Origin: Caulobacter sp.
GTDB lineage: Bacteria; Pseudomonadota; Alphaproteobacteria; Caulobacterales; Caulobacteraceae
DNA: 49,186 nucleotides
Direction of reading: 5' to 3'
Assembly: GCA_026225565.1 (NCBI GenBank)
Contig: JAMFTA010000035.1
Coordinates: 1 to 49,186 of the forward strand
The notes beneath the pieces are model-generated. The model was given only the letters and a program-made list of their open reading frames with translations, searched no databases and was not told the DNA's origin. The number at the start of each line of letters is the position of its first letter. Positions within the stretch are counted from its first letter, which is position 1. Shown in pieces: positions 1 through 49,186 of this stretch. The position numbers were made by a program, and so were the translations under genes.

Positions 1-1658
1 AGGGCGGCGATCACCACCATGGAGAGGCTGAGCATGATGCACTGGGTGACGCCAGCGATGATGGCCCCGCGCGCCGCCGGCAGCTCCACCTTCCACAAGA
101 GTTGCTGTTTGGTGGCGCCGAAGGCTTGGCCGGCCTCGATCAGGGCCTTGGGCGCCGAGGCTATACCCATCTGGGTCAGGCGGATGGGCGCGGGCATGGC
201 GAAGATCACCGTGGAGATCAGCCCCGGCACCACGCCCAGGCCGAACAGCACCAGGGTGGGGATCAGGTAGACGAAGGTCGGCAAGGTCTGCATCAGATCC
301 AGCACCGGGCGCAAAGCCTCATTCAGCCAGGGCCGATGCGCCGCCGCAATGCCGATCGGCACCCCCAAGACGGTGGAGACAAAGGCGGACACCAGCACCA
401 AGGAGAGGGTCTCCACCGTCTCGCCCCAATAGCCCTGGTTGACGATGAACAGCAAAGCCAGCACCACGAAGATCGACAGCGGGATCGAGCGCCGGATGAC
501 GTAGGCGACGAGGCCCAGCGCCAGGATCAGCACCGGCGCGGGAATCGCCGTCAGGAGCGCGGTCAGCCCATTCACCCCTCCGCCGGCGACGAAGGAAATC
601 CCGTCGAACAAGGGCGTCATGTGCCGTTTCACCAGCTCGATGCCATAGGCCACGGCATTCCCGACCGGCAGCTTGTGCGCCACCAGCCAATCCTCGAAGC
701 GAAAGCCGGCGGTCGGCGCGGCCGCCGCATGGAAGGCTGCCAAGGCGGGACGTCCGTCCATCGTGGTCACCCCATCCAGCCACGCCGGCAAGACGCTGGG
801 GTTCGCCTTCAGCCAGGTGCGCGCGGCCGCCAGGGGCGCCAGGCCCTTGTCGAGGATCAGCCCCATCAGCTGGCTTTCGCCGATCAGGCTGAAGGACAGA
901 TTCTTCAAGAGGCGCCCGACATTGGGACATTGCTGCAGATAGCCTGAGCGGACATTGGTGTAGATCACCGCGCCGCCGAAGTCCGGGCCGAAATAGGCGT
1001 CGCCGCCGGTGAGGTAGCGCATGTCGAAGCGCATGTTCATCGGGTGAGGCGCCCAGCCCAGGAACACCACCGGCTTCTTGGCCTTATAGGCTCGCTCCAC
1101 CTCGGCCAACATGCCCTGCTCGCTGGACTCCACCAGTTTGAAGTCGCCCAGGCCAAAGGCGTTCTTGGCGATGATGTCAAGCACGTGGCGATTGCCGTCG
1201 TTGCCGGCCTCAAGGCCGTAAACCACGCCGCCAAGTTGATCCTTGAAGCGCTTGATATCGCTGAAATCCGTCAGCCCAGCTTCGTAGAGATAGGCAGGAA
1301 CGGCCAGAGTGTATTTGGCGCCCACCAGATTGGGTCGCACCACCTGCACCGCACCGTCGGCCATGAACGGAGCGCGGTCGTGGGCCTGGGAGGGCATCCA
1401 GTTGCCGAGGAAGACGTCCACGTCCCTGTTCTTCATGGCGGCGTAGGTGACCGGCACCGACAGCACGGTGACCTTGGGCCGATAGCCCAGCTTGTCGAGG
1501 ATCACGCTGGCGACGCCGGTGGTGGCGGCCACGTCGGTCCAGCCGATGTCGGCCAGCCGCACACTGCCGCAGGCGGCCGGATCGGCGGCGGCGGGCGCGG
1601 CGCCCAAGAGCCCCGTCCAAAGCACCCCGAGGAGGGCGCATAGTCCAAGTCCCCTCAT
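1..1658 (-). CDS. choXW: Choline ABC transporter: periplasmic binding protein fused to permease (3' end outside window)
   Basis: This protein captures choline in the periplasm and carries it through the inner membrane. A signal peptide (about residues 1-26, ending APAAA) precedes a ProX/ChoX-type binding domain to about residue 315. A membrane-spanning OpuAB/ChoW-type permease begins near 375 and shows an EAA-like loop (EAGQAFGATKQQ, about 509-520). As I recall it, the Sinorhizobium ChoX ligand box is W43, D45, W90, Y119, N156 and W205. Matching residues here are W40, D42, W87, Y116, N153 and W202, all offset by three, which supports choline rather than generic betaine binding. The ATG at 1658 follows a GGGAGA ribosome site. 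The gene runs off the left edge, so about 552 codons are visible. Its ATPase (choV) lies 5.3 kb away instead of in the same operon. Confidence 0.9.
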   Translation of the reverse strand, partial: MRGLGLCALLGVLWTGLLGAAPAAADPAACGSVRLADIGWTDVAATTGVASVILDKLGYRPKVTVLSVPVTYAAMKNRDVDVFLGNWMPSQAHDRAPFMADGAVQVVRPNLVGAKYTLAVPAYLYEAGLTDFSDIKRFKDQLGGVVYGLEAGNDGNRHVLDIIAKNAFGLGDFKLVESSEQGMLAEVERAYKAKKPVVFLGWAPHPMNMRFDMRYLTGGDAYFGPDFGGAVIYTNVRSGYLQQCPNVGRLLKNLSFSLIGESQLMGLILDKGLAPLAAARTWLKANPSVLPAWLDGVTTMDGRPALAAFHAAAAPTAGFRFEDWLVAHKLPVGNAVAYGIELVKRHMTPLFDGISFVAGGGVNGLTALLTAIPAPVLILALGLVAYVIRRSIPLSIFVVLALLFIVNQGYWGETVETLSLVLVSAFVSTVLGVPIGIAAAHRPWLNEALRPVLDLMQTLPTFVYLIPTLVLFGLGVVPGLISTVIFAMPAPIRLTQMGIASAPKALIEAGQAFGATKQQLLWKVELPAARGAIIAGVTQCIMLSLSMVVIAA

Positions 1659-1873
1659 GCAGCATGGTCTCCCCGACGGCGCCGGTTGATTAGTCGTTCA
1701 ACACCTGCGCCCTGGCAATCCCCAGCGCGACGGCGGCGGCCGAGCCTTCGGGGTCTGCGATCATCCGCCCCTCCCCACCGACAGCCTGTGCAAATATAGC
1801 GCAGCCCCGCCCGCTTGAACGGCCCCGCGCCTGGGCCGATTGCCAAGACCCGTCATTGATCGTTCATTCAGCC
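1659..1873. promoter_or_regulatory. Divergent promoter region between choXW and gbdR-like gene
   Basis: This roughly 215-bp gap separates two outward-facing genes and should carry both promoters. I found no strong palindrome or recognisable sigma-70 pair. By analogy with Pseudomonas, the AraC-type regulator transcribed from here may bind this region, but no site can be pointed to. Confidence 0.45.
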
Positions 1874-2917
1874 ATGCCCCCCAATCCGCGCACGCCCTGC
1901 CCAAGCCCCCCGCCCCCGCCTTCCTTGAAGGTGGGCCTAATCCTAGCCGACAACTTCACCCTCTCCGCCTTCGCCCTATTCACCGATCATCTGCGGCTGG
2001 CGGCGGACGAGGGCGACATGAGCCGGCCGGTGCGGGCGCAGTGGTCGATCATGTCCCATCGCTTCGAGCCGATCCGGGCCAGTTGCGGGGTGATGCTGGC
2101 CCCCACCGACCGCTTCATCGACCCCGCGACCCTCGACTATGTGGTGGTGGTGGGCGGGGTGCTGCACGCCGGGCGTCAGGTGGACGAGGCGACCAACCGC
2201 TATCTGCAAGCGGCGGCAAAGGCCGGGGCCACCCTGGTCGGCCTGTGCACCGGTAGTTTCATCCTCTGCCGCGCGGGGCTGATGGCGGGGCGGCGATCCT
2301 GCGTCAGCTGGTATCACCACCAGGATTTCGTCAATGAGTTCCCCACCCATGCGGTGACCGCCGATCGGCTGTTTCTGGAGGATGGCGACCGCATTACCTG
2401 CGCCGGAGGCGCCGGCACCGCCGATCTGGCCATCTGCCTGATCGAGCGTCATCTCGGCCGCGCCCTGGCCCAGAAGGCCAGCCAGGTCTTGCTGTTCGAG
2501 CGCGCCCGCGCCGGCAGCGAGGCCCAGCCTCACCCCCCCGTCGCTGGGACCCTGGCCGACCCCCGGATGCGCAAAGCCCTGCTGATCATGGAGCAGACCC
2601 TAGCCCATCCACTCACGGTGGCGGAGGTGGCCCGCCAGCTCGGCCTGTCGGCGCGCCACTTCGAGCGGCTGTGTCAGGCGACGGTGGGGATGAGCCCCGG
2701 CGCCCTCTACCGCAAGATGCGCCTGCGCTACGCCCATTGGCTGGTGGACAACACAACCCGTTCGGTCACCGACATCGCCCTGGACTCAGGCTTTGCCGAC
2801 GGCTCGCACTTCTCGCGCCAGTTCAAGGAAAGCTACGGCCTGTCCCCCTCCATGCGCCGCCGCCAGCCCCGCGCGGCCACGGACAGCGACGCCGCCGGAA
2901 TGCGGGTGTTCGGCTAG
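1874..2917 (+). CDS. gbdR: GbdR-like transcriptional regulator (GATase-1-like domain + AraC HTH)
   Basis: This is a GlxA-family activator. A DJ-1/PfpI (class I glutamine amidotransferase-like) sensor domain covers about residues 15-205 and contains the nucleophile-elbow segment VGLCTGSFILCRAGLM. A two-helix-turn-helix AraC domain follows at about 235-335 (LTVAEVARQLGLSARHFERL, then VTDIALDSGFADGSHFSRQF). Pseudomonas GbdR has this architecture and activates glycine betaine demethylation genes. The placement here between choXW and betA, in a cluster containing gbcAB and the sarcosine and dimethylglycine enzymes, fits that role. The start is uncertain: ATG at 1874 is preferred over an upstream in-frame TTG at 1856, and neither has a convincing ribosome site. 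A related carnitine (CdhR) or arginine-type regulator cannot be excluded from sequence alone. Confidence 0.85.
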   Translation: MPPNPRTPCPSPPPPPSLKVGLILADNFTLSAFALFTDHLRLAADEGDMSRPVRAQWSIMSHRFEPIRASCGVMLAPTDRFIDPATLDYVVVVGGVLHAGRQVDEATNRYLQAAAKAGATLVGLCTGSFILCRAGLMAGRRSCVSWYHHQDFVNEFPTHAVTADRLFLEDGDRITCAGGAGTADLAICLIERHLGRALAQKASQVLLFERARAGSEAQPHPPVAGTLADPRMRKALLIMEQTLAHPLTVAEVARQLGLSARHFERLCQATVGMSPGALYRKMRLRYAHWLVDNTTRSVTDIALDSGFADGSHFSRQFKESYGLSPSMRRRQPRAATDSDAAGMRVFG

Positions 2918-2935
2918 GCCCAGGCTGGGCGACGC

Positions 2936-4597
2936 TCAGCGCTGAGCGACCTCCCAGCCCTCCGCTACATAGTAGGGCGCGTTCGACGTCGGCAGGGCGG
3001 GCCGGCCGAGGACGATGTCCGCCGCCTTTTCCGCCAGCATGATGGTGGGCGCGTTCAGATTGCCGGTGGTGAGCGACGGCATGATGGAGGAATCCACGAC
3101 CCTGAGACCTAAAAGCCCGATCACCCGCGTCTCGGCATCCACCACCGCCATCGGATCGTCGGCCCGCCCCATCTTGCAACTGCAGGAGGGGTGGTAGGCG
3201 CTCTCCACCTTGGCCCTGATGAAGTCGTCGATCTCGTCGTCGGTCTGCACGCCGACGCCGGGCTGGATTTCCCGCGCGGCGTAGGGGGCGAAGGCCGGCT
3301 GCGCGAAAATCTCGCGGGTCAGGCGCACGCAGGCGCGCATCTCGGTCCAGTCGTCCGCGTGGCTCATATAGTTGAAGCGGATGATCGGCTTGTCGGTCGG
3401 TTTGGCCGAGGCCAGGCGCACCGATCCCCGGCTCTTGGAGCGCATGGGGCCGACGTGGACCTGGAAGCCATGCTCCTTGGCGAGGGACGCGCCGTCGTAG
3501 CTCACCGCCATGGGCAGGAAATGGTACTGGATGTCCGGATAGCGCACCTCCGCCCGGCTGCGGATAAAGCCGCAGCTCTCGAAATGGTTGGTGGCGCCGA
3601 GGCCCCCGCGGGTCAGCAGCCAGCGGGCGCCGATCAGCGCCTTGGCGAGCGGATTGGTCGCCGAATAGAGGGTGATCGGCTGCTTGCAGGCGACCTGGAA
3701 ATAGAACTCTAGGTGGTCCTGCAGGTTTTCGCCGACGCCGGGCAGGTCATGCACCACGTCGATGCCGTGCCCCTTCAACTCCGCCGCCGGCCCTACCCCC
3801 GATAGCTTCAGCAACTGCGGGGAATTGATCGGGCCGCCGGCCAGGATCACCTCCCGCCGCGCCTTCACCGTATGGACGCCGCCGCCGCGACGGTACTCCA
3901 CACCGGTCGCCCGCTTCCCCTTAAAAGTCAGACGGGTGGCCAGGGCGTGGGTCTTCACCGACAGATTAGGCCGCTTCATCGCCGGGCGAAGGTAGGCGTT
4001 GGCGGCGCTGGAGCGGCGGCCCTGGCCCACGGTCATGTCCATGGGACCGAAGCCCTCTTGCTGATAGCCGTTGATGTCCCCCGTCACCGGATAGCCGGCC
4101 TCTTCCCCCGCCTTCACCCAGGCGGCGTGCAGGGGATTGTCGAGGGCGCCATAGCGGGTCTGCAGGGGCCCGCAATCCCCGCGATAGGCGTCCCCGCCCC
4201 CCGCCTTGGTCTCAGAGCGCTTGAAATAGGGCAGGACGTGCCGATAGCCCCAGCCTAAGGCCCCCTCCTCCTCCCATCGGTCGAAATCCAAGGGATTGCC
4301 GCGCACATAGACAAGGCCGTTGATCGAGGACGAGCCGCCCAGCACCTTGCCGCGCGGAGTGTGCAGGCGCCGCCCGCCCAGGTGCGGCTCCGGCTCGCTC
4401 TCGTAGAACCAATTATATTTGGGCATGTTCATCGGGATCGACAGCGCCGTAGGCATCTGGATGAAGATCGAGCGATCCGATCCCCCATACTCCAGCACGA
4501 GCACGCTGTGCCGACCGTCCTCGCTCAGCCGGTTGGCCAAGACGCAGCCGGCCGAGCCCGCGCCGACGATGACGTAATCGAAAACCTCATCTGACAC
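2936..4597 (-). CDS. betA: Choline dehydrogenase
   Basis: This GMC-family flavoenzyme oxidises choline to betaine aldehyde, usually at the inner membrane with electrons passed to the respiratory chain. It has the N-terminal FAD-binding motif [20 protein letters not shown] (about 6-25), the GMC signature near 80-95 ([18 protein letters not shown]) and the second signature [17 protein letters not shown]. The C-terminal region has the catalytic histidine segment [12 protein letters not shown] and the closing motif about 30 residues later ([26 protein letters not shown], shown in part). At 553 residues it matches E. coli BetA in size. The start is GTG at 4597, 12 bp after the betI-betB stop, so the two are one transcript. 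It converges on the GbdR-like gene. Confidence 0.95.
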
Positions 4598-4609
4598 TGG
4601 AGGGGGGTC

Positions 4610-6664
4610 CTAGTAGGGCGAATCGACATCGCCCAGGGCGACATAGACGCTCTTCAGCTGGGTGTAATGCTCGATGGCGGCGCGGCCGTTTTCCCGCCCG
4701 AGCCCCGACATCTTCGACCCGCCGAATGGCAGCTCAACGGGGGTGATGTTGTAGTGGTTGATCCAGCAGGTCCCCGCTTCCAGCCGCGCGATCACCCGGT
4801 GGGCGCGGGTCAGGTCGTTGGTGAAGACCCCGGCGGCGAGGCCGAACTCGGTGGCGTTGGCGCGGGCGATCACCTCCTCCTCGTCGTCGAAGGCAAGGAT
4901 AGTCATCACCGGACCGAAGATCTCTTCGCGGACGATGGTCATGTCGTCGTGGCAGTCGTCGAACACCGTGGGGGCGACGAAGAAGCCTGCCGAGAGGGCG
5001 CCGTCGACAACCCGTTCCCCGCCCGCTAGCATCCGCGCCCCCTCCGCCCGGCCGCGGGCGATATAGGCCAGCACCCGGCGCATGTGATCCTCGGAGATCA
5101 GGGCGCCGACCTGGGTGGCGGGATCGGCCGGATCGCCGACGGTCATGGCCTGCACCCGGGCGACAAGCTTCTCGATAAAGGCGACCTTGATGCTGCGATG
5201 TACGAACACCCGGGTGGCGTTAGAGCAGACCTCTCCCGCGGAATAGAAGTTGGCCAAAAGGGCGCCGGAGACGGCGTTATCCAGCTTGGCGTCTTCGAAC
5301 ACGATCAGGGGGGATTTGCCGCCGAGTTCCAGCGTGACATATTTCAGCGTCTCTGCGGCGTCGCGCATCACCGCCTTGCCGGTGGAGACCTCGCCGGTCA
5401 GCGACACCTTACGGATCTTGGGGTGGCGAGTGAGCAGCCGGCCGGTGTCGGCGAAACCCTGCACCACCTGGAACACCCCATCCGGCAGGCCGGCCTCGGT
5501 GTAGATCTTGGCGAGTTCGATGGCGGTCAGGGGGGTCAGCTCCGCCGGCTTGAAGATCATGGCGTTGCCGCAGGCTAAAGCCGGAGCCGACTTCCAGCAG
5601 GCGATCTGCAAGGGATAGTTCCAGGCGCCGATGCCCGCGGTGACTCCAAGCGGCTCGCGCCGGGTGTAACCGAAGGCATCCGGCCCGAAATCCAGATGCT
5701 CGCCGGATAGGCTGGCGGCGAGCCCGGCGTAATAGTCCAGGCAGTCGGCGCCGGAGATCACGTCCACCACGCTGGTTTCCTGGATCGGCTTGCCAGTGTC
5801 GCTGGTCTCCAGCGCCGCCAGCTCGTCGTTGCGCGCGCGCAACAGATCGGCGGCGCGGCGCAGCACCTTGCCCCGCTCCGCGCCTGTCATCGCGGCCCAC
5901 AGGCGCTGACCGGCGACAGCCCTTTGCACGGCAGCGTCCACCTCGGCGGCGCCGTCAACCGTCAGGGTCGCCAGCACCGCGCCGGTGGCGGGATTGAGGG
6001 TGGTGAAGCTCGTCCCGGCGCGGGGCGAGCCGACGGCGACGCCTTCGACCGGCGGCGGCGCCAACACCTTCAACCGATTGTCGATAAAGGCGGTCAGGAG
6101 CCCCCGCGCCGTTTCGCTGTCCGCCTCGATCCAGTTGGAGAGGGCGGCCCGCAGCCATACGCCGTCGATCATCGCCGCGATCATCGCCGCGAGGCTCTTG
6201 GCGTCCTCCAGCGGCATCATCATCCGCAGGTCGTGGCGCAGGTTCGACAGCATTCGCCGCTGATAGATGGCCTGCACCCGGCGCAGGCCGTCCACATGTT
6301 GAACCTGCCCCCAAAAGGCCAGCCAGGCGGCGCCCGTGCGCTGGTCGAACTCCTCGGCCGCGAGATTGGCGTCGATCACCGCCTGGATGCGGGCGCGGGG
6401 TGTGCGGGCCAGGGCCAGGCGAGAGCGCACTCCGTTGGCCACGCGCGTGAGCATGGTGCGGAAGGCCGCCTCCAACATGCCGTCCTTGTCGCCGAAATAA
6501 TGGGCGACCAAGCCGGCGGACACGCCGGCGCGACCGGCGATCTGCCCCAGGGTGCTAGCGACGTAGCCCACCGCCGACAGGCTATCGATGGTGGTTTCGA
6601 TCAGCTGAGCGCGCCGGCCGTCTTCCAGCCCTGCTTTTGCCACGCCTTGCGTTTGCCGAACCAC
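4610..6664 (-). CDS. betI-betB: BetI-BetB fusion: TetR-type choline repressor joined to betaine aldehyde dehydrogenase
   Basis: This single uninterrupted frame of 684 residues holds two proteins that are normally separate. Residues 1 to about 200 are a BetI-type TetR repressor, with the helix-turn-helix near 38-60 (TLGQIAGRAGVSAGLVAHYFG) and a full ligand domain ending around FIDNRLKVLAP. After a linker of about 15 residues, 217-684 is a nearly complete NAD-dependent betaine aldehyde dehydrogenase. Visible catalytic residues are N349 (AWNYP), E446 (LELGGK) and C480 (GEVCSNATRVF). Only the first 15 or so residues of a normal BetB are missing. The enzyme part converts betaine aldehyde to glycine betaine; the regulator part should repress the bet genes until choline binds. 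The start is GTG at 6664 with GGAG eight bases upstream. I see no good internal ribosome site at the junction. The start lies 15 bp from a BetI-like palindrome. Confidence 0.93.
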   Translation of the reverse strand: MVRQTQGVAKAGLEDGRRAQLIETTIDSLSAVGYVASTLGQIAGRAGVSAGLVAHYFGDKDGMLEAAFRTMLTRVANGVRSRLALARTPRARIQAVIDANLAAEEFDQRTGAAWLAFWGQVQHVDGLRRVQAIYQRRMLSNLRHDLRMMMPLEDAKSLAAMIAAMIDGVWLRAALSNWIEADSETARGLLTAFIDNRLKVLAPPPVEGVAVGSPRAGTSFTTLNPATGAVLATLTVDGAAEVDAAVQRAVAGQRLWAAMTGAERGKVLRRAADLLRARNDELAALETSDTGKPIQETSVVDVISGADCLDYYAGLAASLSGEHLDFGPDAFGYTRREPLGVTAGIGAWNYPLQIACWKSAPALACGNAMIFKPAELTPLTAIELAKIYTEAGLPDGVFQVVQGFADTGRLLTRHPKIRKVSLTGEVSTGKAVMRDAAETLKYVTLELGGKSPLIVFEDAKLDNAVSGALLANFYSAGEVCSNATRVFVHRSIKVAFIEKLVARVQAMTVGDPADPATQVGALISEDHMRRVLAYIARGRAEGARMLAGGERVVDGALSAGFFVAPTVFDDCHDDMTIVREEIFGPVMTILAFDDEEEVIARANATEFGLAAGVFTNDLTRAHRVIARLEAGTCWINHYNITPVELPFGGSKMSGLGRENGRAAIEHYTQLKSVYVALGDVDSPY

Positions 6665-6924
6665 CGAGAGTCTCCAAAATTGAATGATTATTCAATCGAT
6701 GCGCCGCTGCGTGCCCGATTGCAAAAGCTGAGATAATCAAGAGTATTCCGGTCTATACTCGGGCGCCGGAGTCGCAACATGCTGGTATTTTTGGCACACA
6801 AACGCCCTGGCCTCAAGGACGACCGGGCGGCGCGGGCGGCGGGCGATTAAATGCTTGATCAATTGTTGTGCGCGCCGCGAATGCTAAGCTCGCGTCGCGG
6901 CTGCGGCCGAGGCAGGAGGTGTGC
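6665..6924. promoter_or_regulatory. Divergent betI-betB / choV promoter region
   Basis: This 260-bp gap is AT-rich compared with its surroundings. Besides the BetI-like palindrome it holds a second perfect inverted repeat, GAGTAT-N8-ATACTC (6741-6760), and a small TTGATCAA palindrome (6855-6862) that overlaps BetI-like half-sites. A possible sigma-70 promoter toward choV is TTGCAA (6719-6724), 17 bp, then AGTATT (6742-6747), which would overlap the second repeat. The promoter call is tentative. Confidence 0.4.
6679..6696. promoter_or_regulatory. BetI-type operator palindrome
   Basis: The sequence ATTGAAT-GATT-ATTCAAT is a perfect inverted repeat with 7-bp arms and a 4-bp spacer. It sits 15 bp upstream of the betI-betB start codon, in the divergent gap with choV. 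TetR repressors bind such sites as dimers, and known BetI sites are AT-rich ATTGA/TCAAT palindromes. It is therefore probably the autoregulatory operator; the assignment is inferred from position and symmetry. Confidence 0.7.
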
Positions 6925-8139
6925 ATGACGACCGCCCTTGAGTTTCGCGATGTGGACATCCTGTTCGGCGGCGGGCGCGGCTCGGGCGGCGCCCGCGCCA
7001 TGAAGACCGCCCTCGACTTGCTGGATCAGGGGCAGAGCCGAAGCGAAATCTCCGATCGGACGGGAGTCATCGTCGGCGTCTGCGGAGCCAATCTGACGGT
7101 GGCCGAGGGCGAGATCTGCGTGCTGATGGGCCTCTCCGGCTCTGGAAAATCCACGCTTCTGCGCGCCGCTAATGGCCTCAACACCGCCTCCCGCGGTCAT
7201 GTGTTGGTGCGCAATGGCATGGGCATGACCGACGTCAGCGATTGCGACGAGGCCGCCTTGCGCCAAGTGCGGCGCGAGCGGGTGGCCATGGTGTTCCAGC
7301 AGTTCGGCCTCCTGCCCTGGCGAACGGTGCGCGAGAACGTCGGCTTCGGTCTGGAGCTGCGCGGCTCCGAGCGCAATGAGCGGCGGCGGGTAGTGGACGA
7401 GAAGCTGGCCCTGGTCGGCCTCAGCCCATGGGCGGACCGCTACGCCAGCGAACTTTCGGGCGGGATGCAGCAGCGGGTGGGCCTGGCGCGGGCTTTCGCC
7501 ACCGACGCCGACATCCTCTTGATGGACGAGCCGTTTTCGGCGCTCGACCCCCTGATCCGCGCCAAGCTTCAGGACGAGCTCCTGGCCTTGCAAGAACGGA
7601 TGCGCAAGACCATCCTCTTCGTCAGCCACGATCTGGACGAGGCGTTGAAGCTCGGCGACCGCATCTGCATCATGGAGGGCGGACGGATCATCCAGACCGG
7701 CACGGCCGACGACATCATGCTGCGCCCCGCCGACGACTACGTGGCCGAATTCGTCGCCCACATGAACCCCCTGACCGTGCTCACCGGCGGCATGATCATG
7801 CGCCGGGCGGAGGACCTGCCCAGAAGCGGCGAGGCCGTGCTCTTGGACACGGCGGGTCGCTATCGCTTGACTCTCGATGCACAGGGCGCGCCCTTGGCCT
7901 TGGCCCTGGACGGGGCGCCGCAGCTTCTCGCCACCTTCATCGAGGAGGACGGGACGCCTAGCGGGCGGGTGATGATGGCGGAGGCCAACGCCTCTCTGCG
8001 CATCCTGATCGAACTGCGTCAGGGTTCCGGCCACCCCATCGTCTTGGTGCAGGACGGGGCGATGGTGGGTGTCTGCTGCCAGAACGAGATCCTGCAGGCG
8101 CTCACCGCTGGACGCACCGCCGCCCAAAACGCCGCCTAG
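6925..8139 (+). CDS. choV: Choline/glycine betaine ABC transporter ATP-binding protein
   Basis: This is the ATPase that should drive the ChoX-ChoW fusion. It is of the ProV/OpuAA/ChoV type: Walker A GLSGSGKSTLLRAANGL, Q-loop in VFQQFGLLPWRTVRENV, signature LSGGMQQRVGLARAFA, Walker B ILLMDEPFSALDPL and switch histidine FVSHD. The C-terminal region of about 110 residues is in the place of the CBS-like regulatory domains of this family but looks degenerate. The ATG at 6925 is preferred because AGGAGG lies at 6914-6919; an upstream in-frame GTG at 6868 has no such site. It is transcribed divergently from betI-betB, so it probably shares the BetI-controlled region. Confidence 0.9.
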   Translation: MTTALEFRDVDILFGGGRGSGGARAMKTALDLLDQGQSRSEISDRTGVIVGVCGANLTVAEGEICVLMGLSGSGKSTLLRAANGLNTASRGHVLVRNGMGMTDVSDCDEAALRQVRRERVAMVFQQFGLLPWRTVRENVGFGLELRGSERNERRRVVDEKLALVGLSPWADRYASELSGGMQQRVGLARAFATDADILLMDEPFSALDPLIRAKLQDELLALQERMRKTILFVSHDLDEALKLGDRICIMEGGRIIQTGTADDIMLRPADDYVAEFVAHMNPLTVLTGGMIMRRAEDLPRSGEAVLLDTAGRYRLTLDAQGAPLALALDGAPQLLATFIEEDGTPSGRVMMAEANASLRILIELRQGSGHPIVLVQDGAMVGVCCQNEILQALTAGRTAAQNAA

Positions 8140-8158
8140 CACTACCTGCAAACGAAAA

Positions 8159-8222
8159 CGGCCGGCCCCGAAGGACCGGCCGCAGCGCTGACCGGGCGCC
8201 GAAGCCCCCGGTTGCGGCGCCC
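8159..8222 (-). terminator. Probable terminator of the TonB receptor gene (two hairpins)
   Basis: Two inverted repeats lie just past the receptor stop: GGGCGCCG/CGGCGCCC (8194-8201 with 8215-8222) and CGGCCGG/CCGGCCG (8159-8165 with 8176-8182). Read on the minus strand, the second is followed by CGTTTTCGTTT, a T-rich tail expected of a rho-independent terminator. It may also stop choV transcripts arriving from the other side. Confidence 0.6.
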
Positions 8223-8228
8223 TTGGAT

Positions 8229-10478
8229 TTAGAACTGCTTGCGCAGGGTGATGAAGGCCTCGCGGGGGGCGCCCGCCTGCAGGGTCTGATAGTCGCCCGT
8301 GAAGGTGTAGCCATTGGTGCCCATGGTGGCGACGTACTTCTTGTCGAGGACGTTGGTGATGTTGCCCTGGATCTCCACGCCCTTCAGCACGCCCGGACCG
8401 CTGAAGCGGTAGCCGGCGCTGAGGTTGAAGATGGTGCGTCCGCCGACCGACTGATCGTTGTCGTAAGTGTAATAACGCTTGGACATGTAGTCGCCGTCGA
8501 CATTGGCGAACAGCGAACCATCGTCATAGGCCAATGACAGGTGGGCGATGTTCTTAGGGCTGTCGACCACCGTCTTGCCGCCGGTGGGTTGAGTCCCGAC
8601 GTTCTGATCATAGCGGGAGTCGTTGTAGGCGTAGGAGCCTGAGATCGTCCAGTTGTGAATGATTTTCCAGGCGCCCGTCAGCTCGACCCCCTTGGTGGTG
8701 ACCGATCCCACGTTGGCCAGAACCACTGGCGCACCGATGATCGCCGCTCCGGACGAAACCCCCAAAAGGCGATTATCGAACTTGGTGTAGTAGCCGACGA
8801 TGGAGCCCTGCACCGGCCCCTCGTGGTAGCGGTAGCCGACCTCGCCGGTCTTGGACGTTTCGGGCTTCAGACTGCCCTTGATCGCGTCAAAGCCCGCTTG
8901 AGTGGTGGAGAAGGGGCCTTCGGTCTCTGCGCCGATGAAGGCGTTTTGATTTTGAGCATAGTCGGCGAACACTTCGCCGAAGTGGTGCAGGCTGTAGTTC
9001 ACGCCTACCTGCGGCAGGAAGTCGTCGCTGGCCTTGATCTCACCAGCAGCCAGACCCCCAACCCTTGATATAGCGGTAACATCGACGTCCTGGGTCTTGA
9101 AGCCGTAGTTCAGCTTGAGCTCATCGGTAATCTTCCAGGTATCTTGCAAATGGAACACCGTCGTGTCCGTAGAATACTCGCTGTACCTCTGGGTATAAAA
9201 TGGATCAATTTGGAAATCTAAATTATTACGATTTGATAGCGTCGAATTAAGTGCATAGTAACGCCGCGCTTCATTGAAGTTATTACGCTCATACCAAAAA
9301 CCACCTTCGATATCGTGGCCAGCGATCTTGTATTCCAAAGACCCTATGCCACCTTCACGCATGATATAGTACTCAGTAGTTCTCAGAGAAATCGGCGTAC
9401 CGTCCGGCGACGCCAAGTAGGGCGTATCCCATGTGCCTTGGCCGGTGTTGTTGTGACCGTAGCCCGTCAGGTGAGCCGTCAAATTGTCGAGGATGTCCCA
9501 ATCAACGGTAAAGCCGCCGAGGGTGTCTTTGCGCAGGCCCGACCCATTGTAATAGACCGCGTCGATCGCATCGCCGTCCTTCGTATTGGTGAAGGGCGCC
9601 GGATAGGCGGTGTGGTTGTTATAGGCATTCGCCAACGCGATCGCGAGAGGTGCGTTGTTGCTGATATTATCCAGCTTGTAGCCGAATTGATTGATCAGCG
9701 AGCGGTTTAGATCCTGATAGTCGTTCTCTGCGCGATCAGAATAGTTGACGAAGGCTGTGACCTTGACCTTGTCGCCGATCGGCTGGACGATCTTGCCGTT
9801 GAATTGATCCTGCTTCTGCTTGCCATAGCCCTTCCACTTGTCGGATTCCTGGTGGCTGTAGCTCAGATAGGCCGTACCCCCGCCGGGCAACTCGCCGGTG
9901 TCCAGACGGATGAACTCGTGCTGGGTGCTGTAGCTGCCGTAGGTCCCCTCCACATCGACGCCGAAGTCCCTGGACGGCGCGCGCGAATGGAACTCGATAA
10001 CACCGCCGAGATTGGAGGTGGAGGCCGCGCTAAGTCCGCCGGTGCCTTCGGACAACTGGCTGGCGCCGAGATTTTCCGATGAGATGGCGCGCGAGATGTG
10101 CAGGCCGTTGTCGTTGCCGTAGAACATATTGCCCAGCGGCACGCCGTCGAGGGTGAAGCCCATGTGTTCTTGGTCGAAGCCGCGCACCGAGATGCGGGTC
10201 GCCCACTCATAGGCGCCGAAGGGATCGGACGACTGGAAGTTCACGCCGGGAAGGGATTGCAGCACCTTGATCGGGCTGGTGCCGGGCACGACCTCTTCGA
10301 TCTGCACGGCGCTGATGGTCTGGATCTGGCGGGTCTGGCCGGCGCCCATGACCACGATCTCAGGCAGTTCGGCGGCGCTCGCCGTCACTGGCGCGCTGGC
10401 CGCGTCGGCGGCGAAAACCGGGCTGACACAAAATGGCATGACGCCCATGGCGCAGCCGAGCAGCGTTCTCTTCAACAT
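8229..10478 (-). CDS. TonB-dependent outer-membrane receptor
   Basis: This is an active-transport outer-membrane channel of 749 residues. It has a signal peptide (about 1-23, ending SPVFA), a TonB-box-like segment LPEIVVMG (about 38-45), a plug domain (about 55-165, with ISVRGFDQEHMGFTLDGVPLG) and a 22-strand-type barrel ending in the outer-membrane signature RKQF. The ATG at 10478 follows GGGGAT. The cargo cannot be read from sequence. Its neighbours are a choline transporter, a phosphonate-type importer and betaine catabolic genes, so a quaternary-amine or phosphonate compound is a reasonable guess; no siderophore or cobalamin genes are nearby. The stretch at about 9180-9300 is clearly AT-richer than the rest of the gene and encodes extracellular-loop/strand sequence. 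Confidence 0.93.
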   Translation of the reverse strand: MLKRTLLGCAMGVMPFCVSPVFAADAASAPVTASAAELPEIVVMGAGQTRQIQTISAVQIEEVVPGTSPIKVLQSLPGVNFQSSDPFGAYEWATRISVRGFDQEHMGFTLDGVPLGNMFYGNDNGLHISRAISSENLGASQLSEGTGGLSAASTSNLGGVIEFHSRAPSRDFGVDVEGTYGSYSTQHEFIRLDTGELPGGGTAYLSYSHQESDKWKGYGKQKQDQFNGKIVQPIGDKVKVTAFVNYSDRAENDYQDLNRSLINQFGYKLDNISNNAPLAIALANAYNNHTAYPAPFTNTKDGDAIDAVYYNGSGLRKDTLGGFTVDWDILDNLTAHLTGYGHNNTGQGTWDTPYLASPDGTPISLRTTEYYIMREGGIGSLEYKIAGHDIEGGFWYERNNFNEARRYYALNSTLSNRNNLDFQIDPFYTQRYSEYSTDTTVFHLQDTWKITDELKLNYGFKTQDVDVTAISRVGGLAAGEIKASDDFLPQVGVNYSLHHFGEVFADYAQNQNAFIGAETEGPFSTTQAGFDAIKGSLKPETSKTGEVGYRYHEGPVQGSIVGYYTKFDNRLLGVSSGAAIIGAPVVLANVGSVTTKGVELTGAWKIIHNWTISGSYAYNDSRYDQNVGTQPTGGKTVVDSPKNIAHLSLAYDDGSLFANVDGDYMSKRYYTYDNDQSVGGRTIFNLSAGYRFSGPGVLKGVEIQGNITNVLDKKYVATMGTNGYTFTGDYQTLQAGAPREAFITLRKQF

Positions 10479-11042
10479 TGATTTATCCCCTTTTTGCCCA
10501 GGCGGCTGCGCCGCTCAAGACGTCGAATTACGCTCTATCGCCTGAAACGATGGTCCCCCGCCGAGCGGGGATGGCGTACTTTTTTCGTGCAACAGTTTTA
10601 TTACTTATTTTCGACTTACCCAGCGTCCGCGCCGCCAGAAGGCCGACGAGGCGAAAAAATCAAACCGATAGCGCCGCCCGACGATTGAACGAGTGTTCAC
10701 CAAAAACCCAAATCCGCCATTGGGACCGCCGACGCTCGCGCGCGATCGATGGCTATGGATGAAAATCCAGCGTTATTTTCGCTAAATATGCCCAAAATGA
10801 TACAAGTTTAGGCGAAAGATGCAGCCAGGCAACAGGTCAGGATAAATTGAAGGGTCATTCAACTTATCCACCAGACTCCACCCTGCGAAGCCGCTGGAGG
10901 CGGGCGATTCAGCGACCGATGCACGGCCCGGCGCACCCATAGCCAGCGCTATCGGGGGAAAATCTATGCTGAACTGTACTTCGCGCATGTGACGGATCGA
11001 TGATGGCCGGTCCGCGCCGCGCGGCCGGCGCCATCGGTCGCC
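10479..11042. promoter_or_regulatory. 564-bp upstream region of the TonB receptor; no gene
   Basis: I see no supportable gene here; the short open frames lack coding character. The part nearest the receptor is AT-rich and probably holds its promoter and leader. It contains a compact hairpin CCCCGC-CGA-GCGGGG (10556-10570), an operator-like inverted repeat (10841-10868, listed separately) and a GC-rich stem-loop just past the permease stop (arms GATGGC 11002-11007 and GCCATC 11030-11035), which may end the phnS2-T-U2 transcript. I found no match to the conserved boxes of cobalamin, TPP or FMN riboswitches by eye. Confidence 0.5.
10841..10868. promoter_or_regulatory. Operator-like inverted repeat upstream of the TonB receptor
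   Basis: The arms GATAAATTGAA (10841-10851) and TTCAACTTATC (10858-10868) form an 11-bp inverted repeat with one mismatch and a 6-bp spacer, about 360 bp before the receptor start. There is no T-tract on the minus side, so a protein-binding site is more likely than a terminator. Which regulator would bind is unknown. Confidence 0.4.
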
Positions 11043-12740
11043 TTAGCCCCGGCTGGCCTGGGGAATCGGCGCCAGGCGGCGCCTCAGCACGCCCGCGCCC
11101 CACTGGCCGGCGATCCGCACCGCCAGGTTCACGTAGAAGATCAACATGCCCATGGCGGCGGCGGGGCCCATGTCGCCGGCGTCGTCCATATTCAGCACCG
11201 CCACGGAGGCCAGCTTGAAGTCGGCGGGATAGAGGAAGACCACCACCGACACCGTGGTCATGGCGTTGACGAACAGATAGAGGGCGATCTCGACGAGCGC
11301 CGGCGCACAGATGGGCGTGGCGATGCGCCAGAACACCGTCGCGGGCCCTCGCCCGAGCATCGCCGCCGCCGGCTCCATCTCCGGGTCCAGCGCCTTCAGC
11401 GCCGACATCGAGGTCAGATGCGCCACGGTATAGAAATGAGTGACCGTGGCGATCACCAGGATGGCGAAGCCGCCATAGAGGAAGTGAAACGGGTTGGCCG
11501 GATCGTCGAAGAAGAGGGCATAGGCCAGCCCCAGAGCCAGCCCCGGCGCCGCAGCCGGCAGCAGGGCCATCAGCGAGAAGGCGTGGCGCAAAGCCGGCGT
11601 CCCGCGAGTGCGTTGGGTCACATAGGCGCCGGCGAAGGCTACGGCCGCGCCGACGACGGCGACAGCCAGGGCGAGCTCGACAGAATTCAAAATGCTGATC
11701 CAGCCTCCGTCATAGCGGCCGAGATCGTAACTGGTGGCGCTCGGGCTAAGGTCATAGGGCCACATCTTCACCAGGGCGACCATCTGGCAGACCGCCAAGA
11801 GCCCGACGATGGCCAGAGCGATGGCGCCGCAGCCGAGCCATAGGCCCCCATCGCGCAGTCGGCTGGGGCTTGCGACAAACCCCGTCGAGCGGGCGGAGAT
11901 CATGGCCGACTGGCGACGCATGGCCATGCGTTCCAGACCCATGAACAGGGCGCTGGGGGCCAAGAGCAGCATGGCCACCACCGCGCCCATCTCGAAATTC
12001 TGCTGCCCCAACACCTGTTTATAGACATCCAGGGCGAGCACGTTGAAATCGCCGCCGATCACCACCGGCGCGCCAATATCGGTGATGGCCAGGGTGAAGA
12101 CCACCATGGCCGCCGACACCAGGCCGTAGCGGGCTGCGGGGAAGGTGACGGTCCAGAAGATGCGCCAAGGGCTGGCTCCCAGCATCTGCGCCTGCTCGTA
12201 GAGCCGACCGTCGGCGGCGGAGAGGGCGGTGCGCAAGAGGATCACCGCATGGGGAAACGCCCCCACCACCTCAGCCAAAAGCACCCCGCCCGCCCCATAG
12301 ATGACATGGCCGTGCAGCCACGGGGTCAAAAGGCCCTGGCGACCGAACAGATAGACCAGGGCCATGGCCGGCAGGAGCGAGGGCGCCAACAAGGGCAGCG
12401 TGCCGATAGCAGCCAAGGCGCCCTTCAGCCGGATGTTGCTGCGCTCCAGTCCATAGGCGAACAGGAAGGCCAGCGGCAGGGTCGAGACGATGGCTAGGCC
12501 GCCCAGGACGCCGGTGTCGATCAGCGATCGCCGCAAGGAGGGCGAGGAAAGATATCGTCCATAGTAGGCCAGGGTGATCCCGCCGTCCGGGCCGCTGACC
12601 GACCGCCAGGCTAGAACCCCCAAGGGCGCGATGAGGGCGATCACGGCGCAGGCGCAGTAGAGCAGCGCCACCGCGCCTGCACCGCCGCCGAACCGAGCGA
12701 ATTTCGGTGAAAACGCAAGTCGTGTGGCGATCCCGGCCAT
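11043..12740 (-). CDS. phnU2: ABC transporter permease, 2-aminoethylphosphonate type (two fused permease halves)
   Basis: This is an inner-membrane channel of 565 residues made of two tandem binding-protein-dependent permease domains (about 1-285 and 290-565). Each has several hydrophobic helices and an EAA-like loop (YEQAQMLGASPWRIFWTV near 180; MEPAAAMLGRGPATVFWRI near 450). This duplicated layout is shared by iron (FbpB) and putative 2-aminoethylphosphonate importers. The neighbouring binding protein points to the latter. The start at 12740 is one base from the stop of the ATPase gene, so the three genes are translated from one message. The substrate is inferred from family resemblance only. 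Confidence 0.85.
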   Translation of the reverse strand: MAGIATRLAFSPKFARFGGGAGAVALLYCACAVIALIAPLGVLAWRSVSGPDGGITLAYYGRYLSSPSLRRSLIDTGVLGGLAIVSTLPLAFLFAYGLERSNIRLKGALAAIGTLPLLAPSLLPAMALVYLFGRQGLLTPWLHGHVIYGAGGVLLAEVVGAFPHAVILLRTALSAADGRLYEQAQMLGASPWRIFWTVTFPAARYGLVSAAMVVFTLAITDIGAPVVIGGDFNVLALDVYKQVLGQQNFEMGAVVAMLLLAPSALFMGLERMAMRRQSAMISARSTGFVASPSRLRDGGLWLGCGAIALAIVGLLAVCQMVALVKMWPYDLSPSATSYDLGRYDGGWISILNSVELALAVAVVGAAVAFAGAYVTQRTRGTPALRHAFSLMALLPAAAPGLALGLAYALFFDDPANPFHFLYGGFAILVIATVTHFYTVAHLTSMSALKALDPEMEPAAAMLGRGPATVFWRIATPICAPALVEIALYLFVNAMTTVSVVVFLYPADFKLASVAVLNMDDAGDMGPAAAMGMLIFYVNLAVRIAGQWGAGVLRRRLAPIPQASRG

Positions 12741-12741
12741 C

Positions 12742-13797
12742 TCAGTCGACCGCGAACAGCCGGAGGCGCTGCGGCGGCAAGACGAGCCTCAGGGCGTCGT
12801 CGCTCAGGGGCGCGCAATGGGCGGGCACGTCCACCAGCAGGGGGACCGCGCCGACGCCCGCCAGCACATCCAGCCGCACCACGGCGCCGAGAAACTCCCG
12901 GCGGTGAATGCGCGCGCCAACGCCATCGGCCATTCCAGGCGGTGCAAGGACGATGGCTTCGGGCCTGATCCCCAGCTGCACGGCCTCGCCGATGGCGAAG
13001 CCTGCGGTGGCGGCCGCCATGGAGCCGAGGCCAGCCGCCTCCACCACGCCGGCGGCGCTCACCCGCGCCGGCAGCAGATTCATCGCTCCCACAAATCCGG
13101 CGACGAAGGCCGAGGTGGGGGCGTCATAGATGTCTTGCGGGGCGCCCGACTGCTCGACCCGGCCGGCGCGCATCACCGCGATGTGGTCGGCGATGGCCAA
13201 GGCCTCGGCCTGGTCATGGGTGACCATCACCGTGGTGACGCCGAGGCGCCGCTGCAGATCCTTCAACTCGCCGCGCAGGCGCTCGCGCACCTGGGGGTCC
13301 AGCGCCGACAGGGGCTCGTCCAGCAGCAACACCCGCGGCTCGGGCGCCAAGGCGCGAGCAATGGCCACCCGCTGTTGCTGGCCGCCGGAGAGCTGTACCG
13401 GGCGCCTGGCGCCAAAGCCCGGCAGGCCCACCATCTGCAACAGCTCGTCCACGCGCCGCTGACGCACGAGGGGCGAGGTCTTCCGCGAGAGGCCAAAGGC
13501 GATGTTCTGACTGACCGTCATGTTGGGAAAGAGGGCGTAGGACTGGAACACCATGCCCACCCCGCGCGCAGCCGCCGACAGGCCGGTGATGTCGCGCCCC
13601 TCGCTCAGCACCACCCCCGACGTCGCCGGCTCCAGCCCCGCCAGGACCCGCAGGCAGGTGGTCTTGCCGCAGCCGGACGGGCCGATCAGACAGGTGAAGG
13701 CGCCGCGCTCGATCTCAAGATCGACGCCGTCCAGCGCCACCGCCGCCCCGAACCGCTTGCTGAGCCCCTGCACCGACAACATGGCGGGGGCGCTCAT
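12742..13797 (-). CDS. phnT: ABC transporter ATP-binding protein, 2-aminoethylphosphonate type
   Basis: This ATPase of 351 residues powers the adjacent permease. It has Walker A GPSGCGKTTCLRVLAGL (about 38-54), Q-loop MVFQSYALFPNMTV, signature LSGGQQQRVAIARALA, Walker B VLLLDEPLSALDPQ, switch histidine MVTHDQAEAL, and a C-terminal TOBE-like domain (from about 240) as in the PotA/FbpC/PhnT group. It overlaps the binding-protein stop by 4 bp (ATGA) and precedes the permease by 1 bp, a tight operon. Sequence alone does not separate phosphonate, iron and polyamine importers of this group, so its assignment follows the binding protein. Confidence 0.88.
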   Translation of the reverse strand: MSAPAMLSVQGLSKRFGAAVALDGVDLEIERGAFTCLIGPSGCGKTTCLRVLAGLEPATSGVVLSEGRDITGLSAAARGVGMVFQSYALFPNMTVSQNIAFGLSRKTSPLVRQRRVDELLQMVGLPGFGARRPVQLSGGQQQRVAIARALAPEPRVLLLDEPLSALDPQVRERLRGELKDLQRRLGVTTVMVTHDQAEALAIADHIAVMRAGRVEQSGAPQDIYDAPTSAFVAGFVGAMNLLPARVSAAGVVEAAGLGSMAAATAGFAIGEAVQLGIRPEAIVLAPPGMADGVGARIHRREFLGAVVRLDVLAGVGAVPLLVDVPAHCAPLSDDALRLVLPPQRLRLFAVD

Positions 13798-14843
13798 TCC
13801 TTGTGCGCCGCCTTGCCCTCATAGCGTTTGCTCCATTCGGCCAGGATGCGGACCCGGTTGCGCGCGGTCCAGGCCAGGTCCATCGGCGCCAGGCGGTTGG
13901 CCAGATCCGTGGGCAGATAGGGCGCGGGCTTATTAAAGCGCGTCACGCCGACCATGGAGAAGCTGTCGGCGTAGAGCTTCATGGCGTCATCGGACATGGC
14001 CCAATCGGTGAAGATCTGCGCCGCCTTGGGGTGAGCCGCGCCGGCCACGACGGCGGAGGCCTCAAGATCCCAGCCCACGGCGTTCGGCGGCACGACCACC
14101 TCGATCGGCGCCCCCTCCCCCTTGGTGCGCGAGGCGCGGAAATCGAAGGATATGCCGATCGGCACCTCGCCTCGGGCGGCGTCCTTACAGGGCTTGGACC
14201 CCGAGGGGTCGTAGCTGACGATATTCTTGTCCAGCCGGTCCATATAGTCCCAGCCCTTGGTCTCGCCCCAGGCCTGCAACCACCCGTTCACCGTCAATAG
14301 GCCCGTGCCGGACGAGGCCGGATCGGGCATGGAGATGGCGCCCTTGTAGATGGGCTTGGTCAGGTCTTCCCAGGTTCGCGGAATGGGCAGGCCGCGCTTG
14401 GCCGCCTCGATGGTGTTGACGCAAATGGCCGAAGAGAACAGCGCCTCGCCGTTCCAGTATGGGGGCTGTTCGGGGTCGCGAAAGCGCTGGTCCAGCCGAT
14501 CTCCGCCAAGCGGCGTATAGGGGGCCAACACCCCCTGCTCATCCAGTTCGGAGATGGAGGTGGCGGCGGTGGCGAACACCGCGTCCACGCGCGGCGCCTT
14601 CTTTTCCGCCAAGAGCTTGGCGGTCAGGACGCCGGTGGACTCGCGGACCCAGACCAGTTCGATATCCGGATGGGCCTTTTTGAAGGCGGCGGCGTACATC
14701 GGCAACTGGTCCGCCTCGGCCGCCGTATAGACCACCACCCGCTTTTGCGGCGCGCAGGCGCCGACCAGGGCCAGCGCCGACAGCAGCAACAGCCGCGGCG
14801 CCGCCCTGGCCGCCTGTTTTGCAGCAATTATTGAACGGCCCAT
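13794..14843 (-). CDS. phnS2: ABC transporter substrate-binding lipoprotein, putative 2-aminoethylphosphonate binding
   Basis: This periplasmic binding protein of 349 residues has a lipoprotein signal (LLLLSALALVGAC, lipobox VGAC near residue 30), so it is probably anchored to the inner membrane. The early segment VVVYTAAEADQLPMYAAAFK and the following WVRESTGVLTAKLLAEK resemble the putative 2-aminoethylphosphonate-binding family; iron-binding FbpA proteins share the fold. The ATG at 14843 follows a GTGGGG stretch. It is the first gene of phnS2-phnT-phnU2. No aminoethylphosphonate-degrading genes (phnW, phnX, phnA) occur in the window. The ligand could therefore be a related compound, for instance an N-methylated one, which would suit the betaine genes around it. 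That is a hypothesis. Confidence 0.85.
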   Translation of the reverse strand: MGRSIIAAKQAARAAPRLLLLSALALVGACAPQKRVVVYTAAEADQLPMYAAAFKKAHPDIELVWVRESTGVLTAKLLAEKKAPRVDAVFATAATSISELDEQGVLAPYTPLGGDRLDQRFRDPEQPPYWNGEALFSSAICVNTIEAAKRGLPIPRTWEDLTKPIYKGAISMPDPASSGTGLLTVNGWLQAWGETKGWDYMDRLDKNIVSYDPSGSKPCKDAARGEVPIGISFDFRASRTKGEGAPIEVVVPPNAVGWDLEASAVVAGAAHPKAAQIFTDWAMSDDAMKLYADSFSMVGVTRFNKPAPYLPTDLANRLAPMDLAWTARNRVRILAEWSKRYEGKAAHKE

Positions 14844-15055
14844 CAATCCCCACCGGCGAAATTCTAAATGTTTGTATCACGGATCAAGCTTGGCGCCCCG
14901 GCCGACGCGGCAGCCACTGACGAATCAGCTGTCCGGCGCCCCGCGGCGGGCGCCGGGGTATGATCGGCGCCTACTCCCCTGGCGCCGTTATGTGTCAGTT
15001 TTATCCGCATCTGGTCCGAGCTTGGCCGGGCGGCCGGGAAAGGCCGCCGGGGTCA
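14844..15055. promoter_or_regulatory. Gap between gbcB and phnS2 with GC-rich hairpins
   Basis: This region of about 210 bp lies downstream of gbcB and upstream of phnS2. It contains GGCGGCC-N6-GGCCGCC (15029-15048), just past the gbcB stop, and CCGGCGCCC-N6-GGGCGCCGG (14933-14956). Neither has a T-tract on the minus strand, so they are stem-loops that may help stop or stabilise the gbcAB message. The phnS2 promoter should lie between 14844 and 14930. Confidence 0.4.
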
Positions 15056-16147
15056 TCAGCGTTCGATGACCAGATCGCTGGTGGGTCTGGAGCAGCAGAT
15101 CAGGATCATGCCCTGGTCGATCTCTCGTTGGCGGATGCCGCCGGCGTGGGTCATCTCCACCGTGCCGGAGATGAGCTTGCTCTTGCACGTCCCGCAGAGG
15201 CCTTTGGTGCAGGACGAGGGGAGCCGCATCCCGGCGCTCTTAGCCGCCTCCAGCACAAAGGTCTGCTCGTCCACCTCGATGGTGCGGCGCGATTTGGTGA
15301 ACTCCACCTTGTGGGCGGCGGCGTGGGGCCGAGGTGCAGCCGTGCGCACCTCGGCCTGCTCCAGCGTACTGAGCTCGCCGAAAACGAAGCTCTCCTCGTG
15401 ATGCCGGGCCATGTCGAAGCCGGCCTCCGCCAGCAGGGCGCACACCCCGGCCATATAGCCGGAAGGACCGCAGACGAAGATCTCCCGCTCCATGAAGTCC
15501 GGCGCGATCAGGGACAGCATGGAAAGGCTGAGCCGGCCGGTGAAGCCGTCCCACGGCGCGCCGCCGCCCGACGCCTCGCAGATGGTGGCGGTGCGAAAGC
15601 CCGAACGCGCGCGGGCCATCAGAGCCAGCTCGTCGCGGAAAACGATATCGGCGGGAGAGCGAGCGCTATGGACGAAGACAACATCCTGGCGGCTCGCCAG
15701 ATCGTGCTGGGCCCGCGCCATGCTCATCAGGGGCGTGATCCCGCTGCCGGCCGAAAGGAACAGCAGCTTGCGGTCAGCGTGCCCGTCGCTGGTGAACTCG
15801 CCCATGGGGCCGAGTGCGTTCAGCCTATCGCCGACGCGAAAATGATCGTGCAGCCAATTTGATGCGGGCCCGCCCGGCGTGCGCTTGACGGTGATCGAAA
15901 CCGCATAGGGGCGGGTCGGGCTGGATGAGAGGGTGTAGCAACGCTGCACCCCCTGCCCGCCCCCACCTTGGCTTGCCAGGGGAATCTCGAAGGTCATGAA
16001 CTGGCCCGGCCGGTAGGCGAAGAGGTGCGGCTCAGGCGCCTGCAGGATGAAGGTGCGAACGTCGTGGGTCTCGTCCCGCACGGCGCGGCAAACCAGGGTC
16101 TCGTCCCTGTCCGGATCCCAATAGGGCGGCGCGGCCGGCGTGCTCAA
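15056..16147 (-). CDS. gbcB: Glycine betaine demethylase reductase subunit (ferredoxin-NAD(P) reductase type)
   Basis: This protein passes electrons from NAD(P)H to the Rieske oxygenase GbcA. Its 363 residues form an FAD-binding reductase domain (RCYTLSSSP for flavin), a nucleotide-binding domain (LLFLSAGSGITPLMSMAR; IFVCGPSGYM) and a C-terminal plant-type [2Fe-2S] ferredoxin domain with cysteines in SSCTKGLCGTCKSKL and ILICC. This order matches GbcB of Pseudomonas. The start is TTG at 16147, overlapping the gbcA stop (TTGA); no ATG is available without losing conserved sequence. Translation is probably coupled to gbcA. Confidence 0.92.
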   Translation of the reverse strand: MSTPAAPPYWDPDRDETLVCRAVRDETHDVRTFILQAPEPHLFAYRPGQFMTFEIPLASQGGGGQGVQRCYTLSSSPTRPYAVSITVKRTPGGPASNWLHDHFRVGDRLNALGPMGEFTSDGHADRKLLFLSAGSGITPLMSMARAQHDLASRQDVVFVHSARSPADIVFRDELALMARARSGFRTATICEASGGGAPWDGFTGRLSLSMLSLIAPDFMEREIFVCGPSGYMAGVCALLAEAGFDMARHHEESFVFGELSTLEQAEVRTAAPRPHAAAHKVEFTKSRRTIEVDEQTFVLEAAKSAGMRLPSSCTKGLCGTCKSKLISGTVEMTHAGGIRQREIDQGMILICCSRPTSDLVIER

Positions 16148-17403
16148 GCGGCCAATCCCGCCGACAGTCGCCCCAGATACCAGTCGCAGAACTTCTCCAC
16201 CAAGCCTTCGGTATAGGGGGAATAGGGGCCGGGCTCATAGGCCGGACTGCGAATCCCTGCCTGGGAAATCTCCACCAGGTCCGCGTCCTGGCGATTGGTG
16301 GCGGCCCAGACGGCGGTGAGGTTCTCGATGTCGTAGTCCTCGCCCTCCACCGCCTCCTTGTGCACCAACCACTTGGTGCGGACCAGGGTCTGCTCGGGCC
16401 CGATGGGGATGGCGCAGAAGGTGACCACGTGGTCGCTCATGAAGTGGTGCCAGCTATTGGGCTGGGTCCAGAAGGACAGCCCCCCCGACTGCGGATCGTT
16501 GATGCCGCCGAGAAGCCGGCGCGAAGCCACCTTGGTGTCGAAGGTCTGGCTCTCGCCGTGCCGATCGATGGGCAGGCGCTCGGTGCGAAAGCCGGTGACC
16601 CGGTCGGCCAGATGCTCCAGCTCCCGCGACGGCAGGCCTCGCGCCTCCCAGCGCCCATGCAGATCGGTGACCATGGCGGCGTAGCGATCCGCCTGCTCTA
16701 GCTCGGTCTCGTCAAGCGTCTTGGGCGAGAAGCCGAAGCCGTAGGCGAACAGGGGAATGGTCAGCTCCGGATGGTTGCCCGAGCAGTGGTAGCATTCACG
16801 GTTGTTCTCCATGGTCAGCTTCCAATTGCAGTTCTCGATCAGATCCGCGGAGAAGGCGACCTTGGCGTCGGACAGGCTATGGGGGGCGAGGTAGGGCGAC
16901 ATGGCCGCATCCATGGCGGCGATATCCTCGGGCGGCCGATCGGCCAGGCAGATGAATAGCAAGCCAGCGACCGAGCGCAGATGCACGGGTTTGAGCCCCC
17001 GGCAGCTCATGTCGAAATCCTCGCCCATGTGGTTGGCGAACAGCAATTTTCCGTCCAGCCCATAGGTCCAGGCGTGATAGCGGCAGACCAGATTGCCAAC
17101 GGTCGCCTTAGGCTCCGACACCAGCCGCGCGCCGCGATGGCGACAGACATTGTGAAAGGCGCTGACCTGCATGTCGTCGTCGCGCACGATCACAACCGAG
17201 GTCTCGCCGATCTCCATCGTCATCACGTCGCCGGGCTCGGGCACGTCGGGCTCTACGCCCACATAGATCCAGTGGCGGCCGAAGATCAGCTCCAGGTCCG
17301 CCTTGAACACTTCAGGGCTGGTGTAGAAGGCCTGCTCCAGGCTGTGGCCGGGCTTGCGGCGCGCGATCAGCTCGGCAAGCGGCGGAGCGGCGGAATTCCA
17401 CAT
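16144..17403 (-). CDS. gbcA: Glycine betaine monooxygenase/demethylase, Rieske oxygenase subunit
   Basis: This enzyme demethylates glycine betaine to dimethylglycine, releasing formaldehyde. Its 419 residues contain a Rieske [2Fe-2S] site (NVCRHRGARL ... LVCRYHAWTYGL, near 90-120) and a mononuclear iron site in the catalytic domain (ENNRECYHCSGNHPEL, with two histidines). The family also contains stachydrine and carnitine oxygenases; the sarcosine and dimethylglycine genes alongside make glycine betaine the likely substrate. The ATG at 17403 (MWNSAAPP) follows an AGGA; a longer frame to 17724 would overlap soxB and has no family similarity. It is transcribed divergently from soxB. Confidence 0.93.
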   Translation of the reverse strand: MWNSAAPPLAELIARRKPGHSLEQAFYTSPEVFKADLELIFGRHWIYVGVEPDVPEPGDVMTMEIGETSVVIVRDDDMQVSAFHNVCRHRGARLVSEPKATVGNLVCRYHAWTYGLDGKLLFANHMGEDFDMSCRGLKPVHLRSVAGLLFICLADRPPEDIAAMDAAMSPYLAPHSLSDAKVAFSADLIENCNWKLTMENNRECYHCSGNHPELTIPLFAYGFGFSPKTLDETELEQADRYAAMVTDLHGRWEARGLPSRELEHLADRVTGFRTERLPIDRHGESQTFDTKVASRRLLGGINDPQSGGLSFWTQPNSWHHFMSDHVVTFCAIPIGPEQTLVRTKWLVHKEAVEGEDYDIENLTAVWAATNRQDADLVEISQAGIRSPAYEPGPYSPYTEGLVEKFCDWYLGRLSAGLAA

Positions 17404-17647
17404 GGCGGGCGGTCCTGGCGGGTGGGCGGAACGAGCGGCGGTAGTCTGACCGTGATCGCGCCCCCAAGCTTTCCCACAAACGACGAATGCTTGTCCAATT
17501 GCGACAGGCGGCGGGCCCGATCGCGGGCCGCTGGCGCGTCGCTTCAAAACAAGCCATGTCGTATTTCTTCCAGCGGGACGGCGTGCCGATACGCGGCGCC
17601 CACGACATTCCGGCCCATCATCGCCGCCATCGCAGTTCTGGATCGCC
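17404..17647. promoter_or_regulatory. Divergent gbcA / soxB promoter region
   Basis: This 244-bp gap must drive both halves of the demethylation pathway and is the best place to look for a GbdR site. The only symmetric element I can point to is TGTC-N7-GACA (17492-17506), which is weak. No clear sigma-70 pair was seen. Confidence 0.4.
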
Positions 17648-18901
17648 ATGCAGCCGTTCTCCGCATTCTCCCTGTTCCGGGAAGGCCTCAAGGGGCAGAA
17701 GGGTTGGACGCCCCAATGGCGCACGCCTGAGCCAAAGCCGGCCTATGACGCGGTGATCGTCGGCGGCGGCGGCCATGGGCTAGGCGCCGCCTACTACCTC
17801 GCCAAGGAACACGGCCTGACCAACATCGCGCTGCTGGAAAAGGGCTGGATCGGCGGCGGCAACACCGGGCGCAACACCACCATCATCCGCTCCAACTATC
17901 TGTTCGACGAGAGCGCCGCCCTCTACGACCACGCGCTGAAGCTCTGGGAGGGGCTGTCCCAGACCCTGAACTACAACGTCATGTTCTCTCAGCGCGGCGT
18001 CCTGATGCTGGCCCACACGGTGCACGACGTGCAGAGCTTTCAACGTCACATCCACGCCAACCGCGCCAATGGCGTCGACAACGAGTGGCTGACGCCGCAG
18101 GCTGCCAAGGCCTTCTGCCCGCCCCTGAACATCACCGCCAACATCCGCTACCCTGTGCTCGGCGGCGCCTTGCAGCGGCGCGGCGGCACAGCGCGCCACG
18201 ATGCGGTGGCCTGGGGCTACGCCCGCGCCGCCGACGCGCTCGGCGTGGATATCCTGCAAAACTGCGAGGTTGTCGGCATCCAGCGCGACATTAATGGCGC
18301 TGTCGAGGCGGTGGAGACCACTCGCGGCCCGATCCGCACCAAGAAGGTCGGGGTTTCCGCCGCGGGCCACACCAGCGTGGTGCTGGGCATGGCGGGGGTG
18401 CGCCTGCCGCTGGAGAGCTATCCCCTGCAGGCCCTGGTGTCAGAACCGATCAAGCCGGTATTTCCCTGCGTGGTCATGTCCAACACCGTCCACGCCTATA
18501 TCAGCCAGTCGGACAAGGGCGAGCTGGTCATCGGCGCCGGCACCGACGTCTACACATCCTACACCCAGCGCGGCGGGCTCCATATCAACAGCCATACGCT
18601 CGACGCCGTCTGCGAACTCTTCCCCCAGTTCCGCCGGATGCGGATGCTGCGCAACTGGGGCGGCATCGTCGATGTGACGCCGGATCGCTCGCCGATCATC
18701 GCCAAGACCCCCGTGCCGGGCCTCTATGTGAACTGCGGCTGGGGCACCGGCGGTTTCAAGGCCACGCCTGGCGCGGCGCACCTGTTGGCCTGGACCATGG
18801 CCAAGGACCAGCCCCACCCCATCAACGCCCCCTTCACCATCGAGCGCTTCCGCGACGGCCATTTGATCGACGAAGCCGCCGCCGCCGCCGTGGCGCACTG
18901 A
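17648..18901 (+). CDS. soxB: Sarcosine oxidase beta subunit
   Basis: This is the catalytic flavoprotein of heterotetrameric sarcosine oxidase, which oxidises sarcosine to glycine. Its 417 residues have an FAD-binding motif [19 protein letters not shown] (about 34-52) and the segment [12 protein letters not shown]184 there corresponds in context to the histidine that carries covalent FMN in characterised enzymes. The C-terminal motif [20 protein letters not shown] closes the FAD site. It is the first gene of soxB-soxD-soxA-soxG-sdaA-dimethylglycine dehydrogenase, transcribed away from gbcA. The ATG at 17648 has only a weak ribosome site (GGATCG). Confidence 0.95.
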
Positions 18902-18911
18902 GGGATCCTGG

Positions 18912-19211
18912 ATGCTGCTGATCCCCTGCCCCCACTGCGGCGACCGCCCCGAACTGGAATTCGTCTACGGCGGCCAGGCCCATATCGCCCGCCCCGCCGA
19001 TCCCAGCGCGCTGAGTGACCAGGCCTGGGCCGAATATCTCTACATGCGCGACAATCCAAAGGGGCCGCACGCCGAACGCTGGCGCCACACCCATGGCTGC
19101 GGACACTTCTTCAACCTGGTGCGCGACACTACGAGCGACATGATCCTCGCCAGCTATCGCACCGGCGAACCGCGCCCGACACTGGCCGCCGATCCGAAAG
19201 GCGCCGCATGA
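18912..19211 (+). CDS. soxD: Sarcosine oxidase delta subunit
   Basis: This small zinc-binding subunit (99 residues) belongs to heterotetrameric sarcosine oxidase. The sequence shows the expected metal ligands: C6 and C9 (IPCPHCG), then a histidine and C63 in RHTHGCGHFFN. The size and the WAEYLYMRDNPKGPHAERW segment match the family. It begins 10 bp after soxB with GAGGGAT upstream and overlaps soxA by 4 bp (ATGA), so the subunits are made from one message in order. Confidence 0.95.
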   Translation: MLLIPCPHCGDRPELEFVYGGQAHIARPADPSALSDQAWAEYLYMRDNPKGPHAERWRHTHGCGHFFNLVRDTTSDMILASYRTGEPRPTLAADPKGAA

Positions 19212-22200
19212 GCGCGCCCTATCGCACAGAGGCCGGTGGGCGGATCGACCGCAGCCGCACCCTGAACTTCACCTTCGACGGCGCGCGGATGCAGGGGGTG
19301 CAGGGCGACACCCTGGCCTCAGCGCTCTTGGCCAATGGCGTGCACCTGATGGGCCGCTCGTTCAAATATCATCGGCCGCGCGGCGTCTTGTCGGCCGGCA
19401 GCGATGAGCCCAACGCCCTGGTGGCCGTGCGCCGCGACGACGCCCGCTACACCCCAAACCTGCGCGCCACCGAGGTCGAACTCTACGAGGGGCTTCAAGC
19501 GGAAAGCCAGAACCGCTGGCCGAGCTTACGCCTGGACGTCGGGGCCTCGGCGCGGCTGTTGGCGCCCTTTTTGGCGGCGGGCTTCTACTACAAGACCTTC
19601 ATGTGGCCCCGCAAAGCCTGGGACCGGTTCTATGAGCCCTTCATCCGCGCAGCGGCGGGCCTGGGCAAGGCGCCAACGCAGGCCGATCCCGACCGCTACG
19701 CCAGTCGCTACGCTCACTGCGACGTCTTGGTTATCGGCTCCGGTCCCGCCGGCCTCGCCGCCGCCCTCACCGCCGCAGCGTCAGGCGCGCGGGTGATGCT
19801 GTGCGACGAGCAGGCGGAATTGGGCGGATCGCTGCTCACGGATCAGGGAGCGCTTATCGACGGCCAGCCGACGCACGCTTGGCTGGCGGACGCCCTTTCG
19901 ACCCTGGCCGCCCTGCCCAACGTCACCCTCCTGCCCCGCACCGCCGCCTTCGGCTACTTCGCCCACAACCTCATCGGCCTGAACCAACGCCTGACCGAGC
20001 ATCTGCCCACCGCGCAGGCCACGGGCGTGCGCGAGCGGATGTGGTCGGTGCGGGCGACCGAGGTGGCGATCTGCGCCGGCGCCCTGGAGCGGCCCCTGGT
20101 GTTTCCGGGCAACGACCGGCCCGGCGTGCTCCTGGCCGGGGCCGCGCGCACCTATCTGAACCGCTATGGCGTGACGCCCGGCCGGCGGGTCGCCATCGTC
20201 GCCGGTTGTGACGGCGCCTATCGAACCGCCCTAGATCTGCACGCCGCCGGGGTGACGCTCGCCGTCATCGCCGATGTGCGCCCCGCCGCCGATGGGCCCT
20301 TGCTGCGCGCCGCGCGAGCGGCGGGACTGATCGTGCGCGCCGGCATGACCGTCACCGGAACCGGCGGCGCACGTCGCGTGACCAGCGTCAGCCTCGCCCC
20401 TGTGCGGGCGGACGGAAGCGTTGGTGGGGTCAGTGAAACCATCCCCTGCGACGCCGTTCTGATGTCCGGCGGCTATACGCCTAGCGTCCACCTCTTTTCC
20501 CAGAGCCGTGGCAAGGTGGTGTGGGACGACGCCCTGAAGACCTACGTTCCGGGGGCCTCGGTCGAGCGGGAGCGGTCGGCCGGCGCCTGTCGCGGAAGCT
20601 TCGGCCTCGCCGCCGCCCTAGCGGATGGCGCCAACGCGGGGGCCGAGGCCGCCCGCGCCGCCGGGTTCGACGTCGCGCCCAAGACCTTCGCCGCCGAAGC
20701 GACCGAGGCCAGCGCCGACAGCGTGATCGGCGCCCTGCCGCAGCCGGCGTCGACCAAGACCGGCGAAGCCTTCGTCGATTGGCAGAACGACGTGACGGTG
20801 AAGGACCTGCATCTGGCTGCGCGCGAGGGTTTCCGCTCCATCGAGCACATCAAGCGCTACACCACCACCGGCATGGCTACGGACCAGGGCAAGACCTCCA
20901 ACCTCAATGCTCTGGGCGTGGTGTCCCATGCCCTGGGCGCGCCGATGGCCGAGATCGGTCTCACCACCTTCCGGATGCCCTATACGCCGGTAACCTTCGG
21001 GAGCCTGGCGGGCGTCTCCCGCGGCGACCTGTTCGAACCGGTGCGCGCCACCGCCATCCATGACTGGGCGGTGGAGCATGGCGCGGTTTTCGAGGATGTG
21101 GGCGCCTGGAAGCGCGCCCGCTATTTCCCGAAAGCAGGCGAGGACATGCACGCCGCCGTCGCCCGCGAGTGCCTGGCCGTGCGCTCCGCCTGCGGGATCT
21201 TCGACGCCTCGACGCTGGGCAAGATCGAGCTCATCGGCCCCGACGCCGCCGTCTTCATGAACCGCATGTACGTCAACGCTTGGACCAAGCTCAGCGTCGG
21301 CAAGTGCCGCTATGGCCTGCTCCTCGGCGAAGACGGCTTTATTGTGGACGACGGGGTGGTGGGGCGGATCGCTGAGGATCGCTTCCACATCACCACCACC
21401 ACCGGCGGCGCGGCCCGCGTCCTGGCCAAGATGGAAGACTATCTGCAGACCGAATGGCCCGAGCTGAAGGTCTGGGCCACATCCACCACCGAACAATGGG
21501 CGGTGATCGCCTTGCAAGGCCCCAAGGCGCGGCTGATCCTCGAAGGTCTGGTGGAGAGCGTCGACCTTTCGCCCGAGGCCCTGCCGCACATGAGCGTGGT
21601 CGAGGCGCGCATCTGCGGCGTGACCACCCGCCTGTTCCGCGTCAGCTTTTCCGGAGAGCTGGGTTTTGAGGTCAACGTGCCCGCCGAATATGGCCGGGCG
21701 GTGTGGGAGGCGATCTGGGCCGCCGGCCGGCCCCACGGCCTGCTCCCCTACGGCACCGAGGCCATGCACGTGCTGCGCGCTGAAAAGGGTTTCATCATCG
21801 TCGGCCAGGAGACCGACGGCACGGTGACTCCGGACGACGTCGGCCTCGGCTGGGCCATCGGCAAGGCCAAGCCCGATTTCGTCGGCAAGCGCTCCCTCGC
21901 CCGCCCCGCCATGTCGGCGCCCAATCGCAAGCAGTTGGTGGGGATTTTCACGGACGACCCGGCGCTAGTCTTGGAAGATGGGGTGCAGATCGTCGCCGCC
22001 CCCGGCCAGCCCACGCCTAAGCGCCTGATCGGTCACATCACCTCGTCCTACCCCAGCGCTGCGCTCGGCCGCTCCCTGGCTCTGGCCCTGGTGCAGGGCG
22101 GGCGGGCGCGGATGGGCGAGACGCTCTACGCGGCGACGGCGGAAGGCGACGTGCCGGTGCGGGTGACCGCGCCGGTCTTCTACGATCCGGATGGAGCGCG

Positions 22201-22213
22201 GGTGAATGGCTGA
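19208..22213 (+). CDS. soxA: Sarcosine oxidase alpha subunit
   Basis: This large subunit (1001 residues) binds NAD and tetrahydrofolate. It captures the formaldehyde from sarcosine demethylation as methylene-THF. In order it has a 2Fe-2S-ferredoxin-like fold at the N-terminus (about 12-95, RTLNFTFDGARMQGVQGDTLASALLANG, shown only in outline), a dinucleotide-binding domain from about 173 (CDVLVIGSGPAGLAAALTAA) and an aminomethyltransferase (GcvT-like) folate domain from about 600 to the end. The length is typical of the family. It overlaps soxD by 4 bp and soxG by 8 bp. Confidence 0.95.
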   Translation: MSAPYRTEAGGRIDRSRTLNFTFDGARMQGVQGDTLASALLANGVHLMGRSFKYHRPRGVLSAGSDEPNALVAVRRDDARYTPNLRATEVELYEGLQAESQNRWPSLRLDVGASARLLAPFLAAGFYYKTFMWPRKAWDRFYEPFIRAAAGLGKAPTQADPDRYASRYAHCDVLVIGSGPAGLAAALTAAASGARVMLCDEQAELGGSLLTDQGALIDGQPTHAWLADALSTLAALPNVTLLPRTAAFGYFAHNLIGLNQRLTEHLPTAQATGVRERMWSVRATEVAICAGALERPLVFPGNDRPGVLLAGAARTYLNRYGVTPGRRVAIVAGCDGAYRTALDLHAAGVTLAVIADVRPAADGPLLRAARAAGLIVRAGMTVTGTGGARRVTSVSLAPVRADGSVGGVSETIPCDAVLMSGGYTPSVHLFSQSRGKVVWDDALKTYVPGASVERERSAGACRGSFGLAAALADGANAGAEAARAAGFDVAPKTFAAEATEASADSVIGALPQPASTKTGEAFVDWQNDVTVKDLHLAAREGFRSIEHIKRYTTTGMATDQGKTSNLNALGVVSHALGAPMAEIGLTTFRMPYTPVTFGSLAGVSRGDLFEPVRATAIHDWAVEHGAVFEDVGAWKRARYFPKAGEDMHAAVARECLAVRSACGIFDASTLGKIELIGPDAAVFMNRMYVNAWTKLSVGKCRYGLLLGEDGFIVDDGVVGRIAEDRFHITTTTGGAARVLAKMEDYLQTEWPELKVWATSTTEQWAVIALQGPKARLILEGLVESVDLSPEALPHMSVVEARICGVTTRLFRVSFSGELGFEVNVPAEYGRAVWEAIWAAGRPHGLLPYGTEAMHVLRAEKGFIIVGQETDGTVTPDDVGLGWAIGKAKPDFVGKRSLARPAMSAPNRKQLVGIFTDDPALVLEDGVQIVAAPGQPTPKRLIGHITSSYPSAALGRSLALALVQGGRARMGETLYAATAEGDVPVRVTAPVFYDPDGARVNG

Positions 22214-22757
22214 CCTCACACCCCTGACCCGCGCCGCGCCGCCTGCGCCCAAGAGCCCTTGTCTCACCAACGCGCCGACAGCGGACCGCCTGCTGCTGCG
22301 CGGCGATCGGGAGGTGATGGCGGCGGCGGGCGCCGCGTTCGGCCTCACCCTGCCCACGCTCGCCTGTCGCGCCGTCGCAGTGGCGGATGTCGCCGCGCTC
22401 TGGCTCGGTCCCGACGAAGAGCTGCTCATCCTGGCGGACGGCGCGGCGCCCGCCGCCATGGTCCGCTTAGCCAACGCTCTGATCGGGCAGCCCCATTCGC
22501 TGGTGGACATCAGCCATCGCCAAACGGGGCTCGGCATCAGCGGCCCCCACGCCGAGGCCATGCTGGCCGTGGGCTGCCCGCTCGACCTGCACCTCTCCAA
22601 ATTCCCCATCGGCATGAACACGCGCACCGTCTTCGCCAAGACGGAGATCGTGCTCTGGCGCACCGGACCGGACGCCTTCCGCATCGAGGTCTGGCGCTCG
22701 TTTCGCGCCTATGTGCTAGGGCTGCTCGAAGAAGCCAGTCACGAGTTCACGCCCTGA
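22206..22757 (+). CDS. soxG: Sarcosine oxidase gamma subunit
   Basis: This is the fourth subunit of heterotetrameric sarcosine oxidase (183 residues). It has a GcvT/YgfZ-like fold; the segment SLVDISHRQTGLGISGPHAEAML, followed by a conserved LDLHLSKFPIGMNTRTVFAKTE region (outlined, not a single motif), is characteristic. The gene overlaps the end of soxA by 8 bp and ends in TGATG, sharing one base with the start codon of sdaA. Translation of the serine dehydratase is therefore likely coupled to the oxidase. Confidence 0.92.
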   Translation: MADLTPLTRAAPPAPKSPCLTNAPTADRLLLRGDREVMAAAGAAFGLTLPTLACRAVAVADVAALWLGPDEELLILADGAAPAAMVRLANALIGQPHSLVDISHRQTGLGISGPHAEAMLAVGCPLDLHLSKFPIGMNTRTVFAKTEIVLWRTGPDAFRIEVWRSFRAYVLGLLEEASHEFTP

Positions 22758-24124
22758 TGGTCAGCGCCTTTGAGATCTTCAAGATCGGCATAGGACCGTC
22801 TTCCTCGCACACGGTGGGGCCGATGAAGGCCGCCGCCGCCTTCGCCCACCGGCTGGCGCGGGACGGTCATCTGCCCGCCTTGCAAACAGTCCGCGTCGAG
22901 CTGTTCGGCTCCCTGGCCTGGACCGGCAAGGGTCACGGGACCGGGCGGGCGGTGATCCTCGGCCTCGCAGGCCTACGCCCCGAAACCCTCGATCCCGACC
23001 GGGCCGACGCGATCATCGCTGAAGCCGAGGCCGATCGCCGGCTGGAGATTGGCGATCGCTGGATCGCCTTCGATCCCCAAACCGACGTGGTGTTCGACGC
23101 CGTCTCCCCGGCGCCGGTTCATCCCAACACCCTAGCCTTCACCGCCCTTGGCGCGGACGGCGCGGTGCTGCAGAGCGAGCGCTGGTGCTCGGTCGGCGGC
23201 GGTTTCGTGGTGCTGGAATCTGACGTGGGTCTGGCTGAAGCGATCGACGGCGATCTGCCCTACCCCTTCCGCTCCGCCGCCGAACTGCTGCGCATCGGCG
23301 CCCGCGATGGCTTGAGTATCGCGCAGATCGTCCTGGCCAACGAATGCGCCCGCCTGCCGCTGGAGGCGGTGGAGGCGCGGCTGGACCAGATCGCGGCGGT
23401 GATGATGGCCTGCGTGGATCGCGGCGTCGCCACCCCCGGCGTCCTGCCAGGCGGGCTGGAGGTGCGCCGGCGCGCGCCGGCGCTTCTCGCCCGGCTGGAG
23501 GCGCAGCGGGGCAGCAACCAGCCGTCGCCCCATGAGATCATGGACCGGGTCAGCCTCTACGCCATCGCCGTCAACGAGGAGAACGCGGCGGGCGGGCGGG
23601 TGGTCACCGCCCCCACCAATGGCGCGGCGGGGGTGATCCCCGCCGTGCTGCGCTATCACCGCAACCTCTGGCCCCACATGGGCGCGGAGGGCGTGCGCAG
23701 TTTCCTGCTCACCGCCTCGGCCGTCGGCGCCCTCTTCAAGATGAACGCCTCGATCAGCGGAGCGGAGGTCGGTTGCCAGGGCGAGGTGGGCGTCGCCTCC
23801 TCCATGGCGGCGGCGGGGCTGGCGGCCCTGATGGGCGGCAGCAACGCGCAGATCGAGAACGCCGCCGAGATCGCCATGGAGCACCACCTGGGTATGACCT
23901 GCGATCCCATCGGCGGCCTGGTCCAGATCCCCTGTATCGAGCGCAACGCCTTTGGCGCCATCAAGGCGATCAACGCCGCCTCCCTGGCCCTCAGCGGCGA
24001 CGGCTCTCACCACGTGTCGCTGGACAAGGTGATCGCCACCATGCGGCGCACCGGCGAAGACATGAAGTCCCAATACAAGGAGACCTCCTTGGGAGGCCTC
24101 GCCGTGAACTTCATCGAATGCTGA
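22757..24124 (+). CDS. sdaA: L-serine ammonia-lyase (single-chain, iron-sulfur)
   Basis: This enzyme deaminates L-serine to pyruvate and ammonia. It is the exit of the pathway, because glycine made by sarcosine oxidase becomes serine through GlyA. The 455 residues contain the beta domain ([21 protein letters not shown] at the start) and the catalytic alpha domain. The three cysteines expected to hold the [4Fe-4S] cluster are visible in [15 protein letters not shown] and IPCIERN. The ATG at 22757 overlaps the soxG stop by one base. The last residue but one region ([12 protein letters not shown]) is the usual C-terminal tail. Placement inside a sarcosine operon ties it to betaine use rather than general serine turnover. 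Confidence 0.95.
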
Positions 24125-24155
24125 CCCCCCACTTTTCCCGCCCCTGGATCGCCCC

Positions 24156-26666
24156 ATGAAAACTGAAGCCCGTGTCGTGGTCATCGGCGGCGGCGTCGTC
24201 GGCGTCTCCACCCTCTATCACCTGGCCAAGCTCGGCTGGTCGGACGTGGCGCTGATCGAGCGGAAGGAGCTGACCTCCGGCTCCACCTGGCACGCGGCGG
24301 GCCTGCTCCCCCTGTTCAACATGAGCTATTCGGTGGGCCAGCTGCACAAATATTCGGTGGGACTCTACCCGACCCTTGAGGCCGAAACCGGGCAAGCGGT
24401 GGGCTTTGCACAGGTCTCCAACATCCGCCTGGCCTGCACCGAGGACCGGATGGACGAGTACCGCTACTACGCCGGGGTCGCCAAAACCCTGGGCGTGAAG
24501 GTCGATTTTCTGACGCCCGAACAGGTGAAGGAGATCTGGCCCCTGTGCGATGTCACCGGAGTCATCGGCGCCATCCGCCATCCCGACGACGGCTATATCC
24601 AGCCGGCCGACCTGACCCAGGCCCTGGCCAAGGGGGCGCGGGCCATGGGCGCGACCATCTATCGCCAGACCGAAGTCACCGACATCACCGAACAACTCGG
24701 CGGCGGCTGGATCGTCCACACCGACAAGGGCGACATCGCCTGCGAGCATGTGGTCTCGGCCAGCGGCAACTTTGCGCAAAAGACCGGCGCCATGGTCGGG
24801 CTGGACGTGCCGGTGATCCCCGTGGAGCACCAATATATCGTCACCGAGCCCCACCCGGCGATTCAGGCGCGCAAGGCCGCCGGCCTGCCGGAAATGGGCG
24901 TCCTGCGGGAATCCGACGCCTCCTATTACATGCGCGAGGAGGCGGGCGGCCTGCTGCTCGGCCCCTACGAGATCGGGGCGCCCGCCTGCTATATGGACGG
25001 CCCGCATCCGGACTCTGAATACGAGCTGTTCCAGGAGGATCTGGATCGGCTGGGCCCCTACATAGAGGCCGCCGTCGCCCGGGTGCCGGCCTTCGCCGAG
25101 GTGGGTCTGAAGCGGGTCTATAACGGCGCCATCGCCTATACGCCGGACGGCAGCCCCATCGTCGGCCCGGCCTGGGGGCTGAAGAACTTCTGGCTGAACG
25201 AGGGTCACAGCTTTGGCGTTACCGCCGCTGGCGGCGCGGGTTGGCAGCTGGCCAAATGGATCGTCGAGGGCGAGCCCTCCATCGACATGATGGGCGTCGA
25301 TCCTCGCCGGTTCGGCCCCTACGCCCTGCGCGGCTTCCTGAAGGAAAAGAACGAGGAGGCCTACGCCAAGGTCTTCACCGTCCACTACCCGGACGAGGAA
25401 CGCACCGCCGCGCGGGGGATCAAGCGCTCCCCCTGCTACGAGCGGATGCAGGCCATGGGGGCGGTGTTCGGCACGGTGTTCGGCTGGGAACGGCCCAACT
25501 GGTTCGCGCCCAAGGGCTATGCCCTGACCGATGCCGACCTTAACAAGCCGGACGTGCTCTTGAACGAGAACCATCCTGAAGTCGCCGAAGGCGCCCCGAT
25601 CCAGGAGTGCTGGAGCTTTCGCCGCTCCAACTACTTCGAGCATGTGGGTGCCGAGTGCCGGCATGTGACGGAAAAGGTCGGCGTCTTGGACCTCACCGCC
25701 TTCGCCAAGTTCGAGGTTTCCGGACCGGGCGCGGAAGCCTGGCTCGGCGGCCTGCTCACCAACGCCCTGCCCAAGGCCATCGGCCGGCTCAGCCTATCCT
25801 ATCTGCTCTCGCAGAACGGCGGGGTGCGCTCGGAATTCACCGTGCTGCGGGAAGGGCCGCAGCGCTTCTATCTGGTCTCGGCCGGCGCGCTTGAGCGCCA
25901 CGACTACGATTATCTCCAAAAGGCCCTGCCCACCGACGGCTCGGTGCGGCTGGAGAAGGTCACCACCCAGTACGGCGTCCTGGTGCTGGCCGGTCCGCGC
26001 TCGCGCGAGCTCCTGGCCAAGCTGACCGATACGGACCTCTCCAACGCCGCCTTCCCCTGGCTGACCGCCAAGACCATCAGCGTCGGCGCCGCCCACGCCA
26101 AGGCCCTGCGGGTCAACTTCGTCGGCGAGCTGGGCTGGGAGCTGCACCACCCGATCGAGATGCAGAACTACATCTTCGACAAGCTGTTCGAGGCGGGCGC
26201 TGAGTTCGACCTGAAGCCCTTCGGCATCCGCGCCATGGACAGCCTGCGGCTGGAGAAGTCCTACAAGCTGATCCCCCGCGAGCTTTCCATCGAATACGCC
26301 GCCTTTGAATCCGGCCTTGAACGTTTCGTCAGCCTGAAAAAGCCGGGCTTTGTGGGCAAGGGGGCGCTCCTCGCCTGGCAAGAACGCGGCTTTAACAACA
26401 AGGCGATCACCTTGGAGGTGCATGGCGCAACGGACACCGATGCGCGGGGATCAGAACCCATCTACCTCGACGGCGAATTGGTCGGCCGCACCACCTCGGG
26501 CGGTTATGGCTGGCGGGTGGGCAAGTCTCTCGCTCTGGGCATGGTTCGTCCCGATTTGGCGGCCGTCGGCACCCGCCTCACCCTCACCATCCTTGCCGAG
26601 ACCTTCCAGGCCACCGTGATCGCCGATTCTCCCTTCGACCCGGAAAACCTGCGCCTGCGCTCTTAG
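24156..26666 (+). CDS. Dimethylglycine dehydrogenase (FAD oxidoreductase with GcvT domain)
   Basis: This enzyme most likely oxidises N,N-dimethylglycine to sarcosine, linking GbcAB to SoxBDAG. Its 836 residues have a DAO-type FAD domain (VVVIGGGVVGVSTLYHLAKLG, about 7-27). The segment GSTWHAAGL has H46 at the position of the histidine that carries covalent FAD in the mammalian enzyme. A linker and folate-binding GcvT domain fill about 425-836, with GELGWELHHP. This architecture is shared by sarcosine dehydrogenase, so the exact substrate is inferred: sarcosine is already covered by SoxBDAG and dimethylglycine has no other enzyme here. It starts 31 bp after sdaA and ends the operon. Confidence 0.9.
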   Translation: MKTEARVVVIGGGVVGVSTLYHLAKLGWSDVALIERKELTSGSTWHAAGLLPLFNMSYSVGQLHKYSVGLYPTLEAETGQAVGFAQVSNIRLACTEDRMDEYRYYAGVAKTLGVKVDFLTPEQVKEIWPLCDVTGVIGAIRHPDDGYIQPADLTQALAKGARAMGATIYRQTEVTDITEQLGGGWIVHTDKGDIACEHVVSASGNFAQKTGAMVGLDVPVIPVEHQYIVTEPHPAIQARKAAGLPEMGVLRESDASYYMREEAGGLLLGPYEIGAPACYMDGPHPDSEYELFQEDLDRLGPYIEAAVARVPAFAEVGLKRVYNGAIAYTPDGSPIVGPAWGLKNFWLNEGHSFGVTAAGGAGWQLAKWIVEGEPSIDMMGVDPRRFGPYALRGFLKEKNEEAYAKVFTVHYPDEERTAARGIKRSPCYERMQAMGAVFGTVFGWERPNWFAPKGYALTDADLNKPDVLLNENHPEVAEGAPIQECWSFRRSNYFEHVGAECRHVTEKVGVLDLTAFAKFEVSGPGAEAWLGGLLTNALPKAIGRLSLSYLLSQNGGVRSEFTVLREGPQRFYLVSAGALERHDYDYLQKALPTDGSVRLEKVTTQYGVLVLAGPRSRELLAKLTDTDLSNAAFPWLTAKTISVGAAHAKALRVNFVGELGWELHHPIEMQNYIFDKLFEAGAEFDLKPFGIRAMDSLRLEKSYKLIPRELSIEYAAFESGLERFVSLKKPGFVGKGALLAWQERGFNNKAITLEVHGATDTDARGSEPIYLDGELVGRTTSGGYGWRVGKSLALGMVRPDLAAVGTRLTLTILAETFQATVIADSPFDPENLRLRS

Positions 26667-26905
26667 TCCGCAAACGGCGTCCATCCGCTGAGCCGTGCCG
26701 AACGCGGAGGCCATGGTGAGACCAATGAAAAGCTCGGCGTTTCGCCGGCTCGCCGACCTTCGCCGACGGCTGCGAGAACACCGACAAATTCCACAGGCTC
26801 GCCAAGAATTCGTAAATCGAACATTGGACGAAGCGCCCATTTATCTTCCACGACACGCCATCGACGGGGCGTTTGACTATTTGCTATTTATACTCACGAT
26901 TAAGG

Positions 26906-28468
26906 TCATTCCCACTCGATCGTCCCTGGGGGCTTTGAGGTGACGTCGTAGACGACGCGGTTGATGCCTTTGACCTCGTTGACGATGCGGGTGGCGGCGC
27001 GGCCGAGCACCGCCCAGGGGAATTCGAAGAAGTCGGCGGTCATGCCGTCGGTGGAGGTGACGGCGCGGAGGGCGCAGACGTCTTCATAGGTGCGGGCGTC
27101 CCCCATCACGCCCACCGTCTTCACCGGCAGGAGCACGGCGAAGGCCTGCCAGATGGTGTCGTAAAGACCGGCCTTTCTGATCTCGTCCAGCCAGATCAGG
27201 TCGGCCTTTTGCAGCACGACGACTTTTTCGGGCGTGACTTCGCCGGGGATGCGAATGGCTAGGCCCGGCCCCGGGAAGGGATGGCGGCCGACGAAGGCGG
27301 GGTCGAGGCCAAGCTCGCGGCCAAGCGCGCGCACCTCGTCCTTGAAGAGTTCGCGGAGCGGCTCGACCAGCTTCAGCTTCATGGTTTCGGGCAGGCCACC
27401 GACGTTGTGATGGCTCTTGATGACTTGCGACGGGCCGCCCTTGGCCGAGATGCTCTCGATCACATCGGGATAGAGGGTGCCCTGGGCCAGGAAGCTGGCG
27501 CCTTCGATCTTGGCGGCCTCGCGGTCGAACACATCGATGAAGGTCTTGCCGATGGCCTTGCGCTTGGCTTCCGGCTCGGAGACGCCCTTCAGCGCGCCCA
27601 GGAACTCATCGCCCGCATCCACATGGATCAGGGGGATGTTGTAGTGGCCCCGAAACAGGCTCACCACCTGGTCCGCCTCGCCCGAGCGCAAAAGGCCGGT
27701 GTCGACGAAGACGCAGGTCAGCTGGGCGCCGATGGCCTCGTGGATCAGGATGGCGGCGACGGAGCTGTCGACCCCGCCGGATAGGCCGCAGATCACCTTC
27801 TCCGTCCCCACCTGGGCGCGGATGCGGGCGATGGATTCCTCGCGAAAGGCAGCCATGCTCCAATCGCCCGAAAGACCGGCGATGCGGTGGGTGAAGTTGC
27901 GGAGCAACATGGCGCCCCTGGGCGTGTGGGCGACTTCGGGGTGGAACTGCACGCCGTAGAGCTGGCGGACCGGATCGGCGATCACCGCGAAGGGCGAGCC
28001 GGGGGATGTGGCCAGCACTTCAAAGCCTGGCGGGATGGCGGTGATCTTGTCTCCGTGGCTCATCCAGACGGGCTCGCAGGCGCCAGGACCGCCCAGGCCC
28101 TCCAGGAAGGGGCTTTCGGTCTGCACTGTGATGTCGGCGCGGCCGAACTCCCGCTGATGGCCGCTCTCCACCAGGCCGCCCAGCGCCTGGCACATGGCCA
28201 TTTCGCCGTAGCAGATGCCCAGCACCGGCACGCCCTGGGTGAAGACCGCCGGATCGGCTTGCGGGCTATATTCCTCGTGCACGCTGGCGGGGCCGCCCGA
28301 GAGGATCACCGCCGCCGGCTGGAAGCTCTGCAGGAAGGGCGCGTCCACCTTGTCGTAGGGATGGATCTCGCAATAGACGCCGCTCTCGCGCACCCGGCGG
28401 GCGATCAGCTGGGTCACCTGGCTGCCGTAGTCGACGATCAGGACGCGCTGGTGGTGGGTCTCGCTCAT
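26906..28468 (-). CDS. guaA: GMP synthase (glutamine-hydrolysing)
   Basis: This enzyme converts XMP to GMP using glutamine and ATP. Its 520 residues contain an N-terminal glutaminase domain with the nucleophile C86 in GICYGEM and a histidine/glutamate pair in GVQFHPEV. The ATP-pyrophosphatase domain has the P-loop [14 protein letters not shown], and the C-terminal dimerisation domain ends KPPGTIEWE as in the family. The ATG at 28468 follows AGGA and overlaps the rsmB stop by 4 bp (ATGA). A longer frame to 28840 overlaps rsmB and is not supported. With guaB about 1.8 kb upstream on the same strand, both steps from IMP to GMP are clustered. Confidence 0.97.
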
Positions 28469-29754
28469 GCGGTCCTCTCGAATAGGGCGGCGAAGAAGCC
28501 GTCGGTGCCGGTGCGGTGGGGGGTGAGTTGCAGGGTATGGCCGCCCGCCGCCAGGGCCGCAAGCCGCACGCGGCCGGGCTCGTTGAGGTTGGCGGTGGGC
28601 GCCTCGACGATGGGAATGGGGTGGAAATCGGGGTGCGACGCGGCGAAGGCTATGGCCACGGCGTCGTTCTCCTGCTCCAGCATGGAGCAGGTGGCGTAGA
28701 GGATGCGGCCGCCGGGCTTCACCAGCTTGGCGGCGCGGGCGAGGATGGTCTGTTGCAGGGCTGAGAGCCGCTCCACCGTCTCCGGGTTCAGCCGCCAGGC
28801 GGCTTCGGGGTGGCGGCGCCAGGTACCTGAGCCTGAACACGGGGCGTCGACGAAAACCAGGTCGGCCTGGCCTTCGAACTCGGCCATTCCCTCCCCGTTC
28901 GGCTCCAGCCGCCTGACCTCCACCTTGGCGGCGGCGCGCTTCAGCCGCTCGTCCATGGCGTCAAGTCGCTTCTGATCGACATCGCAGGCGAGGAGGCGTC
29001 CGCGACCGGCCAGACTTGCCGCCAGAGCCAGGGTCTTGCCGCCGCCGCCGGCGCAGTAGTCGATAACGAGGCCGCCGGGCTTGGCGCGGGCCAGGAAGGC
29101 GGCGATCTGGCTGGCCTCGTCCTGCACCTCCACCCAGCCAGTGGTGAAGGCTTTCAGCGTATGCACATCGGTGGCGAAGCCGGCGGGCAGGCGCAGGCCC
29201 CAGGCGGAAAAGGGCGTGCGTTCCGGCTTCACATCCTCATGGGCCAGCAAGTTCAGGGCGTTCTCGACGGGGCCGCGGAGCGCATTGACCCTAAGGTCCA
29301 CCGGCGCGCGCTCCAGCGTCGCCGCCTGCCCTTCGGCGATCCAGTCTGCGCCATAGCGGGCCTGAAACAGGGGGGCGATCCATTCGGGGAGGCCCGCGCT
29401 CACCCAGTCGGGGAGCATCGGAAGGGGCGCAACCAGGCGGTTGCGCTCGTCGTCGCTGAGGGGTTCTGGACCGTGGCCGCCGCTGGCGAACAGAGCGTTG
29501 ATCTCATCCAAAGGCTGGCCGGCCATTACGCCGAGGATCAGCGCCCGGCCCTTGTCCGAGCCCATGCGCCACTGGGAGCGGGCGCGGGCTCTGAGGGCCA
29601 CATAGACGTGCTCGGCGATTCCCCGCCGGTCCTTGGAGCCAGCGAAGCGGTGGTTTCGCCCCCAGGCCTTGATGACCCCATCCGCCGGCCCCCGCACAGT
29701 GGCGATCTCATCCAGGATTTCGATAGCGGCGGCGATGCGGGCGGCTGGGGTCAC
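28465..29754 (-). CDS. rsmB: RsmB-type RNA (cytosine-5) methyltransferase
   Basis: This enzyme methylates a cytosine in ribosomal RNA using S-adenosylmethionine. The 429 residues have an N-terminal helical NusB-like region, the SAM-binding motif [19 protein letters not shown], motif [17 protein letters not shown] and motif [13 protein letters not shown]; the two cysteines are the product-release and catalytic residues of the family. The start is GTG at 29754. It is coupled to guaA through an ATGA overlap. The exact rRNA position (C967 in E. coli) is assumed, since related Nop2/Sun enzymes are similar. Confidence 0.92.
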
Positions 29755-29763
29755 TCAGTCTCT

Positions 29764-30159
29764 TTACTTCAAAAACAAGGCGATGATGGTCAGGACCAGC
29801 CCCGCAAAGGAGACCGTCCAGACCAGGGAGCGAATCTGCGGTACGCCGAAGGCATAGAGGGGCAGGTAAACCACGCGGCCCCAGAAATAGAGCGCCGCGC
29901 CCCAGGTGGTGAGGGCGCCTTCACGCCCCGCCACATGGGCGATCAGAATAGCGGCGGCGAACAGCGGCAAGGTCTCGTAGAGGTTGGCCTGAGCTCGAAG
30001 CAGGCGCCCCGGCATCGGGGCCAGCGGCGGCATGTCGCCATCCCGCGCGCTGGTATTCCACTTCAAGCCATATTGCCGCGTGCGCGCCGCATCGGCCCAC
30101 AGGATCTGCAGCACGGCCAGCACCAGCGTCGCCGCCAGATAGGTCAGTTCGGTATTCAT
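29764..30159 (-). CDS. MAPEG family membrane protein
   Basis: This small integral membrane protein of 131 residues has about four hydrophobic helices (near 5-22, 60-80, 85-105 and 110-130). It carries MAPEG-family features: an early conserved arginine/asparagine region RDGDMPPLAPMPGRLLRAQANLYETLP and a later WGRVVYLPLYAFGVPQIRS. Eukaryotic members are glutathione transferases or leukotriene synthases; bacterial substrates are mostly unknown. It has a strong GGGAGGG ribosome site and sits between guaB and rsmB with short gaps, probably co-transcribed. Confidence 0.85.
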   Translation of the reverse strand: MNTELTYLAATLVLAVLQILWADAARTRQYGLKWNTSARDGDMPPLAPMPGRLLRAQANLYETLPLFAAAILIAHVAGREGALTTWGAALYFWGRVVYLPLYAFGVPQIRSLVWTVSFAGLVLTIIALFLK

Positions 30160-30229
30160 TAGGTCGCCCTCCCGATTTTGGTTGTTAAGACCGCAATCAT
30201 GGCGAGCTTCCCCAAGGTCCGTCTACCCC

Positions 30230-31789
<1,560 letters not shown>

Positions 31790-32851
31790 CTAGAACGCCA
31801 TCCGCCCGGCCTTCACCGGCTCTGTGGTCTCCTGGAAGGCGCTCAAAGCCCCCCGCCCTCCCCGCACCACCGCCACCACCCCGTCGCCGGCCTTGATCAG
31901 CGTATCCCCCGGCGGACGGGCCAGGGTCTCTCCGCCCCGCCGCTCGATCTGCACGATGAGGAAGCCGCCCTTGGCCCGCCGCTCGGCCTCATCGACCGTC
32001 AGGCCGCAGACGGCGGCGTCGTCGGCAACGGGCAGGACCTCGATCTCAAGGCCGAGGTCCCTCAGCTTGCGCTCGGTGTCCTGCATGTGGACGGACCCGC
32101 GGATAAACTGGGCGCTGTCGCGATAGAGGATCATTTCGGCGATGCGCTCGGCGCCGATGTGGGTCGGCAGCACCACCCGATTCGCCCCCGCGTAGATCAG
32201 CTTGCTCTCGGTGGAGGGCGCCTCGCCCCGGGCGATGATCTCCAAGGTCTTGCTGAGACTGCGAGCGGTGAGGGTGATAAAGACGTTGGCGGCGTCGTCG
32301 GGCAGCACCGTGGCCAGGGTGCGCGCCCGCTCCACCCCCGCGCTCCGCAGCGCCTTCTCATCGGTGGCGTCGCCCTGCAGGAAGAGATAGCCCAGGGCTG
32401 AGACCTCCTCGACCCGCCGCTCGTTGCGCTCCAGGATCAGGAACTCCACGCCGCCAGCCTTCAGGTCGCGGGCGAGCATCACCCCGAGGCGCCCGAAGCC
32501 GCAGATGATCACGTGGCCGTTCAAGCGGTCGATGGAGCTTTTCACTCGATTTTGCCCGAAGATCTGTTGGAGGCCGGTTATGGTGAAGAACTGAACCAGG
32601 GCCCCCGTCAAGACGATCATGCCGGTGCAGCCGACAACGATGGTGCCGATGGTCCAGACATGCAGGAAGGGCGTGTCGATCTCGCGGATCTCGCGGAACC
32701 CGACGGTGTAGACCGTCAGGATCACCATATAGATGGCGTCGGAGAAGCTCCAGCCGACGCGCATATAGCCGATGGTGGAGATGACGATGGTGACGGCGAC
32801 AAACGCCACCACCAGGATAAGGGTGCGGAGCGGCGACCCGGATGGGCGCAT
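31790..32851 (-). CDS. Potassium channel with TrkA (RCK) domains and atypical filter
   Basis: This ion channel protein of 353 residues has two membrane helices (about 9-30 and 62-90) around a pore loop. A Rossmann RCK/TrkA-N domain starts at GHVIICGFGRLGVMLARDL (about 112) and a TrkA-C domain lies near 265-340. The layout is that of MthK/Kch-type channels gated by nucleotides or ions bound to the RCK ring. The filter reads T49-V-G-F-R instead of the usual TVGYG or TVGFG: the second glycine is replaced by arginine, so selectivity may differ. It overlaps the rlmE stop by one base. Confidence 0.87.
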   Translation of the reverse strand: MRPSGSPLRTLILVVAFVAVTIVISTIGYMRVGWSFSDAIYMVILTVYTVGFREIREIDTPFLHVWTIGTIVVGCTGMIVLTGALVQFFTITGLQQIFGQNRVKSSIDRLNGHVIICGFGRLGVMLARDLKAGGVEFLILERNERRVEEVSALGYLFLQGDATDEKALRSAGVERARTLATVLPDDAANVFITLTARSLSKTLEIIARGEAPSTESKLIYAGANRVVLPTHIGAERIAEMILYRDSAQFIRGSVHMQDTERKLRDLGLEIEVLPVADDAAVCGLTVDEAERRAKGGFLIVQIERRGGETLARPPGDTLIKAGDGVVAVVRGGRGALSAFQETTEPVKAGRMAF

Positions 32852-33588
32852 CAGCCGCCCTCGCCCCGATGCCCGTTAAACCCCGTCGCCACCAGGAAGA
32901 CCTCAGAGCTGTCCACCCGGCTGGCCTTGGGCTTGACGTGCTTCACATCGTCGAAATGGGCTTTGAGGGTGCGCAGCACCTCGGCGGTTTCGCCGCCCTG
33001 GAAGGCCTTGGCCACGAAGACGCCGCCGGGCTTCAGGTTCTCGACAGCGAAGGCGGCGGCGGCCTCGATCAGCATGACGATGCGCAGGTGGTCGGTCTGG
33101 CGGTGGCCGAGCGTGTTGGGGGCCATGTCGGAGAGCACCAGGTCCGGCGCCCCGCCCAGCAGCTCCAAGAGGCGCGGGCCGACGCTCGGGTCGGTGAAGT
33201 CCCCCTCGATCACATGGGCCGGCGGCAAGGGCCCGACGGGAAGAAGGTCCACCCCGGCCACGGCGCCGGCGCCCCGCTCCAAGGCCACCTGCAGCCAGCC
33301 GCCAGGAGCGCAGCCGAGATCGATGATCCGCGTGCCCTTGCGGATCAGGTGGAACTTGTCGTCGATCTCGGTCAGCTTATAGGCGGCGCGAGCGCGATAG
33401 CCGTGGGCCTTGGCCGCCTTGACGAAGGGATCGTTCAGCTGGCGGCGCAGCCATTGCTGGGACGACAGGGTGCGATTGTCGGCGGTCTTGACCGGCGTGC
33501 CCATGCCCCGCCCGGCCGGATCGCCCCCAGTCGGGAGTTTGACCATGCGACGGCGTTCCGGCTCGGCCTTCTTGTCATCTCCGCTCAT
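32851..33588 (-). CDS. rlmE: 23S rRNA (uridine-2'-O-)-methyltransferase
   Basis: This enzyme methylates the ribose of a uridine in the 23S rRNA A-loop (U2552 in E. coli). Its 245 residues begin with a basic, disordered stretch. A SAM-dependent FtsJ domain follows, with RIIDLGCAPGGWLQVAL, LVLSDMAPNTLGH and FVAKAFQGGE; the lysine-aspartate-lysine-glutamate catalytic set is recognisable. The ATG at 33588 is chosen because the longer frame to 33819 runs into the ohr gene. The segment YRARAAYKLTEID near the start of the domain is typical of RlmE. Confidence 0.95.
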   Translation of the reverse strand: MSGDDKKAEPERRRMVKLPTGGDPAGRGMGTPVKTADNRTLSSQQWLRRQLNDPFVKAAKAHGYRARAAYKLTEIDDKFHLIRKGTRIIDLGCAPGGWLQVALERGAGAVAGVDLLPVGPLPPAHVIEGDFTDPSVGPRLLELLGGAPDLVLSDMAPNTLGHRQTDHLRIVMLIEAAAAFAVENLKPGGVFVAKAFQGGETAEVLRTLKAHFDDVKHVKPKASRVDSSEVFLVATGFNGHRGEGG

Positions 33589-33661
33589 CGCCCGTTGGTA
33601 GCGCAACTCCGCCCCAAGGCGAAGCGGCAACCGCCGCGAGGCGATGAGCGGAATTTGAGCT

Positions 33662-34081
33662 TTAGGCGACCAGCTTGGCCACCGACGGTGCGGTGTTCTT
33701 GAACGCCCGTGAATAGGGGCAGACGCCGTGGGCGGCCTGCACCAGGGCTTCAGCTTCGTCGGTGGGCACGCCCGGCAGGGTGACGTCGATCTCGAACGAC
33801 AGGGAGAAATCGTCGCCATCCTTGGCGATGGTGGTGCGACAGGTGACCGTCGGGTCCTTCAAAACCAGCTTCCGCGCGCCGGCCACAGCGCGCAGAGCCC
33901 CCATGAAGCAGGCGGAATAGCCCAGCGAGACCAGCTGCTCAGGGTTGGTGCCCTTGCCGTCGCCGCCCATTTCCTTGGGCAGACGCAGATCGACCTTCAC
34001 CTGGCCGTCGGAGGTTTCGGCGTGGCCGGCGGAGCGGCCTTCGCCGGTGGCGGTGGCTTGGGCGGTATAGAGAGCGGGCAT
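33662..34081 (-). CDS. Ohr-type organic hydroperoxide reductase (OsmC family)
   Basis: This thiol peroxidase of 139 residues detoxifies organic and fatty-acid hydroperoxides. The peroxidatic cysteine C58 (LGYSACFMGAL) and resolving cysteine C121 (HGVCPYSRA) are both present, which separates Ohr from some OsmC relatives. The early TATGEGRSAGHAETSDG holds the conserved arginine. The gene lies between ppx and rlmE on the same strand with short gaps. No MarR-type OhrR regulator is adjacent. AGAGGA precedes the ATG at 34081. Confidence 0.92.
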   Translation of the reverse strand: MPALYTAQATATGEGRSAGHAETSDGQVKVDLRLPKEMGGDGKGTNPEQLVSLGYSACFMGALRAVAGARKLVLKDPTVTCRTTIAKDGDDFSLSFEIDVTLPGVPTDEAEALVQAAHGVCPYSRAFKNTAPSVAKLVA

Positions 34082-34119
34082 GGGTCGGATCCTCTGTGGG
34101 CCCTAGAGATGGGGAGCGA

Positions 34120-35238
34120 TCAGACCCCCGCAACCGCCGCCGGCTCGCCGCGAGCGCCCGAGCGCCGCCGCCCCCGCCGCCGATGACGCTTGGGCCCAGG
34201 CGCGCGCTGCTCGGCCATCATCGACAGCAAGATGCCTTCGCGCAGGCCCCGGTCGGCCACCCGCACCCGTGGGCACGGCCAGCACTCCTGCACCGCCTGC
34301 AGGATCGCCGCGCCGGCGAGCACCAGGTCCGCTCGATCCGCGCCGATGCAGGGCTCGGCCGCGCGCGCCTCTGGCCCCAGGCGCATCAGGAGGGACGCCG
34401 CAGCCTCGCAGTCGTGGCGGGTCATCCACAGGCCATCCACGCGCGAGCGCTCATAGCGCTTCAGCCCCAGATGCATCCCGGCGAGGCTGGTGATGGCGCC
34501 CGAGGTGCCGACCAGGTGGCCATGCCCCTCAGCGAATAGAGCTCGGAACGGCTCGGCCTGGGTGAAGGCGGCCAGTTTCCCCTTGATGTGCTCGACCATG
34601 GCGCGAAACCAAAGGTCGGCGGGCTCTGCGCCCTCGGGAAAGCGCTCCGCCAGGGTGACCACGCCGATGGGGATCGACAGCCATGCGCCGATCGGCGGGA
34701 TGGGCTTGGTTCGCCCCGCCTTGTCCGGCCGCAGGTCCACCCAGGAGAGTTCGGTGGAGCCGCCGCCCACATCCACCACCAGGGCCGCCGCGTCGGTGCG
34801 GTCGAGCAGGTTCAAGCAGCCGGCGACCGAGAGTTTCGCCTCCTCCCGAGGGGAGATGACGGCGAAACGGATGCCCGTTTCCTGCTCGATGCGGGCGATG
34901 AAGGCGGCGCCGTTTTGCGCCGCCCGGCAAGCCTGGGTGGCGACGGCGCGCACCCCCGCCACCTGCCGGCGCTCCAGCTTTTCCGCGCAGATGGCCAGCG
35001 CCTTGATGGTGCGGTCCATGGCCAGATCATCCAGCCGCCCCGTGAGCGACAGTCCATCCCCCAGGCGGACGATGCGGGAAAAGGACTCGAGCACGCGAAA
35101 TCCCTCCGCCGCCGGCGTGGCGATCAGGAGGCGACAGTTGTTGGTTCCAAGGTCCAGCGCGGCATAGGCGGTCAGCTCGGCAGGTTTGTGCGCAACCGAC
35201 GGCGCCGTTCCCATGCCCCTTGACCGACGATCCGGCAT
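34120..35238 (-). CDS. Ppx/GppA family phosphatase (short form)
   Basis: This is an exopolyphosphatase or guanosine pentaphosphatase-type enzyme. The 372 residues show the two ASKHA phosphate loops, YAALDLGTNNCRLLIA and LVVDVGGGSTELSW, with the acidic catalytic region between. It lacks the C-terminal HD-like domain of E. coli Ppx (about 513 residues) and instead ends in an arginine-rich tail (KRHRRRGRRR) that could bind polyphosphate or nucleic acid; the latter is inference. The start is probably ATG at 35238; an in-frame GTG at 35262 adds eight residues and has a GAAGGA nearby. It faces hspQ divergently. Confidence 0.9.
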   Translation of the reverse strand: MPDRRSRGMGTAPSVAHKPAELTAYAALDLGTNNCRLLIATPAAEGFRVLESFSRIVRLGDGLSLTGRLDDLAMDRTIKALAICAEKLERRQVAGVRAVATQACRAAQNGAAFIARIEQETGIRFAVISPREEAKLSVAGCLNLLDRTDAAALVVDVGGGSTELSWVDLRPDKAGRTKPIPPIGAWLSIPIGVVTLAERFPEGAEPADLWFRAMVEHIKGKLAAFTQAEPFRALFAEGHGHLVGTSGAITSLAGMHLGLKRYERSRVDGLWMTRHDCEAAASLLMRLGPEARAAEPCIGADRADLVLAGAAILQAVQECWPCPRVRVADRGLREGILLSMMAEQRAPGPKRHRRRGRRRSGARGEPAAVAGV

Positions 35239-35417
35239 TGTCGCTCGACCATTCCTTCTCACGCTCGCCGATTTGCGAATGTCGCACCCACCTTCGGGTC
35301 GAACGCCTGTCGTAGCAACCGAAATGGCGTGGTGGCGGGCTTTCGGATCGCTTTAGCGTAAACGCTCCGTACACTACGTTCATCTTCCGGTCATTTGATC
35401 GGAGGCATAATCGGGGA

Positions 35418-35747
35418 ATGGACGCCCCCGTCGCCAGATTCTGCATCGGCCAAGTGGTCAGACATCGCGCCTTCGCCTTTCGGGGCGTGATTTTCGACGT
35501 CGATCCGCAATTTTCCAACACCGAGGAATGGTGGCGCTCGATTCCCGACGAGATTCGGCCGCGCAAGGATCAGCCTTTCTACCACCTCTTGGCCGAGAAC
35601 GATCAGAACGCCTACGTGGCCTATGTCTCCGAGCAGAACCTTCTGCCCGATGAGAGCGGAGAGCCAGTGGGCCACCCCCAGACCGGGGTGATCTTCGAAG
35701 CCTTCGAGAACGGCGAATATCGGCTGCACCCCCACAACAGCCACTAG
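35418..35747 (+). CDS. hspQ: Heat shock protein HspQ
   Basis: This small protein of 109 residues belongs to the HspQ/YccV family, which binds hemimethylated DNA in vitro and acts as a Lon specificity factor in enterics. The sequence shows the family's core: FCIGQVVRHRAFAFRGVIFDVDP, WWRSIP and DQPFYHLLAENDQNAYVAYVSEQNL (in pieces). It is divergent from the Ppx gene across about 180 bp and converges on tamB with an 18-bp gap. No obvious RpoH-type promoter was identified by eye. Confidence 0.93.
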   Translation: MDAPVARFCIGQVVRHRAFAFRGVIFDVDPQFSNTEEWWRSIPDEIRPRKDQPFYHLLAENDQNAYVAYVSEQNLLPDESGEPVGHPQTGVIFEAFENGEYRLHPHNSH

Positions 35748-35765
35748 CGAGGCGGCTGCGGAACC

Positions 35766-38700
35766 CTAGAAGTCCTTGCGGAAACGCACCGAGACGCTGG
35801 CGTCTTCGTCGCCTGTGTAGCGGGTGTCCAGCGCCGCCCCATAGCGGGTGACAAGGGACAGGTTGTGCCGGATGCGCCACTCCAGCTGCGCCGCCGAACC
35901 CAGCCGCCCGCCGCCGGTCAGCTCCAGGTAAAGGTCCTTGGTCACATACTTGCCGCCGGAGATGGTGGTCCCGGTGATCTGGGTGCCGCCGAGGGTCAGC
36001 CGGTCCAGGCCGGCGAATTGGCGCAGGTTTCCGATCACGTCGAACCCTCCGCCGCCGGTGAGCGAGGCCAGGGCCGACGCCAGCTCAGCCCCCTGGGCCG
36101 GCGAGAGCTGGGAGGCGGAAACCCCGAACAGCACCCGCGACAGCACCTCGTCCTGGGGCAAGACCGGGGTCGAGGTCAGGGTGATCTCCGGCCGGGCCGC
36201 CGTGCCCAGGACCCGCACCACGGCGGTGAGGGTCGGATCCTCCCAGGTGGCCGACAGGTTGAGGCGGATCTGGCTGGCGCTCGACCCCAGATGCACCACG
36301 CCGGAACTATTCATGTCGAACCGCTTGCCGGCGAAATCGTAGGAACCGGTGACCACCCGCGCCTGCCCGGTCAGGCTCGGCGCGACGATGGAGCCGCCCA
36401 CGTGGGAGTCCAACGACAGCTCCACGTTCAGCCCCTTGCCCTTCACATAGACGCCCCGGTCGGCTTTGATGGTCACGTCCAGATTGATGGGCGGGCCCAG
36501 CGTGCGCGGGGGCGCCCGCTCCTGGCCGGCCCGGATCACCTGATTGACCTCGACCACGTCCATGGGCACGACGCCCGTGGGTATCGGGGTGGCGGCGACG
36601 ATGTCCGCCCGGTCGATGACCAGCTGGCCGGTCAGCTTGCCTTCGCCCTTGGCGGGGTGGGTGACGGTGACCGCGCCCGAGGCGGTGGCTCGGCCGATGT
36701 CGTTGTCGATCAGCTGAAACTTCTTCAAATCGAGGGTGAAGGTGGAGGCGCCGTTTTCCTCAAAGCTCACCCGCCCGTCGCCGGAAACCGTTCCGCCCCG
36801 GCCATCCGCGCCGGAAAAGCGCCGCACGGTCACCGCGTCGTCACCAAAGCTCGCCGCCACCTCCAGGTTCTGCAGGGAAAGGCCGGTGATCACGTCGCGG
36901 AACTTGCCGCCGGTCAATGCGCCCTCTCCGGTGGTGCGCAGGGCGTTCATGCTGCCCTGCACGGTTCCGCTGGTGGCGACGTGGCCCGAGAGCGTGCGTT
37001 CCCCGCCGGCGAACAGATCCCACAGAGGTCGCACCTCGCCGTCGGCGGAGAAGGTCCCGCGCACCGGCTTGGTGCGGTCGAGAGCGATGCGAAACGGGGC
37101 GGCGGAAGCTTCCGCCGGCAAGTCCACGGCGCCGCTGGACTTCAGCCCTTCCGGATTGGTGGCCACGGCGTCGATGTGCAGCCGGCTGTCATTGAGCGCC
37201 GCCTTCACCGTGGCGTTCAACCCTTCGTTAGCGGGGGCGTCGCGGCTGCGCGCGCCGGCCAGGGTTGCGTCGAGAGCGCCGTCCAGGTGCGGCCCCCGGC
37301 CCTGCAGGGTCAAGCCGCCGCTCACCGTGCCGATGAAATCCTCCGTCAGGGCGGCCAGGCTCAGCTGCGCCACCTCGGCCTTGGCGTTCAGACCCTCGCT
37401 ATTCTGCTGGGCGTCGATCACCGCCTGGCCGCCGGCGACGGCCAGCTTCACGTGCGCCCCGACCTGCGGCCCGCCAAAGCGGATCAGCGCCGGCTCCAAA
37501 AGCTTGAAGTCCGCCTTGCGCAGGCGCCCCGAGCCCTGAAGGGTGACCTGGCTTTGCGTCTTGGCGCGATCGAGCACCCCATCGCCCGTGAAAGCCCAGG
37601 CGACGGGATCGACACTGTCGGCTGAAAGCTGGAAGGGCAGATGTTTCAACGGCCCCTTCGCGCGCAGGCTGAGACTGCGCAAGGTCGTGGGCGCGCCCAT
37701 CCCCGAAACCTCGGTCCCGTCCAGAGCGATGGTCGCATCGCCCCCTTGAGCGCTGCCCACGATCTTCACCTTGCCGATGAGACGTCCCGCCGAGAGGAAG
37801 GCGCCAGGGCCGACGACCAGGTTCAGGTCGGCGCTCGACGGCTCGCCGCTGTGCAGGCCCAGCGCCCCGGCCAACTTCACCCCGCCCGCATCGGCGACGA
37901 TATCGGAAAGGTCGATCCCGTCCCCTTCGACGCGGAAAGCGGCCTTGGCGCTGGCGGGGCCGTATTTCGCCGTCGGGCCATTGACGGCCGCCGCGCCGGT
38001 CACCCCATCGGACCCCTGCAGAAAGGTCAGGGTCAGATGGGCGGGGGTCACGGACAAGGGACCGAGATCGAGCACCGCCAGGTCTGCGCCCAGGTCGGCG
38101 CGCAGGGCGGACAGGGGGCCGGAAAGCTTGCCTTCGCCCTTGGCTGCGCCGGCGATCTCCACCGGCCCGGTCACGATCGGCCCCTTGGCGCTCCAGGTGA
38201 AATCCACACCCAGGACGTCGGCGGCGCTGAGGCCGCCCTGTCCCTGGGCCTGCATGGCCGCCCCGGTGAGCCTGGCGTCGGCGATGGAATAGGCGCCCTC
38301 CCCATAGGCGCCCTTGACCGTCAGATGAGGCGTGGTCCCGAGGAAATGATCCAGGTCCGAGAAGCCTGAGACGACGTTGGCGCCCACCGAATCGAAGGCG
38401 AAATCCCAGGCCTTGGCCCCGCGTCCCTCGCTCGCCTGCCACGTGGCGTTGATAGAGCCGCGGGCGACAGGGCGCAGCATGGCGAGGCTGACGATCTGGG
38501 CCGAGCCCTTGAACGACAGACCGCCTAAGAGCCCCTGCCCGCCCTCGGCGGCGACCTTCACCCCCGCCCCGGCGACGTTCAGGCTGTGAAACAACAGCCG
38601 GCCTTCCTTGAGCCAGGAGAGGTCCAGCTGCACCCGGGGCGAGGCGCCGAGGAGCTTGGCGGCCGTCCCCTTGCCGCCGCCGCCCGTGCCAGCCAAATCC

Positions 38701-39965
38701 GTCTGGATCCGCCATTCGTGGTCTTTAAGGACGACACTGAGCGGGCCGGTCATCCGCGCCAGGGTGTAGCCGTACTGGTCCAGCCGCTCTCCCTGGAAGG
38801 CCCCCTTATAGGTAAAGCCAACAAAGCCGCCGATGAACAGGCCGGAGGTTCGCGCAGGGCCCACCTTGGGCGGATGCACCCAGGTGGAGAAGTCGGCCAC
38901 CGCCACGGCCACCTTCAGCCCCAGCGTGCGCTTCTTCGCCCAGTCGATCGGGCCGGCGATCTGCATCGACCCGTCCCGGGCGTTAAGGCTCCCGTTGACG
39001 TCATAGAGGTTGGCGCCGCTTTGCCGAGCCGTGAGCTTGATCTTAGCCTCGGGGCCCAGACGTTCGGCGAAAAAATGGGTCAGGCGAGAGGCGGTGAGGG
39101 AGACGCGTCCATCGATCGTGGCCCCCGCCCTGCCCCAGAGCGCCGTCCCTTCCAAGGGCACGCCGCCGCCGGAGACCGCCTTCAGGCGGGCGGCGCCCAG
39201 GGCCGCCGTGCCGTCGCCTTCGACGTGGATGTTCAGGTTCTGATCGGTCCGCAGGCCAAGGGCGCCCGCCAAGGCCCCGCCCCGCGCCTCCGCCGCGTCG
39301 ATGCGCAACAAAAAGCGGTCCCGCCGGCCGATCTGCAAGGCCGCCGTCGCGCCATCGCCGGGATGCAGCAGGCTCTTGGCCGAGAGGGCGGCGCGGGCCG
39401 CGCCGCTGCGTCGCAGATCCCCGTGGGCCGTCACATCCCAGAGCCCGCGCTCGCCGCTGAAGCCTGGATCGGTCTGCAGCCGCAGCTTCAGATCGTCGAA
39501 CACCAGGGACACCGGGAGCTTGGACGGCGGTTGCGCCGGCTCTTTGATCATCACCGGCTGGCGGATCACCTCGACCAGGGCGGCGTGCAGGTGGCTGGCG
39601 TGCAGCCGGCGGGCCAGAAGTTCGGCCGGGCTCCACACCAGGGTGATGTCATGAACCTCGATCCACGCCCCCTTGGCGTCGACGATGGAAAGCTCATGGA
39701 AGCCAAAGCCGTCGAACAGGTCCCCGCCCATGCCCGAGACGTGCAGCCGCCCCACGGCCCCCAGATTCAGCCCGTCCAAGAGCTTCACCACCATGGCCCG
39801 TCCGGCGTTGGTGCGCACCCCGTAGCGGACGCCGAAGCCCAGGCCGATGAACAGGGCCAGCAGCACGGCCAAGCCCACCAACAGCCAGCGTTCAAGCGTC
39901 ATCAGCGGCTTGCGGGCCGCCTCGGCCGCGGCCGTCTCTTCCGCCGGGGTGTGGGACTCGCTCAA
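35766..39965 (-). CDS. tamB: TamB, inner-membrane-anchored translocation and assembly module
   Basis: This very large periplasm-spanning protein of 1399 residues is anchored by one N-terminal helix (about 24-45, WLLVGLAVLLALFIGLGFG). A long repetitive beta-taco region follows, and then the C-terminal DUF490/TamB domain (from about 1000; ends VSVRFRKDF). The family works with TamA in outer-membrane protein assembly and in moving phospholipids to the outer membrane. It overlaps tamA by 4 bp with a TTG start at 39965 (TTGA); no ATG fits before the helix. It is close to family length (1259 in E. coli, longer in alphaproteobacteria). Confidence 0.95.
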   Translation of the reverse strand: MSESHTPAEETAAAEAARKPLMTLERWLLVGLAVLLALFIGLGFGVRYGVRTNAGRAMVVKLLDGLNLGAVGRLHVSGMGGDLFDGFGFHELSIVDAKGAWIEVHDITLVWSPAELLARRLHASHLHAALVEVIRQPVMIKEPAQPPSKLPVSLVFDDLKLRLQTDPGFSGERGLWDVTAHGDLRRSGAARAALSAKSLLHPGDGATAALQIGRRDRFLLRIDAAEARGGALAGALGLRTDQNLNIHVEGDGTAALGAARLKAVSGGGVPLEGTALWGRAGATIDGRVSLTASRLTHFFAERLGPEAKIKLTARQSGANLYDVNGSLNARDGSMQIAGPIDWAKKRTLGLKVAVAVADFSTWVHPPKVGPARTSGLFIGGFVGFTYKGAFQGERLDQYGYTLARMTGPLSVVLKDHEWRIQTDLAGTGGGGKGTAAKLLGASPRVQLDLSWLKEGRLLFHSLNVAGAGVKVAAEGGQGLLGGLSFKGSAQIVSLAMLRPVARGSINATWQASEGRGAKAWDFAFDSVGANVVSGFSDLDHFLGTTPHLTVKGAYGEGAYSIADARLTGAAMQAQGQGGLSAADVLGVDFTWSAKGPIVTGPVEIAGAAKGEGKLSGPLSALRADLGADLAVLDLGPLSVTPAHLTLTFLQGSDGVTGAAAVNGPTAKYGPASAKAAFRVEGDGIDLSDIVADAGGVKLAGALGLHSGEPSSADLNLVVGPGAFLSAGRLIGKVKIVGSAQGGDATIALDGTEVSGMGAPTTLRSLSLRAKGPLKHLPFQLSADSVDPVAWAFTGDGVLDRAKTQSQVTLQGSGRLRKADFKLLEPALIRFGGPQVGAHVKLAVAGGQAVIDAQQNSEGLNAKAEVAQLSLAALTEDFIGTVSGGLTLQGRGPHLDGALDATLAGARSRDAPANEGLNATVKAALNDSRLHIDAVATNPEGLKSSGAVDLPAEASAAPFRIALDRTKPVRGTFSADGEVRPLWDLFAGGERTLSGHVATSGTVQGSMNALRTTGEGALTGGKFRDVITGLSLQNLEVAASFGDDAVTVRRFSGADGRGGTVSGDGRVSFEENGASTFTLDLKKFQLIDNDIGRATASGAVTVTHPAKGEGKLTGQLVIDRADIVAATPIPTGVVPMDVVEVNQVIRAGQERAPPRTLGPPINLDVTIKADRGVYVKGKGLNVELSLDSHVGGSIVAPSLTGQARVVTGSYDFAGKRFDMNSSGVVHLGSSASQIRLNLSATWEDPTLTAVVRVLGTAARPEITLTSTPVLPQDEVLSRVLFGVSASQLSPAQGAELASALASLTGGGGFDVIGNLRQFAGLDRLTLGGTQITGTTISGGKYVTKDLYLELTGGGRLGSAAQLEWRIRHNLSLVTRYGAALDTRYTGDEDASVSVRFRKDF

Positions 39966-41728
39966 AAGCTCTGCCCGATCGACAGATAGATCTGGAAGGC
40001 CTGCTGGCTGGCGCCATTGGCCTGCTGCAGGGGGAAGGCCAGATCGGCGCGGATCGGCGCGAAGCCGAGGTCGTAGCGGAGGCCGACGCCGACGGCGGTC
40101 AGGGTATGGCGAAAGTCAGGCTGCACCTGTTCGCTCACCGTGCCGCTGTCGACGAAAAGAACCCCGCCTATGGTCTTGGTGAAGCGGTGGCGAAGCTCCA
40201 CCGAGGCTTCGGCCAAAGAAAGCCCGCCCACGGGCACGTTGTCGGCATAGTGGGGGCCGACGCTCTGATACTCATAGCCGCGCACCGAACCGCCGCCGCC
40301 AGCGTAGAACCGGTCAGAGGCCGGCACCCCCGGCAGCGAACCGCCGATGATGGTTCCCAGATGCAGCCGGGTAGCCAGGACATTGGCGCCAAGCTTATCG
40401 AAGGGGAAATAGTTGGAGAGCTGGGCCTGAGCCTTCAGATAGGCGAGGTTCTCGTCTTCGGCGATCAGCGTGGGCTCGACCCGTGCGCTCAGCTTGAAAC
40501 CGCTGTGGGGATCGAGGGCGTTGTCGGACCTGTCCAGGGCGAAGGCGCCCAGAACGCGGAATGAGACGATATTGATTGTGCTGTGGGTCTCGAAATCCTC
40601 CACCTCGCTGGCGGTGATCGAGGCGCCCCGGGTGAGATAGGTGGTCTTGCCATAGCGCTGGGTCAGGTCGGCCACCAGCTGCGGCCCGGTTTCCTTATAG
40701 GCGTTGGTGGAGGTCTGAAAGAAGTCGGCGTTGGTGGTCAGGGTCTGTCCGGGCTTCAGGAAGTGGGGCAGCGCCCATTCCACCCCCGCCTTGCTGTCTA
40801 TGGAGGCGTAGCGGAGCTCATAGGTCAGTGTGTCGCCGACCCCGAAGCGGTTGTAGCGCGACAGCTTGATGTCCACATCGCCGCCTTCTGTGCTGGAATA
40901 GCCGGCGCCCAGCTCCAGGGTGTTGCGCGACCGGTCCGCGAGGCTGACCACCACGGGGCGCAGGCCGTCGGGGTCGGACGTCGGCGCCAGGGCGACGGTG
41001 ACCGAATCATAGACCTGGGTGTCGAGCAGGCGCCGCTCCAGCTCCGCCACGTCATTGGGTTTATAGACCTGGTCGACCTTCCAGGGGACCAGCCGCCTCA
41101 GCCAGGCGGCTCTGGTGCGGCCCTTGGATTCGATCTTCAGCCGGCCCAGGCGCACCAGGGCGCCGGCGGCGATCTTGAAGGTGGGGCGCATGGTGTGGTC
41201 GGCGTGATCCACCACTACGTCGCGGTCTTGAACCTTGGCGTCGGCGTAACCGAGCTGCTGGACGGCCGCCAGCACCCGCCCCTCGGCGGCGATCACGTCA
41301 GCGGCCCGGCCTGGGGCGCCGGGCGTCAGCTCGATGGCCTTGACGGCGGCGGCGACCGCCTGGGGATCGGGCGGCGCATCCACCCATTGCACCGCCGCCG
41401 AGGCCAAGAGGAAGCGCGGCCCGGGATCGATCTTCAAGAGCGGCGTCGGGCGCTCCCCATCGCCGATATCGGGGGTGACCTGATAGTCGTAATAGCCCTC
41501 CGACCGCAAAAGCGCGGTGGCGCTGGCGGCGGCCGTGCGGGCCCGGCGGCGGGCGTCCATCCGGCTTAAGGGGGCGGTCTTTTCCTCCGAGAGCGCCTGT
41601 TCGATCTCGGCCCTGAGGGATCGGTCGGCCACGCCCTGGACCGCCGCCTGGCGTTCAGCCGCCCGCGTTTGCCCCTCGGCGAGCAGCGAGGCCGCCAGGA
41701 CCAGCGAGAAGCCTAGTCGTTTCAACAA
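39962..41728 (-). CDS. tamA: TamA, BamA-family outer-membrane assembly protein
   Basis: This Omp85 outer-membrane protein has a signal peptide (about 1-23), POTRA domains to about residue 280 and a 16-stranded beta barrel after that. The barrel carries the diagnostic lid-lock segment FYAGGGGSVRGYEYQSVGP and ends in a Phe (SIGQSF). It partners with TamB, encoded immediately downstream with a 4-bp overlap. The start is TTG at 41728, needed to include the signal peptide; TTG at 41725 is equally possible. The length of 588 is close to the E. coli protein (577). Confidence 0.94.
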   Translation of the reverse strand: MLKRLGFSLVLAASLLAEGQTRAAERQAAVQGVADRSLRAEIEQALSEEKTAPLSRMDARRRARTAAASATALLRSEGYYDYQVTPDIGDGERPTPLLKIDPGPRFLLASAAVQWVDAPPDPQAVAAAVKAIELTPGAPGRAADVIAAEGRVLAAVQQLGYADAKVQDRDVVVDHADHTMRPTFKIAAGALVRLGRLKIESKGRTRAAWLRRLVPWKVDQVYKPNDVAELERRLLDTQVYDSVTVALAPTSDPDGLRPVVVSLADRSRNTLELGAGYSSTEGGDVDIKLSRYNRFGVGDTLTYELRYASIDSKAGVEWALPHFLKPGQTLTTNADFFQTSTNAYKETGPQLVADLTQRYGKTTYLTRGASITASEVEDFETHSTINIVSFRVLGAFALDRSDNALDPHSGFKLSARVEPTLIAEDENLAYLKAQAQLSNYFPFDKLGANVLATRLHLGTIIGGSLPGVPASDRFYAGGGGSVRGYEYQSVGPHYADNVPVGGLSLAEASVELRHRFTKTIGGVLFVDSGTVSEQVQPDFRHTLTAVGVGLRYDLGFAPIRADLAFPLQQANGASQQAFQIYLSIGQSF

Positions 41729-41823
41729 ACCGCCCTGAACCTAGCGCCGCCCAGCGGCGATCACCCTTGGAATCCTCTAGCCATAGGGGAGCGGCATGTC
41801 ACGTTTTAGGCGAAAGGCGTCGC

Positions 41824-42931
<1,108 letters not shown>

Positions 42932-42942
<11 letters not shown>

Positions 42943-43801
42943 TGGCGGCGACCTCCGGCTGGAAGGCTTCCAGGGCCGCCTTCAGGATCAAGGTGACGAT
43001 GGCCAAGAGGCACAGGAGCGCCGCCACCGCGAAGGCCCCGACGAAGTCGTACTCGTTATAGAGGATTTCCACGTGCAGCGGCATGGTGTCGGTGAGGCCG
43101 CGGATGTGGCCGGAGACCACCGAAACGGCCCCAAACTCCCCCATCGCCCGGGCGTTGCAGAGAAGGACCCCATAGAGGAGGCCCCAGCGGATATTGGGCG
43201 CCGTGACCCGCCAGAATGTCTTCAACGCCGAAGCGCCCAGGGATGCCGCCGCCTCTTCCTCGTCCACGCCCTGGGCCTGCATCAAGGGGATCAGCTGGCG
43301 GGCGACGAAGGGGAAGGTGACGAAGATGGTGGCGAGCACGATGCCGGGGACCGCGAAGATGATCTTGATGTCGTGGTCGATCAGCCAGGAGCCGGCCCAA
43401 CCCTGAAGGCCGAACACCAGGATGTAGGCCAGCCCCGCCACCACCGGCGAGATGGAGAAGGGCACGTCGATCAGGGAGACAAGCAGGCTCTTGCCAACGA
43501 ATCGGTGCTTGGCGATGGCCCAGGCGGCGATCACCCCGAAGGCGGCGTTGAACGGCACGGCGATCGCGGCGGTGATCAGGGTCAGGCCGATGGCGGAGAG
43601 GGAGTCCGGCTGGCCGATCGCCTCGACGAAGGGCGAAAGGCCCTTGGACAAGGCCTGGGCGAAGACGGCGATCAGGGGCAGCACCAGCATCAGGGTGACG
43701 AAGGCGATCACCACGCCGATCACGACCACGCGCACCCAAAGGGGTTCGCGACCGATGTTCGGATGGCCGATCTTCGCAGCGCTTGGGGCGGTCAAGCTCA
43801 T
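42932..43801 (-). CDS. cysW: Sulfate ABC transporter permease CysW
   Basis: This is one of two inner-membrane permease subunits of the sulfate importer (289 residues, about six helices). It has the EAA loop [32 protein letters not shown] (around 170-200, outlined) and the CysW-type segment [21 protein letters not shown]. It overlaps cysT by 4 bp (ATGA) and cysA by 11 bp, so the three are co-translated. Confidence 0.95.
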
Positions 43802-44679
43802 GTCTTGCGCCTCGCCCAGGCCTGCAGGCCGTTGATCAACAGCAGCATCAGGAAGGCGACCCCCAGCATCACCACGGCGATGGCCGAGGCGGCGGCAGAG
43901 TCGAACTGCTCCAGCTCCTGGGCGATAAGAAGCGGCGCAATCTCGGATTTGAACGGCATGTTGCCGGCGATGAAGATCACCGAACCGTATTCCCCCACCG
44001 CCCGGGCGAAGGCCAAGGCAAAGCCGGTCAGCCAGGCGGGCAGGATGGCGGGGACGATCACCCGGCGGATGGTGTCGAAGCGCCCGGCGCCCAGGGTCGC
44101 CGCCGCCTCCTCCACATCGATGGGGAGGTCGCGCAGCACGGGCTCAAGCGTCCGCACCACGAACGGCAGGCCGATGAAGATCAGGGCGATCAAGACGCCG
44201 GTGGGATTATAGGCCACCTTGATTCCGAACGGGGCCAAGAAGCCGCCGACCCAGCCGGTCGGCGCGTAGAGAATCGCCAGCGACACCCCGGCCACCGCCG
44301 TCGGCAGGGCGAAGGGCAGATCGACGATGGCGTTGACCAGCGCCTTGCCCGGAAAGCTGTAGCGCACCAGGGCCCAGGCGGTCAGTGCCCCAAACACTCC
44401 ATTGACCATGGCGGCCAGGAAGGATGCGCCGAAGCTGAGGTAGTAGGCGTGCAGGGCGCGCCGGGAAAAGGCGGCGGCGGCGAAGGCCTCAGGCGTCATG
44501 CCCGCTGCGCGGATCACCACCGCAGACACCGGGATCAGCACCACCAGCGACAGGATGAGGATGGTGGTCCCCAGCGTCAGGGCGAAGCCCGGCACCGCCG
44601 AGCGCCGCCGGAACAACGGGCGGCGGGCGGCTGAAGGGTGACGGGGTGGCGAGCCGGCGTGCGGCGCAAGCGCGACCAT
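43798..44679 (-). CDS. cysT: Sulfate ABC transporter permease CysT (CysU)
   Basis: This is the other permease subunit (293 residues, about six helices after a basic N-terminus). It shows the EAA loop VEEAAATLGAGRFDTIRRVIVPAILP and the CysT signature ARAVGEYGSVIFIAGNMP. It is first in cysT-cysW-cysA, with GGAAG upstream of the ATG at 44679. A periplasmic sulfate-binding protein gene (sbp or cysP) normally precedes it; here a divergent ridA gene does, so the binding protein must be encoded elsewhere. Confidence 0.95.
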   Translation of the reverse strand: MVALAPHAGSPPRHPSAARRPLFRRRSAVPGFALTLGTTILILSLVVLIPVSAVVIRAAGMTPEAFAAAAFSRRALHAYYLSFGASFLAAMVNGVFGALTAWALVRYSFPGKALVNAIVDLPFALPTAVAGVSLAILYAPTGWVGGFLAPFGIKVAYNPTGVLIALIFIGLPFVVRTLEPVLRDLPIDVEEAAATLGAGRFDTIRRVIVPAILPAWLTGFALAFARAVGEYGSVIFIAGNMPFKSEIAPLLIAQELEQFDSAAASAIAVVMLGVAFLMLLLINGLQAWARRKT

Positions 44680-44896
44680 AAGGCTTCCTCTTCGACACCG
44701 GCCCAGCGCCGCAACGGTGAGACACCCTATCAGCGCCGTCCAGGCAAATGAGTTTTTCTAGTCGAGGTTCCGCTATTTCTGCCGCCGACCGGGGCGCCAT
44801 GGCCGGATCGAACGTTGGATGGGCGGCGACGCGGTTGAGACGACCGCCTCCGGTCTTTAAGAAGAAGCCTTGTTCCTGCCGAAAGAGACCGCCCGC
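44680..44896. promoter_or_regulatory. Divergent cysT / ridA promoter region
   Basis: This region of about 217 bp holds the outward promoters of the sulfate operon and ridA. A locally AT-rich patch (near 44745-44780) is the likely core promoter. I saw no clear S-adenosylmethionine riboswitch or obvious operator. Confidence 0.35.
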
Positions 44897-45355
44897 ATGT
44901 CGACCATCCAAGACCGGCTCACCGCCCTGGGCGTCACCCTGCCCGTCGCCAACCCGCCGGTGGCCAACTATGTGCCCTTCGTCCGCACCGGGCCCCTGCT
45001 GCATATCTCCGGCCAGGTCTCCCTGGACGCGTCGGGCGGGATCAAGGGCGTGGTCGGCGAGGATGTCGATCTGGAAACGGCGAAGGCGGCGGCGCGCCTC
45101 TGCGGCCTGAGCCTCCTGGCCCAGATGAAGGCGGCGCTGGGGGACCTGGACGGGGTGCTGCGCATCGTCAAGCTCGGCGGCTTCGTCCAGGCCGGTCCCG
45201 GCTTTTTCGAAATCCCGCAGGTGGTCAACGGCTGTTCAGACCTGATGGTCGAGGTGTTCGGCGATAGGGGCAAGCACGCCCGCTCGGCCGTGGGCGTCTA
45301 TCGCCTGCCGATGAACTTCGCCGTCGAAGTCGACGCCATCGTCGAGATCGTGTGA
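44897..45355 (+). CDS. RidA family protein (YjgF/YER057c/UK114, long subclass)
   Basis: This small trimeric protein of 152 residues belongs to the RidA superfamily. Canonical RidA hydrolyses reactive enamine/imine intermediates from PLP enzymes such as serine dehydratases. The segments LHISGQVSLDASGG, VVNGCSDLMVEVFGDRGKHARSAVGV and LPMNFAVEVDAIVE are typical of the longer subgroup. The arginine in HARSAVGV matches the active-site arginine of active members. The ATG at 44897 follows GAAAGAGA; an upstream TTG at 44870 is less likely. It heads a set with the GDPD and acyltransferase-like genes. Confidence 0.9.
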   Translation: MSTIQDRLTALGVTLPVANPPVANYVPFVRTGPLLHISGQVSLDASGGIKGVVGEDVDLETAKAAARLCGLSLLAQMKAALGDLDGVLRIVKLGGFVQAGPGFFEIPQVVNGCSDLMVEVFGDRGKHARSAVGVYRLPMNFAVEVDAIVEIV

Positions 45356-45359
45356 GCCG

Positions 45360-46124
45360 GTGAGCCGGATCGGCCTTTCCGCCGCCGGATCAGCGGCGTG
45401 GGACAGCCTGTTCTCGCCGCCCATCGCCCATCGGGGCCTGTGGTCGCCCACAGGGCCGCCGGAGAATTCCCTGGCGGCGTTCCAAGCGGCCTGCGCCGGC
45501 GATTATGGGATTGAGCTCGATGTGCAGCTGTCCCGCGACGGCCAGGTGATGGTGTTCCACGACGCCCACCTGGCGCGCATGACCGGCGCCGCCGCCTGGC
45601 TGAGGGAAAAGACCGCCGCAGAGCTCGGCGCCCTGCGCCTGAAGGGAACCGGCCAGGCCGTGCCGACCCTATCCCAAGTGCTGGATCTCGTGGCCGGGCG
45701 GGCGCTGATCCTGGTCGAGATCAAGAACAAGCCCGGCGAAGAAGGTCCTTTGGATCAAGCGGTTGCGGCGGTGATCCAAGGCTACGCCGGCCCTTTGGCG
45801 GTCATCGGCTTCAACCCTCTCTCCCACGCCTGGTGGGCGCAGCATCATCCGGGCGTGCTGCGGGGCCTGAACAGCCACCGCTGTGACGATTTGGCCGACG
45901 TCATGGCGCCCGAGGCTCTGCGGGCCTTGCGCAACCTCGATCAGGTGGAGATCGCCAAGCCGCACTTCCTGGCCCTGGGGCTGGATATGCTGCCCAGCGC
46001 CGCGGCCAACCGGATGCGGCTGCAGGGCTATCCGATCATCGCCTGGACCGTGCGCGATCTGGAGCGCGGCCAGGCGCTGGAGGGGCTTTGCGACAATGTG
46101 ATCTTCGAAGGGTTCGCGGCATGA
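45360..46124 (+). CDS. Glycerophosphodiester phosphodiesterase
   Basis: This enzyme hydrolyses glycerophosphodiesters such as glycerophosphocholine to glycerol-3-phosphate and an alcohol. The 254 residues have the full catalytic set in IAHRGLW (H24, R25), PEN (E35), IELDVQ (E52, D54) and VFHDAH (H67). No signal peptide is seen, so it is likely cytoplasmic. The start is GTG at 45360, 4 bp after the ridA stop, and its stop overlaps the next start (ATGA). It could feed choline into the bet pathway, but it is 19 kb away on another operon, so that link is speculative. Confidence 0.93.
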   Translation: MSRIGLSAAGSAAWDSLFSPPIAHRGLWSPTGPPENSLAAFQAACAGDYGIELDVQLSRDGQVMVFHDAHLARMTGAAAWLREKTAAELGALRLKGTGQAVPTLSQVLDLVAGRALILVEIKNKPGEEGPLDQAVAAVIQGYAGPLAVIGFNPLSHAWWAQHHPGVLRGLNSHRCDDLADVMAPEALRALRNLDQVEIAKPHFLALGLDMLPSAAANRMRLQGYPIIAWTVRDLERGQALEGLCDNVIFEGFAA

Positions 46125-47311
46125 GCGCGCCGACCTGCCCGCCCGAAGGAGCGATCAAGCCTGCCGTCAGCGCCCACAACGCCATCGCCGACATCGGTCG
46201 CGAGGCCTGGGACGCCTGCAACGCCGCCTCAGACTATGGCGGCAACCCCTTCACCTCGTTCGACTTTCTCCACGCCCTCGAAGAAAGCCGCAGCGTCTCC
46301 CCCCACGCCGGCTGGGGCGCCCAGCACCTGAGCGTGGAGGACGAGAGCGGCCGCATCGCCGGGGTCATGCCGCTTTATCTGAAGTCCCACAGCCAGGGGG
46401 AATATGTCTTCGACCACGCCTGGGCCGACGCCTATGAGCGGGCCGGCGGGGCCTATTATCCCAAGCTTCAGTGCGCCGTGCCCTTCTCGCCAGTCACGGG
46501 CCCCCGGCTGATCACTCGGGAGGACGGTCCCCGCGCCGCCGCCGAACAGACGCTTCTGGCCGGCGCCCTCACCCTTTGCGACCGGCTCAAGGCCTCGTCC
46601 CTGCACGTCACCTTCCCGCTGGAGGCCGAGTGGAAGACCCTGGGCGAACAGGGCCTGCTCCTGCGCCAGGACCAGCAATATCACTGGTTCAACCAGGGTT
46701 ACGGGACGTTCGAGGACTTCCTCGCCGCCCTCTCTTCCGGCCGGCGCAAGACCATCCGCCGCGAGCGCCGCGACGCCCAGGCCGGGCTGGAGATCCTGGC
46801 CCTCACCGGCGCGGACATCACGGAAGAGCACTGGGACGCCTTCTTCGGCTTTTATCTGGACACCGGCGGGCGCAAGTGGGGGCGGCCCTATCTGAACCGC
46901 CTGTTCTTCTCCCTGATCGGCGAGCGCATGGCCGACAAGATCTTGCTGATCATGGCGCGCAAGGACGGCCGCTGGATCGCCGGGGCCCTGAACCTGATCG
47001 GCGCCGACGCCCTCTACGGCCGAAACTGGGGCTGCATCGAAGACATCCCCTTCCTACATTTCGAGCTCTGCTATTACCGCGCCATCGAGGAGGCCATCGC
47101 CCGCGGCCTCACCCGAGTGGAGGCCGGCGCCCAGGGCCAGCACAAGATCGCCCGCGGCTACCTGCCCGCCCCGGTCTACTCCGCCCACTTCATCGCCGAC
47201 CGGGCGCTGCGGGGACCGGTGGCGCGCTATCTGGAGCAGGAACGCCCGGCGGTGGAGGCGGAAATGGCCACGCTGGCGGCGGAATTTTCACCGTTCAAGG
47301 AAGGCGCCTGA
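46121..47311 (+). CDS. FemAB/GNAT-like N-acyltransferase (DUF482/PF04339 type)
   Basis: This protein of 396 residues belongs to the family once called DUF482, related to FemAB and GNAT folds. The conserved N-terminal NPFTSFDFLHALEESRSV is a family hallmark. Other typical segments are GGAYYPKLQCAVPFSPVTGPRL, GRRKTIRRERRDA and the C-terminal EAGAQGQHKIARGYLP. The biochemical role is not established; amino-acyl or acyl transfer is inferred from fold. The ATG at 46121 overlaps the GDPD stop, completing a ridA-GDPD-acyltransferase operon. Confidence 0.9.
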   Translation: MSAPTCPPEGAIKPAVSAHNAIADIGREAWDACNAASDYGGNPFTSFDFLHALEESRSVSPHAGWGAQHLSVEDESGRIAGVMPLYLKSHSQGEYVFDHAWADAYERAGGAYYPKLQCAVPFSPVTGPRLITREDGPRAAAEQTLLAGALTLCDRLKASSLHVTFPLEAEWKTLGEQGLLLRQDQQYHWFNQGYGTFEDFLAALSSGRRKTIRRERRDAQAGLEILALTGADITEEHWDAFFGFYLDTGGRKWGRPYLNRLFFSLIGERMADKILLIMARKDGRWIAGALNLIGADALYGRNWGCIEDIPFLHFELCYYRAIEEAIARGLTRVEAGAQGQHKIARGYLPAPVYSAHFIADRALRGPVARYLEQERPAVEAEMATLAAEFSPFKEGA

Positions 47312-47320
47312 CCCACAACT

Positions 47321-47415
47321 GTCATCCCGGCCGTAGCGGAGCGGAGAGCCGGGACCCAGAGGCTGTGGGTGTATTGCTGGGTCCCGGATAAGCGCTGCGC
47401 GCTTTCCCGGATGAC
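47321..47415. repeat. REP-like palindromic intergenic element
   Basis: This is a 95-bp element with near-inverted ends: GTCATCCCGG at 47321 and CCCGGATGAC at 47406-47415 (one mismatch). A perfect 11-bp internal inverted repeat lies inside it, CCGGGACCCAG (47349-47359) with CTGGGTCCCGG (47377-47387). Elements of this GTCATCCCGG type are widespread between genes in alphaproteobacteria. It lies between two convergent genes and may also act as a terminator. Confidence 0.75.
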
Positions 47416-47424
47416 AAGTTGAGA

Positions 47425-48000
47425 TTACGACCGCTCCCAGGCCTGCCTCAGCAGGACCTCGATCTCCGCCGTCACTGCGTCGGTAGCCGCCAGAGGCAAG
47501 CGCGCCTTCAGCCGTTCCGACCAGCCGTCGTTCCTGGGCGCCTCCAGCAGCGGATGGGCGTCGGGGGTCAGCGCCAAGCCCAGCATGGCCGTCCCGCCCT
47601 TAATCGGCCGCAGGGCCGCGAACTGGGCTTTACGCGACCAGGCGGAGTAGCCCTTGCGCTGGCCGACCACCACCTGCGGCAAGCGCAGAACCGCCGCCTC
47701 CACCGCCTCAAAGATGACGCGGGCGGCGGGGTCAGCCCACAACGCATCCCGCAGCGCGTCCGGCTGGCTCCACATCGCCCCCTCAGGAAAGGCCTCGCCG
47801 AGCACGTAGCTGGCGCGATTTTGCAAGAGGCCGTGATGGGTCTTCAACCACGTCAGTCGGGCGCGATGGCCGGTTTCGGGGCAGCTTCTGGCGATGGCGA
47901 TCCATTCTTGCAGCGACTTGCCGGTCTCCGGCTCCAGCCCGGCGCGGATAGAGGCGAACCACTTCTTCTGCTGATCGGTCAGATGTTCAAGTTCGGGCAT
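47425..48000 (-). CDS. DUF4287/DUF5655 domain-containing protein
   Basis: This protein of 191 residues has an N-terminal DUF4287 segment (KKWFASIRAGLEPETGKSLQEW followed by GHRARLTWLKTHHGLLQNRASYVLG, in pieces). A C-terminal part (about 90-185) with LRLPQVVVGQRKGYSAWSRKAQFAAL resembles the DUF5655 fold. The function is unknown. It has no signal peptide or membrane segment. It stands alone on the minus strand between the REP-like element and the HIT gene, divergent from the latter across about 53 bp. Confidence 0.85.
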   Translation of the reverse strand: MPELEHLTDQQKKWFASIRAGLEPETGKSLQEWIAIARSCPETGHRARLTWLKTHHGLLQNRASYVLGEAFPEGAMWSQPDALRDALWADPAARVIFEAVEAAVLRLPQVVVGQRKGYSAWSRKAQFAALRPIKGGTAMLGLALTPDAHPLLEAPRNDGWSERLKARLPLAATDAVTAEIEVLLRQAWERS

Positions 48001-48053
48001 GTTCCCCTCCCCGGCCGCTCTTGCTACCAGTCTAGCACAGTTGGGAGCGCGGC

Positions 48054-48491
48054 ATGAGCATCGACGGCGTCTACGACCAGGGCAATATCTTCGCCAAGGT
48101 GTTGCGGGGCGAGGCCCCGGCCGCCAAGGTGTTCGAGGACGGCGAGGTCCTGGCCTTCATGGACCTCTTCCCCCAGTCGCGCGGCCACACCCTGGTGATC
48201 TCCAAGACCTCCAGCGCGAGAAATTTGCTGGACGTGGCGCCCCAGGATCTGTGCGTGCTGATGGCCGGCGTGCAGCGGGTGGCCAAGGCGGTCAACGCCG
48301 CTCTGAAGCCGGACGGGATCATCGTCACCCAGCTCAACGGGGCGGCGGCCGGCCAGACGGTGTTCCACCTGCACGTCCACATCATCCCCCGCTGGAAGGA
48401 TGTCCCCATGGCCGGCCACGGCGGCCCGGGCATGGCCGATCCGGCGGAGCTGGCGGCGCTGGCCAAGGAAATAGCCAAAGAAATCAGCTAG
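48054..48491 (+). CDS. HIT family nucleotide hydrolase
   Basis: This protein of 145 residues is a histidine-triad hydrolase or transferase, acting on nucleotide-phosphoramidate or dinucleotide bonds. The triad is HLHVHII (H105, H107, H109), with the conserved TQLNGAAAGQTVFHLHVH region just before it. The N-terminus (NIFAKVLRGEAPAAKVFED) places it in the Hint/HinT-like group. GGGAG precedes the ATG at 48054. It converges with clpA. Confidence 0.93.
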   Translation: MSIDGVYDQGNIFAKVLRGEAPAAKVFEDGEVLAFMDLFPQSRGHTLVISKTSSARNLLDVAPQDLCVLMAGVQRVAKAVNAALKPDGIIVTQLNGAAAGQTVFHLHVHIIPRWKDVPMAGHGGPGMADPAELAALAKEIAKEIS

Positions 48492-48513
48492 TTATTTTCT
48501 AGTCGCCGTCCTT

Positions 48514-48549
48514 CTCCGCTTGCGGGGCCCCCCTCTCCCGCAAGCGGAG
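48514..48549. terminator. Strong hairpin between HIT gene and clpA (first)
   Basis: A perfect 13-bp inverted repeat, CTCCGCTTGCGGG (48514-48526) and CCCGCAAGCGGAG (48537-48549), with a 10-base loop. It lies 22 bp after the HIT stop. There is no long T-tract, but its stability and position between convergent genes suggest transcript ends for the HIT gene. Confidence 0.5.
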
Positions 48550-48601
48550 AGGGATCGTTGCGCGCAAACCTTGCGTGCGCCTACCATCAAACCGCAGCAC
48601 A

Positions 48602-48638
48602 GATTGCACCCTTAAAACATAGTGCAAAGGGTGCAATC
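48602..48638. terminator. Strong hairpin between HIT gene and clpA (second)
   Basis: A perfect 12-bp inverted repeat, GATTGCACCCTT (48602-48613) and AAGGGTGCAATC (48627-48638), with a 13-base AT-rich loop. It lies 10 bp past the clpA stop on the minus strand. As no T-tract follows on that side, it may be a protective 3' stem-loop or a protein-binding palindrome rather than a classic terminator. Confidence 0.45.
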
Positions 48639-48648
48639 TCCTGCGCTT

Positions 48649-49186
48649 TTACTCCGCCATCGCCGGCTCGTCGGCGTCGTCGGCGGTCGACAGGTCGGTG
48701 TCGGGGGAGATGTCGATCTCACCCGGGCGGGTTTCGCCGGAGTTTGAATCCACCTCGAAGGTCAGCTTGCCGTCGACCAGCTCCACCTTCACATGGCCGC
48801 CGCGCACCAGCTTGCCAAAGAGGATCTCGTCGGCGAGCGGCTTCTTGATGTGCTCCTGGATCACCCGGGCCAAAGGCCGCGCGCCATAGAGCTCGTCATA
48901 GCCGTTCTTGGCCAGCCAATCGGCCGCCTCGTCCGAAAGCTCGATGGTGACGTTGCGATCGGCCAGCTGGGCTTCCAGCTGCATGACGAACTTCTGCACC
49001 ACGTTCTTGATCACTTCGGGGGCCAGCGACTTGAAGGTGACGATGGCGTCCAGGCGATTGCGGAACTCCGGCGTGAACAGGCGCTGGATGGCCGCCTCGT
49101 CCGCGTCGTCGATGCGGCCGCGACCAAAGCCGATGCCGGCCTTGTTGTTGTCGGCGGCGCCGGCGTTGGTGGTCATGATCAGGACC
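48649..49186 (-). CDS. clpA: ATP-dependent Clp protease ATPase subunit ClpA (C-terminal part; 5' end outside window)
   Basis: This is the last ~178 residues of ClpA, the unfoldase that feeds proteins to ClpP. The visible part includes the end of the second AAA+ module (LIMTTNAGA; the sensor/arginine-finger region FTPEFRNRLDAIVTF) and the D2-small domain (YDELYGARPLARVIQEHIKKPLADEIL, outlined). An acidic tail ends DDADEPAMAE. The TTNAGA form and tail favour ClpA over ClpB. The frame is open to the right edge, so the start is not seen. Confidence 0.93.
   Translation of the reverse strand, partial: VLIMTTNAGAADNNKAGIGFGRGRIDDADEAAIQRLFTPEFRNRLDAIVTFKSLAPEVIKNVVQKFVMQLEAQLADRNVTIELSDEAADWLAKNGYDELYGARPLARVIQEHIKKPLADEILFGKLVRGGHVKVELVDGKLTFEVDSNSGETRPGEIDISPDTDLSTADDADEPAMAE

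Follow-up and report, generated by a model that had tools for sequence, protein, structure and literature searches.

The stretch of DNA analysed here, referred to below as the window, comprises 49,186 nucleotides of a Caulobacter sp. contig. On its reverse strand lies one open frame of 684 amino acids (4610-6664), in which a BetI-type repressor (approximately residues 10-200) is followed by a linker and a betaine aldehyde dehydrogenase (approximately residues 215-684). Downstream of this betI-betB fusion is the choline dehydrogenase gene betA (2936-4597, reverse strand; TIGR01810, 835.2 over a cut-off of 732.1). Divergent from the fusion is choV, the gene for a choline ABC transporter ATPase (6925-8139, forward strand; TIGR03415, 516.2 over 483.75 at 6907-8136), whose inferred ATG at 6925 is preceded by AGGAGG at 6914-6919. 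A putative choXW frame (1-1658, reverse strand), which joins a choline-binding protein to a permease and runs off the window start, owes its name to our reading of the translation and to an OpuAC-plus-permease ORF of locus L060. The choline importer is split, choXW standing about 5 kb away from the choV gene beside the fusion, and a BetI box is found at both units. Between choXW and betA is a gene for a GbdR-like AraC-family regulator (1874-2917, forward strand, start inferred; best NCBIfam match GbdR, 191 bits, under the cut-off of 480). Beyond choV lie a gene for a TonB-dependent receptor (8229-10478, reverse strand; Pfam PF00593 and PF07715) and an operon for an ABC importer of the PhnS2-T2-U2 type (11043-14843, reverse strand; TIGR03261, 417.5 over 392.75; TIGR03262, 609 over 593.25), the ATPase of which scores below its own cut-off (398.3 vs 457.7). 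The NCBIfam name of this importer type refers to putative 2-aminoethylphosphonate uptake. The region 15056-26666 contains a GbcA-like Rieske oxygenase (444.4 bits, below the cut-off of 670), its reductase and an oxidoreductase with FAD and folate domains, which suggests further glycine betaine breakdown.

Both halves of the fused protein are recognised by specific models. Residues 1-201 pass those for BetI (TIGR03384, 208.6 over 201.3 bits; PRK00767, 197.9 over 118), the BetI-type C-terminal domain PF13977 scores 85.4 bits, and the betaine aldehyde dehydrogenase model NF009725 gives 786 over a cut-off of 593; TIGR01804, compared with the whole fusion, reaches 667.7, just under its cut-off of 668.6. 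Pfam finds TetR_N, TetR_C_6 and Aldedh only. The AlphaFold monomer (mean pLDDT 82.3) has a helical N-terminal domain and an alpha/beta domain, both confident, and a low-confidence linker (residues 204-212), with residues 1-12, 329-333 and 634-670 likewise low. The best 80 relatives among the matches listed align from residue 21 or earlier to residue 681 or later, and the frame is open in all 80 related loci, so that the fusion is not an assembly accident. Residues N349, K372, E446 and C480, the catalytic residues of the dehydrogenase half, are invariant in 40/40 aligned fusions (40 of the 81 open ones, window included). A stricter pair of active-site motifs is present in 74/80 relatives; the string LELGGK[SN] is missing in L070, L074, L089, L114, L115 and L117, the last three of which retain E446 in the alignment, which left out the first three. 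The active site of the fusions is apparently intact, judging from these residues. Genome records of alpha- and gammaproteobacteria that carry a fused repressor-enzyme number at least 80. In the tree of BetI domains all fused rows fall together, in a group that also includes one truncated member (support 100/99), and the sampled fusions are, on this tree, one clade.

The gap between the fusion and choV attracted attention by its palindromes. The three sequences reported in the first-pass annotation, ATTGAATGATTATTCAAT at 6679-6696, GAGTATTCCGGTCTATACTC at 6741-6760 and TTGATCAA at 6855-6862, are there letter for letter. Their geometry, taken alone, is at chance level: at least one perfect inverted repeat with 6-base arms (spacer 0-12) occurs in 63% of 1000 dinucleotide shuffles of the 241 bases at 6665-6905, and at least one with 7-base arms in 24%. 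Since shuffled sequence often yields such repeats, geometry proves nothing, and identity, conservation and context have to decide. The shuffles speak for the reading that all the palindromes arose by chance in a gap richer in AT; it fails at 6679-6696 and 6846-6863, where conservation and a wider set of boxes stand against it, and for the gap as a whole we regard it as very improbable.

The palindrome at 6679-6696 (ATTGAAT-N4-ATTCAAT, hereafter box 1) lies 14 bases before the GTG start of betI-betB and is a putative operator for that promoter. What sets it apart from chance is its identity and conservation. Within 330 bases upstream of the fusion, counted in 78 of the 80 relatives together with the window and L118 (L067 and L089 have too little upstream sequence), the motif TTGAA-N6-TTCAA occurs with at most one mismatch in 77/80 regions, against 1.1 expected in shuffles, and with at most two mismatches in 80/80, against 9.3; the relatives were picked by similarity to the window, and their kinship makes these counts non-independent. 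Three control motifs stay near background in the same 80 regions. The whole genome (3.69 Mb) has 25 sites within three mismatches of box 1, compared with seven for the reversed control, and this 49-kb contig, with 1.3% of the genome bases, holds 4/25 of them and two of the three that have at most two mismatches. The proposal that the first palindrome is a BetI operator is therefore borne out by sequence and conservation, as far as a predicted operator goes, and box 1 is supported as a BetI-type operator.

The short sequence TTGATCAA exists, as the first-pass annotation stated, but not as a separate element: it is part of a longer, imperfect box, ATTAAATGCTTGATCAAT (6846-6863, hereafter box 2), and by its sequence it belongs to a second BetI box in front of choV, a putative operator at the choV promoter. 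Boxes 1 and 2 score 31.5 bits, the top score, and 23.7 bits with the position weight matrix (PWM) described below, and carry the half-sites TTGA...TCAA of characterised BetI sites, box 2 with TTAA on one side. For phylogenetic footprinting the gap was compared with that of L064, a Caulobacteraceae metagenome-assembled genome (MAG) that shares the divergent arrangement of choV and the fusion with the window. Both boxes are kept there as islands in the gap, box 2 in the form CTTGATCAGACGTTTAAT (19.8 bits), and the GAGTAT repeat between them is not kept. In a gammaproteobacterial MAG, L058, choV is likewise divergent, and the two boxes present score 22.3 and 19.6 bits. The spacing that matters in the window is the 167 bp between the two BetI boxes (6679 to 6846), which replaces the earlier figures of about 60 and 110 bp.

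The PWM was built from 117 sites of the 80 upstream regions; box 1 is in-sample, and the other six boxes of the window and the E. coli site are out-of-sample, box 2 being absent from the training set because it has two mismatches to the training motif. In the window the PWM finds seven sites of at least 17 bits, all within the first 15 kb, with the next best at 9.2 bits; resampled windows average 0.017-0.033 such sites (about 0.02 expected). Over the 80 related loci, 139 boxes of at least 17 bits lie between -460 and +20 of the gene vs 5 elsewhere in 725 kb. In a 2-kb E. coli betI-betT stretch the PWM ranks ATTGATTGGACGTTCAAT first, at 25.6 bits, the next site reaching 1.8; we take this to be the footprinted BetI operator.

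The five further boxes in the window lie at uptake genes and at the GbdR-like gene. One is at the choXW promoter (1685-1702, 22.8 bits), where 26 bases separate it from the ATG at 1658, and one directly before the GbdR-like gene (1855-1872, 18.8 bits; ATG at 1874). Two are upstream of the TonB-dependent receptor (10846-10863, 23.8 bits, and 10684-10701, with 17.0 bits the weakest of the seven), which is a predicted BetI target. L064 has a box of 29.0 bits (7753-7770) about 425 bases upstream of its own TonB receptor (8178-10076), a protein 61% identical to that of the window over 594 aligned residues, and this supports the window receptor as a target. The last box (14830-14847, 21.3 bits) overlaps the start of the PhnS2-type importer operon, likewise a predicted target. 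The boxes suggest that the receptor recognises choline, or a compound that contains it, at the outer membrane, and the importer may carry a choline-related substrate; the box set thus gives both of them functions that can be tested.

The remaining palindrome, the GAGTAT-N8-ATACTC inverted repeat (6741-6760), behaves otherwise. It had been proposed as the operator of a second regulator; the GbdR-like protein would be a candidate, and a gene for it is indeed present in the window. The repeat has perfect 6-base arms, and its start is 64 bases away from box 1; at the same offset L064 carries a 6-base-arm repeat, AGAGCC-N9-GGCTCT, the letters GAG, CCGG and CTC aligning between the two. Moreover, some 6-base-arm repeat is found no more than 85 bases upstream of box 1 in 22/79 loci vs 12.6 in single-base shuffles, an excess that is a weak sign of a second site. 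Against this, the half-sites of the L064 repeat are different, and the repeats across the 79 loci share no evident sequence. GAGTAT-N8-ATACTC was found in one of the 80 fusion loci, the window itself, even when two mismatches were allowed; no enrichment was found in the genome (11 sites with at most two mismatches vs 17 for the reversed control) or in the window (three matches with at most three mismatches vs 4.04 expected). Nor is it a betI box, being absent from the PWM sites as well as conserved in only that 1/80 loci. On the locus, genome and window counts it was rejected as a conserved or regulon motif, and support for it as an operator was not found. The claim of a second regulator acting here is accordingly unsupported; we consider it very unlikely, and for 6741-6760 chance is the simplest reading.

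We think it highly probable that both boxes are operators of the fused BetI-BetB protein at divergent promoters, that repression is relieved by choline, and that five further boxes extend the same control to other genes; binding, inducer, oligomeric state and feedback are what we infer here, while the sequences, the conservation of the motif, the set of boxes, the fusion and the single clade of the sampled rows are observed. There would be one operator per divergent promoter, box 1 (6679-6696) for betI-betB-betA to the left and box 2 (6846-6863) for choV to the right. As long as choline is absent, the BetI domains would occupy both boxes and block transcription by steric repression; choline, the presumed inducer by comparison with known BetI proteins, would free them. 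At the five other boxes the same protein would repress choXW, the GbdR-like gene, the TonB receptor and the ABC importer, which would place uptake genes and an activator gene under one switch. Every induced enzyme molecule would carry its own repressor domain, and since repressor and enzyme are one chain under its own operator, repression should return as choline runs out. The GAGTAT repeat has no demonstrated part in this mechanism. Promoter positions are inferred, since no sigma-70-like promoter was found in 6600-6960 and TTGAC is infrequent: it lies 34-43 bases ahead of box 1 in 9/77 loci and 14 bases ahead of box 2 in 9/63.

The number of boxes was compared with the neighbouring genes in 79 fused loci with 460 bases of upstream sequence (L046, L067 and L089 were left out). 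A divergent gene was scored as a member of six seed families, drawn from these same loci, within 900 bp. Such genes occur in 64 loci, and 55 of them are choline transporter parts; nine are not choline transporters by family (five amino-acid permeases, three DAO and one MttB), which speaks against the proposed mechanism. In the locus of the last kind, L042, a gene of the MttB methyltransferase family (1864-3456) is divergent from the fused betI-betB gene, and two boxes are present. At least two boxes occur in 60/64 fused loci with a divergent gene vs 4/15 without one (Fisher p 1.6e-7, with relatedness ignored). Two boxes where a divergent gene exists fit one box per promoter. There are exceptions on both sides that count against the mechanism: four loci have one box despite a divergent gene (L049, L073, L090 and L096) and four have two boxes without a recognised one (L041, L054, L065 and L072), so that a divergent promoter does not always explain box 2.

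The alternative to independent operators is that the pair is bridged. Dehydrogenases of the BetB family are tetramers, and a tetramer of the fusion, with two BetI dimers, could hold both operators at once and loop the gap; repression would then be tighter than that by a free BetI dimer at one operator. We treat this reading, including its claim of tighter repression, as possible but doubtful. It draws on the 60/64 count and on a comparison with unfused loci. In the family to which the two closest unfused rows belong, 7/7 loci have one box, six of them with a divergent choX, and the PWM finds one box in each of eight unfused loci whose choX lies at a distance of about 290-375 bp (L149, L152, L156, L158, L164, L193, L194 and L195). 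Two of the fused two-box loci, L041 and L065, are also in its favour, the upstream gene found there being co-directional. When the box was defined as TTGA-N8-TCAA with at most one mismatch, at least two boxes were counted in 55/64 fused vs 4/19 unfused loci with a divergent gene, and with TTGAA-N6-TTCAA and at most two mismatches in 59/64 vs 4/19. However, the contrast fades with a pattern fitted to the unfused boxes (25/64 vs 3/19, p 0.096); the remaining two of the five pattern settings gave 13/64 vs 0/19 and 25/64 vs 2/19. Among the unfused betI loci from the sample of the taxonomic class (n=28), the PWM finds one box in 18, two boxes, 20 bases apart, in one, and none in nine, so that the PWM may miss sites there. 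The two sides of these comparisons differ in breadth: the unfused loci are an even sample of one class, to which one family was added, and the fused loci are the best 80 by similarity to the window.

Other observations also weigh against bridging. Since the fused rows are one clade, the association of the fusion with a second box goes back to one event, a single evolutionary coincidence, and may simply reflect shared history. One box is present in 11/15 fused loci without a recognised divergent gene. Box spacings range over 41-206 bp (median 152; 64 loci, outermost pairs), and in these related loci circular phasing gives R of 0.33 for a period of 10.0 bp, 0.18 for 10.5 bp and 0.04 for 11.0 bp, so that helical phasing, weak and dependent on the assumed period, was rejected as proof of looping. 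Of the earlier statement that the operator spacing suits a multimeric repressor, what stands is that fused loci with a divergent gene typically carry two boxes; the spacings and their phasing neither bear it out nor refute it. A second box inside the gene, seen in sphingomonad fusions (L114, L115 and L117, weaker in L110), was likewise rejected as support for looping: it encodes the shared peptide V-E/D-F-T-F-N.

A bolder extension of the bridging reading, which we put forward as a speculation we rather doubt, is that the fusion formed once as a bivalent “trigger enzyme”: the two BetI dimers of the tetramer would bridge the operators, substrate or cofactor binding in the enzyme half would aid release from DNA, and operator duplication would have accompanied the fusion. 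If this were true, the enzyme would sense its own pathway. Repression of each promoter by the fused protein at its own box remains the reading that we prefer, and the fusion permits a direct test of whether enzyme-state sensing or DNA bridging is added to an ordinary repressor.

Of 289 genomes sampled evenly from the class, 33 have BetI matches, at 37 places, and two of the 30 places fetched have long frames, the window and L163. In L163 (580-2073, reverse strand) BetI is joined to a shortened dehydrogenase that matches only positions 26-195 of the 461 of the Pfam profile; two boxes are kept, and a betA-like frame follows. The dehydrogenase remnant is probably inactive, and the product is possibly a regulator with a pseudoenzyme tail. 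L192, from the same genus, also has a BetI-BetB fusion, but two frames share its dehydrogenase part, through either sequencing error or decay.

In two genomes of the window's family (L121 and L122), a 74%-identical dehydrogenase is a separate gene with betA adjacent, and it follows a different TetR gene, whose product is only 29-30% identical to the BetI domain; no BetI box of at least 15 bits was found in either locus. The fusion was here either lost or never formed. In an unfused sister family (G217 C1, 548063-550141; L155), betI and betB are adjacent, with one TGA inside the joint match, and such adjacency is a likely pre-fusion arrangement. No match to the fusion was found at 1e-100 in two genomes of the window's genus (G001 and G002), and in the tree the window BetI domain groups with MAG rows that bear the titles Gammaproteobacteria, Steroidobacteraceae or Proteobacteria; together these suggest acquisition by horizontal transfer.

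Palindromes in choline promoters are known targets of BetI proteins (PMC12442346, PMC7824335, PMC4744692). In Ruegeria pomeroyi, BetI boxes occur in choline promoters, the BetI1 box being ATTGACG*CGTCAAT, and one divergent gap contains two palindromes to which BetI2 binds (PMC12442346). BetI1 and BetI2 are separate BetI proteins, whereas the regulator of the window is fused; the BetI2 palindromes share a flank and lie off the betI box consensus (PMC12442346), whereas the window has two consensus-type boxes 167 bp apart. E. coli BetI resembles the window system in that a TetR repressor of the BetI type serves a divergent choline promoter, and the betI-betT site responds to the motif of the fused clade with the score given above. 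In E. coli, however, betI and betB are separate genes with one high-scoring site in the 2-kb stretch, as against one chain and two boxes in the window. The operators are thus ordinary in kind, and what is new is the fused regulator together with the two-box gap. No paper on a BetI-BetB fusion was found in the open-licence literature among the matches listed (titles and beginnings of abstracts).

The joining of a catabolic enzyme with a regulator has its counterpart in proline catabolism. DNA-binding PutA proteins have a ribbon-helix-helix domain. The fusion was rejected as a PutA-type trigger enzyme on its Pfam domains, TetR_N, TetR_C_6 and Aldedh alone; its pathway is different, and its DNA-binding part is of the TetR/BetI kind. 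The likeness lies in the design: PutA is a catabolic enzyme and a DNA-binding regulator of its own gene among others (PMC9132996), and in the fusion, too, enzyme and DNA-binding regulator are one protein. By this analogy, the BetI-BetB fusion may work like PutA, though it is not PutA.
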